A stretch of 48,980 nucleotides of DNA from Clostridia bacterium (GCA_016278615.1 JADQBM010000002.1:1-48980), one strand, 5' to 3'; shown: positions 1-48,980, counted from the first letter of the stretch. Made by a program: numbers and translations. Notes: a model not told the origin generated them from the sequence alone.

Positions 1-229
1 TTTCACCAATGACTGCAATTTTTTTATTCTCTAATCCCATATCCAAAAGAGCCGTTCCAAGTGCATCCACATCCTGCCTAAATTGATGATACGAAATGTT
101 TCTATAATCACCACCGGGTATATCCTTTACCATAAACGCTGTTTTATCACCAAAAATTTCTACACTTGAATAAAGCATATCTTTCAAATTTTTAATTTCC
201 CTGACCTCATAAATGGGTTTCGTTTCCAT
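1..229 (-). CDS. AMP-binding acyl-CoA ligase-like protein, N-terminal part (cut by window edge)
   Basis: Only the first 76 codons are inside the window; the rest lies beyond position 1. The start ATG follows a GGTGAG ribosome site that overlaps the stop of the upstream ligase gene, so the two are probably co-translated. The visible residues align closely with the N-terminus of that neighbour: both have NLKD, a PGGxY turn, a DALGT stretch and an IAVIGE segment. By family knowledge this is the start of an acyl-activating adenylation domain that makes acyl-AMP and then acyl-CoA. The catalytic motifs are outside the window, so substrate and intactness cannot be judged. It looks like one half of a tandem duplication. 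Confidence 0.8.
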   Translation of the reverse strand, partial: METKPIYEVREIKNLKDMLYSSVEIFGDKTAFMVKDIPGGDYRNISYHQFRQDVDALGTALLDMGLENKKIAVIGE

Positions 230-243
230 TATTCTCACCTACC

Positions 244-1965
244 TCACCGATTTTTCAAATTATCGCCATACCTTTTTATTTTCTGAGTAGTGGTTTTCTC
301 AAATTCTTCATTTCGAATATTGAAACGCTTCACTCTCTTATAAAAAGGCATCTTACTATTTATATCGTAAAGAACCTCTTGAATGATTTTATGAACTTCT
401 TCATCTGAGTAGATCTTTCCAGATTCTGAAATAAAACCCATATCAACTACGATATCTGCGCAGACTAATGTGTCTTCATTTTTGTCTTCATTTTTCCCCC
501 ATACCATACATTCTTTGATGGCGTCACTTTTATTGAGATAGTACTCAACTTCTTCGGGAAAAATGTTTTTGCCATTTTTAGTGACGATAACATTTTTCTT
601 TCTTCCAGTGATATATAAAAACCCTTCTTCATCAAAGCACCCGTAATCCCCAGTATAAAACCAGCCATCTTTAATGACTTTCTTAGTTTCATCATCATCA
701 TCATAATAACCTAACATTGTGGAATCACTTCTGCATATGACTTCCCCTATACCTTCATCATCTGGTTCTATAATCCGAACTTCTGTTCCCGGCAAAGGCA
801 GTCCTGCGGATTTATATTTGATGTAATGGTCTTTGTTTACCGCTACAATAGGGGCACATTCCGTTAAGCCATATCCTTGAAACGTGATGATTCCCATGTC
901 ATTAAAACATTCAACGCTTTCCGGGTCCGCCGCTGCCGCACCAGAAATGAACATGCGAATATTTCCCCCTAATGCTTCATGAATGGATTTGAAAAGTTTT
1001 GCGGATTTGTCCATTCCAACTTTTCGGAGTGCCCGATTAATAGCAATCCCTTTTCTCAACTTAGATGCCTTCCCGTCCTTCTCAGCTTTTTTCCACAATC
1101 GTATATACATAGATTCGAATATTAAAGGGACACCTAACATAATCGTAACTTTTGCTTCATTTAAGTTTTTCACGATGTGTTTTAAACCTTCACAAAAAGC
1201 AATGCAGCCACCCTTATATAAAGGAGTTAATATGCCACAAGTCAATTCGTAAGTATGATGCATAGGAAGAACAGAAAGAAGCACATCTGTTTCTCTTGCA
1301 TCAACATATTGAGATACCGCCATTATATTGGTACATATATTTTTATGAGAGAGCATGACACCTTTTGCCAGACCGGTGGTTCCCGACGTGAAGAGAAGAA
1401 TACACAGAGCTTCTGGGTCAATTTTTGCATTTATATACGCCGTTTTTCCTTCGTTTATAAGTTCAAACCCTTTTGCCATTTGCTTGCCCAAAGACAGCCT
1501 TTTAGGGGAATCCTCTAAAGCATCCATGCTAATACAATATTTAAGGTCCACCAACCCTTCTGTAGCAGCCTCAATAACATTTTCCAGCTTATCAGAATAA
1601 ATCAAAGCACTGGCTCTTGATCTTTCAAGGAGATGATTTATTTCATTTTGTGGAAGTTCTTTATCAAGGGGGACAATAATACCTACGCCATTTACAACTG
1701 ACAAGTAGGTCAGCATCCATTCATAGCGATTTTCACCAATAACCGCAATGGTCTTGCCTTTCAAGCCTAATTCCATAAGAATCGTTCCTAAAGCGTCCAG
1801 CTGACTTTTAAATTCACGATATTGTACAGGTATATATTTCCCTCCAGGCTTATCTTTCTTAAGGAATGCATTTCTTTCAGGGAAAAGCTTTGTACTGCTC
1901 TCTATTAAATCCTTTAAATTATTTATGGGCCTGATTGGATAAAGTTCATCTTTATTTCTTTTCAT
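244..1965 (-). CDS. long-chain fatty acid-CoA ligase-like AMP-binding enzyme
   Basis: A 573-residue ANL-superfamily adenylate-forming enzyme, expected to convert a fatty acid to acyl-CoA through acyl-AMP. The P-loop-like LLFTSGTTGLAKGVMLSH motif, the GYGLTE motif, the YTGD motif and the GRKKNVIVTKNGKNIFPEE hinge are all readable, and the length fits a full protein. I start at an internal ATG because a GGGGG ribosome site sits just before it; an open frame reaches 10 codons further upstream. A TATAAT promoter lies upstream and a hairpin terminator separates it from the flagellar operon, so it is probably a separate transcript. It is followed at once by a paralogue. The substrate is not readable from sequence, and a link to motility is only positional. 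Confidence 0.9.
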   Translation of the reverse strand: MKRNKDELYPIRPINNLKDLIESSTKLFPERNAFLKKDKPGGKYIPVQYREFKSQLDALGTILMELGLKGKTIAVIGENRYEWMLTYLSVVNGVGIIVPLDKELPQNEINHLLERSRASALIYSDKLENVIEAATEGLVDLKYCISMDALEDSPKRLSLGKQMAKGFELINEGKTAYINAKIDPEALCILLFTSGTTGLAKGVMLSHKNICTNIMAVSQYVDARETDVLLSVLPMHHTYELTCGILTPLYKGGCIAFCEGLKHIVKNLNEAKVTIMLGVPLIFESMYIRLWKKAEKDGKASKLRKGIAINRALRKVGMDKSAKLFKSIHEALGGNIRMFISGAAAADPESVECFNDMGIITFQGYGLTECAPIVAVNKDHYIKYKSAGLPLPGTEVRIIEPDDEGIGEVICRSDSTMLGYYDDDDETKKVIKDGWFYTGDYGCFDEEGFLYITGRKKNVIVTKNGKNIFPEEVEYYLNKSDAIKECMVWGKNEDKNEDTLVCADIVVDMGFISESGKIYSDEEVHKIIQEVLYDINSKMPFYKRVKRFNIRNEEFEKTTTQKIKRYGDNLKNR

Positions 1966-1986
1966 ATCCAAACCCCCTTTATTCTC

Positions 1987-2015
1987 ATTATACAATTATT
2001 AAACAAAGAATACAA
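1987..2015 (-). promoter_or_regulatory. candidate sigma-A promoter of the acyl-CoA ligase genes
   Basis: On the minus strand TTGTAT and a perfect TATAAT are separated by 17 bases. The -10 box ends about 20 bases before the chosen ligase start. The -35 box is weak, with three of six consensus bases. Confidence 0.55.
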
Positions 2016-2053
2016 AAACAAAAAAAGAGAATTTTACCCCACGATAAATTCTC
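2014..2053 (-). terminator. Rho-independent terminator between the flagellar operon and the ligase genes
   Basis: On the minus strand GAGAATT and AATTCTC form a 7-bp stem around a 13-base loop, followed by seven T. It lies between the rod-binding gene and the ligase promoter, as expected for the end of the long flagellar transcript. Confidence 0.6.
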
Positions 2054-2058
2054 CCCTT

Positions 2059-2141
2059 GAAGCCCTAGCTCAAATCTTTGATTTGATGTGCAGGTCTCAT
2101 ACAGAAACTCTCCAATCTTTGATTGGCAAAGAGTTTTTCAG
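2059..2141. repeat. dispersed two-hairpin repeat, copy 1
   Basis: Two consecutive stem-loops. One contains CAAATC-TTT-GATTTG. The other pairs GAAACTCTCCAATC with GATTGGCAAAGAGTTTTTC. A related copy with the same layout lies upstream of the second hook gene at 18628-18707. The inner stem of the first hairpin differs in sequence between the copies but still pairs. This occupies part of the 585-bp gene-free stretch 1966-2550. Confidence 0.65.
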
Positions 2142-2145
2142 TTAA

Positions 2146-2159
2146 TTATTCATTATTCA
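2146..2159. repeat. (TTATTCA)2 heptanucleotide repeat, left flank of inserted element
   Basis: Two perfect TTATTCA units directly abut the left inverted repeat of the neighbouring element. The identical 14 bases also abut its right end. They may be a target duplication, or the element may have entered a pre-existing heptamer array. Confidence 0.6.
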
Positions 2160-2513
2160 CTCAACTTTCCCGCCTCAGAAAAGCACCTCTTAAAGTGTAA
2201 TTTCAATGTTGTAAGAGATGTTTAATGTATTTATTTTTGTTTTGCATTAAGTTTTCAGAGTAAATTTCTAATAGAGATATAATTTAGCAATTTACTATGA
2301 AAACCGGTTCCTGCATATCATTTTGCAAGGGTTTAGTGCACCACGTCTTTGCTGAAGCTTAATCCTATCTTAAGGGTTCGTTTGCAAAAGAAAAATAAAT
2401 ATTTAAGGTAAAGGGACACACCTTTCGCTTAAGGGTCTATCTTTCTAAGGAATGTCCCTGGCCTATTTAGCGACATGAACATTTAAATTAACTTTCGTGG
2501 TGGGAAAGTTGAG
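2160..2513. mobile_element. 354-bp non-coding element with 15-bp terminal inverted repeats (MITE-like)
   Basis: The ends are CTCAACTTTCCCGCC and GGTGGGAAAGTTGAG, inverted with one mismatch, flanked on both sides by the same 14 bases. The right end can also fold on itself (AACTTTC / GAAAGTT). Inside is an AGGGACA...TGTCCCT hairpin at 2412-2459. I found no convincing reading frame inside, so it would need a transposase in trans, or be a decayed element. The family is not recognised. It fills most of the gap between the rod-binding gene and the ligases. Confidence 0.6.
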
Positions 2514-2534
2514 TTATTCATTATTCATTATTCA
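2514..2534. repeat. (TTATTCA)3 heptanucleotide repeat, right flank of inserted element
   Basis: Three perfect TTATTCA units followed by degenerate copies and two CCTCATT units that run to the stop codon of the rod-binding gene. Similar heptamer arrays occur at 5071-5277 and 28764-28806. Confidence 0.7.
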
Positions 2535-2550
2535 TTGTTAATTGAATTCC

Positions 2551-2838
2551 TCATTCCTCATTCTTGTTTTTCAAACCTTCTGGTGCACCCAAAATCTGTT
2601 CCCATCGGATATCCGTACTTTCCAATAATTGATCTGCAAGAATTTCAGACATCTTTCCCGAATAAACCTCTGTTTCAAATTCACTGCTTCCAGGAATAAT
2701 CTCAGTAGATTTGAACATCTCAGAAATCATTTTTTCAACAAATATCTTCTTAAAAGCTTCTTGAGCCTTTTCTTCCACAGCTTGTGTCTTAGAAAGCTTT
2801 ACAGGATTGTTAATCACCGTATCTCCTCTAATAATCAA
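2551..2838 (-). CDS. flgJ: rod-binding protein, FlgJ N-terminal domain-like
   Basis: A 95-residue helical protein resembling the rod-binding domain of FlgJ, which helps the flagellar rod assemble in the periplasm or cell wall. The muramidase domain of proteobacterial FlgJ is missing, as is common for short Firmicute versions. Typical features are EAFKKIFVEKMISEMFKST and a later SEILADQL helix. The start used is TTG, five bases after a GGAGGTG ribosome site. A GTG at codon 8 has an AGAGGAG site at equally good spacing, so the true start is uncertain. It follows the flgG-type gene and is the last gene of the long flagellar operon. Confidence 0.8.
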   Translation of the reverse strand: MIIRGDTVINNPVKLSKTQAVEEKAQEAFKKIFVEKMISEMFKSTEIIPGSSEFETEVYSGKMSEILADQLLESTDIRWEQILGAPEGLKNKNEE

Positions 2839-2879
2839 AAAAACACCTCCAGGTAAAAGATAGATAATAGATAATAGTT

Positions 2880-3671
2880 TTATCGTTTCAGATTATTTGC
2901 CATCTGCCACATTTTATCTGCTGCTTCCAGACTCTTTGCATTAAGCTGATAAGCTCTTTCAAGAATCATCAAATCAATCATTTCCATACCTATATCAACA
3001 TTGGACATTTCGGAATGGCCTTGCTTTATGATCCCAAAATACTCTGAACCATTTCTATCATCGGATTCTAAAACCTCTACTCCGTCCGAAGCTCTATAGT
3101 AGCCGCCTCCTGCATCTGTAAGCGCCCCTTTATTATCAACATCATAGAGAATAATTCTTCCCACATCCTCTAATTCACCCTCTTCATCTGCTGCAAATAT
3201 TGTTCCTTCTGTATTGATAGAAATTGACTCGCCATCATACTTGGTCAAATCTTTTCCTTTATCTACTAAAATGGTTTTTCCATTTGAATCAACAAGTTCA
3301 CCCTCTTCATTAACCGAAAGATTGGCAGCTCTTGAAAAAAGCATGGTGTTTCCATTCTCATAACCAAAAAATCCATTTCCGTTAATAGCAAGCTCCAATG
3401 GATTGGATGACGGTGAAAGTGTCCCTTGATCAAATATTCTATAAGGATCGCTTACCTTAGCACCTGACCCTATTGTAGGATTTTTAGCTTCTAACGCTTC
3501 TGTTAAGGGTGTTCCAAGTTCACCTATTTCGTTTCTCATTAGCTCTTGGAATGATTGGTCTACTCGCTTATATCCTGCTGTATTCATATTTGCAATATTA
3601 CCTGAGATTGTTTCAATTCTTTTTTGAAGTGCATTTAGCCCACTTTGTCCTGTATATAGGATGCTATTCAT
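2880..3671 (-). CDS. flgG: flagellar basal-body rod protein FlgG (FlhP-like)
   Basis: A 263-residue rod/hook-family protein that builds the distal rod crossing the cell wall. The N-terminal heptad helix has the family signature (LNALQKRIETISGNIANMNTAGYKR). The C-terminus has MSNVDIGMEMIDLMILERAYQLNAKS and ends in MWQMANNL, typical of FlgG. A middle region gives the expected FlgG length. It sits 16 bp after a second rod gene, matching the paired flhO-flhP of Bacillus and flgG1-flgG of C. difficile. It is exported by the type III system and has no signal peptide. FlgF is the alternative name. Confidence 0.88.
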   Translation of the reverse strand: MNSILYTGQSGLNALQKRIETISGNIANMNTAGYKRVDQSFQELMRNEIGELGTPLTEALEAKNPTIGSGAKVSDPYRIFDQGTLSPSSNPLELAINGNGFFGYENGNTMLFSRAANLSVNEEGELVDSNGKTILVDKGKDLTKYDGESISINTEGTIFAADEEGELEDVGRIILYDVDNKGALTDAGGGYYRASDGVEVLESDDRNGSEYFGIIKQGHSEMSNVDIGMEMIDLMILERAYQLNAKSLEAADKMWQMANNLKR

Positions 3672-3687
3672 TCACTCATTTCCCTCC

Positions 3688-4449
3688 TTAAATCTTTCCA
3701 ACGCTGTTAACGGATTTTCCCAGCATTTCATCTATAGCTTGCAACACTTTCTGATTTGATTCATATGACCTTGAGATTTCTATCATCCTTACCATCTCTT
3801 TCAAAGGATTTACATTGGATTGCTCCAACATTCTCTGATGGACGACGACATCTTCTGGTACTATTTCCTGGGCGTTCTCAACCAAATAATATCCTGAACC
3901 AATGGCATTTAAGTTTTCACTAGAACCTATGTTTACAATTCCTAAGGCATACTCCTCTTCTCCATCCAAGAAAACTGCGCCATCTTCACTAACTGAAAGC
4001 ACCTTGTTTTCTGCAAGTATTGGGCTATTATCCTTAGTCAAAACCCTTTTCCCATCCTCCGTTGTTAAATATCCTTGAGAATCTATTTTGAAATGTCCAT
4101 TTCTCGTATATCCTATTTGCAACTCATTGAATTGTACTTTAAAAAACCCTTCTCCTTCTATTGCAAGATCCGTATCTCTTGTAGTCTCTTTAAGCATCCC
4201 TTGCTCGAAATTTGAATATACTTCATCAATTTCCGCTCCAAGACTTAACTCTCCGATATTTCGCATATAGCTATTCCCGTTATTAGAGCTCTCCCGATTT
4301 TGAATCAACGATTTATGGGTTTCTTTTGAGATCAATTCTTGCATTTTAAACCCTGTAGTTGCTGCATTCGACAGATTATTTGTGGTGTTTGTCTGGCGTC
4401 TTTCCTGTATAATCATACCAGAGGCAGCTGTAAAAAGTCCTCGTATCAT
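3688..4449 (-). CDS. flagellar rod protein, FlgF/FlgG family (FlhO/FlgG1-like)
   Basis: A 253-residue rod protein. The start MIRGLFTAASGMIIQERRQTN and NNLSNAATTGFK match the N-terminal family helix. The C-terminal QSNVNPLKEMVRMIEISRSYESNQK and DEMLGKSVNSVGK match the D0 helix. With the next gene it should form the rod. The ribosome site is AAGGAGGAAGA-type with good spacing. It is preceded by a 57-aa membrane protein gene. Whether it takes the FlgF or the proximal FlgG role cannot be told from sequence, so I give no symbol. Confidence 0.87.
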   Translation of the reverse strand: MIRGLFTAASGMIIQERRQTNTTNNLSNAATTGFKMQELISKETHKSLIQNRESSNNGNSYMRNIGELSLGAEIDEVYSNFEQGMLKETTRDTDLAIEGEGFFKVQFNELQIGYTRNGHFKIDSQGYLTTEDGKRVLTKDNSPILAENKVLSVSEDGAVFLDGEEEYALGIVNIGSSENLNAIGSGYYLVENAQEIVPEDVVVHQRMLEQSNVNPLKEMVRMIEISRSYESNQKVLQAIDEMLGKSVNSVGKI

Positions 4450-4471
4450 TCTTCTTCCTCCTTTAGGAATA

Positions 4472-4645
4472 TTATTCTTCCAATGCCCTTATCTCATCTG
4501 GGTATTTCATTCCCAGTTCTCTCGCTTTCTGTTCTACCTGATAATCCGAATAAATTGGATTTTGAAAAACCATGATAACCGTGCAAGCAATCATTATCCC
4601 TAATCCAATGCCCATTATTGTCCCAGCCCCAAAAATGGATTTCAT
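4472..4645 (-). CDS. 57-aa single-span membrane protein, translationally coupled
   Basis: A small gene missed by length cut-offs. Its ATG overlaps the TGA of the upstream SwrB-like gene (ATGA), which suggests translational coupling. The product has a glycine-rich hydrophobic span (about residues 4-27, MGIGLGIMIACTVIMVF). A short soluble tail follows, with QVEQKARELGMKYPDEIRAL, a pattern of a short amphipathic helix. The stop lies 22 bp before the rod gene start. I do not recognise the family. The position between a SwrB-like regulator and rod genes suggests a role at the basal body, which is inference only. Confidence 0.75.
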   Translation of the reverse strand: MKSIFGAGTIMGIGLGIMIACTVIMVFQNPIYSDYQVEQKARELGMKYPDEIRALEE

Positions 4646-5052
4646 TTTTTTAATAAGTTTTTTAATAATAACAATTCCCCCTTGCTAATATTCATTTCCT
4701 TAGCCAATTCTTCCAAAGAAACACTCTCATCATAATTTTTAAGTTTTTCAGATAATCCCTCATATGAAATAGGCATCTTTTCTATTTCTTTTTTAGCAGT
4801 TTTTTCAGGATTATCCTTAGATAAAAGCACGGTATTTGTTATTCTTTCTTGCTTTAGTTTTTCGATTTCCAAATACAAAGAATCAATGTCCTTTTTTAAG
4901 GCTTCTTCATTTAGGGTATGATTGACCAATTTAATTTCCTCTTTTTGAGATGCGTCATGATAAAACATATCAAAATCTTCATTTTCCAAACGGGTTTTAT
5001 TCAACCCATAAAGAAATAAAACAAGTCCAAGTACAAATAGAAAGTATATCAA
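4642..5052 (-). CDS. SwrB-like membrane-anchored coiled-coil protein (DUF6115-like)
   Basis: A 136-residue protein in three parts: an N-terminal membrane span (about 2-17), a charged helix likely to form a coiled coil (about 46-72, EALKKDIDSLYLEIEKLKQER), and a C-terminal helix-turn-helix-like end (about 111-134, VSLEELAKEMNISKGELLLL). This layout and its place right after sigD match SwrB of Bacillus, which promotes activation of the flagellar export gate. Sequence similarity to SwrB itself is only apparent in layout. The gene is separated from sigD by a 207-bp inverted-repeat element, so the operon junction is altered. It overlaps the next small gene by four bases. Confidence 0.65.
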   Translation of the reverse strand: MIYFLFVLGLVLFLYGLNKTRLENEDFDMFYHDASQKEEIKLVNHTLNEEALKKDIDSLYLEIEKLKQERITNTVLLSKDNPEKTAKKEIEKMPISYEGLSEKLKNYDESVSLEELAKEMNISKGELLLLKNLLKK

Positions 5053-5070
5053 TCACAATCCCCCCAAATT

Positions 5071-5277
5071 ATAAGAATTAAGAATTAAGAATTAAGAGTT
5101 AAGAGTTATGGAGGATTTTGCAGTATTGAGTAGCAAAATCTTCGTTAATATTAATTTAAAATTATAATTTATCAATAAATTAAATTCTCAAACAATATCC
5201 AAGTTTAATCTTATACTTAAATGCAATTTTGGAACAAAATCTACCCTAATTCTTAATTCTTAATTCTAAATTCTTAT
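5071..5277. repeat. 207-bp inverted-repeat element built from heptamers (GAATTAA)n
   Basis: The left end (5071-5101) and right end (5247-5277) are inverted repeats matching at 29 of 31 bases, each made of GAATTAA / TTAATTC heptamers. Between them is a GATTTTGC...GCAAAATC hairpin (5114-5140) and AT-rich sequence without a reading frame. It occupies nearly all of the sigD to SwrB-like gap. It may be a MITE or a heptamer-array pair able to form a large cruciform. No target duplication is obvious. Confidence 0.65.
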
Positions 5278-5290
5278 TTACACCCAGCCC

Positions 5291-6022
5291 CTACATTTCT
5301 CTGTTTTCTTTTTCCAGAAGTTTTCTTAGCTTTATGACGGTTTTGCCATGTATTTGAGAAACTCTTGAGATTGAGACATCCAAAACGGCTGCAATTTCTT
5401 TTAGTGGAAGTTCCTTATTGTAATATAAATCCAATACAATTTGTTCTTTATTGGTTAACAGGTCTATGGCAGCTACCAATTGACCTTTCAAATCTTCTTC
5501 TATTAAGTTTCTTTGAGGATCTACTGCATGCTTGTCTTGAACAAATTCTTTAAGGGAATATTCATCCTCTTTTACAAAGAGCGTCTCTTCTAAAGAAGTA
5601 TAAGAAAGATAATAAGCTGTTTCATAGATACCCTGAAGTTCCTTATTCCCAATGTCCATGTATTTGCAAAGTTCAATATCACTTGGTTCTCTCAAAAGCT
5701 CTTGTTGTAATAAAGTCTTTGCCTGATACATCTCGTTTAGTTTATCCATTCGGCTTCTTGAAATGATGCCATTTTTTCTAAGCTCATCATAGATCGCCCC
5801 TTTAATTCTCCACTTTGCATAGTACTCAAATGTGATATTCAATGATGGGTCGAATTTATCCATGGCCTCCATTAATCCAATGATACCTAAAGTAATGTAG
5901 TCTTCTCGCTCCAAACCCTGGCGTGTATTTATAACGATCTTGTCTACAATTCTCTCTACTAATGGAAGATATTGAATTATTCGATTTTCATCTTTTGTGG
6001 CATATTTATTATTCTGTATCAA
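5291..6022 (-). CDS. sigD: RNA polymerase sigma factor SigD/FliA (sigma-28)
   Basis: A 243-residue sigma-70 family factor that directs late flagellar genes. Region 2 is readable (GLEREDYITLGIIGLMEAMDKFDPS, YAKWRIKGAIYDELRK). Region 4 has LPLKEIAAVLDVSISRVSQIHGKT, a helix-turn-helix with the SRVSQIH sequence typical of FliA. The length fits. The start is TTG, seven bases after an AAGGGGTG site. It lies at the end of the flagellar operon as in Bacillus and C. difficile. Likely targets in this window are the three TAAA-N14/15-xCCGATAA-type promoters before hag, the glycan island and fliD. FlgM, its usual inhibitor, is not in view. Confidence 0.95.
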   Translation of the reverse strand: MIQNNKYATKDENRIIQYLPLVERIVDKIVINTRQGLEREDYITLGIIGLMEAMDKFDPSLNITFEYYAKWRIKGAIYDELRKNGIISRSRMDKLNEMYQAKTLLQQELLREPSDIELCKYMDIGNKELQGIYETAYYLSYTSLEETLFVKEDEYSLKEFVQDKHAVDPQRNLIEEDLKGQLVAAIDLLTNKEQIVLDLYYNKELPLKEIAAVLDVSISRVSQIHGKTVIKLRKLLEKENREM

Positions 6023-6042
6023 AAAAGCACCCCTTACACTTT

Positions 6043-6729
6043 TTATCTGATTTTCAACTGTTCCCGCATTTTTCGAAAAATATATTGCACTATTTTTTCC
6101 TCAGACCGTAGATCAAGATTCTGAAAAGAAATACCGCTTCTGTAAAGTTTATTTCTTGCTTGTTCATTTTTGCTAACCCGAATGACCTCGCCTGTAACTG
6201 CTTCCTGAAACTTCCCATCTCTCAATAGGCAAATCACTTTTTCATTCATTTTCAGAGCTTCCTTGAGGACAACACCTGCTCCTCCAGCGCTTAGATCATA
6301 TGTATAGCCTTGCTTCCATTTTCTATTCTTATAGATACTTTTCACCTGAGGGACTGATAACTTTCCAATATCAATCATCTCTTCCTCTTCCATAACCAAA
6401 TACTCGATGTCAATCATTAAAGGAATGCGTACGAACTGTCTTCTTTGTATTGTTTCATATTCTTCAGGCTTACTTATCTTTACTAATAGTATCTGATCTT
6501 TGATGGTCTCTTTGATTTCTGATACAAAGCTAAATACCTTAAGTTCTTCGCCACAATACATGGCTTTTATTTTTTCAGCCGGTTTCAGATCTCCATAACC
6601 GTTCTCCCCTATAGGAATGCTGATGAAAATATGATTCTCATCCTCATCTTGGACAGTACTATTCCCTATTTTTTTGTTATCAAGAGAATAAATTTCAATT
6701 TTTCGATTCACTTTAAAAACTATACTCAT
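6043..6729 (-). CDS. PilZ-domain flagellar brake protein (YcgR/MotI-like)
   Basis: A 228-residue two-domain protein. An N-terminal YcgR-type beta domain is followed by a PilZ domain with the c-di-GMP motif RRQFVR (residues 96-101) and DLSAGG (145-150). By family knowledge, c-di-GMP binding lets such proteins contact the stator or rotor and slow the motor. I start at an ATG five bases after GGTG. The frame also reaches a TTG seven codons upstream that overlaps the flhG stop. It sits where Bacillus carries che genes, between flhG and sigD. Both c-di-GMP motifs are intact, so binding is likely. Confidence 0.88.
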   Translation of the reverse strand: MSIVFKVNRKIEIYSLDNKKIGNSTVQDEDENHIFISIPIGENGYGDLKPAEKIKAMYCGEELKVFSFVSEIKETIKDQILLVKISKPEEYETIQRRQFVRIPLMIDIEYLVMEEEEMIDIGKLSVPQVKSIYKNRKWKQGYTYDLSAGGAGVVLKEALKMNEKVICLLRDGKFQEAVTGEVIRVSKNEQARNKLYRSGISFQNLDLRSEEKIVQYIFRKMREQLKIR

Positions 6730-6742
6730 CATATCACCTTTT

Positions 6743-7624
6743 TTAACCAAACACTTTTATAAGTCTGTTATAGACTTCCGACATGGTACGCAAACGTATT
6801 TCATTATTTGATATGCCGCTTATTCTATCAGCAATACTATTGATACATTTTGAAGAGATTGCATTGGGATATTCCAAAATAAAGGCTTTTCGATCCATAA
6901 CGGCATTGGATACACGGATATCATCCATGATATAACCCACATATTGCAATTCGATTTTTAAAAATTTCTCTACTGTATTCTTTAATCTTTCAAAAGTAAA
7001 AAGGGCTATCTCTTTTCCTGAAACACGATTCACAATGACTTTTATGTTCTTTTTCAATTGCAATTCAGAAATAACTTTGATTAAACCATATGCATCGGTT
7101 AGAGCAGTGGGCTCTGGCGTTGTTACAATCAAAACATCTTGTGAAAAGGCGATAAAAGACATGAGGTTCATAGAAATACCTGCCCCAGTATCTATGAGTA
7201 TTGTATCTATGCCTTCCATCTGCATGAACTCTTCTGCCAATCTACTTTGCTGAGCCGTGTCTAATGTGGTCATTTTAATCATGCCTGAACCACCGGGAAT
7301 AATCTTGACACCCTCTGGTCCATCAATTACTGCTTCCTGAAGGCTTTTATCATTAAAAAATACATCAAATAACGTAACCGAAGGAAATATGCCTAAAAGC
7401 ACATCAACATTTGCCATGCCTAAATCTGCATCAATAATCAATACCTTACGGCCTTTTCTTTGTAAAGCTATCGCCATATTCACAGCAACATTGGTCTTTC
7501 CAACACCGCCTTTTCCACTGGCAACACAATAAACTTTTATTTCCTTATCTTTGGCTAACTCATCTATTTTTTCCTTGCGCTTTTTTTCCATTAAGGTTCT
7601 TAAGTTGTAGGCTTGATCTGTCAT
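6743..7624 (-). CDS. flhG: FlhG (FleN/YlxH), MinD-like ATPase
   Basis: A 293-residue ParA/MinD family ATPase that controls flagellar number with FlhF. The deviant Walker A is VASGKGGVGKTNVAVNMA, and IIDADLGMANVDVLLG and ILIDTGAGIS follow. The N-terminus MTDQAYNLRTLM carries the DQAxxLR motif known to stimulate the FlhF GTPase. The C-terminal amphipathic helix expected for membrane binding may lie in the last 30 residues. The start overlaps the flhF stop (TAATG), which suggests coupled translation. Confidence 0.94.
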   Translation of the reverse strand: MTDQAYNLRTLMEKKRKEKIDELAKDKEIKVYCVASGKGGVGKTNVAVNMAIALQRKGRKVLIIDADLGMANVDVLLGIFPSVTLFDVFFNDKSLQEAVIDGPEGVKIIPGGSGMIKMTTLDTAQQSRLAEEFMQMEGIDTILIDTGAGISMNLMSFIAFSQDVLIVTTPEPTALTDAYGLIKVISELQLKKNIKVIVNRVSGKEIALFTFERLKNTVEKFLKIELQYVGYIMDDIRVSNAVMDRKAFILEYPNAISSKCINSIADRISGISNNEIRLRTMSEVYNRLIKVFG

Positions 7625-8742
7625 TACACTTCACCCCATATATATTTAAGCAGTGTTTCCTTTTTTGCATTCTCTATATCATCCGGCACCACTTGCCCTT
7701 TACATAAATAGCTTATGGGCTTATCCGTAAAATAACTGGCATTTAGAATATTTCCTGCACTATAGGTTTCATCGAACTTTGTAAGAATCAAACTATCAAA
7801 GCCAATTTTTTTGTAATTATCAATGGTTCTTACAAAATCAATGTTTTTGGTCACCATGCTTGCAACAAGATAAATTTTTATATTTTCACATTGCTCCAAG
7901 TAAGACTTCAACTCATTTAACTGATGAATATTTCTGTGACTTCTTCCGGTAGAATCAATAAATATCAAATCTTTATCTTTAAACTGCTCAATAGCTTCGG
8001 GTAAATCCTCTGGAGAAAAGACGACTTTAACAGGAACTCCTAAGATATTGGCATATATTCTCAACTGCTCTACTGCTCCAATTCTATAGGTATCGATGGT
8101 AATGAGTCCTATTTTCTTCTGATTCACCAATGCCTCGTTAGAAGCAAGCTTTGCAATGGTAGTTGTTTTCCCTACTCCTGTTGGTCCAATAAAAGTTCTT
8201 ATTCTGCCACCTACATCCTCAACTCGTACATTATTTTCGAATCTATCATTCAAAAATTCACATAAAATAGACTTGTTGATATCATTGGAGCTTAGGGATT
8301 TTTCTTTGCAATACTTTTCGAAATCCTCTATAACCACAGAATGAAAGTCCATTTCCACCATGGTTTGTCGGATGGTCTCCATACTTTCTTTCCCGGAAGG
8401 CGAATCCGCTCTTTCAACTAGTTTTTGGACAATGCTTTTTATTTGCTGCATCTCCTCTTTCAGGTCTACTGTTGCCTTGCTTTCCTGTTGTTGCACAGCG
8501 ACTTCTTGTATGACATCGTGTTGGGGCACACTGGGAGTTGTTCTTTTTGTAATGCCACTTCCATTTTGTGAAACTACCTCTGTTGCCGCAGTTACCTCAA
8601 TCATCTTCTTTTTAAAAACTCCCCAAAAGCCTCTCTGTCGAACTTCCCGTTTACTTACAATTACAGCATCATTACCCAATTCTTTTTTGATGAGTACCAT
8701 TGCTTCGTACATATCATTGACAACGTAATTTTTAATTATCAT
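7624..8742 (-). CDS. flhF: FlhF, SRP-family GTPase for flagellar placement
   Basis: A 372-residue protein with the B-N-G layout of FlhF. The G-domain motifs are FIGPTGVGKTTTIAKLAS (P-loop), TIDTYRIGAVEQL, LIFIDSTGRSHRN and LTKFDETYSAG. The N-terminal B domain (MIIKNYVVNDMYEAM...) is followed by a low-complexity linker with runs of Q, E and K. It recruits early basal-body parts to the membrane site. The start chosen is an ATG five bases after GGTGAG, inside the end of flhA; a GTG two codons upstream is less well placed. flhA-flhF-flhG is a conserved block. Confidence 0.94.
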   Translation of the reverse strand: MIIKNYVVNDMYEAMVLIKKELGNDAVIVSKREVRQRGFWGVFKKKMIEVTAATEVVSQNGSGITKRTTPSVPQHDVIQEVAVQQQESKATVDLKEEMQQIKSIVQKLVERADSPSGKESMETIRQTMVEMDFHSVVIEDFEKYCKEKSLSSNDINKSILCEFLNDRFENNVRVEDVGGRIRTFIGPTGVGKTTTIAKLASNEALVNQKKIGLITIDTYRIGAVEQLRIYANILGVPVKVVFSPEDLPEAIEQFKDKDLIFIDSTGRSHRNIHQLNELKSYLEQCENIKIYLVASMVTKNIDFVRTIDNYKKIGFDSLILTKFDETYSAGNILNASYFTDKPISYLCKGQVVPDDIENAKKETLLKYIWGEV

Positions 8743-10816
8743 TAACACTCACCATCCCAACGCCTTCGAATTCAATGGAATTTGGTATTTCATTTAAAGA
8801 CAGTACCGCTAATTGCGGAAAAGTCATCTCAATTAATCTTTTAAATGCGACTCTTATTCGCGGCGAAGTTAAAATGATTGGTTTAGATGCTTGTGATGTT
8901 TGCAAAATAGCATCTATCTTTTCCAGTATTTTAGTAGTTACTGAAGGTTCTATTGCCGGAAAAGAACCTTGGAAAGATTTTTGTATATTCTCATGAATAT
9001 ATTGTTCTAAATTTGGATGAATCGTAATAATATCCAGCCTGTTTTCCTTTAATATATAGTCCGCTACAATTGTTCTGCCAATCCTGTTTCGAACATATTC
9101 CGTCAGCATCTCTGTATCTTTTATACTCTTTCCATAGTCCGCTAAAGTTTCTAGGATTGTCAGCATGTCCTTAATAGGCACGCGCTCTTTTAACAAATTC
9201 TGAAGCACTTTTTGAACATCCCCCAATGAAAGCAAATCCGGTATTAGCTCTTCTACGACTGCACTATAACTTTCCTTCATCATGTCAATTAGTTTTTTAA
9301 CTTCTTGCCTTCCCAAAAGCTCATAGCTATTTGATTTAATAATTTCACTCAAGTGTGTCACGATGACTGTTGTGGGATCCACTATGGTGTATTCCAGCAT
9401 CTCCGCTTTATCCTTGAATTTTTTATCTATCCAAACAGCAGGAAGGCCAAAGGCAGGCTCTATTGCTGGTTTGCCTTCTATTTCTATTTCACTGTTTCCT
9501 GGGTTCATAATCAACAAATGATTGTATAGTACTTCTCCTCGTCCTATTTCGTTTCCTCTTATCTTTATAATATACTCATCTGCCTTCAACTGCAAATTAT
9601 CTCTTATCCTTATTGGGGGAATTAGAAGTCCCATTTCCGAAGCATTCTGCTTCCTAACCGCCGTTACTCTTCCTAACAGATCGCCCCCGCCTTCGTTGCT
9701 TTCAGCTAAAGAGATCAACCCGTAACCGATCTCGATTTCAACTGGTTCTATATGTATATACCGACCCATGTCCTCAGGCTCTTTTTCCATTAATGCCGCT
9801 TTATCTGCTTTTGATTTCTCTTTACGCTTTTCATTAGCTTCCTTTTGCTTGCTTTCCTCTGTAAGAAAATAAGCCAATAAGCCACATAACCCCGATAATA
9901 TAAAGAAGGGTATGGCTGGCAAACCAGGAACGATGCCTAATATAAACAAAACAGCAGAAGTTATGCCCATTACCTTTGGAGTTGAAAACAATTGTGAGGC
10001 CAGCTCGTTACCAAAATTATTTGTTGAAGCAGACCTTGTAACCAAAATACCTGACGCCGTTGAAATTAGGAGCGCAGGTATCTGACTTACCAAACCGTCC
10101 CCTATGGTCAATATGCCAAATTGCTGTACAGCATCTATTACAGGCACTCCTTTTTGCCATGCAAATATGGCAATACCTCCAATAAAATTGATAATAACAA
10201 TGACGATTCCAGCTATTGCATCCCCTTTAACAAATTTGCTTGCTCCATCCATAGCGCCATAAAAATCTGCTTCTAATTGTAGGTTTTGTCGCCTTATTCT
10301 CGCTTCTTCATCGTTGATAGTTCCAGCATTCAAATCCGCATCTACACTCATTTGCTTCCCTGGCATAGCATCCAAAGTGAATCGTGCAGCAACTTCCGAA
10401 ACTCTTCCGGCACCATTGGTAATTACAATGAATTGAACAACGACAATAATAATAAATATGACGGCGCCTACCACATAGTTATCTGCCGCCACAAAAGAAC
10501 CAAAGGCTGAGATAACTTCCCCGGCTTTCCCCTGGGTCAATATCAAGCGTGTTGAAGAAACGTTTAAGGCGATTCTAAAAAGCGTCGTGACTAACAAGAG
10601 TGTGGGAAATACTGAAAACTCCAGAATATCCGTGGTAAACATTGTCAAGAGAATAATGATAATGGCTAAAGTAATATTAAAGGTTAGAAACAAATCCAGA
10701 AACCCTGGACTTATGGGAAGAATAATCATGGCAACAATAGCGATTACGCCAACTGCAGCCAAGCTATCCATATTTCTTGTTAATCCACCTATTAAACCAG
10801 TTCTTCTCTCTGACAT
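8732..10816 (-). CDS. flhA: FlhA, flagellar type III export gate protein
   Basis: A 694-residue FHIPEP-family protein. The N-terminal half has about eight membrane spans. The conserved cytoplasmic loop reads ARFTLDAMPGKQMSVDADLN and GASKFVKGDAIAG. The C-terminal cytoplasmic domain forms the nonameric docking ring for substrate-chaperone complexes. The length is normal for the family. It follows flhB closely and overlaps flhF at its 3' end. Confidence 0.96.
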   Translation of the reverse strand: MSERRTGLIGGLTRNMDSLAAVGVIAIVAMIILPISPGFLDLFLTFNITLAIIIILLTMFTTDILEFSVFPTLLLVTTLFRIALNVSSTRLILTQGKAGEVISAFGSFVAADNYVVGAVIFIIIVVVQFIVITNGAGRVSEVAARFTLDAMPGKQMSVDADLNAGTINDEEARIRRQNLQLEADFYGAMDGASKFVKGDAIAGIVIVIINFIGGIAIFAWQKGVPVIDAVQQFGILTIGDGLVSQIPALLISTASGILVTRSASTNNFGNELASQLFSTPKVMGITSAVLFILGIVPGLPAIPFFILSGLCGLLAYFLTEESKQKEANEKRKEKSKADKAALMEKEPEDMGRYIHIEPVEIEIGYGLISLAESNEGGGDLLGRVTAVRKQNASEMGLLIPPIRIRDNLQLKADEYIIKIRGNEIGRGEVLYNHLLIMNPGNSEIEIEGKPAIEPAFGLPAVWIDKKFKDKAEMLEYTIVDPTTVIVTHLSEIIKSNSYELLGRQEVKKLIDMMKESYSAVVEELIPDLLSLGDVQKVLQNLLKERVPIKDMLTILETLADYGKSIKDTEMLTEYVRNRIGRTIVADYILKENRLDIITIHPNLEQYIHENIQKSFQGSFPAIEPSVTTKILEKIDAILQTSQASKPIILTSPRIRVAFKRLIEMTFPQLAVLSLNEIPNSIEFEGVGMVSVNDN

Positions 10817-10850
10817 CTCATTAACCTCTTAATTTATAATTTTAAGTCCT

Positions 10851-12038
10851 TTACCCGACTTTTTTCTTAATTTTCATGACAACAGCCAATATCTCTGCAA
10901 CTGCTTGGTAAAGGGATGGTGGAACTTCTTCATCAATTTCCACCTGTTTATACAAAACCTGTGCAAGAGGTTTATTTTCTATAATAGGAATTTCTTGTTC
11001 TCTCGCTACTTCTCGGATTTTCCCTGCAATATAATCGGCGCCTTTTCCGACTAAAACAGGAATTTCATCTGTTTCATTATACCTTAATGCGATGGCTAAG
11101 TGTGTTGGATTTGTTATAATTACAGTTGCATCAGCTACTTCTGCCATCATGCGGTTCATAGAAAGTTGACGCTGTTTCTGCTTTCTCATGGACCGAATCA
11201 GGGGATCACCTTCCGATTGCTTCCATTCTTCTTTCACTTCATGTTTCGACATGCGAAGTCGTTTTTTGTAATCATATTTCTGAAAGATAAAATCCATAAC
11301 ACCCAAAATGAGCAACACGATAACAATTCGCACAACGAGTCTAAATAACAAATCTTCGAGAAGTATAAACAATCCGAAAACACTCATGCCCCCAACGGCA
11401 AATATCTTGTCAAGGTTGTCTTTTATGTATATAAATGCAACGGTTCCAATCAAAACTAACTTCATCAATGTTTTAAAGAAATTAAATGCGGCCCTCTTAG
11501 AAAAAAGATTTTTAAAGCCTTCAATGGGATTTAACTTCTTTAAGCTTGGTTTTAATGGTTCTGTTGAGAAGACAAATCCTGACTGAGCTAAATTAGCTAG
11601 TACACCAACCACCATGACCACTCCGAAGGTAATACCTGTAATACTGAAAAACTGAGTCATGTAAAAGGAAGCAATATTTGAAAAATTGCCTGGTTCTAAT
11701 GGGTAATTAAGATAATTCGCAAAGCATATGTGCAAGAATCTATAAATCTTATTAAAAGAGTACTCCCCCACAATGCTCATCAAGACGGCACAAACCAATA
11801 AAATTATAGCGGCATTTAAGTCTTGACTTTTGACCACCTGTCCCTTTTTTTTAGAATCTTGGAGTTTTTTATGTGTTGGGGTCTCTGTTTTCTCATCAGT
11901 ATTAGCAAAATATAAAATACTGTGATTCCAAGAGGGAATGCTTACCTCTCCCGATAACAATGAAGGGACTCTACATAACATTTGTGTTCTATATAAATCA
12001 AGGGTCATAACTGTCATCAAGAAAAAAAGAAAAACCAA
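10851..12038 (-). CDS. flhB: FlhB, export gate protein and substrate-specificity switch
   Basis: Autocleaving component of the flagellar type III export gate. The autocleavage motif NPTH lies at residues 310-313 of the frame given, in ITNPTHLAIALRY. The N-terminal marker EKTETPTHKKLQDSKKKGQV precedes four membrane spans. At 395 residues it is about 35 longer than usual, and the excess is all at the N-terminus. The frame given starts at TTG, seven bases after GAGGGGGG. No ATG lies near the canonical start. A GGGAGAGG site stands just before an ATT codon at 11937-11939, which would give 362 residues, close to the family norm. The start is therefore unresolved. Confidence 0.92.
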   Translation of the reverse strand: MVFLFFLMTVMTLDLYRTQMLCRVPSLLSGEVSIPSWNHSILYFANTDEKTETPTHKKLQDSKKKGQVVKSQDLNAAIILLVCAVLMSIVGEYSFNKIYRFLHICFANYLNYPLEPGNFSNIASFYMTQFFSITGITFGVVMVVGVLANLAQSGFVFSTEPLKPSLKKLNPIEGFKNLFSKRAAFNFFKTLMKLVLIGTVAFIYIKDNLDKIFAVGGMSVFGLFILLEDLLFRLVVRIVIVLLILGVMDFIFQKYDYKKRLRMSKHEVKEEWKQSEGDPLIRSMRKQKQRQLSMNRMMAEVADATVIITNPTHLAIALRYNETDEIPVLVGKGADYIAGKIREVAREQEIPIIENKPLAQVLYKQVEIDEEVPPSLYQAVAEILAVVMKIKKKVG

Positions 12039-12057
12039 TCGTTAACCCCCCTCACCT

Positions 12058-12810
12058 TTATCTCATCATCTTCTCAAGAGTAGATGGAATGTCCTCAAAA
12101 ACAGAAATAATCAAGTTAGAGACTTCAGGAAGAAGAATAACAAAAGCGATTAATCCAACCAAAACTTTAAGAGGCATTCCTAATATGAAAACATTCAGTT
12201 GAGGTATGGTTCTTGCGATAAATCCCATAATAATATCTGTCATAAACCCAACTAAAATGAGGGGGATGCCAATCTGAAACGCAATTAAAAAGCTTTTGGA
12301 AAAAACAACCGCTATTTCACCGATATTAATGCCCTGAAGCTTCGTTAATCCTACTGGAATAAATGAAAAACTCTGTATGATTGCATATAGCAGATAATAA
12401 TGTCCATTGATGCTAAAAAACAATACCAGCCCAATCCAGTTGTACATTCTCCCATATAAAGAAACTCTGCTTTGTGTCAATGGATCATACAAAGATGCCA
12501 TGGAAAAACCCAATTGAATGTCTGCAAGTTGTCCCGCCATTTGAATCGAAATATAAACAAGGTTTGTAATATAGCCCAGCGCTAACCCAACAAGCGCTTC
12601 TTTTATTATTAAAAAATAAAAGATAAAAGGTGTGTTAAAGTCTATATTCATTTCAGGGGTCATGACATATATGATTAAAGCAATAGCAAATGAAAATCCA
12701 ATTTTCAACATTGTCGGCAGCCCTTTCATAGAAAAGAAGGGACTTGAAACGAAAAAACTTGAAATTCTCGTAAAAATCAATATGAAAATTTGAAATTGTA
12801 GGATATCCAT
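12058..12810 (-). CDS. fliR: FliR, flagellar export gate protein
   Basis: A 250-residue membrane protein with about six spans, part of the FliP-FliQ-FliR export channel. It shows the typical start (LQFQIFILIFTRISSFF), QLADIQLGFSMASLYDP in the middle, and the LPEVSNLI region near the end. It lies between fliQ and flhB. FliR and FlhB are separate here, unlike the fused protein of some clostridia. Confidence 0.95.
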   Translation of the reverse strand: MDILQFQIFILIFTRISSFFVSSPFFSMKGLPTMLKIGFSFAIALIIYVMTPEMNIDFNTPFIFYFLIIKEALVGLALGYITNLVYISIQMAGQLADIQLGFSMASLYDPLTQSRVSLYGRMYNWIGLVLFFSINGHYYLLYAIIQSFSFIPVGLTKLQGINIGEIAVVFSKSFLIAFQIGIPLILVGFMTDIIMGFIARTIPQLNVFILGMPLKVLVGLIAFVILLPEVSNLIISVFEDIPSTLEKMMR

Positions 12811-12815
12811 AGTTT

Positions 12816-13085
12816 TTACCTAAGTACGTTGGCTATATTTTTAAACATCTCTTCAGAAAAATCTGTCAGTTTCCCCATAATAAATGGCGCCATCAAAAGT
12901 ATGAAAAGAAATACTGCAATAATTTTGGGAACAAATGTAAGGGTCTGCTCCTGGATTTGAGTCGTGGCTTGAATAATACTAACAGTGAGACCTACTAATA
13001 AAGCTACAGCCATGATAGGACCGGCAACATAAATCACAGTAAGCACCGCATCTCTGGCGATTCCAATAACCATTGATTGACTCAT
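12816..13085 (-). CDS. fliQ: FliQ, flagellar export gate protein
   Basis: An 89-residue protein with two membrane spans, one of four FliQ subunits in the export channel. Family features include a start of the MSQSMVIGIARDA type, GLTVSIIQATTQIQEQTLTFVPK and a C-terminal TDFSEEMF segment. It is tightly packed between fliP and fliR. Confidence 0.95.
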   Translation of the reverse strand: MSQSMVIGIARDAVLTVIYVAGPIMAVALLVGLTVSIIQATTQIQEQTLTFVPKIIAVFLFILLMAPFIMGKLTDFSEEMFKNIANVLR

Positions 13086-13093
13086 TTTTTCAC

Positions 13094-13855
13094 CTACACA
13101 AAGCTTTCCACAAGGGATTTAACGATTAAATACCATCCGTCAACCATGACAAATAACAGCAATTTGAATGGGAGAGAGATCATAACTGGGGGAAGCATAA
13201 ACATACCCATGGCCATTAGTATACTGGCTACTATTAAATCAATGACTATAAAAGGCATGAACAGCATAAAGCCCATCTGAAAAGCTGTTTTCAGTTCACT
13301 TATCACAAATGCAGGAATTAACACTGTGAAACCCGTATCCATTCGCTCTAAAGGTGGCTGTTCCCCTGATATGTCATAAAATAATCCTAAATCTTTTTCA
13401 CGTGTCTGGCTGAGCATAAATGTCTTAATTGGCTCAGAACCAATTTCTACTGCTTCGTCTTGGGTAATATTGCCCGCCAAGTAAGGGTTCACTGCATTGT
13501 CCATAACATCTGTATACACAGGTTTCATAATAAAAATAGTAAGAAACAGTGCAAGTCCTATTAATACTTGATTAGGAGGAGTCTGTTGAGTTGACAAAGC
13601 ATTACGCAAGAAAGAAAGCACAATAACAATTCTGGTAAAAGAGGTCATTAGGATCAATAAAGAAGGCACCAATGTCAACACTGTCAAAAGCATCATTATT
13701 TTAATACTATTGACATAATCTTGTGGGCTTTCAGCTTCTCCTACCTCTATTCCGATTCTGGGAACAGGCATCTGAAATGTTTCAGCATACACGACGGCGG
13801 AAGATATAAGAATAAATGCAGTCATTATAATCATAATCCATGCTGTTCGTTTCAT
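13094..13855 (-). CDS. fliP: FliP, flagellar export gate protein
   Basis: A 253-residue core subunit of the export channel. An N-terminal signal peptide is visible (MKRTAWIMIIMTAFILISSAVVYA). The conserved LTLVPSLLILMTSFTRIVIV, QTPPNQVLIGLALFLT and FQMGFMLFMPFIVIDLIVAS follow. I start at the ATG that overlaps the fliO stop, because the frame upstream of it begins only with TTG and would spoil the signal peptide. Confidence 0.95.
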   Translation of the reverse strand: MKRTAWIMIIMTAFILISSAVVYAETFQMPVPRIGIEVGEAESPQDYVNSIKIMMLLTVLTLVPSLLILMTSFTRIVIVLSFLRNALSTQQTPPNQVLIGLALFLTIFIMKPVYTDVMDNAVNPYLAGNITQDEAVEIGSEPIKTFMLSQTREKDLGLFYDISGEQPPLERMDTGFTVLIPAFVISELKTAFQMGFMLFMPFIVIDLIVASILMAMGMFMLPPVMISLPFKLLLFVMVDGWYLIVKSLVESFV

Positions 13856-14226
13856 TATTGATTCTGTCTCCAATCTGAGTTTACTTTTTTAAGCTTATCC
13901 TTAAAGTTTAAGAACGTAGAAGGACCTAAATGCACTTCATTAGATTTTTTCTTCATCTCAACCACTTCTTCTTCTGTGAGCTCAGTCAATAAATGAACAC
14001 CTTGCTCTGTAACACCTATAACCAAATATCGATCTCCTACTTGAACAATGCTTATTGCAGACTTATTAAAAACAGGAACCGTTTCTACTACTTTCAGAAA
14101 TTGCCCTTTCCTCAAAGTCTTCATATACCCTCTGCTGAGTTTAAAAGATAAATATGCAAGTAATAAAACAACGGGAAGTGCTGCCATTACTTTTAGCCAG
14201 CTCCATATTAACTCTGAAGAATTCAT
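13855..14226 (-). CDS. fliO: FliO/FliZ-like export gate assembly protein
   Basis: A 123-residue protein with one N-terminal membrane span (about 9-27) and a small cytoplasmic beta domain (VETVPVFNKSAISIVQVGDRYLVIGVTEQGVHLL), the usual shape of FliO. It acts as a chaperone for FliP complex assembly. It directly follows fliL. In Bacillus fliM, fliY and cheY stand between them, and none is here. It lacks the long periplasmic N-terminal domain of Bacillus FliZ. Confidence 0.88.
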   Translation of the reverse strand: MNSSELIWSWLKVMAALPVVLLLAYLSFKLSRGYMKTLRKGQFLKVVETVPVFNKSAISIVQVGDRYLVIGVTEQGVHLLTELTEEEVVEMKKKSNEVHLGPSTFLNFKDKLKKVNSDWRQNQ

Positions 14227-14243
14227 TTTGCATCACTTCATTT

Positions 14244-14747
14244 CTATTGAATGATATATTCCGTAAAATAAATATTAATCGCCAAATCTGGCTCAAATAA
14301 AACATTGATGCTCTTTATAATTTCGTCTTTTATAATATCATCTTTATCTACAGAAGATATGGTTTCCAGATCCTGTTCTCGAAGGGTCGCAATAATCGTA
14401 TCTTTGATTTGCACTTCTTTCTCAGGAATCCTTTTGATGTCTTTTTTCTCAATACAGCCAATGGCTATGCCGACTTTCAGGTATTTTCTTGATCCTCCAT
14501 TGGAATCTAGATTGATGACAAAGCTATCTAAGGGATACATGGTTTCCTTAATAATCTCTGCTTTTTCTTCTTTACCATCATCTGGGGCAAAGAAAAAACT
14601 CTTGGTAAAAAAAGCATATCCTGTAAAGGCGCCTCCCAGCAAAATAAGTATGAGAACAATAATAATAAATATCATCAGACCTTTTTTCTTCTTTTCCTTT
14701 GGTTCTACTACAACCTCTTCTGTTACTTCCTGTTGTTTACCCGCCAT
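14244..14747 (-). CDS. fliL: FliL, stator-associated basal-body protein
   Basis: A 167-residue protein with a short lysine-rich cytoplasmic tail, one membrane span (about 24-45) and a periplasmic domain ending in DLAINIYFTEYIIQ. The periplasmic part has YPLDSFVINLDSNGGSRKYLKVGIAI, typical of FliL. It supports stator units under load. I start at the ATG six bases after AGGAGG. A longer frame overlapping motB exists but has a poorer site. Confidence 0.93.
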   Translation of the reverse strand: MAGKQQEVTEEVVVEPKEKKKKGLMIFIIIVLILILLGGAFTGYAFFTKSFFFAPDDGKEEKAEIIKETMYPLDSFVINLDSNGGSRKYLKVGIAIGCIEKKDIKRIPEKEVQIKDTIIATLREQDLETISSVDKDDIIKDEIIKSINVLFEPDLAINIYFTEYIIQ

Positions 14748-14757
14748 TTTAGACCTC

Positions 14758-15471
14758 CTATTTTGTTCCATATACTAATAATAAGATATTAACCCTTCGG
14801 TTAGTTGCACGACCTTCATTTGTTTCATTAGATGCAATGGGTCTATATTCTCCATACCCAGTTGCACTGATGCGACTTGGGTCCGCATTTTTATTCTCCA
14901 CAAAATATCTGAGAACATTAACAGCTCTCCCTGCTGAAAGTTCCCAATTTGTAGGAAACTGAAAGGTGTTAATGGGTAAATTATCGGTATGCCCTTCGAT
15001 AACAATATCTTTATCCACCTCATTGACCAAATCCCCAAGCTTGTCAAGGATCACTCTACTTTCTGCCTTAATCTCTGCTCTTCCCAAATCAAAAAGAACT
15101 TTTTCTTTGATATCTATCGCAACACCTCTTTTTTCTTTGGTAACGGAAACCTGAGCATCCAATCCTTGTTCTTGAATATAAGAACGGACTTGTTCATATA
15201 CTTCCTGAATTTCAGTTTCCACTTGGTCTGGTATCGGTGTAGAAATTGGGCTATCTTCTGGCATTTCTTCTTCAAAAAGAGTTGGGTTTGTTTGCCCTAA
15301 AAGAACTGTCTGTAGCGCGCTTGCCACATTCCTGAACTTTATAGCATCCAAAGTGGAAAAAGAAAATAGCAATATAAAAAATGTTAGCAACAAGCTCATT
15401 AAATCAGAAAAGGTGGTCATCCATGGGGGCGCCCCAGATTTTTCTTTGCGGTTTATGGTTTTTTTAGGCAT
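14758..15471 (-). CDS. motB: MotB, stator protein with OmpA-like peptidoglycan-binding domain
   Basis: A 237-residue stator protein. The N-terminal plug and membrane segment PPWMTTFSDLMSLLLTFFI carry the conserved ion-binding Asp at residue 23. The C-terminal OmpA domain has VIEGHTDNLPI, NWELSAGRAVNVLRYF and RATNRRVNI for peptidoglycan anchoring. It starts right after motA. Proton versus sodium use cannot be fixed from sequence alone. Confidence 0.95.
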   Translation of the reverse strand: MPKKTINRKEKSGAPPWMTTFSDLMSLLLTFFILLFSFSTLDAIKFRNVASALQTVLLGQTNPTLFEEEMPEDSPISTPIPDQVETEIQEVYEQVRSYIQEQGLDAQVSVTKEKRGVAIDIKEKVLFDLGRAEIKAESRVILDKLGDLVNEVDKDIVIEGHTDNLPINTFQFPTNWELSAGRAVNVLRYFVENKNADPSRISATGYGEYRPIASNETNEGRATNRRVNILLLVYGTK

Positions 15472-16263
15472 TTAACTCACCTTTTTTTCCTCAATTTCTT
15501 CCTTTCCTCTTTCTGTCGGTGGAAGATAGGTCTTTAGCTTTTCTTCGATGATCCTGGGGTTAACACCCGATTGTATTGAAAGCACACCTTCAATGACCAT
15601 TTCTTTGGTAAAAACTTCCTCTTGTGTTTGATTTTCAAGCTTATTTCCAATGGGTATTAAAATAACGTTGGCTAATAAAGAACCATAAAAAGTGGTAATC
15701 AATGCTGTTGCCATTCCGATACCTATATTTGCTGCATCACTTAAATCACTTAACATAAGAATCAGACCAATTAAAGTCCCTAACATCCCAAAAGCAGGTG
15801 CCATTTCGCCCCATGTAGAAAAAATATTATGTCCATAGCCATGGCGTTTCTGAATAGCATAGATTTCAAACTCCAATATGTCACGAATGCTTTCCGGTTC
15901 TATTCCATCAACAACCATCTGGATCCCTTTAACAATGAATTCGTCATTTATTTCTCCTAATTCATCTTCCAAAGCCAACAAACCTTCAGAACGTGCCTTT
16001 CTGGAAAGACCGGTAAATAATTGAACCATTTTTTTTCTGGATTCAACGGGCTCCACAAAGGCCTGTTTAAGAATACTTGGTACATTTAACAGAATCCTAG
16101 TTGGAAAGCTTGCCAACAAAGCACAAAATGACCCCACTACTGTAATAGTAAAAGAACCCACACTAATGAAGATAATGATGTTGCCACCCATAGCAATGGT
16201 TATAAATATTAGTAAAAGGGCTGCAACTATTGCAACAATGGGGACCGGGTTTAACTTACTCAT
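15472..16263 (-). CDS. motA: MotA, flagellar stator channel protein
   Basis: A 263-residue four-span protein that forms the ion channel with MotB and pushes on FliG. Spans are seen at about 8-27, 30-50, 150-170 and 182-202. The cytoplasmic loop holds the conserved charged residues. The segment WGEMAPAFGMLGTLIGLI before span 3 is the family marker. Its start overlaps the end of flbD by eight bases. Confidence 0.95.
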   Translation of the reverse strand: MSKLNPVPIVAIVAALLLIFITIAMGGNIIIFISVGSFTITVVGSFCALLASFPTRILLNVPSILKQAFVEPVESRKKMVQLFTGLSRKARSEGLLALEDELGEINDEFIVKGIQMVVDGIEPESIRDILEFEIYAIQKRHGYGHNIFSTWGEMAPAFGMLGTLIGLILMLSDLSDAANIGIGMATALITTFYGSLLANVILIPIGNKLENQTQEEVFTKEMVIEGVLSIQSGVNPRIIEEKLKTYLPPTERGKEEIEEKKVS

Positions 16264-16459
16264 CTCTTACCTCCAAAAAACGATGAATTTTTCTTTTATA
16301 TTCAATATATCTTTCTACCACCTCATTGGCATCTTCATTGACTCTAACTTTCTTGCCACCAATTAAAGTAATCATTGTATCTGGTATTTCTTCAATTCTC
16401 TCTATTAGGTCCGCGCTCAGAAAAAACTTTTCTCCTTGAAGTGAAGTTAATTTAATCAT
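16256..16459 (-). CDS. flbD: FlbD/SwrD-like small flagellar protein
   Basis: A 67-residue protein of the FlbD/SwrD family: MIKLTSLQG at the start, ADLIERIEEIPDTMITLIGGKK in the centre and VVERYIEYKRKI near the end. In Bacillus this protein increases motor power through the stator genes next to it. Here it also sits between the hook gene and motA-motB. It has a strong AAAGGAG ribosome site. Confidence 0.9.
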   Translation of the reverse strand: MIKLTSLQGEKFFLSADLIERIEEIPDTMITLIGGKKVRVNEDANEVVERYIEYKRKIHRFLEVRDE

Positions 16460-16494
16460 TTTATGAGCTCCTTTTTTAAAATAAGTTGAAACTG

Positions 16495-17367
16495 TTATCT
16501 ATTCACATTAACCAATTCCTGAAGTATTTCATCTGCAGTCTTTATTGAATTTACATTGGCTTGATAGGCACGACTTGTAATAATCATCTCTGTCATTTCA
16601 GATGCCAAATCCACATTGGACATTTCTAAAGAACCCTGTTGGATTGTGCCAAATCCGCCAAATCCCGGGGCGCCTATCTGTGCCTCTCCGGAATTCCCTG
16701 TTTCTTTAAAATTATTGGCGCCTGTCCTTTCAAGCCCTCCCGTATTACTAAAAGTTGAAAGTGCTACTCTCCCTATATAATAGGTTTCTCCGCCATACTT
16801 GGCCGATACCAGACCTGTTGAATCAACAGAAAGTGATTCTAAAGGTTCGTCATCATCTAGCTCCAAAGGAACATTCAATACTTCAAGGTCACCTAAATCT
16901 CCTTCTGTATCAATATCCTCCATATCTTCGGTAGGATCACCATCTGAAAATCCTAAAACATACATACCTTCTGCATTGACCAAATTTCCCTCATTGTCTG
17001 TATAAAAAGCGCCATCTCTTGTATAAGTAAAAGTTTCTCCCTCACTATTGGGAGATAAAACAAATAATCCCTTTCCATTAACAGCGAAATCTAAGTCTCG
17101 GTTAGTCGGTTGTGTGGATCCATTTGTCATAATGGTGTCAATAGACCCAATGCTTACGCCTAATCCCACTTGCTGTGCATTGGTGCCGCCACTATTTTCG
17201 CTTGCAGCCTGTGGATTTGATATGGTCTGGCTAAACATATCCTGAAAAGTGACTCTTCCTGATTTAAAACCTGTAGTACTGGCATTTGCAATATTATTAC
17301 TTATAACATCCAGTTTGGTCTGATTGCATTTAAGACCACTCACACCTGCATATAAGGAACGTAACAT
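16495..17367 (-). CDS. flgE: flagellar hook protein FlgE-like, paralogue 1
   Basis: A 290-residue hook-family protein. N-terminus: MLRSLYAGVSGLKCNQTKLDV and NNIANASTTGFKSGR. C-terminus: EMSNVDLASEMTEMIITSRAYQANVNS and DEILQELVNVNR. The middle matches the short hook protein of Firmicutes (first called FlgG in Bacillus). It is the downstream member of a tandem pair with the next gene at 17571. The AGGAGG site lies at the foot of a hairpin in the leader. Two copies may make different hook parts, or one may be redundant. Confidence 0.88.
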   Translation of the reverse strand: MLRSLYAGVSGLKCNQTKLDVISNNIANASTTGFKSGRVTFQDMFSQTISNPQAASENSGGTNAQQVGLGVSIGSIDTIMTNGSTQPTNRDLDFAVNGKGLFVLSPNSEGETFTYTRDGAFYTDNEGNLVNAEGMYVLGFSDGDPTEDMEDIDTEGDLGDLEVLNVPLELDDDEPLESLSVDSTGLVSAKYGGETYYIGRVALSTFSNTGGLERTGANNFKETGNSGEAQIGAPGFGGFGTIQQGSLEMSNVDLASEMTEMIITSRAYQANVNSIKTADEILQELVNVNR

Positions 17368-17382
17368 AATAATCCTCCTGAA

Positions 17383-17418
17383 GCCCTAACACAGAATGAC
17401 TGTGAAATCCACTAGGGC
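17383..17418 (-). promoter_or_regulatory. stem-loop directly before the ribosome site of hook gene 1
   Basis: An outer stem GCCCTA/TAGGGC encloses an inner stem CACAG/CTGTG. The foot of the stem ends four bases from the AGGAGG site of the hook gene, so it could affect ribosome access. A hairpin of the same layout but different inner sequence lies at 18628-18663. Confidence 0.5.
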
Positions 17419-17453
17419 CAAAATTTATTTTTGGTTAAATCTTAAATGATTTT

Positions 17454-17505
17454 ATGCTGCTTCATTCACTCCACAGCATCTAGGCTTCCTCAAGGAGGTC
17501 CAGCC
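17454..17505 (-). repeat. conserved double-hairpin module before hook gene 1
   Basis: In transcription direction, GGCTGGACCTCCTTGAGGAAGCC folds on itself (GGCT/AGCC and CCTC/GAGG) and is followed by ATGCTG...CAGCAT. Nearly the same sequence lies before hook gene 2 at 18719-18770. No reading frame covers it. Confidence 0.6.
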
Positions 17506-17527
17506 TATATACTCTTTAATCATTGTA

Positions 17528-17556
17528 TCTGGAGATAGAAAAGATCTACCTCCAGA
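17528..17556 (-). terminator. 12-bp hairpin just downstream of hook gene 2
   Basis: TCTGGAGATAGA and TCTACCTCCAGA pair over 12 positions (one G-U) with a five-base loop, 15 bp after the hook gene 2 stop codon. No T tract follows, so it may act as an RNA 3'-end stabiliser or processing site rather than a terminator. Confidence 0.4.
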
Positions 17557-17570
17557 TGGTTATTTATATT

Positions 17571-18518
17571 TTACATATTCAGTAAGTTTTGAAGCATTTC
17601 ATTGGATGTGGAAATGGTTTTAGAATTTGCCTGATACGCACGACTTGTAATAATCATATCGGTTAATTCCGTTGCCAAATCTACATTGGACATCTCCAAA
17701 GCCCCTTGTTTAATGGTTCCATAGCCATCTGATCCTGCAGTGCCTACTTGCGCTTCTCCTGAGTTGCCAGTATCCGTGTAAGTGTTATACCCCATTTTTT
17801 GAAGTCCATCCGAATTACTAAACTTAGCAACTGTTACTCTACCTAAATAATAGGTGTTCCCTCCATAAACAGCAGAAACCAAACCCGTTCCATCAATAGA
17901 GAATTCTTCTAATTCTTCACCACTATCAAGAGCCTTCGGTATTTTAAGAGCCGAAAGGGCAGTTGAGTCCCCACTCGTAGGAATATCTATTACATTATCA
18001 GAAGCCGTTATGTCTCCGATATTCGTGATGTTCGTCATATCTTGTAAATCATCTGGTGTATCATCTATTAAATCAGTGGATACACCATCACAAGCATAGC
18101 CTAAAACACGTAATCCGCTTCCATTAACCAGATTTCCTTCATTATCTGTATAGAATGTACCATCTCGAGTATAGACTTGAGTGGTAGCATCTGCATCTGG
18201 AGATACAATAAAGAAACCATTTCCGGCAATTGCAAAATCCAGGTCCCTTCCCGTGGTTTGTGTGGACCCTTCCGTCATAATGGTATCGATGGTCCCTATG
18301 CTAACACCCAAGCCTACTTGCTTGGCATTGACACCACCAGTTGCATCTGCCGTTGCCGCTTGTGCATTTGATAAGGTCTGGCTGAACAAGTCAGCAAAAC
18401 CGACTCTACCGGCTTTAAAAGCGGTTGTACTGGCATTGGCAACATTGTTACCTATAACATCCATTTTAGTTTGATTACTCTTAAGTCCACTAACTCCTGA
18501 ATATAAAGATCGTAACAT
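17571..18518 (-). CDS. flgE: flagellar hook protein FlgE-like, paralogue 2
   Basis: A 315-residue paralogue of the neighbouring hook gene. The ends are very alike (MLRSLYSGVSGLKSNQTKMDV, NNVANASTTAFKAGR, EMSNVDLATELTDMIITSRAYQAN), while the exposed middle differs and has about 25 extra residues with many D, T and S. Such tandem hook genes suggest duplication with divergence of the surface domain. It has an AGGAGG site. The 259-bp leader holds four hairpins. One paralogue may be the true hook and the other a cap- or rod-side adapter, but sequence alone does not decide. Confidence 0.87.
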   Translation of the reverse strand: MLRSLYSGVSGLKSNQTKMDVIGNNVANASTTAFKAGRVGFADLFSQTLSNAQAATADATGGVNAKQVGLGVSIGTIDTIMTEGSTQTTGRDLDFAIAGNGFFIVSPDADATTQVYTRDGTFYTDNEGNLVNGSGLRVLGYACDGVSTDLIDDTPDDLQDMTNITNIGDITASDNVIDIPTSGDSTALSALKIPKALDSGEELEEFSIDGTGLVSAVYGGNTYYLGRVTVAKFSNSDGLQKMGYNTYTDTGNSGEAQVGTAGSDGYGTIKQGALEMSNVDLATELTDMIITSRAYQANSKTISTSNEMLQNLLNM

Positions 18519-18627
18519 AATAAAATCCTCCTATAATTTTTACAATATATTGGTTAACCCGATTTGACTTAAAATCCAGATTTTACGAAGTGAAATCTCT
18601 ATCCAATCTTAAATCTTAAATCCTAGA

Positions 18628-18707
18628 GACCTAACACAGAATCTTAGATTCTGATGTAGGGTCCTATACTGAAACTCTCCAATCTTGATTGGCTAAGAGT
18701 TTTTCAG
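18628..18707. repeat. dispersed two-hairpin repeat, copy 2
   Basis: Two stem-loops. The first has CAGAATC-TTA-GATTCTG inside an outer GACCTA/TAGGGTC pairing. The second pairs CTGAAACTCTCCAATC with GATTGGCTAAGAGTTTTTCAG. It matches 2059-2141 in order and orientation, with sequence changes that keep the inner stem of the first hairpin paired. Confidence 0.65.
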
Positions 18708-18718
18708 TTAAATCGTTC

Positions 18719-18770
18719 ATGCTGCTTCTCTCATTCCACAGCATCCAGGCTTCCTCAAGGAGGTCCAGCC
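18719..18770 (-). repeat. conserved double-hairpin module before hook gene 2
   Basis: This has the same GGCTGGACCTCC...GAAGCC and ATGCTG...CAGCAT stems as 17454-17505, with only a few changes over about 50 bases. It begins seven bases after the stop codon of the TIGR02530-type gene. Confidence 0.6.
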
Positions 18771-18777
18771 TGTCATT

Positions 18778-19176
18778 CTATTTTGATTGTACAATGACTG
18801 CACTATCAATATTGGTAAAAATGTTTTCCTCAGTTCCTTTAGAGTCTACTGCTGTAATAATGGTCCGATTTCTAATACTTGTAACCAAGGCTACTTCCTT
18901 ATAAAACATGACCGACTCTCTCGCGCCCTTCATTTCTGCTTTTTCCATTGCATCCTTTAAAATACCCATGTCTTTTTCGTTAAGTACGATGTTTCTTTGC
19001 TGCAACCTTTGCTGAGCATGATTGGATATCTTAATTGCATTTTTTTCTTGAAGAGAGTTGTTGAGTATTTCCTTAAAAGAGGTCTGCCCTTGTCCTGCTT
19101 TGGAGGGGTTGGGCTTTTGATTTTTTTCAATGGGTTCATAGGGAAATACATGTCCTCTGTTAATACGATACGTCAT
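18778..19176 (-). CDS. flagellar operon protein, TIGR02530 family
   Basis: A 132-residue protein matching the conserved flagellar-operon family between flgD and the hook gene. It has FKEILNNSLQ, then ISNHAQQRLQQRNIVL, the family marker, and NRTIITAVDSKGTEENIFTNIDSAVIV at the end. Its molecular role is not established. I start at the second ATG because AGGA lies six bases before it; the first ATG directly touches that site. Position suggests a hook-assembly role. Confidence 0.85.
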   Translation of the reverse strand: MTYRINRGHVFPYEPIEKNQKPNPSKAGQGQTSFKEILNNSLQEKNAIKISNHAQQRLQQRNIVLNEKDMGILKDAMEKAEMKGARESVMFYKEVALVTSIRNRTIITAVDSKGTEENIFTNIDSAVIVQSK

Positions 19177-19200
19177 CTTCATTCCTGCTTTCTTTTTGTT

Positions 19201-19641
19201 TTATTCTGCTGACTCGGTATCCGTTTGGGTCTGGGTTTGTTCTGTTACTGCTGCAATCTGATCTAATGTATACTGACTGTCATTGACAAATACCTGTATG
19301 CCTTCATCTGTAACGACAAATCCCTTTACTACGCCCCCACCAATACTCCCATCATTCTCATATACTGCAACTTCTTTTCCTATCCATGCGCTTGCAATCA
19401 TTAAATCCTGCTTTAACATCATTTCAGAAAAAGAATCATTGAGATCCCCTAACTGTTCAAGAGATGTTAATTGCGCCAGTTGTGAAATGTATTGGGTGGT
19501 ATCCACACCTTTTGTGGGGTCTTGGTATTGCAGTTCTGCAGCCAGAATCTTCATAAAGTCATCCGCACTTAACTCATTCTTTGGCGTTTTACTTGTTGAA
19601 GAATTACTTTGGTTGGTCGATGTTACACCTTCAATTGGCAT
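19201..19641 (-). CDS. flgD: FlgD, hook-assembly scaffold (cap) protein
   Basis: A 146-residue FlgD with the N-terminal signature ELSADDFMKILAAELQYQDPTKGVDTTQYISQLAQLTSLEQL. A short tail with KGFVVTDEGIQVFVNDSQYTLDQI follows. It caps the growing hook and is removed once hook length is reached. It lacks the Ig-like domain of enteric FlgD, as in many Firmicutes. The C-terminal QTQTQTDTE run is low complexity. Confidence 0.92.
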   Translation of the reverse strand: MPIEGVTSTNQSNSSTSKTPKNELSADDFMKILAAELQYQDPTKGVDTTQYISQLAQLTSLEQLGDLNDSFSEMMLKQDLMIASAWIGKEVAVYENDGSIGGGVVKGFVVTDEGIQVFVNDSQYTLDQIAAVTEQTQTQTDTESAE

Positions 19642-19653
19642 ATTCTCACTCCT

Positions 19654-21399
19654 TTAAGCTAATGCATTAAATCGATTTACCATGCTTGAATTATGGTCTA
19701 CTCCAGGGATGTATTCATCATCCCTTATGGCATACTGATTTCCTCTCATCCAATATGGCAATTGGGGCTCTTTCAAAGTTTCTTGTTGGTTTTGAAATTC
19801 CTGAGAGGATTCATTTCCTAATTCAACTTCTAAGCTTCCTACAGAAATTCCTTGATCTTTCATTTGATCGCGCATGGCCTGAAGGTTTTGTTGCAGCGCA
19901 TTCTTTGCAGACTCATTCTCTACAAATATTTTTCCATGAATCATGCCTTCTTTTAATTCAAGATCAATTTTCATCCTTCCCAGTTCTTCCGGTTGTAGCC
20001 TAACGGTTAAAGTGGACTTTTCTTTCTCTCCCATTTTTGCAATCTCTTTATTCATTTCCATCTTTATGGTATTTAAGTTTTGAATAAATGTCCCACTATT
20101 TGTGGCTTTTGCTGATTGAGATAAGATTTCCTGTCCCCCAGAGTTCTTCATCATAGGGCTTAACTCCGCAGGCTCTTGCCTTGGAATTCTGAAAGTGTCC
20201 AAAAGTTCTGAACTGGTGTCAGGGCGATGAGACCTCTTTTCAGTAAATAATTGGTTCTCAGAATCATAATTCTTCTGAAACTCTGACGAAGGATTCTTAG
20301 GCATATTTCTTACAGCGTCATCATCCATTGGAGTATTTTTTAACATTTTTTCCATAGAATGATTGTCTGATTTTCCACTTCCTTTGGCAGGTTCAATTAC
20401 AACAGTTTGATTTTCCAGCCCTTGGGATAAGGCTTTTAGCTTTGCCATGATATTGGAAGCACTTGCAGGTTCTGCTCTGGTCAATATGTCCTCTTGATTT
20501 TGAGAATTATGACTATCAGACACAAGATTAAATAGTTTTTCTCGTAACAGCGTCATCTTTTTGTCCCTCTCATTTTTAGTTACGCTGTCCATTTGTTCTT
20601 GCAATTTTGAATCAGAGTACTTTGTTATATCCCTTTGGCTTTGTTTTGTTATCTCCTGCAAATCTACTGCTTTACTCTTTTCTTCTTTCAATAGAAATGG
20701 AGTGCCTTTTTCATCACCACTCTTTTGAACCAGCAAATTCTGCAAGTCTTCTCCAATATTTTTATCTTGGGTCAGAACTTTCAGTTTGCCTTCTTCATCA
20801 CCACTCTTTCGAACCAGCGAATTCTGCAAGTCTTCTCCAATATTTTTATCTTGGGTCAGAACTTTCAGTTTGCCTTCTTCATCAGGTGGATCTTGAGTAG
20901 ATGCTTTCAAAGATTCATCTCCCTGATTTATCTGCTCTATCAATAGATTCAGAGCGTCCTTTATCTCCCCATCACTTTTCCCCTGCTGCCATGTTTCAAG
21001 CATGTCATTATAACCCCTTAGGTCTTGTGAAGCAACACTTGTATCACTGCCCATACGACTCTGAATTGCTACCAGCAAATCCAAAAGTTCAGAAGCATTT
21101 TCATATGCTGCATCATTCTCTTGATCAATGTCTTGAAGGTTGTTTAAGGATTCTGAATTCCCAAGTAGGGAAGGCTCATTGACAGAGTTCTGCTCTAATG
21201 TCTTTGTTTCACAGAGAAGTTTTTCCATAATATCGATTAGGGTGTTATTGGATCTTTCTTCTTTGTGCGTTCTCTGGGGCTCTAAAGTTTTTATTTTGGA
21301 AATTAATTCACCGAAACTTATTATTGTGGGTTCTTCTTTGCCTTGTGTCTTTACATCAGGCATTTTTTGCGATAGCGCCATAATAGCTTGAATGCTCAT
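19654..21399 (-). CDS. fliK: FliK, hook-length control protein
   Basis: A 581-residue protein with a long, charged, low-complexity N-terminal ruler and a C-terminal hook-length domain (about 460-535, LTVRLQPEELGRMKIDLELKEG, then IFVENESAKNALQQNL). That domain is expected to trigger the FlhB switch. The middle holds a recent 28-residue tandem duplication. It is long for the family, in line with a variable ruler. The ribosome site is a strong AAAGGAGGTG. Confidence 0.9.
   Translation of the reverse strand: MSIQAIMALSQKMPDVKTQGKEEPTIISFGELISKIKTLEPQRTHKEERSNNTLIDIMEKLLCETKTLEQNSVNEPSLLGNSESLNNLQDIDQENDAAYENASELLDLLVAIQSRMGSDTSVASQDLRGYNDMLETWQQGKSDGEIKDALNLLIEQINQGDESLKASTQDPPDEEGKLKVLTQDKNIGEDLQNSLVRKSGDEEGKLKVLTQDKNIGEDLQNLLVQKSGDEKGTPFLLKEEKSKAVDLQEITKQSQRDITKYSDSKLQEQMDSVTKNERDKKMTLLREKLFNLVSDSHNSQNQEDILTRAEPASASNIMAKLKALSQGLENQTVVIEPAKGSGKSDNHSMEKMLKNTPMDDDAVRNMPKNPSSEFQKNYDSENQLFTEKRSHRPDTSSELLDTFRIPRQEPAELSPMMKNSGGQEILSQSAKATNSGTFIQNLNTIKMEMNKEIAKMGEKEKSTLTVRLQPEELGRMKIDLELKEGMIHGKIFVENESAKNALQQNLQAMRDQMKDQGISVGSLEVELGNESSQEFQNQQETLKEPQLPYWMRGNQYAIRDDEYIPGVDHNSSMVNRFNALA
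20711..20878. repeat. 84-bp tandem duplication inside fliK
   Basis: Two adjacent 84-bp copies differ at only a few bases and keep the frame, giving 28 residues twice (core KLKVLTQDKNIGEDLQN). The near identity points to a recent event in the ruler part of FliK. Confidence 0.85.
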
Positions 21400-21461
21400 T
21401 TTCTTTCACCTCCTTTCGTATATGAACTCAATATATATCCTATTTTCAGATATTCTGAAAA

Positions 21462-21920
21462 TTAGACACCATTTTTGCTTTCTTCACTTTTTCGTCTTAT
21501 GAAACTAATAGATGCCATTTCATTTAATTCTTTTTCTTCTCTTTGCTTCATATCTTCTTTAAATCGGTTCAGCTCTTTTTCCTCAAGATTTTCCATGATT
21601 TTTCTATCTTTCTGAGCATTTTCCAATTCCATCCTTGCCATATCACGTTTTCTTCGGCAATCACTGATGCGTATTTTTTGTCTCTCCATCTTCTGATGAA
21701 GATTCGTTATGTACGCCATGTAATTTTTCTGCTCAAGGATTAAAAATGCTTCCTTTGAACTGAGCTGTTCCAATGTTTCATTATAATGTTCACAGATACT
21801 TTCCAATACACTGCTTTCATCACTAAACTGATTATTTGCATGAATGAATTTTTCCTTTTTATTGTCTTCCACTTTTTTCTTGTATTGCAATACACTTTCA
21901 AGAGAATATTGAAACCCCAT
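21462..21920 (-). CDS. fliJ: FliJ, export ATPase-associated coiled-coil protein
   Basis: A 152-residue, almost wholly helical and charged protein starting MGFQYSLESVLQYKKKVED, the usual FliJ start. It forms the stalk in the FliI ring and contacts FlhA. It lies directly after fliI, separated by two bases. Confidence 0.92.
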   Translation of the reverse strand: MGFQYSLESVLQYKKKVEDNKKEKFIHANNQFSDESSVLESICEHYNETLEQLSSKEAFLILEQKNYMAYITNLHQKMERQKIRISDCRRKRDMARMELENAQKDRKIMENLEEKELNRFKEDMKQREEKELNEMASISFIRRKSEESKNGV

Positions 21921-21922
21921 AT

Positions 21923-23248
21923 TTATTCACCCTTTTCCACATTAAATAGTGAATCCATCCATTCAAGTGTTTCTTCTAAAGTGCTTCTATCTTCTAATTT
22001 TTGTTTTAAGAACTTCATGATCTCTGGATATAACGCAATGGCTTTATCAAGCTTAGGATTTGTGCCTTTAACATAAGCCCCTACGTTAATCAGGTCCTCT
22101 GACTCTTCATATAAAGCCATAATATCTCTTAACTGTGCTGCGGCATCTGAGTGCTTGTCCGTTATTATCTGAGACATGAGTCGACTGATGCTGTTATTCA
22201 CATCTATGGCCGGAAAGTGATTCTGTGCAGCAAGCTTCCTTGATAAAATAATGTGTCCATCCAAGATCCCCCTTGCAGCGTCTGAAATTGGCTCATTGAA
22301 ATCGTCTCCCTCAACCAATACTGTAAAAAAAGCAGTAATGGAGCCTATTTCAGATGTTCCAGCTCTCTCAAAGAGCTTAGGAAGCATTGCAAAAACAGAA
22401 GGCGTATACCCCTTGGTTGTTGGCGGCTCTCCTATGGCCAGCCCAACTTCTCTTTGAGCCATTGCAAAACGTGTAACAGAATCCATTATAAGCATGACAT
22501 TGTGGCCTTTATCCCTAAAGTACTCTGCAATAGAAATCCCTGTATAAGCGCCTTTAATTCGAACGAGAGCTGGCTGGTCTGATGTGGCACAAACCACAAC
22601 AGATTTTTTAAGGCCTTCTTCTCCCAAATCTATATCCAACACATTTTGCAACTCTCTGTTTCTTTCACCAATAAGGCAAATGACATTAATATCTGCTTTA
22701 GATGATCGACAGATTTTGCCTATCAATGTGCTCTTACCCACACCACTTCCAGAAAAAATACCTATTCGTTGACCAACACCGACTGTAATAAGTCCATCAA
22801 TTGCACGAACTCCAGTCTCCATAATTCTATCTATCCTTCTTCTGGTAAGGGCATTTGGAGGACTCTGATAGCTATCCACCTCCTCATTGAGGTAAATCTT
22901 TTCTTTATCAAAAGGTTCGCCTAACCCGTTAAGCACTTTGCCTAACAAATTGTCTCCAACCTTTACACGCATACATTTACCAGTGGGAATAACCCGTGAA
23001 CCTGGCGAAATACCACTGAGTTCACCAAATGGCATAATCAATACTTTTTCTTCACTGAAGCCAACGACCTCAGCTGAAATCTTTCTTTTAGAATCTATTA
23101 CAATGTCGCAGATTTCCCCAACGAATGCTTTGATGCCTTCTACCTGAATGGTTAAACCAATAACCTGTTTAACTTTTCCTTCTCGTTTATAGAATCGACC
23201 GTTGGCAATATGCTCCTTATATTGATCAAAAGGAATTTTACGCTCCAT
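21923..23248 (-). CDS. fliI: FliI, flagellar export ATPase
   Basis: A 441-residue F1-beta-like ATPase of the type III export apparatus. Walker A is SGSGVGKST (residues 166-174), followed by NVICLIGERNREL, Walker B VMLIMDSVTRFAMAQREV, and GEPPTTKGYTPSVFAMLPKL. The length is normal. It overlaps the fliH end by 11 bases. It energises substrate delivery together with FliH and FliJ. Confidence 0.96.
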   Translation of the reverse strand: MERKIPFDQYKEHIANGRFYKREGKVKQVIGLTIQVEGIKAFVGEICDIVIDSKRKISAEVVGFSEEKVLIMPFGELSGISPGSRVIPTGKCMRVKVGDNLLGKVLNGLGEPFDKEKIYLNEEVDSYQSPPNALTRRRIDRIMETGVRAIDGLITVGVGQRIGIFSGSGVGKSTLIGKICRSSKADINVICLIGERNRELQNVLDIDLGEEGLKKSVVVCATSDQPALVRIKGAYTGISIAEYFRDKGHNVMLIMDSVTRFAMAQREVGLAIGEPPTTKGYTPSVFAMLPKLFERAGTSEIGSITAFFTVLVEGDDFNEPISDAARGILDGHIILSRKLAAQNHFPAIDVNNSISRLMSQIITDKHSDAAAQLRDIMALYEESEDLINVGAYVKGTNPKLDKAIALYPEIMKFLKQKLEDRSTLEETLEWMDSLFNVEKGE

Positions 23249-23990
23249 AGCTTGTCCTCATCTCCAGCAGCGCTTCCTTTATTCTATCTAACTGACCCTC
23301 AACCTGCGTGTCTACAACCTGTGAGTCGCTTTCAAAGATACATCCTTTTTCGGATACTTTTTCATCCTCTAAAAGGGTTATTTCGGTATAAGGGCAGACT
23401 CTTTTCAACTCATCAAGGTTGGCTTCATAAAATCCTTTTTTATTGGGGTGAATGCTTATAATGACATGTTTCTTATCCTTAAACTCCCTGAATGCATCCT
23501 GAGCTATTTTAATTAAAAGGGCATCCTCTTTGGAAAGAACCGTCTGCAATATTTGCTCTGCAATATATATAGATAGCTGGATAATCTCATCCTCATTCTT
23601 TTCAATAATATGTATTGCTTTTTTATGTGCGTTTTCTAAAACCGCTTTAGCCTGGCTCCTATGCAATTCACATTCTTTTTTGCTCTCGGCATGTCCTGCT
23701 TCATACCCCTTTACTTGGCCCTTTTCAAGACCGCTATTGTAAGCTTCCTGATAGGTCTGCTCTTTAAGTGCTTCCAAAGCAATTTGAGCTTCTCTTAGAG
23801 CTTCTTTTTTTGCATGTTCGATTATTATGAAAGCCTTTTCTTCTGCTTCTTCAATAATTTCTTTTGAATTCTTTACTGGGTCGTCAAAAGCAGTAGCTGT
23901 CGTACCAGAAACAACCTGGGCTACAGGAATGATACAAGATCTTTTTTCTTCACAGTTCTCGGTATTTTTTATTATTTTATACAACGACAT
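23238..23990 (-). CDS. fliH: FliH, regulator of the FliI ATPase
   Basis: A 250-residue protein with a long charged helix (IEEAEEKAFIIIEHAKKEALREAQ) and glycine-spaced repeats (NSGLEKGQVKGYEAGHAE), followed by the conserved C-terminal domain (VLSKEDALLIKIAQDAFREF). It ties FliI to the C-ring. I choose an ATG inside the fliG end because AGAGGTGAG precedes it at good spacing. A start 14 codons further upstream is open but would overlap fliG deeply. Confidence 0.9.
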   Translation of the reverse strand: MSLYKIIKNTENCEEKRSCIIPVAQVVSGTTATAFDDPVKNSKEIIEEAEEKAFIIIEHAKKEALREAQIALEALKEQTYQEAYNSGLEKGQVKGYEAGHAESKKECELHRSQAKAVLENAHKKAIHIIEKNEDEIIQLSIYIAEQILQTVLSKEDALLIKIAQDAFREFKDKKHVIISIHPNKKGFYEANLDELKRVCPYTEITLLEDEKVSEKGCIFESDSQVVDTQVEGQLDRIKEALLEMRTSYGA

Positions 23991-24990
23991 CAGCTTGCTC
24001 ACCTCTACTGATAATAATTTCTCCTGCTTCATCCAATCTCCTGATAATTCCTACTATTTTATGCTGGGCTTCCTCGACAGCCGTTATTCTCACAGGACCC
24101 ATGAATTCTATATCTTCTCTCAAAGTTTCAGCAGCTCGTTTTGAAATGTTTGTATAAATGTGATCTGCTACATCTTTTGATGCACCTTTTAGTGCCAACG
24201 CCAAGTCGCTGTTGTCCACATCCCTGAGTACACGTTGAACATAAATACTGTCAAGGTTGATAATATCTTCAAAGACAAACATGCTGTCCTTAATTTCTTC
24301 CGCTAAGTCTGCATCTTCTTGTTCCAAGCTTTCTAATATGCTTTTTTCTGTGCCTCGGTTCGCTGAATTCAATATCTCTACCAAGGTCTTGATGCCTCCA
24401 TAGGATTCAAAATTACCATCTAGAACATTGGAAAGTTTTTTATCCAGAATCTGTTCCACTTGCTTTATAACTTTTGGAGACGTCTTGTTCATGGTTGCAA
24501 TTCTATAGGCAACATCTGCTTTAATATCCTCAGGCAATCCTGAAATGATTTGAGCTGATTTATCTGACTGAAGAAAGCACAAAATTAGAGCAATGGTTTG
24601 CGGATGCTCATTTACGATGGTTTTTAATAATTGAAGAGGATCTGTCTTTCTCGCCAAAGTAAATGGCTTTCTTTTTATAGCAAGGCGTTCAGAATTCATT
24701 AGTATTTCTTCAGCTTTTTTAGACCCTAACGCCTTTGTAAGAATATCTCTTGCGTAATCTAAGCCACCTTCTTTGATATACTGGCTGGCACGCTGTGTCT
24801 CAATGAATTCTGTTATTATTTCATCCTTAACCAAAGGCTCCACTTGTGTTATATTTGCAATTTCAAATGTGATTTTTTCTATCATTGATTCGGGAAGCAT
24901 CTTTAAAATTCTTGATGACAAATCAGGTCCTAATGTAATCATCAAGACTGCTGCTTTTTCTACTCCCGAAAGTGTTTGTGCAGCTTGCAT
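23977..24990 (-). CDS. fliG: FliG, motor switch protein
   Basis: A 337-residue C-ring protein that binds FliF with its N-domain and takes torque from MotA with its C-domain. It starts LSGVEKAAVLMITLGPDLSSRILKML. The middle EHPQTIALILCFL is the EHPQ motif of the FliM contact. The C-domain has QRVLRDVDNSDLALALKGA with the charged torque helix. FliM and FliN partners are not encoded in this window. Confidence 0.96.
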   Translation of the reverse strand: MQAAQTLSGVEKAAVLMITLGPDLSSRILKMLPESMIEKITFEIANITQVEPLVKDEIITEFIETQRASQYIKEGGLDYARDILTKALGSKKAEEILMNSERLAIKRKPFTLARKTDPLQLLKTIVNEHPQTIALILCFLQSDKSAQIISGLPEDIKADVAYRIATMNKTSPKVIKQVEQILDKKLSNVLDGNFESYGGIKTLVEILNSANRGTEKSILESLEQEDADLAEEIKDSMFVFEDIINLDSIYVQRVLRDVDNSDLALALKGASKDVADHIYTNISKRAAETLREDIEFMGPVRITAVEEAQHKIVGIIRRLDEAGEIIISRGEQADVVV

Positions 24991-24995
24991 ATCCC

Positions 24996-26567
24996 TTACC
25001 CCTCATCCTTCAATATCCAAGTTTTTACAATATCCGCTACTTTATCTGGCGATTCATTGGCATATTCTTTAACCTCAATCTCTGATCCCTGCACCTCGTT
25101 ATAAGTCAACTTCGATGATACATCCTGAATCATTTCCTCTATGGGCATAGGGTGAACGTCTCTCATAGATTCATCATTTTCTTTTGAAAATCTTCTGATT
25201 CTTAATAAAACAATAATTAAAAAAATCAGAAAGAACAAAGATCCGACTCCCATGCCAACATACTTAAATATGGCCTGTTTTTTCATTTCAGCAAGATAAG
25301 CCGCTTCTGCTGCATCCATTTCTTTTTTTAACTCTACTTCAGAGGTTCTGTCAAATACCAGTCCTTCAACATTGATAATATCGCCCCTTAAGGTATCTAA
25401 ACCCACTGCCCCTATCACAATATTTTCGATGGCTTCTTTTCTCTCAGCTGATAAGTCGCCATCATAAATAACTGAAGTCGTGAGTCTCACGATTTCCCCA
25501 GGTGCTTTAATGGTATGCACTTGCGTTTCATCGATTTCATAATTACGAATATTTTGATAGTCATTTAGACCAGGCGATTGTGCAATTTGTTCTGTATTCT
25601 CACCATAATACTGAATGTTGTTATCTATGGGACTCAAACTTAAGTCCTGTTCCTGACCACTTTCTATATGAATACTTTCCTCAATGCTTCTTAAGGCAAG
25701 CTGATCTCCATATGAAATGATGGTTTTTTCTTCTGTATCAAAATTCATATCTGCATTTATTTTGACAACCACTTTCCCACTTCCAAGAGCTGTTTCCAGC
25801 ATCTCCTGAATATCTTTAGCTAACTTATTTTCAAAATTTTGCTTTAAACTTAAGCGATTACCTGTCTCTTGAGCACTGCTTAAGTCATTGCTCTCATCAA
25901 GCCCTAAGCTTAAATAATTTAACTCTGTATCGATAACCTGAACATTCTCAGGGGGAATACCTTTTACCGCACCGGATACTAAGGCAATAATTCCTCGTAC
26001 TTGCTGGGGATTCATTTTTTTAAAGGCATTTAGCCTTAAGAGTACTGAAGCGCTTCCAGACTTCTCTTCACTTGCAAACAATGATTCTACTGGCATGGAA
26101 AGAATCACTGTAGCAAAATTAACTTCCTCTAAAGACATAATGGCACGTTGCAACTCTCCCTGTACAGCACGCTGATACATAATCTCCCGTTCTTCATTGG
26201 TCAATGTAAAGCTTGTGCTATCAAACAACTCGAATCCCTTTCCATTGGAAGGAAGTGCCTCATTATTTGCAAGATCAATACGCAAACGATCTACTCGTTC
26301 TTCAGGAACGGATATGGTTGTCCCGCCTAATTCTATCTTATAATCAGTAACACCCATTTCATCTAGTTTTTGTACCACCTTTGCAGAATCAGCGATGCTT
26401 AGGTCTGTAAAAAGAGGAACAACTGTAACTTTTCCAAAAACAAAATAATACATGGCTAACGAGACAATAAAAGCTACGCCTACGCTAATAAGTGCGAGTC
26501 GTTTACCACTTGTCATATTGCTCCATGTAGTATGTAATCTTTCCATAAAATCTTTAAGCCATTGCAT
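24996..26567 (-). CDS. fliF: FliF, MS-ring protein
   Basis: A 523-residue membrane ring protein with two spans (about 24-45 and 445-466), ring-building motifs in between (YKIELGGTTISVPEERVDRLRIDLA, RAVQGELQRAI), and a C-terminal tail for FliG binding (YANESPDKVADIVKTWI). It is the base on which the motor and export gate form. The length is normal. Confidence 0.96.
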   Translation of the reverse strand: MQWLKDFMERLHTTWSNMTSGKRLALISVGVAFIVSLAMYYFVFGKVTVVPLFTDLSIADSAKVVQKLDEMGVTDYKIELGGTTISVPEERVDRLRIDLANNEALPSNGKGFELFDSTSFTLTNEEREIMYQRAVQGELQRAIMSLEEVNFATVILSMPVESLFASEEKSGSASVLLRLNAFKKMNPQQVRGIIALVSGAVKGIPPENVQVIDTELNYLSLGLDESNDLSSAQETGNRLSLKQNFENKLAKDIQEMLETALGSGKVVVKINADMNFDTEEKTIISYGDQLALRSIEESIHIESGQEQDLSLSPIDNNIQYYGENTEQIAQSPGLNDYQNIRNYEIDETQVHTIKAPGEIVRLTTSVIYDGDLSAERKEAIENIVIGAVGLDTLRGDIINVEGLVFDRTSEVELKKEMDAAEAAYLAEMKKQAIFKYVGMGVGSLFFLIFLIIVLLRIRRFSKENDESMRDVHPMPIEEMIQDVSSKLTYNEVQGSEIEVKEYANESPDKVADIVKTWILKDEG

Positions 26568-26667
26568 AATATAGTAGACTCCTTATATTCTTCTTATAAA
26601 ACATCCCAATCATTATCATTTTTATGGAAAAAATATTCATTTGCTGCCTTAATATCATGGAAGTATT

Positions 26668-26970
26668 TTATATCTGAACTTTCATAATTTCCTGATAAGC
26701 CTCTACCATTTTATTTCTCACCTTGACCGCTAACTCCAGGGACAATATTGCTTCTTCTGTCTTCAGCAAAACCTCATGAATGTTTTCAGCTTCACCTGTA
26801 ATAAGCTGCTGAGTCCCCTTATCAGCTTCTATCTGAAGATTATTTAAATCATTTAATTTCTTTTCAAAATTTTCTTTAAGAGATATTTCATTACTGTTTG
26901 TTTCATGCTTTCGTGATAACTCATTATGATCCCTAAATGTCAGGCCTTCTATTGAATTTATCCCACTCAT
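26668..26970 (-). CDS. fliE: FliE, rod-MS-ring junction protein
   Basis: A 100-residue FliE. The C-terminal half has IHEVLLKTEEAILSLELAVKVRNKMVEAYQEIMKVQI, the conserved part that links the MS-ring and rod. It lies between flgC and fliF. The 100 bp downstream hold only a weak frame. Confidence 0.93.
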   Translation of the reverse strand: MSGINSIEGLTFRDHNELSRKHETNSNEISLKENFEKKLNDLNNLQIEADKGTQQLITGEAENIHEVLLKTEEAILSLELAVKVRNKMVEAYQEIMKVQI

Positions 26971-26980
26971 TTATTTTCTC

Positions 26981-27415
26981 CTATCTACCGATTTCCAAAG
27001 CTTTTAAAAACATTGCCTTTGTTGCATTCAAAGCTGTCACATTCGCTTCATAGGCACGGGTCGCAGCAATCATATCCACCATTTCATTCATGATATTAAC
27101 ATTGGGCATTTCAACATATCCTTCTTCATTAGCGTCGGGATGCGTTGGATCATAGGCCAGTTTGAAAGGGGTGTCATCTTCTATAATAGAATCAACCTTA
27201 ACGCCTTTGGAAACGATTTCTGATCTCTTTGATGAACGATTGATTTCTTTTTCAAGATTTTCTCTGAATACAGCTATTTTTCTTCTATAAGGCCCGCCTT
27301 CTTCTGTACGAGTAGTGGTAGCATTGGCAATATTAGATGCGATGGTGTCCATTCTCAGCTTTTCACCAGTTAATCCGCTGGCGCTAATTTTGAAAGTATT
27401 GAAAATTTGCATCAT
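26981..27415 (-). CDS. flgC: FlgC, proximal rod protein
   Basis: A 144-residue rod protein: MQIFNTFKISASGLTGEKLRMD and SNIANATTTRTEEGGPYRRK at the start, VNIMNEMVDMIAATRAYEANV at the end. It overlaps the flgB stop by a base pattern of the TAATG kind. An AAGGGAG site favours the first of two adjacent ATGs. Confidence 0.95.
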   Translation of the reverse strand: MMQIFNTFKISASGLTGEKLRMDTIASNIANATTTRTEEGGPYRRKIAVFRENLEKEINRSSKRSEIVSKGVKVDSIIEDDTPFKLAYDPTHPDANEEGYVEMPNVNIMNEMVDMIAATRAYEANVTALNATKAMFLKALEIGR

Positions 27416-27822
27416 TATCGACTCCCTTCACTGATTACATGACGAAGTACTGATATCTTTTTGCTTGCCTGCTGTATCAATGTATTGTACAAAAGTTGAT
27501 TTGCAGCAAGATTTGCATTTTCCATATCAATATCTACATTATTACCATCCAGTCTCATGCTGGTTGTCTCATCTTTTACCATTTTTGGAATAACGTCATC
27601 TAAGGATTTAGGTGCTTGGATATGACTGCTATGAGTTGTATGTAATTTATTTTTTAAGCCGTTCATTGCATTTTTTAACTCTTCCTCAAACAACACGCGA
27701 TTTGCTTTGTAGTTTCTTGTATTTACATTTGCTATATTGTTGGAAATCGCTTCATTTCTATATACAGCGGCATTTAAAGCTTTGTTAACTAATTGCATGG
27801 TTTGGTCATTAATTGTACTCAT
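27415..27822 (-). CDS. flgB: FlgB, proximal rod protein
   Basis: A 135-residue rod protein with NEAISNNIANVNTRNYKANRV and the C-terminal MENANLAANQLLYNTLIQQASKKIS. It is the first gene of the hook-basal-body operon. I start at the ATG six bases after GGGGGG. A TTG six codons further upstream is open but lacks a ribosome site. Confidence 0.94.
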   Translation of the reverse strand: MSTINDQTMQLVNKALNAAVYRNEAISNNIANVNTRNYKANRVLFEEELKNAMNGLKNKLHTTHSSHIQAPKSLDDVIPKMVKDETTSMRLDGNNVDIDMENANLAANQLLYNTLIQQASKKISVLRHVISEGSR

Positions 27823-27880
27823 GTTATTCCCCCCTGACAAATTATTAATAAATCCCTCTTATGCCTTTATTTATAGTTTT

Positions 27881-27891
27881 AGTATATCGGT
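27881..27891 (-). promoter_or_regulatory. candidate promoter -10 region of the flgB operon
   Basis: On the minus strand ACCGATATACT contains both a sigma-D-type ACCGATAT and a sigma-A-type TATACT. No good -35 lies 15-18 bases upstream, where the terminator's T tract stands. It is about 60 bases before the flgB start. Which sigma factor uses it is open. Confidence 0.45.
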
Positions 27892-27895
27892 TTAC

Positions 27896-27930
27896 GAAAA
27901 AAATGCAAGCAAAAATGACATTTGCTTGCA
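27896..27930 (-). terminator. Rho-independent terminator after fliS
   Basis: A perfect 11-bp stem (ATGCAAGCAAA / TTTGCTTGCAT) with a seven-base loop is followed by a T tract on the minus strand. It ends the fliD-fliS transcript before the flgB promoter region. Confidence 0.85.
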
Positions 27931-27971
27931 TAACCTTTTATTTTTTTACAAATTTTTTAACTAATTTTGTC

Positions 27972-28340
27972 TTAATTTATGATGGATTCCCAGGAGCTTT
28001 TCAAATCTTCTAAAATTTCCTGCACATCTGCAACTTTTTGTTTATCATTTTGAATATTTGCTAGGGTCAATTCTTTTTCCATATAGGCATATAAAGCGCC
28101 TAATTCCTCAGAAAAATCCACATCTCTATTAAGGGTAAATGCCAACTCTTTTATTATTCTCTTTGCTTTAAATAGATTATTATGTCTCTTTTCTATATTG
28201 CTTTCTTCAATAGCCATCTCAGCTAACCTACAAAATTTAATAGCACCTTCATAAAGCATTAGTAAGAGCTTTCCGGGAGATGCTGTGTTCACATTGTTTT
28301 TTCGATATGTATCGAATGGGCTTGATGCATTGGCATACAT
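27972..28340 (-). CDS. fliS: FliS, flagellin export chaperone
   Basis: A 122-residue helical chaperone that binds the flagellin C-terminus and keeps it from polymerising in the cytoplasm. It shows the family start (NASSPFDTYRKNNVNTASPGKLLLMLYEGAIKF) and SWESII at the end. I start at ATG nine bases after AAGGAG. A TTG three codons upstream touches that site and is less likely. Confidence 0.95.
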   Translation of the reverse strand: MYANASSPFDTYRKNNVNTASPGKLLLMLYEGAIKFCRLAEMAIEESNIEKRHNNLFKAKRIIKELAFTLNRDVDFSEELGALYAYMEKELTLANIQNDKQKVADVQEILEDLKSSWESIIN

Positions 28341-28353
28341 AAAACTCAACTCC

Positions 28354-28722
28354 TTATCTTTTCGTATCTACAATAATACCTGACAAATTCTGCAATCGAT
28401 CCAATAACTCTTCTATATCTTCTTCTCCAAATGTCTTGATACACATATCTGTATGTGCATCAAATACTTTAATGAGTAGTTGATCTCTTTCCTTTTCAAA
28501 GACAAAGAAAATGTCAAGACGGTTTTCTTTTGCTAAATCATTTAGCTGTTGAATTTTTTCTTTAAACTTCTTTTTACTTTTTCCTTTATTCCTTGATTCC
28601 TCTTGATTTTGATCCTCTTCATGAATGGGTACATCATCTTTTTTATGGACAACCCCTGTAGCTGTTACTTTTTGGATGCTTTTTATAATCTGAGGATCCA
28701 TCCTATTTAAAAAGAAATCCAT
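28354..28722 (-). CDS. FlaG-like protein, second copy
   Basis: A 122-residue protein whose C-terminal half resembles FlaG/YvyC (IFFVFEKERDQLLIKVFDAHTDMCIKTFGEEDIEELLDRLQNLSGIIVDTK). The N-terminal half is charged, rich in K and E, and unlike FlaG. It is weaker than the upstream copy: the usual KEVPPE is replaced by KTFGEE. The role of FlaG proteins is poorly known (filament length in some species). It is separated from the first copy by a heptamer array. Confidence 0.7.
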   Translation of the reverse strand: MDFFLNRMDPQIIKSIQKVTATGVVHKKDDVPIHEEDQNQEESRNKGKSKKKFKEKIQQLNDLAKENRLDIFFVFEKERDQLLIKVFDAHTDMCIKTFGEEDIEELLDRLQNLSGIIVDTKR

Positions 28723-28763
28723 TTTATCACCTCAAACTATGAATAAAGATTTTGTTTTCAAAA

Positions 28764-28806
28764 TCATCCTTCATCCTTCATTCTTCATTATTCATTATTA
28801 ATTATT
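28764..28806. repeat. degenerate heptanucleotide array between the two flaG-like genes
   Basis: CATCCTT, CATCCTT, CATTCTT, CATTATT, CATTATT, AATTATT units stand in a row. It is the same type of 7-bp array as at 2514-2534. A GATTTTG-TTTT-CAAAATC hairpin precedes it at 28748-28765. Confidence 0.65.
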
Positions 28807-28815
28807 AATTTTTTC

Positions 28816-29241
28816 TCATGCTTTTTCATCTATGATAATTCCTGCCAGTTCCATTAAACCTGCCACAGCATTCAAGAGTTTTTCGGGAGGAACTTCTTTT
28901 ATAACTCTATCTGTTTTATTATCAATTACCTTTACCATAACACGCCCTGTTTTGTCATGCACCTCAAATTGAAAATGGCTGTCAACGCCAAAAAGTATCT
29001 CGTTTGCCACATCCACAACTTCTGAAAATGACTCTTTTCCTTCCTGAGTCTTCAACATACGAGACAAATCTTCTTCTTTAAATAGTTTTTGAGACTCATT
29101 TATGGAACGAACCGATATGTTAATATCATCTTTTGAAACACCCGTCAATCCTGTGCTCTTAAACTCATTGGTTTTTGTCAAAGAATTGGTCGTTCCCTTA
29201 TCATAGGAAACCGACTCATTTAATGCAATGTTTCTACTCAT
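28816..29241 (-). CDS. flaG: FlaG (YvyC-like) protein
   Basis: A 141-residue protein with a low-complexity N-terminal half and a conserved FlaG domain at the end (FQFEVHDKTGRVMVKVIDNK, VIKEVPPEKLLNAVAGLMELAGIIIDEK). FlaG proteins affect filament length or stability. I start at the second ATG because AAGGAG has better spacing there. The neighbours fliD and a chaperone gene fit. Confidence 0.85.
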   Translation of the reverse strand: MSRNIALNESVSYDKGTTNSLTKTNEFKSTGLTGVSKDDINISVRSINESQKLFKEEDLSRMLKTQEGKESFSEVVDVANEILFGVDSHFQFEVHDKTGRVMVKVIDNKTDRVIKEVPPEKLLNAVAGLMELAGIIIDEKA

Positions 29242-29265
29242 CCCCATCTCTCCTTAACCTTATAC

Positions 29266-29706
29266 TCATTTATACTTATCAATGTGTTTTCCGCTGTCCC
29301 TAGCCTTTTGCTTCTTATAGTATGTGCTATTGACTCTCTTTTTTAATTGAACTTCTTTTAGTTCATCTTTAAGGGTTTTCATTGCATTGCGAATCTCATT
29401 TATGTTATTTTGTTCAATCTCCATAATTTTCTCAGCAATATGCTTAATATCCTTGTCCATCAACTCTACTTCTTGACCTTCAATTCCTTGGTTTTTATTT
29501 TCCAATGCAATGGTTTTGCGAATCAGATGGTCTAGACTGTCAATTTTATCAATTCGATCTTGCTTTGCATTAATGGCATTATGAAGCCGAGTCCAGTTAC
29601 GTTCTTCAATCCAGCGTGTTTGCTTCATGGTCATTTCCAACAACTCGTTAAGCAATTTTTTTTTCTCCATAAACAATCTCTCTATACGAGGCTTGCTATC
29701 TTTCAT
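29266..29706 (-). CDS. FliT/FlgN-type export chaperone-like protein
   Basis: A 146-residue all-helical charged protein (MEKKKLLNELLEMTMKQTRWIEERNW, then LHNAINAKQDRIDKIDSLD). The pattern is that of FlgN/FliT chaperones, which hold HAP proteins or FliD for export. It directly follows fliD, which favours a FliD chaperone role. The C-terminus is basic (TYYKKQKARDSGKHIDKYK). Assignment between FliT and FlgN is not safe by eye. Confidence 0.65.
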   Translation of the reverse strand: MKDSKPRIERLFMEKKKLLNELLEMTMKQTRWIEERNWTRLHNAINAKQDRIDKIDSLDHLIRKTIALENKNQGIEGQEVELMDKDIKHIAEKIMEIEQNNINEIRNAMKTLKDELKEVQLKKRVNSTYYKKQKARDSGKHIDKYK

Positions 29707-29721
29707 TTTCCAATCCTCTCA

Positions 29722-31533
29722 TTAACCTGTAAACCAACCTGAAATATAGCTAGACATGGAATTCATCTCTAAGATAGCGGATTCCATAGCAGAAAACTGC
29801 TGATAGTATTTGTTTTCTGCTTCTTCAAGCTTTTCAAGTAATGTATCCACTTGGTCTTCTAAACTATTGATTCTTTTACTTAGAGTGTTTTCTTTTTCTG
29901 TTGTAGTACCTTCCATTCCCGCTTTTTTCAAAAGAGCACCTTTATTGGATCCAGTAGTTTCAACATATTTATCTAAAATGGAATCCATCGTAACCCCTAA
30001 ACCGGATTCTGAGTCAGTAAATAATTTCTTCACGCCATCTGGATTAGATTCAATTGCTTCTATTAATCTGTCTTTATCCACAACCAACTGGCCTCCATTG
30101 GTATGATCTTTAGAAGTAGTAATACCTAAATCCATAAGGTTAATTCCCAAAGTACTACTGGTTGCAAAAAGAGAGCCTCTTAACTCTGTCATAAGTCCAT
30201 TTAATAGAGAATCATTTCTAAGCAACCCAACCTTTGCCTTCTCTTCCCAAATCTCTATTTCCTCATCCGTCATCTCTTCTTTTTGAGCATCTGTTAAAGG
30301 TCCATAATCTCGGTCTCGTTCTTCTTTGACTAAATTATTTATATTATTTATTAATTTATTATACTGATCCACAAAATTCAGTATTCTTTCTTCCGTATCT
30401 GTTGTATCTGTTTTAACAGTAACCGTGATTTCAGAGGTTGTGTTTTCATTGAGTTCATATTGTACGCCATCAATGGTAAAAGAGTTACTGCTTCGAGTCG
30501 TCGTGACACCATCCAGTGTAAAAGTAGCATCCGCTCCAGTTTGAGCATGTCCAGTATCGCTACTAAAATCAATCCCTATTCCCGAAGATAAAAAAGTCCC
30601 TGTTAGATCTTCAAATTGAATTTGATTATTAGCCCCTTCACTATCGGAAACTAATTTGAAAGTATTGGTAAGTTCGCTGTAACTAAGAGTTACATTGGCT
30701 TTTATGCTACTATTGACTTCATACATGAGATTCTGTACTGTGTCACCGGTTTTATCAAAAGTAAAGGTTTCTCCATTAATGCTAAAGCTTATGGCATCGC
30801 CCCCACCGAAAATATCGTTGGCAAAATTAGCGTCCCCAAGAGTTGCTGATTTGTTTAGAACATTTTTATCTCCTGAGGAAAATCCCAGAGAGGTTAATAC
30901 GGTATCTCCTTCATTTGTATCAAAAACTTTAAAGACATGCCCTGAGGATTCAAAGGACAGTTCGCTTCCCGCTGTTCCTACTGTGACGATTCCTGCCCCA
31001 AAAGCTGCATCAATTTTACTCTGTAAATCACTTGTTAAATCACCTATGATTCCGTATCCACCCTCTAATGTGATGGTCTTTTTCGTCCCATCTAAGATTA
31101 CATCAATGGTATCGCCGCTATTAATATCCCCCAGCGACAAACCCGATCCTTCCATGGAAGCAATATCACTGCCTGTCCATATATCATTTAACGCTTTAGT
31201 GACGTTGCTGATGGTGTGCGTCCCTGCTGTAGCAGAATTGGTGGCAGAAGCTGTTACTGCAGAGGCAGTCGAACCACTTATGGTGGCCTCTGCTGAAAGT
31301 GAGTTAAATGCACGACTATTCATTAAATAGGTATCTTGATTGAGATCGTCAAAAAATGTATCTTGAAAGCTGGTAATTTCACTGATAATTTCTCTATAGG
31401 CTTCTTGCTGCCATTGGAGAGTTTTTAAACTTTTCTCCGCTTCATCTACCTTTGTTTGCTTTGTTGTTAACATCCCTTTAACCATACTGTCAATATCCAT
31501 GCCTGAAGCCAGTCCTGTTAGTCTTGCAGTCAT
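29722..31533 (-). CDS. fliD: FliD, filament cap protein
   Basis: A 603-residue cap protein. The N-terminus RLTGLASGMDIDSMVKGMLTTK and the C-terminal coiled-coil pair (LSKRINSLEDQVDTLLEKLEEAENKYYQQFSAMESAI) are the FliD_N and FliD_C markers. The variable middle is rich in S, T and G. It caps the filament and guides flagellin folding. It has its own sigma-D promoter and heads the late operon fliD-fliT-flaG-fliS. Confidence 0.95.
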   Translation of the reverse strand: MTARLTGLASGMDIDSMVKGMLTTKQTKVDEAEKSLKTLQWQQEAYREIISEITSFQDTFFDDLNQDTYLMNSRAFNSLSAEATISGSTASAVTASATNSATAGTHTISNVTKALNDIWTGSDIASMEGSGLSLGDINSGDTIDVILDGTKKTITLEGGYGIIGDLTSDLQSKIDAAFGAGIVTVGTAGSELSFESSGHVFKVFDTNEGDTVLTSLGFSSGDKNVLNKSATLGDANFANDIFGGGDAISFSINGETFTFDKTGDTVQNLMYEVNSSIKANVTLSYSELTNTFKLVSDSEGANNQIQFEDLTGTFLSSGIGIDFSSDTGHAQTGADATFTLDGVTTTRSSNSFTIDGVQYELNENTTSEITVTVKTDTTDTEERILNFVDQYNKLINNINNLVKEERDRDYGPLTDAQKEEMTDEEIEIWEEKAKVGLLRNDSLLNGLMTELRGSLFATSSTLGINLMDLGITTSKDHTNGGQLVVDKDRLIEAIESNPDGVKKLFTDSESGLGVTMDSILDKYVETTGSNKGALLKKAGMEGTTTEKENTLSKRINSLEDQVDTLLEKLEEAENKYYQQFSAMESAILEMNSMSSYISGWFTG

Positions 31534-31600
31534 TTCATCACCTTCTTACTAAAATTTATATAAAAATTACAAAATCAAATATATTTTAACTTATTATTTA

Positions 31601-31627
31601 TTATCGGATGTTTATTTGATTTTTTTA
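31601..31627 (-). promoter_or_regulatory. sigma-D promoter of the fliD operon
   Basis: On the minus strand TAAA, a spacer of exactly 15, and TCCGATAA stand about 70 bases before the fliD start. This is close to the sigma-28 consensus TAAA-N15-GCCGATAT. Confidence 0.8.
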
Positions 31628-31756
31628 GTTTTTTTGATTTGTTAAACGTATAAATTTTGAAATGATAGCTTTTTAATGTGAATATAGTAGCAGAACTGCA
31701 TTTTGACAGATAATATAAATGAATCCTCTTCTAGTCCCATGTAATATAAAAATACA

Positions 31757-31778
31757 AGGGTTTAAAAAATTAACCCCT
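31757..31778 (-). terminator. weak candidate terminator after the glycan island
   Basis: GGGTTAA and TTAAACCC pair imperfectly around a short loop and are followed by TTGTATTTTTAT on the minus strand. It lies about 95 bases after the last island gene. The rest of the 339-bp gap 31534-31872 is AT-rich and holds the fliD promoter; I see no gene in it. Confidence 0.4.
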
Positions 31779-31872
31779 GCAATCCTCATTTTTGATCCTA
31801 TTTTTACATCTCTATAATAGGAATTTTACATCTGTTACTAAAACCGAATTTAGTATTTTAAAGGCGCTCTAA

Positions 31873-33411
31873 CTATTCGTGATCGCTCTTTATCTTATCC
31901 AAGCATTTATACACATGGGCTTTATTCTGGCTCTCAATATTCTCTGCGATTCTAACCCATAGTTCTAAGTCCGGATTTTGTATAACATCATCCAATTTGC
32001 CATCCATAAAAACTGTCTTGTCCTCATCCCACAAACCAAAAAACTCATCTGCTGAATTGCAGGCAGATATACCATCATAACCGGCAATTTTTAAAGCCTT
32101 GGCTCTTGTATTGAATAGAACCATTTTATCTTTTAATTCAGAAATGCTAAATCTATATAATACGCCTGGGTTTAGTATTATTGTCTTAAAGCGCTCTAAT
32201 AACTCGACGCACAATTTTGTATCTTCATCTATGAGGCAAACCCAATCCTTGGCACTCGATAGTTTAATTGCTTTGTTTAATGTCCTTCCCCACTGGTTCA
32301 TGGTTGTTGAAGTTGTATATATATTTGATTTGCTTGATACTGTTTTTATAAAGTCATTATAAATATAACTTTCTGATGCTAGAACCACTGAATTAAAAGC
32401 TTTAGTATAACTGTCTATCTTGTTTTCTAGTATTTCCTTTGAGTTACAGAAAATCACTGCATCAATAGTTTTAGGATTAAGCACTGTATTTAATCTTGAT
32501 ATCCTTTCTTGAAAATCAGGGAGGTAACGATTAATTGTATCCGGCATTTCTTCACCAGTGCTCTGCAAATTTTTTATACTCAAAATATTAACTTTATTTC
32601 TTTTTTGCTTCGGACTTCCTACTTCTTTAAGTTTTTCAAAAAGAGTTTTGGAAACATCATCTATTTCTTCATATGAGAAGCGTCCTTTGTTTAGTAATGC
32701 ACCTCCACATAGTTCACACCAATTCAGTTGATCTCCGAAGTCTTTTGGATCACGCTTCCACCACCCTGGCTCAATAGGCCAGCCCCCTGGACCATCAAAA
32801 AGCATATCCAAAGCGCCTGCAATTTCACAAAAGAAAGCACCCTTTGGTGTAATTGTTGCACTCCACATGTTTTGAAACCAACATTTATCTCGGATTTCTA
32901 TCCATTTATCATCTGAAACACCTACATCTTTTCTACTGATAAGTAGAGGTTGGTGTCGTGAAGGGTTCTGATGATCATTAATGCATTGATAACTAAACAC
33001 ATCTTGAATTAGTTCGAAGTGCTCATAATAATTATTACAAAGAGATGTCCATAATCCGGGCCCTTTTCTGTCGTTTAAAGTTTCGTCTAAGTAAAAATTT
33101 CTGTCTCTAATGTACTTTATGAAGTTCCTTATAGGTTTTGTTATAGGAGGCAACTTAACCTTTGAAGGGTATTGTTCCCCTATATATTGTACAAAGCGTT
33201 GAAACTGGGGATGTATTGTCGGTTCACCTCCCATTATGCCAATTGTTCTATCGAAATCCTTTAATGAATCCACCGCACGCGTAAAGGTCTCCCAATCCAT
33301 GAAAAACGGCTTTTTATGATGTCCACAAAAACGCGTACAATTGGAACATTGATTGATACATGCATTGGTTATATCTATTTGTATGATTCTCATATCCTTG
33401 GGTGACTTCAT
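31873..33411 (-). CDS. radical SAM protein with C-terminal glycosyltransferase-like domain
   Basis: A 512-residue two-part protein. Residues 1 to about 260 are a radical SAM enzyme: the Fe-S motif is C18-x3-C22-x2-C25 and GGEPTIHPQF stands at 61-70. Later Cys (FFCEIAG near 195, WCELCGG near 232-235) may bind a second cluster. Residues about 310-510 look like a GT-A fold: DAVIFCNS, GRTLNKAIKL and WVCLIDEDTKL with D395-E396-D397. A radical SAM/GT fusion is unusual, and its reaction is unknown. It is the last gene of the island, which points to a modified sugar or peptide on flagellin. Confidence 0.75.
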   Translation of the reverse strand: MKSPKDMRIIQIDITNACINQCSNCTRFCGHHKKPFFMDWETFTRAVDSLKDFDRTIGIMGGEPTIHPQFQRFVQYIGEQYPSKVKLPPITKPIRNFIKYIRDRNFYLDETLNDRKGPGLWTSLCNNYYEHFELIQDVFSYQCINDHQNPSRHQPLLISRKDVGVSDDKWIEIRDKCWFQNMWSATITPKGAFFCEIAGALDMLFDGPGGWPIEPGWWKRDPKDFGDQLNWCELCGGALLNKGRFSYEEIDDVSKTLFEKLKEVGSPKQKRNKVNILSIKNLQSTGEEMPDTINRYLPDFQERISRLNTVLNPKTIDAVIFCNSKEILENKIDSYTKAFNSVVLASESYIYNDFIKTVSSKSNIYTTSTTMNQWGRTLNKAIKLSSAKDWVCLIDEDTKLCVELLERFKTIILNPGVLYRFSISELKDKMVLFNTRAKALKIAGYDGISACNSADEFFGLWDEDKTVFMDGKLDDVIQNPDLELWVRIAENIESQNKAHVYKCLDKIKSDHE

Positions 33412-33423
33412 AATAGCTCCTCC

Positions 33424-34374
33424 TCAAAAGGTCTTCTCTAGATGCTTTTTGATAAGCTTTTTTTCCCTATTGGTTGTAAAAGAAGTGTTCCAAAATTCAT
33501 CATAATGGTTGCGTATGTGATTCATCATTAAATCATATTGCTCTATGCAGTCTTCACATCCAAACGTGACTATTTTATCACACATGGAAATCATAAAAGA
33601 CCATTCAGAGTATCTTGCTCTGGGTATAATCTCTGGAACCCTCTCGGAAAGATACTGAGTTCTTTTTTTATACATTAAAAGATATTCCTCCAGCAACTCA
33701 GGTGTTAGATTGTTCGAGTGAATAAATCCTGTCATATTACCGCCATGCTTCCTGAAATGATAAAGAGGTGTTCCTTTTGCTACAATCCTATTTGCATTGG
33801 CAAATGCTTTGTAAATCACATGAATATCATCTACCAACATACCTTCTATAAACCGTATGCCATTAAACAGCCTTTTTCTAAAAAGTTTTGTAGGAGGTGC
33901 CACATTATATTTTTCCCGCTTCAAAAGTTCGTCAAGTCCTTTAATTTTATCCAATATTAGAAGATCCTCATATATGTAATACGGTTCTAATCTATCTTCA
34001 AAATCATTCCAACTACCGCACATGGAAATATCTGCATCGTGCTCTTCAGTGAGATTCCAAAGATGTTCAAGCATTCCTTCCTCACAGTAATCATCATCAT
34101 CTACTATGGTGACATACTCACAAGAAGCTGCATCAAGCCCTGCATTTCTTCCTTGGGCCGCTCCATTGTTTTTTTCAATATTAACTAATTTTATCCTATT
34201 ATCTTTTTCTGCATACTGGCTACAAATATCCCTAGTTCCATCCGTAGACCCGTTATTTATTAAAATAAGTTCAAAGTCAATGAAAGTTTGGCATAGGACA
34301 CTTTCCAGTGAACGTTTTAGATAATGCTCACGATTATAAGTGACAAGTATGATGCTAATTGAAGGTTTTGTCAT
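33424..34374 (-). CDS. family 2 glycosyltransferase
   Basis: A 316-residue GT2 enzyme. It starts SISIILVTYNREHYLKRSLESVLCQTF, then LILINNGSTDGTRDI, NNGAAQGRNAGLDAA and IVDDDDYCEEGMLEH, where DDDD gives the metal-binding aspartates. No membrane span is seen, so it acts in the cytoplasm on an unknown acceptor. It lies 12 bp from the radical SAM fusion gene and 7 bp after another GT2 gene. Donor and acceptor are not predictable. Confidence 0.9.
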   Translation of the reverse strand: MTKPSISIILVTYNREHYLKRSLESVLCQTFIDFELILINNGSTDGTRDICSQYAEKDNRIKLVNIEKNNGAAQGRNAGLDAASCEYVTIVDDDDYCEEGMLEHLWNLTEEHDADISMCGSWNDFEDRLEPYYIYEDLLILDKIKGLDELLKREKYNVAPPTKLFRKRLFNGIRFIEGMLVDDIHVIYKAFANANRIVAKGTPLYHFRKHGGNMTGFIHSNNLTPELLEEYLLMYKKRTQYLSERVPEIIPRARYSEWSFMISMCDKIVTFGCEDCIEQYDLMMNHIRNHYDEFWNTSFTTNREKKLIKKHLEKTF

Positions 34375-34381
34375 TTTTTAA

Positions 34382-35704
34382 CTACTCCTTGATAGCAATA
34401 TTCTCCATAGGAATACCTAGTTTTAATAACTGCTCTTTTAAAACTGGTTTAAGTTCATCATATATTGTTGAAATAATAACATATATATTTCTATTTTCAC
34501 ATTTATCTAAAAGCCTCAAATCATCAGGCCGCTGGCATTTTATCCCCGCTATCATAGTATTATTTTTTCTTGTATCATTATCAAGAAATCCGCAAACATT
34601 AAATCCTGAATCCATAAGGATTCGGGCAACTGATTCTCCTTCATTTCCACTAGGAAAAATATAAATATTTTCACCTTTAATAGATTCCATTTGTGATAAT
34701 AACTTAGCTTTCCTATAGGCACAGTATATATAAATACCTTCGAATATCCCAAAGTTTCGAATGAAGTCGCAAATTTTTTTTATTTCAGAGTGGTTAATTT
34801 TATTAAGCATTGATAAGAGGTTCGGACCGCTTTCAACCATTTTTGTCATTTGAGTTATGCTTTCATACGATAACACATCGACTCCCGAAGAGAATAACTT
34901 AAACAGAAGTGTTATACGAGAATAAATATACTCCCTTCTTATCCCTTTGTATGATTCTGCTAACGGCAATAATATCCAGAAAGTATAGAATAAATCAAAA
35001 TAATGTCCTTCTGTGACTTGACTAGTTATTCCATTTTTAGCACGAGTTCTATAACAATAAAATGGCTTTTCATAATAATAAATAGATTTTGCCTTTACCA
35101 GTATTCGTGTTGTAGTATAAACATCACCATAATAATTAGATGGAATCTCTTTTGAGTAAAATAGTTTTTTTGTATCATTGGCCATCATAAAAATACTTTT
35201 ATTATATATATATCGCCATTGTACCATATGAAAATTCGGCAGGTTCATTATATACTTAAGAGCATTTGAATAAGTGCTCTTATTTATTTTTTCCGCGCAT
35301 ATGTTTGCATCACGAACATTCTTTGCTCCATTCTCTGGATAGCACTTAAACCCTCCCATAATCACATCCGGAGTTTTTTCTTTAATTATCTTTATTATGT
35401 CTGAGTAACATCCTTTTGAAACGAAGTCATCGCCATCCAAGATATGTATGTATTCACCCTTTGCTTCAATAATTCCTACTCGATGTGCTCTACCGATAAT
35501 ACTTTCTCCTTCTAATTTTATATAATTTATATGGCTATATTTTCGAGCATATGCTTCACAAATCTCACGACTTCTATCTGTAGATACATTGTCTACAAGG
35601 ACAATTTCATAATCTTTAAATTCCTGATCAATAACACTTTTTAAACATTCTTCAATATAATTTTCTAAATTAAAAACAGTAATGATAATACTCAATACAG
35701 GCAT
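34382..35704 (-). CDS. family 2 glycosyltransferase with C-terminal Rossmann-like domain
   Basis: A 440-residue protein. The first part is GT2 (LSIIITVFNLENYIEECLKSVI, ILDGDDFVSKG). The last 97 residues form a small Rossmann-like domain (IYIFPSGNEGESVARIL, then FLDNDTRKNNTMIAG). The same kind of domain stands at the N-terminus of three neighbouring proteins. The domain may bind a nucleotide or dinucleotide, or serve as a docking module; this is inference. Confidence 0.85.
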   Translation of the reverse strand: MPVLSIIITVFNLENYIEECLKSVIDQEFKDYEIVLVDNVSTDRSREICEAYARKYSHINYIKLEGESIIGRAHRVGIIEAKGEYIHILDGDDFVSKGCYSDIIKIIKEKTPDVIMGGFKCYPENGAKNVRDANICAEKINKSTYSNALKYIMNLPNFHMVQWRYIYNKSIFMMANDTKKLFYSKEIPSNYYGDVYTTTRILVKAKSIYYYEKPFYCYRTRAKNGITSQVTEGHYFDLFYTFWILLPLAESYKGIRREYIYSRITLLFKLFSSGVDVLSYESITQMTKMVESGPNLLSMLNKINHSEIKKICDFIRNFGIFEGIYIYCAYRKAKLLSQMESIKGENIYIFPSGNEGESVARILMDSGFNVCGFLDNDTRKNNTMIAGIKCQRPDDLRLLDKCENRNIYVIISTIYDELKPVLKEQLLKLGIPMENIAIKE

Positions 35705-35718
35705 TTTTCAGTTCCTTT

Positions 35719-36972
35719 CTATAATACATATCTACAATCTATGATTGTCTTATCAGGATATATCTCGTTGACATTTAAAAATTCTTGCCATGCAGTCAAG
35801 ATAACTAGCACATCTGCTCTTTTTTGTATCTCTTCTAAACTGGCACAATAAATCAGTTTGAACTCTTCATTATCCTTTTTAAAAGCTTCATTGGCAATAG
35901 GATCATAAGCCAATAAATTATGATACCCCGCCTCTATAAGCTTTGCTATAATTTTTCCTGAAGCACTATCCCTTACATCATCAGAATCAGGTTTAAATGA
36001 TAACCCTAGTATTCCTATATTGTCTGAAGGAGATAGAATCTTACATATTTTATGTGCCATGAAATCAGGCATAGATTCATTGGTTTCAATTACTTTTTTA
36101 AGAATCATGGGTTCAAATCCTTTTTCCAAAGAAGCCGCATACATAGCCTGTGTATCCTTCGGTAGGCAATAACCTCCATATCCACAACCAGGGTATACGT
36201 AAGAAGCCATATTACACCCGCCCCAGCGTTTGTCTATATGCAAAACCTTAAATGCATCTTTAATATCAATATCTCCTATTACATCTCCTATTTTGGACAT
36301 TTCATTTGCATAGCTAATCATAGTTGATAATAGTGTATTTGAAAGATATTTAATGAATTCAGCAGTGTTTAATGACACTGCAAAAAAAGGTGCATTAAAC
36401 TCACGGTAGAGAGTTTGCAGCATTTGTGAAGATTTATCATCACAAACCCCACACACAATTCGATCAGCATTTATAAAGTCGTCCCAGCATCTTCCTTCAC
36501 GTAAAAACTCTGGGTTATTTGAAATACCAAAAGCCTTTCCAGGAATAAGGCCCCTTTCTCTAAGGTAAGAAGTCACCTTCTCTTGCGTGGTGGAAGGTGG
36601 AACAGTCGATTTAATGACCATAACACGATATTTCCCATCGTTCAAGATATCTGAAAACATATTTATAGCTGAATAAATGTATTTTAGATCAGCCTGCCCA
36701 TTTGCTCCACAAGGTGTCCCAACACATAAAAATATGAAATCACTCTGCCGCACTGCATCTATGGGGTTTTCTACTAAGAAAAATTTATTATCGAGATGCC
36801 TTGTAAGAGCCTCATTCAGTCCAGGCTCCATAAAGGGGATTACTCCCTTTATAATCATTTCCATCCTCTCATGATTTACATCAAAGCCAAAGGTGGTGTG
36901 TCCTTTTTCTGCAAAACCTAAAGCTGTTGTAAGTCCAACGAATCCAAGACCAAATACTGTCACTTTGTACAT
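35719..36972 (-). CDS. UDP-glucose/GDP-mannose dehydrogenase family protein (UDP-glucose 6-dehydrogenase-like)
   Basis: A 417-residue nucleotide-sugar dehydrogenase. The NAD motif is GLGFVG (residues 8-13), followed by FLCVGTPCG, IKSTVPPSTT, NNPEFLREG and the catalytic GCGYGGYCLPKD with Cys269. FKPDSDDVRDSAS stands near the end. It should oxidise UDP-glucose to UDP-glucuronate with two NAD+. Other hexose donors are possible. The UXS-like SDR in the same island would use this product. Confidence 0.88.
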   Translation of the reverse strand: MYKVTVFGLGFVGLTTALGFAEKGHTTFGFDVNHERMEMIIKGVIPFMEPGLNEALTRHLDNKFFLVENPIDAVRQSDFIFLCVGTPCGANGQADLKYIYSAINMFSDILNDGKYRVMVIKSTVPPSTTQEKVTSYLRERGLIPGKAFGISNNPEFLREGRCWDDFINADRIVCGVCDDKSSQMLQTLYREFNAPFFAVSLNTAEFIKYLSNTLLSTMISYANEMSKIGDVIGDIDIKDAFKVLHIDKRWGGCNMASYVYPGCGYGGYCLPKDTQAMYAASLEKGFEPMILKKVIETNESMPDFMAHKICKILSPSDNIGILGLSFKPDSDDVRDSASGKIIAKLIEAGYHNLLAYDPIANEAFKKDNEEFKLIYCASLEEIQKRADVLVILTAWQEFLNVNEIYPDKTIIDCRYVL

Positions 36973-36987
36973 AGTTAGTTCTCCTTT

Positions 36988-38079
36988 TTATTCCTCTACA
37001 ACTGCATACAATACTGTTTCAGTTCGTGCTGTACTATAATGCCTAATATACAACTTGTATTCTGGAACAAGTTCTTTAATGTATAAAGGTATTTCTACAA
37101 TATCAGACAGTTTATGGTAAATACAAATAGCCAACTTTGGTTTATATCTTTGAATTGTCTGTTTAGCACCCCTCAATGCTTCAAGTTCTGAGCCCTCGAT
37201 ATCCATTTTAATAAACGTTACAGGCACATCTTCTAATTCCTCATCTATCGAAGTAACGAGAATTTCTATGTCTCCATTTTTTCCTACTTTGCTTGATCCA
37301 TCATCTTTTGAAACGAAAGACAGTGTCTTCTTTCTATTCCAAAGCCCATAAGGAAAGAGTTCAATATTCTTATATCTAGATAATTTTTCTTTAAATTCAT
37401 TTTGCTTTTTTTCTTCAGGTTCAAAAGAATATATTTTCTTGTATTGTCCCTTTGTCTGTCTTATAAACTCCTCTACTGTATCTCCTATATATGCCCCACA
37501 ATCCACAAATATTTCATGTTCCGATAATTTAATTATGTCTGAATCAAAATACTGCGGAGAACTACTTCTCAAAGGAATAAGGTATTTTGCATCAGCAGAT
37601 ATTTTATAATTAATTATATGATAAAACAATTGTTCCGAGAGCTCATCAGATAAAAAACGATACACTTTATCAAACATACTAAAATTTTTGCTAACATATT
37701 TAAAATAATTATTATATTCGTCAATAAACAATACATCAAATGCCACTATTGGTTTTTCCAGCATATTGTTTTCTTTTAATTGGTTTAAAATTTCATCGTA
37801 ATACATTATGGAAGTAATACTGATATAACTATCTCCATATAACCTCTTTAAATCATCAAAATCAATTACAGGAATTCCTTCAATAAGCATGCCTCGTTTC
37901 ATTGGATTGTTATCACAAAATGAAACAGATAATACGTTTACTTCATTTATCATTCTTAAGTATGTAACACCCCAATTACCGGAACCAAATAGAATAATTG
38001 AAGACTTTCTCTTTTTTAAATCAAGAAGCTCTTGTTTTGGTTTTTTTTCTAATTTGTCTAATAAAAAGAAATGTGACAT
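36988..38079 (-). CDS. FkbM-family methyltransferase with N-terminal Rossmann-like domain, copy 1
   Basis: A 363-residue protein. Residues about 27-110 are a Rossmann-like domain (IILFGSGNWG at 28-37, DNNPMKRG at 56-63). The rest is an FkbM methyltransferase: EIFVDCGAYIGDTVEEF, YSFEPEEKKQNEF, FIKMDIEGSELEALRGAK and PKLAICIYHK. FkbM enzymes O-methylate sugars or related groups. I start at the second ATG (GGAG six bases before). The next gene upstream is a paralogue. Confidence 0.88.
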   Translation of the reverse strand: MSHFFLLDKLEKKPKQELLDLKKRKSSIILFGSGNWGVTYLRMINEVNVLSVSFCDNNPMKRGMLIEGIPVIDFDDLKRLYGDSYISITSIMYYDEILNQLKENNMLEKPIVAFDVLFIDEYNNYFKYVSKNFSMFDKVYRFLSDELSEQLFYHIINYKISADAKYLIPLRSSSPQYFDSDIIKLSEHEIFVDCGAYIGDTVEEFIRQTKGQYKKIYSFEPEEKKQNEFKEKLSRYKNIELFPYGLWNRKKTLSFVSKDDGSSKVGKNGDIEILVTSIDEELEDVPVTFIKMDIEGSELEALRGAKQTIQRYKPKLAICIYHKLSDIVEIPLYIKELVPEYKLYIRHYSTARTETVLYAVVEE

Positions 38080-38146
38080 TGGCATCTCCTTTATCTCCTA
38101 ATTTTTATACCTTAACCTTGTACAATATAGTATTTTGTGCGGTAGT

Positions 38147-39211
38147 TTAATCTGTAACTGCATACAATACAGTTTCATATATGCTCTCTCCATAATGCCT
38201 TAAATATAGTTTGTATTCGGGGACAATACTCTTCAAATATTTTGGTATATTTATGATATCAAGCGGTTTATGATAAACGCATATTGCGAGTTTCGGTTTA
38301 TATTTCTCAATAGTCATTTTTGCCCCTTTTAATGCCTCTAATTCTGCACCTTGAATATCTAATTTTATAAAAGTTGCAGTCTTGTTATTTAATACTTTAT
38401 CTATAGATGTAACGTTAACTTTAATATTCCCATCATCACTTAACATGCTTCCTGCTGTATTTCTAGCATCAAAATTCAAAACAGCATTTTCATGCCACAA
38501 ACCATATGGCAACAGCTGCATTTTATTATTATTTAATGAGAATTTGTCGAATTCTTTATGTTTGCTTTCTTCTGGCTCAAAGGCATATATTTTATTAAAC
38601 TTTCCGTTTGTTCTTTTTATAAATGCCTCAAGCGTGTCACCAGTAAAGGCGCCTCCGTCAATAAAAATTTCATTATCTGAAAGATTTATAATTTCTTCGT
38701 CAAAATATTGTAAATGAATACTTTTAAACGGAATAAGCCATTTAGGATTCATCGTTATCGAATACATAATTCTGTTATGAAAGATTTCTCTAGATAGTTC
38801 TTCATCAAATAGACTGTATGCTTTTTCATATTCTTCTTTAAACATAGCAAGTAGATAAGTTACATCACTTTCAAAATAAAACAGCCCATCTTTAATAAGT
38901 TGTTCTGCAATCTCTTTTTTTGCATCTAAAGTAGCAATTATCACAACGCTATTATTGAACTTTTCTAAAAGCAGTTCATAACTTATTACTGGTAATCCAT
39001 TGAAAGTTTTACCTTGCTTTTGGGGGTTATTATCACAAAAAAAATCCGGCTTAATCCCTGCATCTTTCAACCCTCTCAAAACATGAACCGCATTTTTCCC
39101 TGCACCAAAAAGAATAAGCGGCGACTGCTGCTCTTTTAATAAGCTGCTATTCCTTTTAAACGTTCCTCCATCATTTATATTACTGACAATCAAATCATAT
39201 ATTTTTCCCAA
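38147..39211 (-). CDS. FkbM-family methyltransferase with N-terminal Rossmann-like domain, copy 2
   Basis: A 354-residue paralogue of the following gene. It has LILFGAGKNA and DNNPQKQG (60-67) in the N-domain, then EIFIDGGAFTGDTLEAF, YAFEPEESKHKEF, FIKLDIQGAELEALKGAK and PKLAICVYHK. The start is TTG, preceded by AAGGAAGTG. The two copies keep the same architecture but differ widely in sequence, so they probably methylate different positions or acceptors. Confidence 0.88.
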   Translation of the reverse strand: MGKIYDLIVSNINDGGTFKRNSSLLKEQQSPLILFGAGKNAVHVLRGLKDAGIKPDFFCDNNPQKQGKTFNGLPVISYELLLEKFNNSVVIIATLDAKKEIAEQLIKDGLFYFESDVTYLLAMFKEEYEKAYSLFDEELSREIFHNRIMYSITMNPKWLIPFKSIHLQYFDEEIINLSDNEIFIDGGAFTGDTLEAFIKRTNGKFNKIYAFEPEESKHKEFDKFSLNNNKMQLLPYGLWHENAVLNFDARNTAGSMLSDDGNIKVNVTSIDKVLNNKTATFIKLDIQGAELEALKGAKMTIEKYKPKLAICVYHKPLDIINIPKYLKSIVPEYKLYLRHYGESIYETVLYAVTD

Positions 39212-39247
39212 AATATCACTTCCTTCTTATAATAAGTAAGATATAAA

Positions 39248-40468
39248 TCATTTGTCCTGCACACCAGGTGTCACCTTCGAGAGAGTATTTGCTTTACCAA
39301 AGCTATTGCAATAATCACAAGCTGTTAGAACATCCGTATTAAAAATAAATTGTTTCAACTTATTTCTGAGTTTCTGGTTTGACAAAGAACTATCCAAAAT
39401 ATTTATATAATCACCATCCTCTTCTGGAATCATACCCATGTTCATCCCATGTGCCGAGCGAGGGCAAAGGTAATAGTAGCCATTCCTTAAAGTGTTGAAG
39501 TTTTTATTGGCTGAGCAATTTATAAAATTGTCAACATTTACATCATATTTCCTTCCTCTTTTCTCCATCAACCCTAAGTTCATCCATTCATCATTTTCTT
39601 TGCCTGAAATACAATATATCCCGTATTCTTGACATTTTCTTACTATATCTATTTTTTTTGATGAAAGCTCTTTATAATTACTGATATAAATAATTGCTTT
39701 ACATTGTGCCAAAGCTTCAAATACTTCTTCATTTGGTATAATAGTTCCATTTGTAATTATTTCAATTTGCATGATATTATTTGCAATAGATAATTCTCTC
39801 AAAATATCGGCAAACTGGGGGTGTAAGAAGGGTTCCCCCCCCATAATACGTAGTAATTCTATAGCATCAACCGATTGTATTACTTTTTCTATTGATTTTA
39901 CTAATATTTCTTTATCATAGTGAACGGGCTGTTGATAATATTGCATTCCGTTCGCGCAAAACCTACATTTAAGTGTACACTTCTCCGTTATACATAATTC
40001 TAAAGAATTGAGTACAAACATATCCCGGCCGCCATTTTGATTGAAAGTCATAGAAATAAGCCGCATAATTTCACCTGCTTCATCAGCTGGTAGTTCCTTA
40101 TACAGCTTATATTTCAAAAAAAGATGTGCCAAACTATCAATAGTCATAATATTCATAAAGCCTAACTGAGCTAACTGAATTCTTAAGATATCATAAATAT
40201 CTTTTGAGGCAACACAAATAAAAATATTAGCGTCAGGATATCGACTTTTTATCTCATCTGGTGATAAAATAGATAATTCATAAAAAATAGTTCCTTGTTT
40301 TTGCTTGTTGTTGTCTCCAAAACAAACTGGTCTTAAATCCAAATACTCAAGTAATTTCAGCGCTAGCAACCCTGCACTTGAAGCCCCAAAAAGTACTATA
40401 GGGGTATTACTGCTCTTAAGTTTGTTCAATATTTGCTCAATTTCTCTTTCGTATTTTTCCAATATCAT
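39248..40468 (-). CDS. radical SAM protein with N-terminal Rossmann-like domain
   Basis: A 406-residue protein. Residues about 23-110 carry the island's Rossmann-like domain (IVLFGASSAG, DNNKQKQG at 52-59). The radical SAM core has C164-x3-C168-x2-C171 and MGGEPFLHPQF. A further Cys set follows (CSANKNF, YLCPRS, ACDYC near the end), which may bind an auxiliary cluster as in SPASM-like proteins. It shares GGEPxxHPQF with the other radical SAM protein of the island. The reaction is unknown. Confidence 0.8.
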   Translation of the reverse strand: MILEKYEREIEQILNKLKSSNTPIVLFGASSAGLLALKLLEYLDLRPVCFGDNNKQKQGTIFYELSILSPDEIKSRYPDANIFICVASKDIYDILRIQLAQLGFMNIMTIDSLAHLFLKYKLYKELPADEAGEIMRLISMTFNQNGGRDMFVLNSLELCITEKCTLKCRFCANGMQYYQQPVHYDKEILVKSIEKVIQSVDAIELLRIMGGEPFLHPQFADILRELSIANNIMQIEIITNGTIIPNEEVFEALAQCKAIIYISNYKELSSKKIDIVRKCQEYGIYCISGKENDEWMNLGLMEKRGRKYDVNVDNFINCSANKNFNTLRNGYYYLCPRSAHGMNMGMIPEEDGDYINILDSSLSNQKLRNKLKQFIFNTDVLTACDYCNSFGKANTLSKVTPGVQDK

Positions 40469-40493
40469 CTTGTGTTTTCCCTTCTTAACCTTT

Positions 40494-42197
40494 CTAAATC
40501 ATTTGAGAAATCCGCTTATTTATATCTGCACTAAACATCTCATCATTGCTGTTACTAATAGCACGTTGGTAACAATACTTAGCCCTTTTAAACGCCCCAA
40601 TTGCTTCAAAAATATCGCCACAAATTGCCAAAATATCTGGGTCATCATTCCAAAAAACTCTTGCAACTTCGGCCGTTTCTACAGCTATTTCTTTCTCTCC
40701 TATTTGCCAAGATATGTACATTTTGAAATACAAACCCTCACGGTCTAATATACTGTTTTGGAGAATATGAACCATTATCGGGACTGCATCCTCGAAATTC
40801 CCTTCACTAACAAAGTTATTAAGTTTTATTTTCAATTCGTTGACTTTATTCTTATCTTTATCGGTCTGTATCTTTGGTAAAGTCTCAATCACTTTTTTTA
40901 TTGAATCTGATAGCTTTTGCTCAACCGCTATTCTTTCGAAATCCTCATTAACAATTTCTCTCAAAATATCTGGACGTTTTAAAAGAGACACAAGACAACC
41001 TGAATTTCGTTTTAATACTTTTTTCAAACCCAAAGGCATAGCCGAGCTGTATTCAATCAAGTAGTTAATTCCCCAGTGATATTTGTTCTCAGTATCACAG
41101 ATTGCAGACAATAAAAGCGCCATCCAATTTGAAATTTCATGGGAAACATTTTTTTCCATCGCTCTGTATATTCTATCAACAAAAAAGTTTCCTAATTTAG
41201 AAATATCCATTGCAGTCGTTTTTCTAGAAACCATCTTTGCACTTTCTTCCACTATTGTTCCAACTTTTTTTTGATTTTGAGATGCCAAGGCATAGTTGCA
41301 AAAAATATCGTTTGTAACGATGCTCTGAATCATATTCAATCTATCATATAAGCAGGCCTTTTCATTGTGAGCTGCATTTTTCAAGCAGTCACTTATGGAA
41401 CCAAAGTGTACGTTAAGAAGAAAGTCAACCCTCTCTTTATCCAATGCATTCCATTCTTTGAGAAGTTCTATTCCTTCATTATAAAGGCAATCACATTCAA
41501 GTACTCGGTTTAAGGTTACATTTGAATTATAAATGGAACTTTCATGAATACGGTAGTGATGGAGTGCTTTATCAATGGAAACAAAAGACTGGCATTTGCG
41601 TAGATAACGAAGCACCGCAAAAGTGTCTGACCCACTTAACAGCCATTGTGGTCTATCGAAAGCAAATGGTGCATGTTCAAGATAAAAATCCGTACGATAA
41701 AGTTTCGCCCATAATGGGCGAAAAGAACCATAGAGATCAATAAATTTCTCAACTATTTCATTAATATCCTTAGTTGACAGCTCTATTGGAATACGCGTAG
41801 ATACTGAATGTGGGTTTTCATTTAAAAACATTTCCGTTCCACAGATAACCATATCTGCCTTATTGTTTTCAGCGGCACGATACATGATTTTTACAAAATC
41901 TTTATCTAAATAATCATCTGCATCCAGATACGCATAATACTCACCGTTTGGATGAATCCATTCTTGCGCGTATTCTGGATTTAACACAGTATTCTTTTCA
42001 TTCTTTCTAAATATGATGCGATTATCTTCTTTTGCAAAACGTCTGCAAATCTCACCCGTGTTGTCTGTAGATGCATTATCATAAAGCATAAGTTCAATAT
42101 TGCTCACAGATTGAGTTAAAATACTGTTAATGCTTTTTTCAATATATTTTTCTGCATTATATGCCTGCATATAAAATGTAACATAAGGTTTTGTCAT
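40494..42197 (-). CDS. family 2 glycosyltransferase with C-terminal helical repeats
   Basis: A 567-residue protein. The GT2 domain occupies about the first 230 residues (PYVTFYMQAYNAEKYIEKSI, LMLYDNASTDNTGEI, AYLDADDYLDKDF). The rest is helical and ends in TPR-like units (GNFEDAVPIMVHILQ, GDIFEAIGAFKRAKYCYQRAI). TPR tails could hold an acceptor protein such as flagellin. I start at ATG preceded by GGCGGG; a TTG eight codons upstream is also open. Confidence 0.85.
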   Translation of the reverse strand: MTKPYVTFYMQAYNAEKYIEKSINSILTQSVSNIELMLYDNASTDNTGEICRRFAKEDNRIIFRKNEKNTVLNPEYAQEWIHPNGEYYAYLDADDYLDKDFVKIMYRAAENNKADMVICGTEMFLNENPHSVSTRIPIELSTKDINEIVEKFIDLYGSFRPLWAKLYRTDFYLEHAPFAFDRPQWLLSGSDTFAVLRYLRKCQSFVSIDKALHHYRIHESSIYNSNVTLNRVLECDCLYNEGIELLKEWNALDKERVDFLLNVHFGSISDCLKNAAHNEKACLYDRLNMIQSIVTNDIFCNYALASQNQKKVGTIVEESAKMVSRKTTAMDISKLGNFFVDRIYRAMEKNVSHEISNWMALLLSAICDTENKYHWGINYLIEYSSAMPLGLKKVLKRNSGCLVSLLKRPDILREIVNEDFERIAVEQKLSDSIKKVIETLPKIQTDKDKNKVNELKIKLNNFVSEGNFEDAVPIMVHILQNSILDREGLYFKMYISWQIGEKEIAVETAEVARVFWNDDPDILAICGDIFEAIGAFKRAKYCYQRAISNSNDEMFSADINKRISQMI

Positions 42198-42233
42198 ATA
42201 ATATTTCCCGCCTTTAGTCAAAGTAGAATATAT

Positions 42234-43328
42234 TTACCAAAAGTATTCTCTTCTATTACTCTCTTTAAGGTATTGCAAATATCTTTGTATACCCTCTTTG
42301 ATATGCACTTGAGGCTCATATTGAAGCAGCCTTTTCGCCTTAGTAATATCTGGGCAACGTCGATTTGGATTATCTGTCAAATATTCCTGATCTGTGTGTG
42401 TTTTAAAGGAAATCTTTCCAGTATAGCTATGTCGCTCACGTCCTATTTCCTGATAGAGTCTTGCAAGCTGTAAAATGGTAAGCTCAGGACCATCCGCCCC
42501 AATATTGAAAATGTCAAATGCACCAAATACGGCACATTTTATGTAACCTACGGTTGCATCAGGAATATAATCAAAAGTACGCGTCGGTTTGCCATCTGAA
42601 TATAAAACAATATCTTCATTATCAATAATTGCCTTTGCAAAATCCGCAACCACTCTTTGGTCATTGATTCTCATTCCAGGACCGAAGTTATTAAACGGGC
42701 GCACCACTGTAACCGGTATGCCATACTGGCGTGCATAATTGTAGCAAAGGGTTTCCCCGAACCGTTTTGACTCATCATAGCATGCCCTGGGTCCACATGT
42801 GTTCACATTCCCGAAATAGCTTTCCGGAGTGGGAATTTTAGAAGGTTCAGGGTCTCCATATATTTCGCTACTAGAATAGAAAAGAAACCCTTTTAGCAAC
42901 CTTTCTTTAAAGAAATCCAGTAGCCGACGAAGCCCTGCAACATCTGCATCTATTGTTTCAATAGGATGAAGTCTGTAATATATGGGGGAAGCAAGTGATG
43001 CCATATGAAAGATGATATCTGCCTTTTTTGCAAATGATAAATCGCAAGTAATAATGTCAAGCTCTCTTAAGTCAAATAACGGGTTTTGCCGTATCCTTTC
43101 CATCCATTGGGGTTTACCAAACATATAATTATCTACGCCATATACTTTTTTTATGCCTAATTCCTCTCCATATGTATGGAAAAAATGGAGAAGCGTATAG
43201 CCCAAAGAGCCAGCAAAGCCAGTTACCAAAATAACTGAATCCTTAAATTTTTCTTTCTCTTTCTTCGACAGTGACTTATATATTAGTGCCACATCTTCTT
43301 TCGTTATTGATGAAATACTTTGTAGCAT
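42234..43328 (-). CDS. extended SDR, UDP-glucuronate decarboxylase (UXS)-like
   Basis: A 364-residue short-chain dehydrogenase. The NAD motif is GFAGSLG (37-43), a changed form of GxxGxxG. SSSEIYGDP and the catalytic YDESK (Y184, K188) follow. The pattern ASLASPIYYRLHPIET and SYFGNVNTCGPRACYDESKRFGE is close to UDP-glucuronate decarboxylases, which make UDP-xylose. A nearby UDP-glucose dehydrogenase supports this, while the adjoining cytidylyltransferase suggests a CDP-sugar. AGGAGGAAGG precedes the chosen ATG. Confidence 0.8.
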   Translation of the reverse strand: MLQSISSITKEDVALIYKSLSKKEKEKFKDSVILVTGFAGSLGYTLLHFFHTYGEELGIKKVYGVDNYMFGKPQWMERIRQNPLFDLRELDIITCDLSFAKKADIIFHMASLASPIYYRLHPIETIDADVAGLRRLLDFFKERLLKGFLFYSSSEIYGDPEPSKIPTPESYFGNVNTCGPRACYDESKRFGETLCYNYARQYGIPVTVVRPFNNFGPGMRINDQRVVADFAKAIIDNEDIVLYSDGKPTRTFDYIPDATVGYIKCAVFGAFDIFNIGADGPELTILQLARLYQEIGRERHSYTGKISFKTHTDQEYLTDNPNRRCPDITKAKRLLQYEPQVHIKEGIQRYLQYLKESNRREYFW

Positions 43329-43342
43329 TATCCTTCCTCCTG

Positions 43343-44119
43343 TTACCATACTTTCCATGGTGCTTGTTCTTCATTCCATTGTTGCTCAAGTGCATTTCTA
43401 TCCCTTTGAGTATCCATGCACTGCCAAAACCCATGATGTTTAAATGCATTTAGCTTACCCTCTCTAGCCAGTAAAGGTAAGGTATACTGTTCAAATACTG
43501 TATAATCATTTACTATAAAATTAAAAACTTCTGGTTCTGCAATCATAAAGCCAGCATTAATCCAGCCCCCATCTTCTTTTGCTTTCTCTACAAAGCGATC
43601 TATTCTATTTGAATCATCATCAATATCAAGAACACCAAATCTTCCCCCTGGTTGAATGGCCGTTAGGGTTAAAAAGCTTTTGGATTTCATGTGGTGGGTT
43701 TCAAGAGCTTTTAAGTCAATATTCGAGACGCCATCCCCATATGTGAGCATAAAACGTTCGTCTCCAATGTATTTTTGGATCCTCTTTATTCTTCCTCCTG
43801 TCATGGAATCTAGGCCCGTATCTACAAGGGTAACACTCCAAGGTTCTGATACATTGTTATGTATGGTCATCTTATTGTTGTTGGTAAAGTCAAATGTAAC
43901 ATCCGAAGTATGAAGATAGTAATCAGCAAAAAATTCTTTTATCATGTAGCCTTTATAACCAAGGCAAATCACAAAATCATTGAATCCATAATAGGAATAG
44001 TACTTCATAATATGCCATAAAATCGGTCTGTCTCCGATTTCTATCATTGGTTTTGGTCTAAGATGAGATTCTTCACTGATACGTGTTCCATATCCTCCTG
44101 CTAAAATCACGACTTTCAT
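43343..44119 (-). CDS. rfbF: glucose-1-phosphate cytidylyltransferase (RfbF-like)
   Basis: A 258-residue nucleotidyltransferase that should make CDP-glucose from CTP and glucose 1-phosphate. It shows MKVVILAGGYGTRI, LRPKPMIEIGDRPILWHIMKYYS, MLTYGDGVSNID, GRFGVLDID and WINAGFMIAEPEVF, as in RfbF. No RfbG-type CDP-glucose dehydratase is next to it; a UXS-like SDR is. The final donor is therefore open. Confidence 0.9.
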   Translation of the reverse strand: MKVVILAGGYGTRISEESHLRPKPMIEIGDRPILWHIMKYYSYYGFNDFVICLGYKGYMIKEFFADYYLHTSDVTFDFTNNNKMTIHNNVSEPWSVTLVDTGLDSMTGGRIKRIQKYIGDERFMLTYGDGVSNIDLKALETHHMKSKSFLTLTAIQPGGRFGVLDIDDDSNRIDRFVEKAKEDGGWINAGFMIAEPEVFNFIVNDYTVFEQYTLPLLAREGKLNAFKHHGFWQCMDTQRDRNALEQQWNEEQAPWKVW

Positions 44120-44154
44120 AGCTTTCCTCCATCAATTCAAATTGCTTATATTTT

Positions 44155-46071
44155 TCAATAATTGGCTGTTAATCTACAAATTTTATCCTTCAAATTATTT
44201 TGAACATCCTTTTCTTTTATCCACTCAAGGTACTGAATGGGCTCATAATTATTGTTTTCAAACAAAAGTGCCTGCTCAAAGGAATCCACACTGTCTTCAT
44301 ATGCTTTCATATGGTAGTAGCAAAAACCCATTTTACAATAAGCTTGTCCTTTTTGTTCCATTCCACTGCTTTGCCTTATAGCTAATTTCTTGAAATAATC
44401 TACAGCCAAGTCATAGTATTCATTGTCTTTGAGTATATCTCCGATGGCTTCAAAAGACTCTATCATCAAATCAGGTGTTCTTGACATAAACCTATGAAAA
44501 ACTTGTTTGTTTTCAAAAGGGAAGAGTTCCTTTAAAAGAATTTGATAGCATTCTATTTCTTCATCAAGAGAATCAGAATGTTTTTTTCCCATAAAATAAA
44601 CATCCAATATTTTATGGTATTTACTGCTAAGCTGTTGTTTGTTCTTTTTATACCAGTCCGAATAATCTCCATAAATAAGGGATATAACCGTATACAGTTC
44701 ATTTTCATCATTTTTTTCTTTTAAGTAACGAGAAAACGACATCTCTAAGGATTTAGTTGCATCTCCATTTAATAGCAAAGCAATTGCCATAAGATTACCG
44801 TAATCATCATACTTGCTGTTCCAGTTTTTAATAAAGTAATAAAAGAAAGGTGTTTTAACCTTTAGTTTTGCAAGATTTATGGATAGAAATTCTATGTCTT
44901 TAAATTCTTTTAAGTTATAAATACTGTTTAAGAGCTGAATCATCTCACTATGACCTTTGTTTTTTGTCATGCTGATGATGCGATCAAATGATGCTTCATA
45001 ATATTTGTTTGTTTTCACAGATTCTAGGAAATACTCAAATGCTTGATCATGATTCCCTTTTAAAAAATATATTTCGCCTATAGTATAAAGGACTTTATCT
45101 AAAGATCTTTGGAACTTATTGCTATAAAAATAATGATATTTTTTTTGAAGGTTGATTGTATCTTTAAAACTCTTTTGTGCTTGTTCAAATTTCCCTGATT
45201 TAAAAAAAAACTCTGCTTCATTTTTTTTAACTTCCGGGTGAAAGGGAAATCGTTTCAGGCTTTCAGAAATCGTATTATAGATATCATTATCTGTATAGTC
45301 GTCTTTCATAAATGACATGGCTTTGCTTATATATATGTAAGTTCTAAATACCTGAGGAAGGGTCTGAAGCATTTTCTCATAATCTTTGCTTTTCATAAAA
45401 ATATCTGCAAAATGTATAACTTCTGCATATTTTTTTAAAGGAAAGCAAGTTTCTACCATATAGAAATAAGTTAAGACATCCACTTCTTCCTTTGCTTCTT
45501 CTTCCTTTAAGAATTTCAAATTTCTTTCTAATTTTTCTTCAATAATATCGCTTGAATAGCCTGTATGATATATTTGGACATTCTCGGTCTGGAAAACATT
45601 CAGAAACCTTCCGTCTTTTTTGGGAGCTTCATGTATCCTGCCAACAAAACGGATATCCTGTTTGTTTCTAAACACTCTTAAAGCAGGTGCAATCTCTATG
45701 ATTCTGTTCTCTTTAGTATCAATATTATAAATGGGAGATATTATCGCCTCATATTTTTGCTTTTTATCTATTTTTTTAAGAATTTTTTTCAATTCAAAAA
45801 TAGATGCATCTGTAAAGTATTCATCTGCATCAAGAAAAATTATCCAATCGCCATTGGAATGGTCTAATGCATAATTTCTTGGAGCTGAAAAATCATCATT
45901 CCAAGGTTTATGTAGCACTTTTGCGCCATGAGTTTCTGCAATTCTAATTGTATTATCCGTAGACCCCGTATCTACTAAAATTATTTCATCAACGATTTCT
46001 TTATAGCTGTTAATACACTTTTCTATGTTTTGGCTTTCGTTTCTTGCAATCATGCATGCGGAGATCTTCAT
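44155..46071 (-). CDS. large family 2 glycosyltransferase with TPR domain
   Basis: A 638-residue protein, first gene of the island after hag. The GT2 part (MKISACMIARNESQNIEKCI, ILVDTGSTDNTIRIAE, GDWIIFLDADEYF) covers about 1-230. Several TPR repeats follow (IGEIYFLKGNHDQAFEYFLES, DLAVDYFKKLAIRQ, GFCYYHMKAYEDSVDSFEQAL). Such GT-TPR proteins next to flagellin often add the first sugar to it; here that is inference. A sigma-D promoter precedes it. I start at ATG four bases after GAGGAA; a TTG four codons upstream is open. Confidence 0.88.
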   Translation of the reverse strand: MKISACMIARNESQNIEKCINSYKEIVDEIILVDTGSTDNTIRIAETHGAKVLHKPWNDDFSAPRNYALDHSNGDWIIFLDADEYFTDASIFELKKILKKIDKKQKYEAIISPIYNIDTKENRIIEIAPALRVFRNKQDIRFVGRIHEAPKKDGRFLNVFQTENVQIYHTGYSSDIIEEKLERNLKFLKEEEAKEEVDVLTYFYMVETCFPLKKYAEVIHFADIFMKSKDYEKMLQTLPQVFRTYIYISKAMSFMKDDYTDNDIYNTISESLKRFPFHPEVKKNEAEFFFKSGKFEQAQKSFKDTINLQKKYHYFYSNKFQRSLDKVLYTIGEIYFLKGNHDQAFEYFLESVKTNKYYEASFDRIISMTKNKGHSEMIQLLNSIYNLKEFKDIEFLSINLAKLKVKTPFFYYFIKNWNSKYDDYGNLMAIALLLNGDATKSLEMSFSRYLKEKNDENELYTVISLIYGDYSDWYKKNKQQLSSKYHKILDVYFMGKKHSDSLDEEIECYQILLKELFPFENKQVFHRFMSRTPDLMIESFEAIGDILKDNEYYDLAVDYFKKLAIRQSSGMEQKGQAYCKMGFCYYHMKAYEDSVDSFEQALLFENNNYEPIQYLEWIKEKDVQNNLKDKICRLTANY

Positions 46072-46106
46072 TACATTCCTCAATTCTTAGCTATTCTATA
46101 ATAATA

Positions 46107-46133
46107 TTATCGACATATTATTTTATTATTTTA
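46107..46133 (-). promoter_or_regulatory. sigma-D promoter of the glycan island
   Basis: On the minus strand TAAA, exactly 15 bases, and GTCGATAA, one base away from GCCGATAA. It lies about 35 bases before the first glycosyltransferase start and after the flagellin terminator. Confidence 0.7.
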
Positions 46134-46257
46134 CCTTAAAGAACAAAAAAATTCAATCTCCTCCATCATGTTATTAATGTAAGAAATAGGACCACTGGTT
46201 AATGTGAATACACCAAACCATACATCTGAAACCATACATCATAGATCTTACATGATG

Positions 46258-46285
46258 ACAAAAAAAAACCCCATAAAGGGGTTTT
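46258..46285 (-). terminator. Rho-independent terminator of the flagellin gene
   Basis: On the minus strand AAAACCCC-TTTAT-GGGGTTTT is an 8-bp stem with a T-rich tail, 14 bases after the hag stop codon. Confidence 0.9.
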
Positions 46286-46298
46286 AGAAAAAATTTTC

Positions 46299-47087
46299 TT
46301 ATTGCAATAATGACAATACAGATTGTGGTACTTGATTCGCTTGAGCAAGCATGGCAGTTGCTGCTTGAGTGATGATATTGTTCTTGGTATACTCCGTCAT
46401 CTCTTTTGCCATATCCACGTCTCTGATACGAGATTCTGAAGCTACTAAATTTTCAGTTGTTGCCTCTAAATTGTTTAAAGTATGTTCCAGACGATTCTGC
46501 TGTGATCCGTAAGTCGCTCTTTGCTCATTGACTTGATCAATGGCAGCATCAAGCAGAGCCTTAGTCATACCACTTCCACCTGCTCCTGTCAAAGATGTAA
46601 CATCACCTGTTGCTGCAGCAGAAATGGTCAATGCGGTTGAAGCATCATCAGAAATTACAATTTCAACTGTTTCAGTAAATACATTTTTGCCATTGAAGTC
46701 TGTATTGTCTAAAATATTGTCAATTTCATCTGCTAATGCATCCATTTCAAGTTCTATGTTTGCTATGTCTGTGGCGTCATCATAAGTACCATTTGCCTTT
46801 TGGACCAACAGTTCTTCTATTCTTGTGAGCATATCACTGACTTCAGTTAATGCACCTTCTGCAGTCTGAAGATATGAAATACCGTCTTCTGCATTTTGTG
46901 ATGCTTGATCAAGACCTCTAATCTGTGCTCTCATTTTTTCTGATATGGCCAAACCTGCTGCATCATCAGCAGCTCTGTTGATGGCAAAACCGGATGATAA
47001 TTTCTCCAATGATCTTGCTTGTGAATTTGTTGCACCGGATAATTTGTTGTAAGTATTCATTGCTGAAATATTATGCATTATTCTCAT
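46299..47087 (-). CDS. hag: flagellin
   Basis: A 262-residue flagellin, the main filament subunit. N-terminus: MHNISAMNTYNKLSGATNSQARSL and RINRA-like NRAADDAAGLAISEKMRAQIRGL. C-terminus: SRIRDVDMAKEMTEYTKNNI and ANQVPQSVLSLLQ. The surface part is short and rich in S, T, A and G (about 140-185), so it offers Ser/Thr for O-glycans. It has its own sigma-D promoter, a structured leader and a strong terminator. The glycan island follows it and fliW-csrA precede it. Confidence 0.96.
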   Translation of the reverse strand: MRIMHNISAMNTYNKLSGATNSQARSLEKLSSGFAINRAADDAAGLAISEKMRAQIRGLDQASQNAEDGISYLQTAEGALTEVSDMLTRIEELLVQKANGTYDDATDIANIELEMDALADEIDNILDNTDFNGKNVFTETVEIVISDDASTALTISAAATGDVTSLTGAGGSGMTKALLDAAIDQVNEQRATYGSQQNRLEHTLNNLEATTENLVASESRIRDVDMAKEMTEYTKNNIITQAATAMLAQANQVPQSVLSLLQ

Positions 47088-47095
47088 TTTCGTTT

Positions 47096-47126
47096 CCTCC
47101 TTGAAATTATTCTGGTATCCTTACCA
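47096..47126 (-). promoter_or_regulatory. CsrA-type binding sites in the hag leader
   Basis: On the minus strand TGGTA-AGGA-TACCA (47113-47126) is a perfect 5-bp hairpin with AGGA in the loop, the classic CsrA target. The AAGGAGG ribosome site (47096-47102) supplies a second GGA. In Bacillus the hag leader has the same pair of sites. FliW would release CsrA when flagellin is exported. Confidence 0.7.
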
Positions 47127-47159
47127 TGAAATTTATGTGAAAGGCCTTCACACTATTAT

Positions 47160-47185
47160 TTATCGGATAGATAAATAATTATTTA
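47160..47185 (-). promoter_or_regulatory. sigma-D promoter of hag
   Basis: On the minus strand TAAA, 14 bases and TCCGATAA. The spacer is one short of the usual 15, but a TTAA one base upstream would give 15. The transcript would start with a TGTGAA...TTCACA hairpin (47136-47152). Confidence 0.75.
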
Positions 47186-47211
47186 ATAGGGATAATGAAT
47201 TTTTTTTTAAT

Positions 47212-47433
47212 TTATTTTATCTTTTTCAATTCATTTAAACGATGGGCCGATATTTCAAAAGCATTCTTGTTTTCAATGCTGATCTCATTAAACACTTCTT
47301 CTCGATAAATCTTTATATTTTTGGGTGCATCAATACCAATCTTGACTTTTCCATCTTCACACTGTAGGATATTGATTTTTATGTGACTTCCAATCATAAT
47401 GCTTTCATTTGCTCTGCGTGTCAGTACTAGCAC
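47212..47433 (-). CDS. csrA: CsrA, RNA-binding translational repressor
   Basis: A 73-residue CsrA with the usual core (MLVLTRRANESIMIGSHIKINILQ, VKIGIDAPKNIKIYREEVFNEI). It binds GGA motifs and represses hag translation; the leader hairpin of hag is a fitting target. The start overlaps the end of fliW by seven bases. The C-terminal tail has the extra helix typical of FliW-dependent CsrA. Confidence 0.95.
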   Translation of the reverse strand: MLVLTRRANESIMIGSHIKINILQCEDGKVKIGIDAPKNIKIYREEVFNEISIENKNAFEISAHRLNELKKIK

Positions 47434-47873
47434 GAATCGTCACCTTCTTTTTGAGTGAAGATACTATGCTTTGTCTTGTATTTTTCTTCTTGGAGCACAA
47501 TCTGAGCACCTTCTTTGGTTTCAGCATTTATTACGATGGGCGCTAATAAATTAGCCGTCCATTCTGACAGCTCTTCTGATGTGCTTACAATATTGAAGAC
47601 AGCCACCTTCTCTATGCTATCAATATGAATGGCCTCTAACTCCTCATCTGATATATCCGTTTCATAATGGCTGAAAAAATCCCATGGTTTGATTAAAAGA
47701 AAACAAATGTGAACTTCTTCCAGGCTTTGTAATACATAAAATTTGGGGTTATCAGGCGTTTGAAACAGCATGTATTTCTTATAGGACTCTAAGCCCAATA
47801 TGCCCTCTAAAAAAGTGATCATACCGTCAGAGTCTATTTCCATTTCTCCAAAGTATTTGGTTTGGATGACCAT
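47427..47873 (-). CDS. fliW: FliW, flagellar assembly factor and CsrA antagonist
   Basis: A 148-residue FliW, which binds free flagellin or CsrA. Typical are QTKYFGEMEIDSDGMITFLEGILGLESYKKYML, PWDFFSHYETDISDEEL and NLLAPIVINAETKEGAQIVLQ. I start at the second ATG (AGGA six bases before). Normally it lies directly after flgL; here a MITE-like element and a hairpin intervene. Confidence 0.95.
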   Translation of the reverse strand: MVIQTKYFGEMEIDSDGMITFLEGILGLESYKKYMLFQTPDNPKFYVLQSLEEVHICFLLIKPWDFFSHYETDISDEELEAIHIDSIEKVAVFNIVSTSEELSEWTANLLAPIVINAETKEGAQIVLQEEKYKTKHSIFTQKEGDDSC

Positions 47874-47895
47874 GTTCATTCCTCACTTTCAGTTT

Positions 47896-48058
47896 AGTAC
47901 AGCGTTCGCTAAATACCTACACATTCCTATGGTCTATTTTCCGATTATACTGCGTTAAAGAAACTTAACGTAGAGCTCACTACGCCTGCGTTTCTTTTCC
48001 TTGCCTAATCAAAAAACAGCCTCATAATAATACACAGTTATGTAGCGAACACTGTACT
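47896..48058. mobile_element. 163-bp MITE-like element between flgL and fliW
   Basis: Terminal inverted repeats AGTACAGCGTTCGCTA and TAGCGAACACTGTACT (16 bp, one mismatch) are flanked by a 5-bp direct repeat AGTTT on both sides (47891-47895, 48059-48063). The centre has an AAAGAAAC...GTTTCTTT hairpin (47957-47997) around CGTAG/CTACG. No reading frame is inside. The parent transposon is unknown. Confidence 0.8.
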
Positions 48059-48073
48059 AGTTTTTATTAAACA

Positions 48074-48113
48074 GGGGACACTTTCAGAAAATTAATCCTA
48101 AAAAAATGTCCCC
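48074..48113 (-). terminator. GGGGACA/TGTCCCC hairpin after flgL
   Basis: A perfect 7-bp G/C-rich stem with a 26-base AT-rich loop, about 30 bases after the flgL stop, followed on the minus strand by TGTTTAATAAAAA. It may end or stabilise the flgL transcript. A similar AGGGACA hairpin occurs at 2412-2459, so a REP-like repeat is an alternative. Confidence 0.45.
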
Positions 48114-48139
48114 AAATCTTTTAAAATAGCCTTTATTGA

Positions 48140-48980
48140 TTAGCCAAGGAAATCCAGTAACGTAGGCTGTAGGATATGTGCACCTACAGAAAGTGTGGCA
48201 TTATATACAGCTGATATGCTATTGAATTCTATTGTTTTCTCTGCTAAATCAATATCTTGTATTTTGGAAAGAACCTCTGTCATGTTTAAATTATCTGCTT
48301 TATTTTTTTCCTTTGCGGATTCCATTCTATTTGTTTTAGCCCCTACTTCAGAAGCCAATGCCAAATAGGCATCTAACTGTTTTTCAATATCATCCATATA
48401 TGCGCCCAGGGCTCCTGAATCGCCACTTCTCAAAGCATCATGCACTTTTTGAAGTGTAATCCCAATACTTTCACTACCCGAAGGGTCTAAAAATTTATTA
48501 GCACTTATATTAATACTCATGGTTACACCTGGGGAAAATTCCGTCAAAATATCGCCAGTCGTCCCTCCACTTACATCTAAAAGCTCAGTGCCACTATCCA
48601 CTGCGAAAGGTAATTGAGTCGTATTGTGCCCCGCAAAAATATACCTTCCTTGATAAGAGGAATTTCCATATTGAGCAACTTCATCAATGATCTCAGACAT
48701 TTCATCTGCCATTGTAGACATTTGAGAATTGGAATAGGTTCCATTTGCTCCCTGAAAAGATAGTTCATAAACTCTCTGTATAGCAGAGATGGTGCTTGTT
48801 ATTGCAGTATCTGTTGCATCCAACCAACCCAGAGAATTATCTATATTGGATAAATATTGTTCATTTTTTGTCAGAGATGAGCTCATGCGCATAATACGAG
48901 TAATCTCATAAGGATTATCTGAGGGTTTTGATATTTCTGTGAAGCTTGACAATTGTTCCTGGCTTTTTTGCATGGCTGAA
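48140..48980 (-). CDS. flgL: FlgL, hook-filament junction protein (5' end beyond the window)
   Basis: The visible 280 residues belong to FlgL (HAP3). AMQKSQEQLSSFTEISKPSDNPYEITRIMRM is the conserved N-terminal helix and turn, and the C-terminal NMTEVLSKIQDIDLAEKTIEFNSISAVYNATLSVGAHILQPTLLDFLG matches the family end. The first 20 or so residues should lie beyond 48980, since family members start before the EQLSSG region; the frame is open to the edge. It joins hook and filament. Genes flgK and flgM would be expected further upstream. Confidence 0.92.
   Translation of the reverse strand, partial: SAMQKSQEQLSSFTEISKPSDNPYEITRIMRMSSSLTKNEQYLSNIDNSLGWLDATDTAITSTISAIQRVYELSFQGANGTYSNSQMSTMADEMSEIIDEVAQYGNSSYQGRYIFAGHNTTQLPFAVDSGTELLDVSGGTTGDILTEFSPGVTMSINISANKFLDPSGSESIGITLQKVHDALRSGDSGALGAYMDDIEKQLDAYLALASEVGAKTNRMESAKEKNKADNLNMTEVLSKIQDIDLAEKTIEFNSISAVYNATLSVGAHILQPTLLDFLG

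Follow-up and report, generated by a model that had tools for sequence, protein, structure and literature searches.

A Rossmann-like domain shared by FkbM, radical SAM and GT2 enzymes of a clostridial flagellar glycan island is a widespread accessory of surface-sugar enzymes

Introduction

Why should enzymes of three different types, encoded within one glycan island, carry the same small domain? The question is raised by a 48,980-nucleotide stretch of DNA from a Clostridia bacterium (GCA_016278615.1, JADQBM010000002.1:1-48980; hereafter the window), in which a group of glycan genes is enclosed by fliD and a flagellin gene (Table 1). The original prediction held that one Rossmann-like domain is fused to these enzymes in four neighbouring genes, and that its reuse suggests either a shared ligand or a docking scaffold by which the pathway is kept on a single acceptor.

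Table 1. Features of the window discussed in the text (positions counted from its first nucleotide).
Feature	Position	Strand	Basis or remark
fliD	29722-31533	-	one border of the glycan island
Glycan island	31873-46083 (flagellar cluster frame 29722..47087)	-	enclosed by fliD and flagellin
GT2b, glycosyltransferase family 2, C-terminal Rossmann domain	34382-35704	-	PF00535, 4.8e-30
GT2b C-terminal Rossmann-like domain, aa 326-440	34385..34729	-	homology to the other three; AlphaFold2 model; 3nkl match
UDP-glucose dehydrogenase-type nucleotide sugar dehydrogenase, without the Rossmann-like module	35719-36972	-	TIGR03026, 5.6e-112
FkbM1, FkbM-family methyltransferase	36988-38085	-	PF05050, 7.1e-19
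FkbM1 N-terminal Rossmann-like domain, aa 1-130	37696..38085	-	homology; 2py6 match spans both domains
FkbM2, FkbM-family methyltransferase, TTG start as called	38147-39211	-	PF05050, 1e-14
FkbM2 N-terminal Rossmann-like domain, aa 1-125	38837..39211	-	AlphaFold2 model; structural neighbours
rSAM2, radical SAM protein, cluster motif CTLKCRFC	39248-40468	-	PF04055, 1.3e-15
rSAM2 N-terminal Rossmann-like domain, aa 1-125	40094..40468	-	homology; near-cut-off Methyltransf_14; 3nkl match
Flagellin gene	46299-47087	-	other border of the glycan island

Results

Four homologous segments in one island

The island also encodes a glucose-1-phosphate cytidylyltransferase (rfbF; TIGR02623, 393 bits), an NDP-sugar dehydratase-type epimerase, further GT2s and a second radical SAM protein. 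It is likely of the flagellin-glycosylation type, its position suggesting that the pathway acts on flagellin. FkbM1 and FkbM2 are 45% identical, and structural matches assign the catalytic part of GT2b to a TarS/TarP/RmlT-like GT-A plus helices. The four domain-bearing genes lie on the minus strand of this one island, but they are not all adjacent, since the UDP-glucose dehydrogenase gene separates GT2b from FkbM1.

The last approx. 110 residues of GT2b and the first approx. 125 residues of FkbM1, FkbM2 and rSAM2 could be aligned end to end. The translations contain the motifs PSGNEGE...FLDNDTRKNN (GT2b), GSGNWG...FCDNNPMKRG (FkbM1), GAGKNA...FCDNNPQKQG (FkbM2) and GASSAG...FGDNNKQKQG (rSAM2). 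Smith-Waterman comparison of the six pairs gave scores of 69-145 against shuffle means of 28-30 (z 8.5-22.8), and none of 1000 shuffles equalled any pairwise score. Judged by sequence, the GT2b copy is the most divergent, with proline in place of the first glycine, yet it is clearly homologous; its tail alone matches the structure 3nkl (E 1.8e-4), as does the rSAM2 domain alone (E 0.011). A profile made from the four copies found no fifth site in the 3.5 Mb genome at E ≤ 1. Although Rossmann motifs are common, a chance resemblance between unrelated segments is ruled out, because no shuffle attains the observed scores and the homology runs along the whole domain, as seen in the profile, the fold, the element order of GT2b and its match to 3nkl.

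Fold and family membership

For the FkbM2 domain, AlphaFold2 gave, from 18 diverse rows, a model whose core is confident (block means of pLDDT > 90 for residues 31 to 110). This model was compared with known structures by VIA-align 2, in which rows no more than 1 Z unit apart were treated as ties. The matches included the N-terminal domain of UDP-D-quinovosamine 4-dehydrogenase (3nkl; Z 11.6, 2.8 Å, 94 residues), CAC2185 (2g6t; Z 11.5), the WbaP DUF (8t53; Z 11.2, 2.0 Å, 84 residues), PerB (4eaa; Z 10.9), WeeI (Z 10.7), an FkbM crystal structure (2py6; Z 10.2), Rex (Z approx. 10) and the C-terminal domain of KijD1 (Z 8.8). The sequence-profile search was led by the same families (3nkl, 1.1e-11; Rex, 4e-6; VioB, 4e-5).

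The GT2b tail (residues 346-439), modelled with AlphaFold2 from GT2 rows only, is predicted to have the order β-α-β-β-β-α-β-α-β, as in the FkbM2 domain. This segment was judged by element order and sequence, because the VIA search with full-length GT2b was dominated by GT-A matches. Residues 26-360 of FkbM1 match residues 51-407 of 2py6 with both domains in the same order (E 2.9e-36), and the FkbM architecture therefore already has a solved structure. Homology and the predicted folds thus identify the four segments as one small Rossmann domain; the FkbM2 and GT2b models share their element order and do not represent unrelated folds. The central claim of the original prediction, one such domain on three enzyme types in one island, is borne out.

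We considered and rejected membership of the window copies in PF13727, PF17836, PF08484, PF22674 and Rex proper, on the grounds of cut-offs or partner domains. None of the four window proteins matched PF13727 at E ≤ 1. The domain has the Rossmann-like fold of the WbaP/PglF DUF, but it is not placed N-terminally to a phosphoglycosyl transferase or a PglF-type dehydratase; its partners are FkbM, radical SAM and GT2 enzymes. The best window score with TIGR03570 (PglD/NeuD) was 29.6 bits against a cut-off of 160.8, and the C-terminal left-handed β-helix acetyltransferase is absent from the four proteins, as is a DNA-binding domain of the Rex type (N-terminal winged helix). Methyltransf_14 (PF08484) gave 18.1, 18.6 and, for rSAM2, 23.1 bits, all under the cut-off of 23.5. 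The window proteins gave no match to C2185-like_N (PF22674), and a genome search with this model adds little, since its controls went unmatched too; a relative encoded elsewhere (L084:7798-8961) passes this model with 27.9 against a cut-off of 27. FkbM1 has the architecture of the 2py6-type FkbM proteins (N-terminal Rossmann domain plus FkbM).

Since the related Pfam and NCBIfam models score under their curated cut-offs, the window copies belong to a neighbouring subfamily rather than to a named family: a divergent subfamily of the group that includes PF13727, the N-terminal domains of PglD/NeuD, the C-terminal domain of PF08484 and the NAD domain of Rex.

Spread and fusion partners

Within 247 genomes of the same order, 120 contained a match at a profile threshold of E ≤ 1e-6, a part of these being, from their frame lengths, Rex- or PglF-like. 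Clusters of at least two fused copies in a span of 20 kb occur in no fewer than 13 genomes (G000, G002, G028, G044, G049, G063, G089, G091, G103, G118, G129, G173 and G178), and some genomes (G001, G018) carry a single fused copy only. Fusions elsewhere involve no fewer than 15-20 enzyme families, with Pfam partners that include FkbM, TylF, Methyltransf_11/23/24, radical SAM, GT2, GT4, GT32, GT-D, RgpF, CDP-glycerol glycerophosphotransferase, LicD, WbsX, WcbI, aldo-keto reductase, FrhB/FdhB, sulfatase, TIM-barrel isomerase and cytidylyltransferase-like proteins.

The domain has no stretch conserved enough for a scan of its own, and named loci were ascertained through FkbM as anchor. Among the 77 non-redundant loci found in this way, the domain occurs in 49, with two or more copies in 36 and four or more in 21; the maximum, ten copies within 21 kb, was reached in an Acetatifactor muris locus. 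Its reuse therefore recurs beyond chance, as the multi-copy loci show. Many FkbM proteins that gave no profile match start with a divergent Rossmann-like stretch (YGMGNGADMI...). Near full-length matches to FkbM plus domain were found in Paenibacillus, Lachnospiraceae, Goldbacteria, Desulfuromonadales, Nitrospirae, Bacteroidales, Lentisphaeria and others.

As for flagellin genes in other genomes, FkbM copies lie no more than 10 kb from fliC or fliD in seven loci (L040, L073, L076, L109, L123, L143 and L169). The trio of FkbM, GT2 and radical SAM fusions was seen in one other island, beside fliF-fliG-fliI in a Lachnospiraceae MAG (L115). A related cassette is present near hpf in Paenibacillus vini (L095, which also has secA nearby) and Bacillus sp. 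FJAT-27264 (L094), with identities of 70-76% for RfbF, 70-72% for the dehydratase, 57-62% for UDP-glucose dehydrogenase, 55% for GT2a and 51-52% for FkbM1. A counterpart of GT2b (34% identical) occurs in the P. vini cassette only, and no rSAM2 homologue was found in either; a scan of viral contigs with rSAM2 likewise returned no relative. One locus (L087), taken as a candidate for the C. difficile type A locus with CD0243, was dropped since its gene content differs. The searched text of papers on FkbM-containing flagellin islands of Geobacillus (PMC5109656) and Enterobacteriaceae (PMC4875605) mentions neither the Rossmann domain nor such fusions.

The module is thus a widespread accessory of bacterial surface-sugar enzymes and is not peculiar to the island of the window. 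It largely corresponds to what the original prediction had named as evidence against itself, a ubiquitous partner of FkbM and GT2 in unrelated settings (here, unrelated loci and phyla).

A largely conserved nucleotide-binding signature

Signature columns were scored over 253 copies. Conservation was 94% for G24, 84% for G26, 80% for G/A29 and 89% for D48, located after strand 2; a leucine of the helix that follows strand 4 is conserved as well. These columns are those of a nucleotide-binding Rossmann domain. The signature is maintained in the FkbM, TylF, radical SAM and GT2 classes, with a weaker first glycine in the GT2 class (proline in about a fifth, GT2b of the window included). D48 is lost in most RgpF-fused copies, and the full set (G, G/S/A, G/A, D) is present in only 164 of the 253 copies.

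In the window, FkbM1 (GSGNWG...D), FkbM2 (GAGKNA...D) and rSAM2 (GASSAG...D) have both the GxGxxG/A loop and the acid at the end of strand 2, and GT2b (PSGNEG...D) has kept the acid and lost the first glycine. Because this signature is kept, the shared ligand that had been proposed is plausible in the loose sense of "a nucleotide".

There are precedents for such a ligand. The isolated DUF of WbaP, which bears most of the dimer contacts, is stabilised by UMP, UDP and UTP, WbaP is inhibited by UMP, and a broader role in flux control of glycoconjugate pathways was proposed by the authors of that work (PMC10942596). For PerB and VioB, the titles of the structures indicate complexes with nucleotide sugars.

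Inheritance and co-carriage of the copies

The best match of a copy was on the same enzyme type for 110 of 155 copies (35 expected). None of the 14 cross-type best matches fell within the same locus. Best matches of any kind did so for 22 of the 253 copies (4 expected), which gene duplicates could explain. Among the window copies, that of rSAM2 is nearest to FkbM copies of other genomes and the remaining three to copies borne elsewhere by their own enzyme type; a recent duplication of the domain inside the island is thereby ruled out.

GT2s carry the domain in 25 of 48 cases beside a domain-bearing anchor FkbM, compared with 0 of 13 otherwise (Fisher p = 4e-4, the kinship of the loci being ignored). 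Other enzymes account for 2.5 copies per locus if a domain is recognised on the anchor FkbM, and for 0.2 if none is. This co-carriage is suggestive only, because the loci do not represent independent cases, may be of more than one kind, and may include different GT2 families in the two groups. It keeps a coordinated, cluster-level role possible; docking is not demonstrated by it.

Discussion

Taken with the precedent of the WbaP DUF, the kept signature favours a cis-acting module, which would bind a nucleotide or a nucleotide-sugar and influence the enzyme to which it is attached. We give this reading, together with ancient and separate fusion for each enzyme type, a probability of about 0.6. 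The Rossmann domain would have been fused long ago to each type, and the island would have been assembled from enzymes that already bore it. The ligand is most likely a nucleotide or nucleotide-sugar, and probably a pyrimidine one, because the island encodes CDP-glucose and UDP-uronic-acid-type enzymes. The action on the attached enzyme may consist of (i) holding of the activated substrate, (ii) feedback by the nucleotide, or (iii) homodimerisation, and both the orientation of the pocket and the effect on the enzyme are presumed.

Three observations sit uneasily with this cis-acting module: the signature is imperfect (the proline of GT2b, the RgpF copies, the incomplete sets), sulfatase and TIM-barrel isomerase partners are hard to fit to substrate holding, and a purely cis role leaves the co-carriage in loci unexplained.

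The last point bears on two improbable alternatives to which we give equal credence. The first is docking, in which the enzymes of a single glycan pathway would be kept together by their domains, either through mutual pairing or through binding to a shared partner. The occurrence of four copies in 6 kb and none elsewhere in the genome, the many multi-copy loci and the GT2 co-carriage (with the reservations given above) would agree with it, as would the dimer mediated by the WbaP DUF (PMC10942596); against it stand the conserved nucleotide signature, the lack of convergence within islands and the genomes with a lone fused copy. Its narrower form, an island-specific scaffold holding the pathway on one acceptor, is unsupported: the domain accompanies enzymes of the FkbM, GT2, radical SAM and at least 15 further surface-glycan families as a common accessory, and its copies most resemble those on the same enzyme type elsewhere and not their island neighbours. 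The second is a nucleotide sensor common to the whole cohort, in which one by-product or precursor nucleotide would tune or assemble an entire glycan pathway through a shared sensing and pairing module. If true, it would extend the one-enzyme feedback of the WbaP DUF to entire pathways.

In Rex, the same fold is used in dimer contacts. A ligand-free appendage, serving homo-oligomerisation or folding, seems slightly less probable again than either alternative; the WbaP DUF uses this fold for its dimer contacts (PMC10942596) and the glycine loop is variable in some copies, but D48 and the glycine loop are conserved across unrelated partners, which is more than a mere interface would need. We consider a Rex-like, NAD(H)-binding redox sensor very unlikely: Rex ranks near the top in both the structural and the profile comparison, but PglD-, WbaP- and PglF-type domains match equally well or better, and nothing indicates that these enzymes depend on redox state.

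The domain is a widespread, under-annotated, nucleotide-binding-like accessory. A great many surface-glycan enzymes of bacteria carry it and, because Pfam and NCBIfam score it under cut-off, the annotation of such proteins covers the catalytic half alone. Knowledge of the ligand would reveal the way in which flagellin and capsule pathways of clostridia are controlled or organised, and the co-carriage makes a general question testable, namely whether one nucleotide-binding module coordinates whole glycan pathways.

Comparison with known systems

The closest counterpart in whole architecture is 2py6 of Methylobacillus flagellatus, in which an N-terminal Rossmann domain precedes an FkbM methyltransferase as in FkbM1. 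It differs in being proteobacterial, its title assigns no function, and it is a counterpart of the FkbM fusions only. The best structural and sequence neighbour is the cytoplasmic DUF of WbaP/PglF (PF13727, "CoA_binding_3"; 3nkl, 8t53), like the window copies an accessory domain of glycoconjugate enzymes; however, its partner enzymes are others, WbaP has a swapped β-hairpin, and the Pfam model misses the window copies. CAC2185 has a like fold, but the window copies do not match PF22674, a family which, from the names, seems to be called after 2g6t.

The N-terminal domains of PglD, NeuD, PerB and VioB (PF17836, TIGR03570) are alike in fold and in the GxGxxG...D motif, and those enzymes act on nucleotide sugars; they differ by a left-handed β-helix acyltransferase that is missing here, and the window scores lie under the cut-off. 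The C-terminal domain of the C-methyltransferases (PF08484, KijD1) differs from the window copies in that the window proteins are without the zinc domain and have a different domain order, but it shares with them the DxN..KQG signature, the fold and the role of a methyltransferase accessory.

Other genes of the island and related loci

The island's other radical SAM protein has its sub-threshold family match at residues 14-84; the long C-terminal part that comes after it is without any family match. The TPR-bearing GT2 gene is directly adjoined by the flagellin gene.

Features of the island and of loci in other genomes
Feature	Position	Strand	Remarks
Second radical SAM protein, 512 aa	31873-33411	-	radical SAM match at start, below Pfam cut-off
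GT2 enzyme	40494-42221	-	long C-terminal part
GT2 enzyme	44155-46083	-	long C-terminal part with TPR repeats
Acetatifactor muris glycan locus	L130:1-21020		ten domain-carrying genes
Flagellar island	L087:5701-8876		upstream of flgC-fliF-fliG-fliI
Paenibacillus vini cassette	L095:6752-18937		akin to window island; near hpf and secA
Bacillus sp. FJAT-27264 cassette	L094:6887-15656		akin to window island; near hpf

Among the loci seen, the density of the Rossmann-like domain was highest in A. muris. The domain profile did not match the divergent Rossmann-like N-terminal stretches (YGMGNGADMI...FASDxFVRG) of the FkbM proteins of L103, L104, L114, L127, L139, L146, L156 and L166. The flagellar island of L087 encodes an RfbF-like cytidylyltransferase, a radical SAM protein and a C-methyltransferase with a Methyltransf_14-like C-terminal domain.

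Both Bacilli cassettes contain RfbF (glucose-1-phosphate cytidylyltransferase), dehydratase, FkbM, UDP-glucose dehydrogenase and GT2a genes, with GT2b additionally present in P. vini. Most of these genes share 50-76% identity with their window counterparts, a likeness which suggests that the cassette was transferred between Bacilli and Clostridia.
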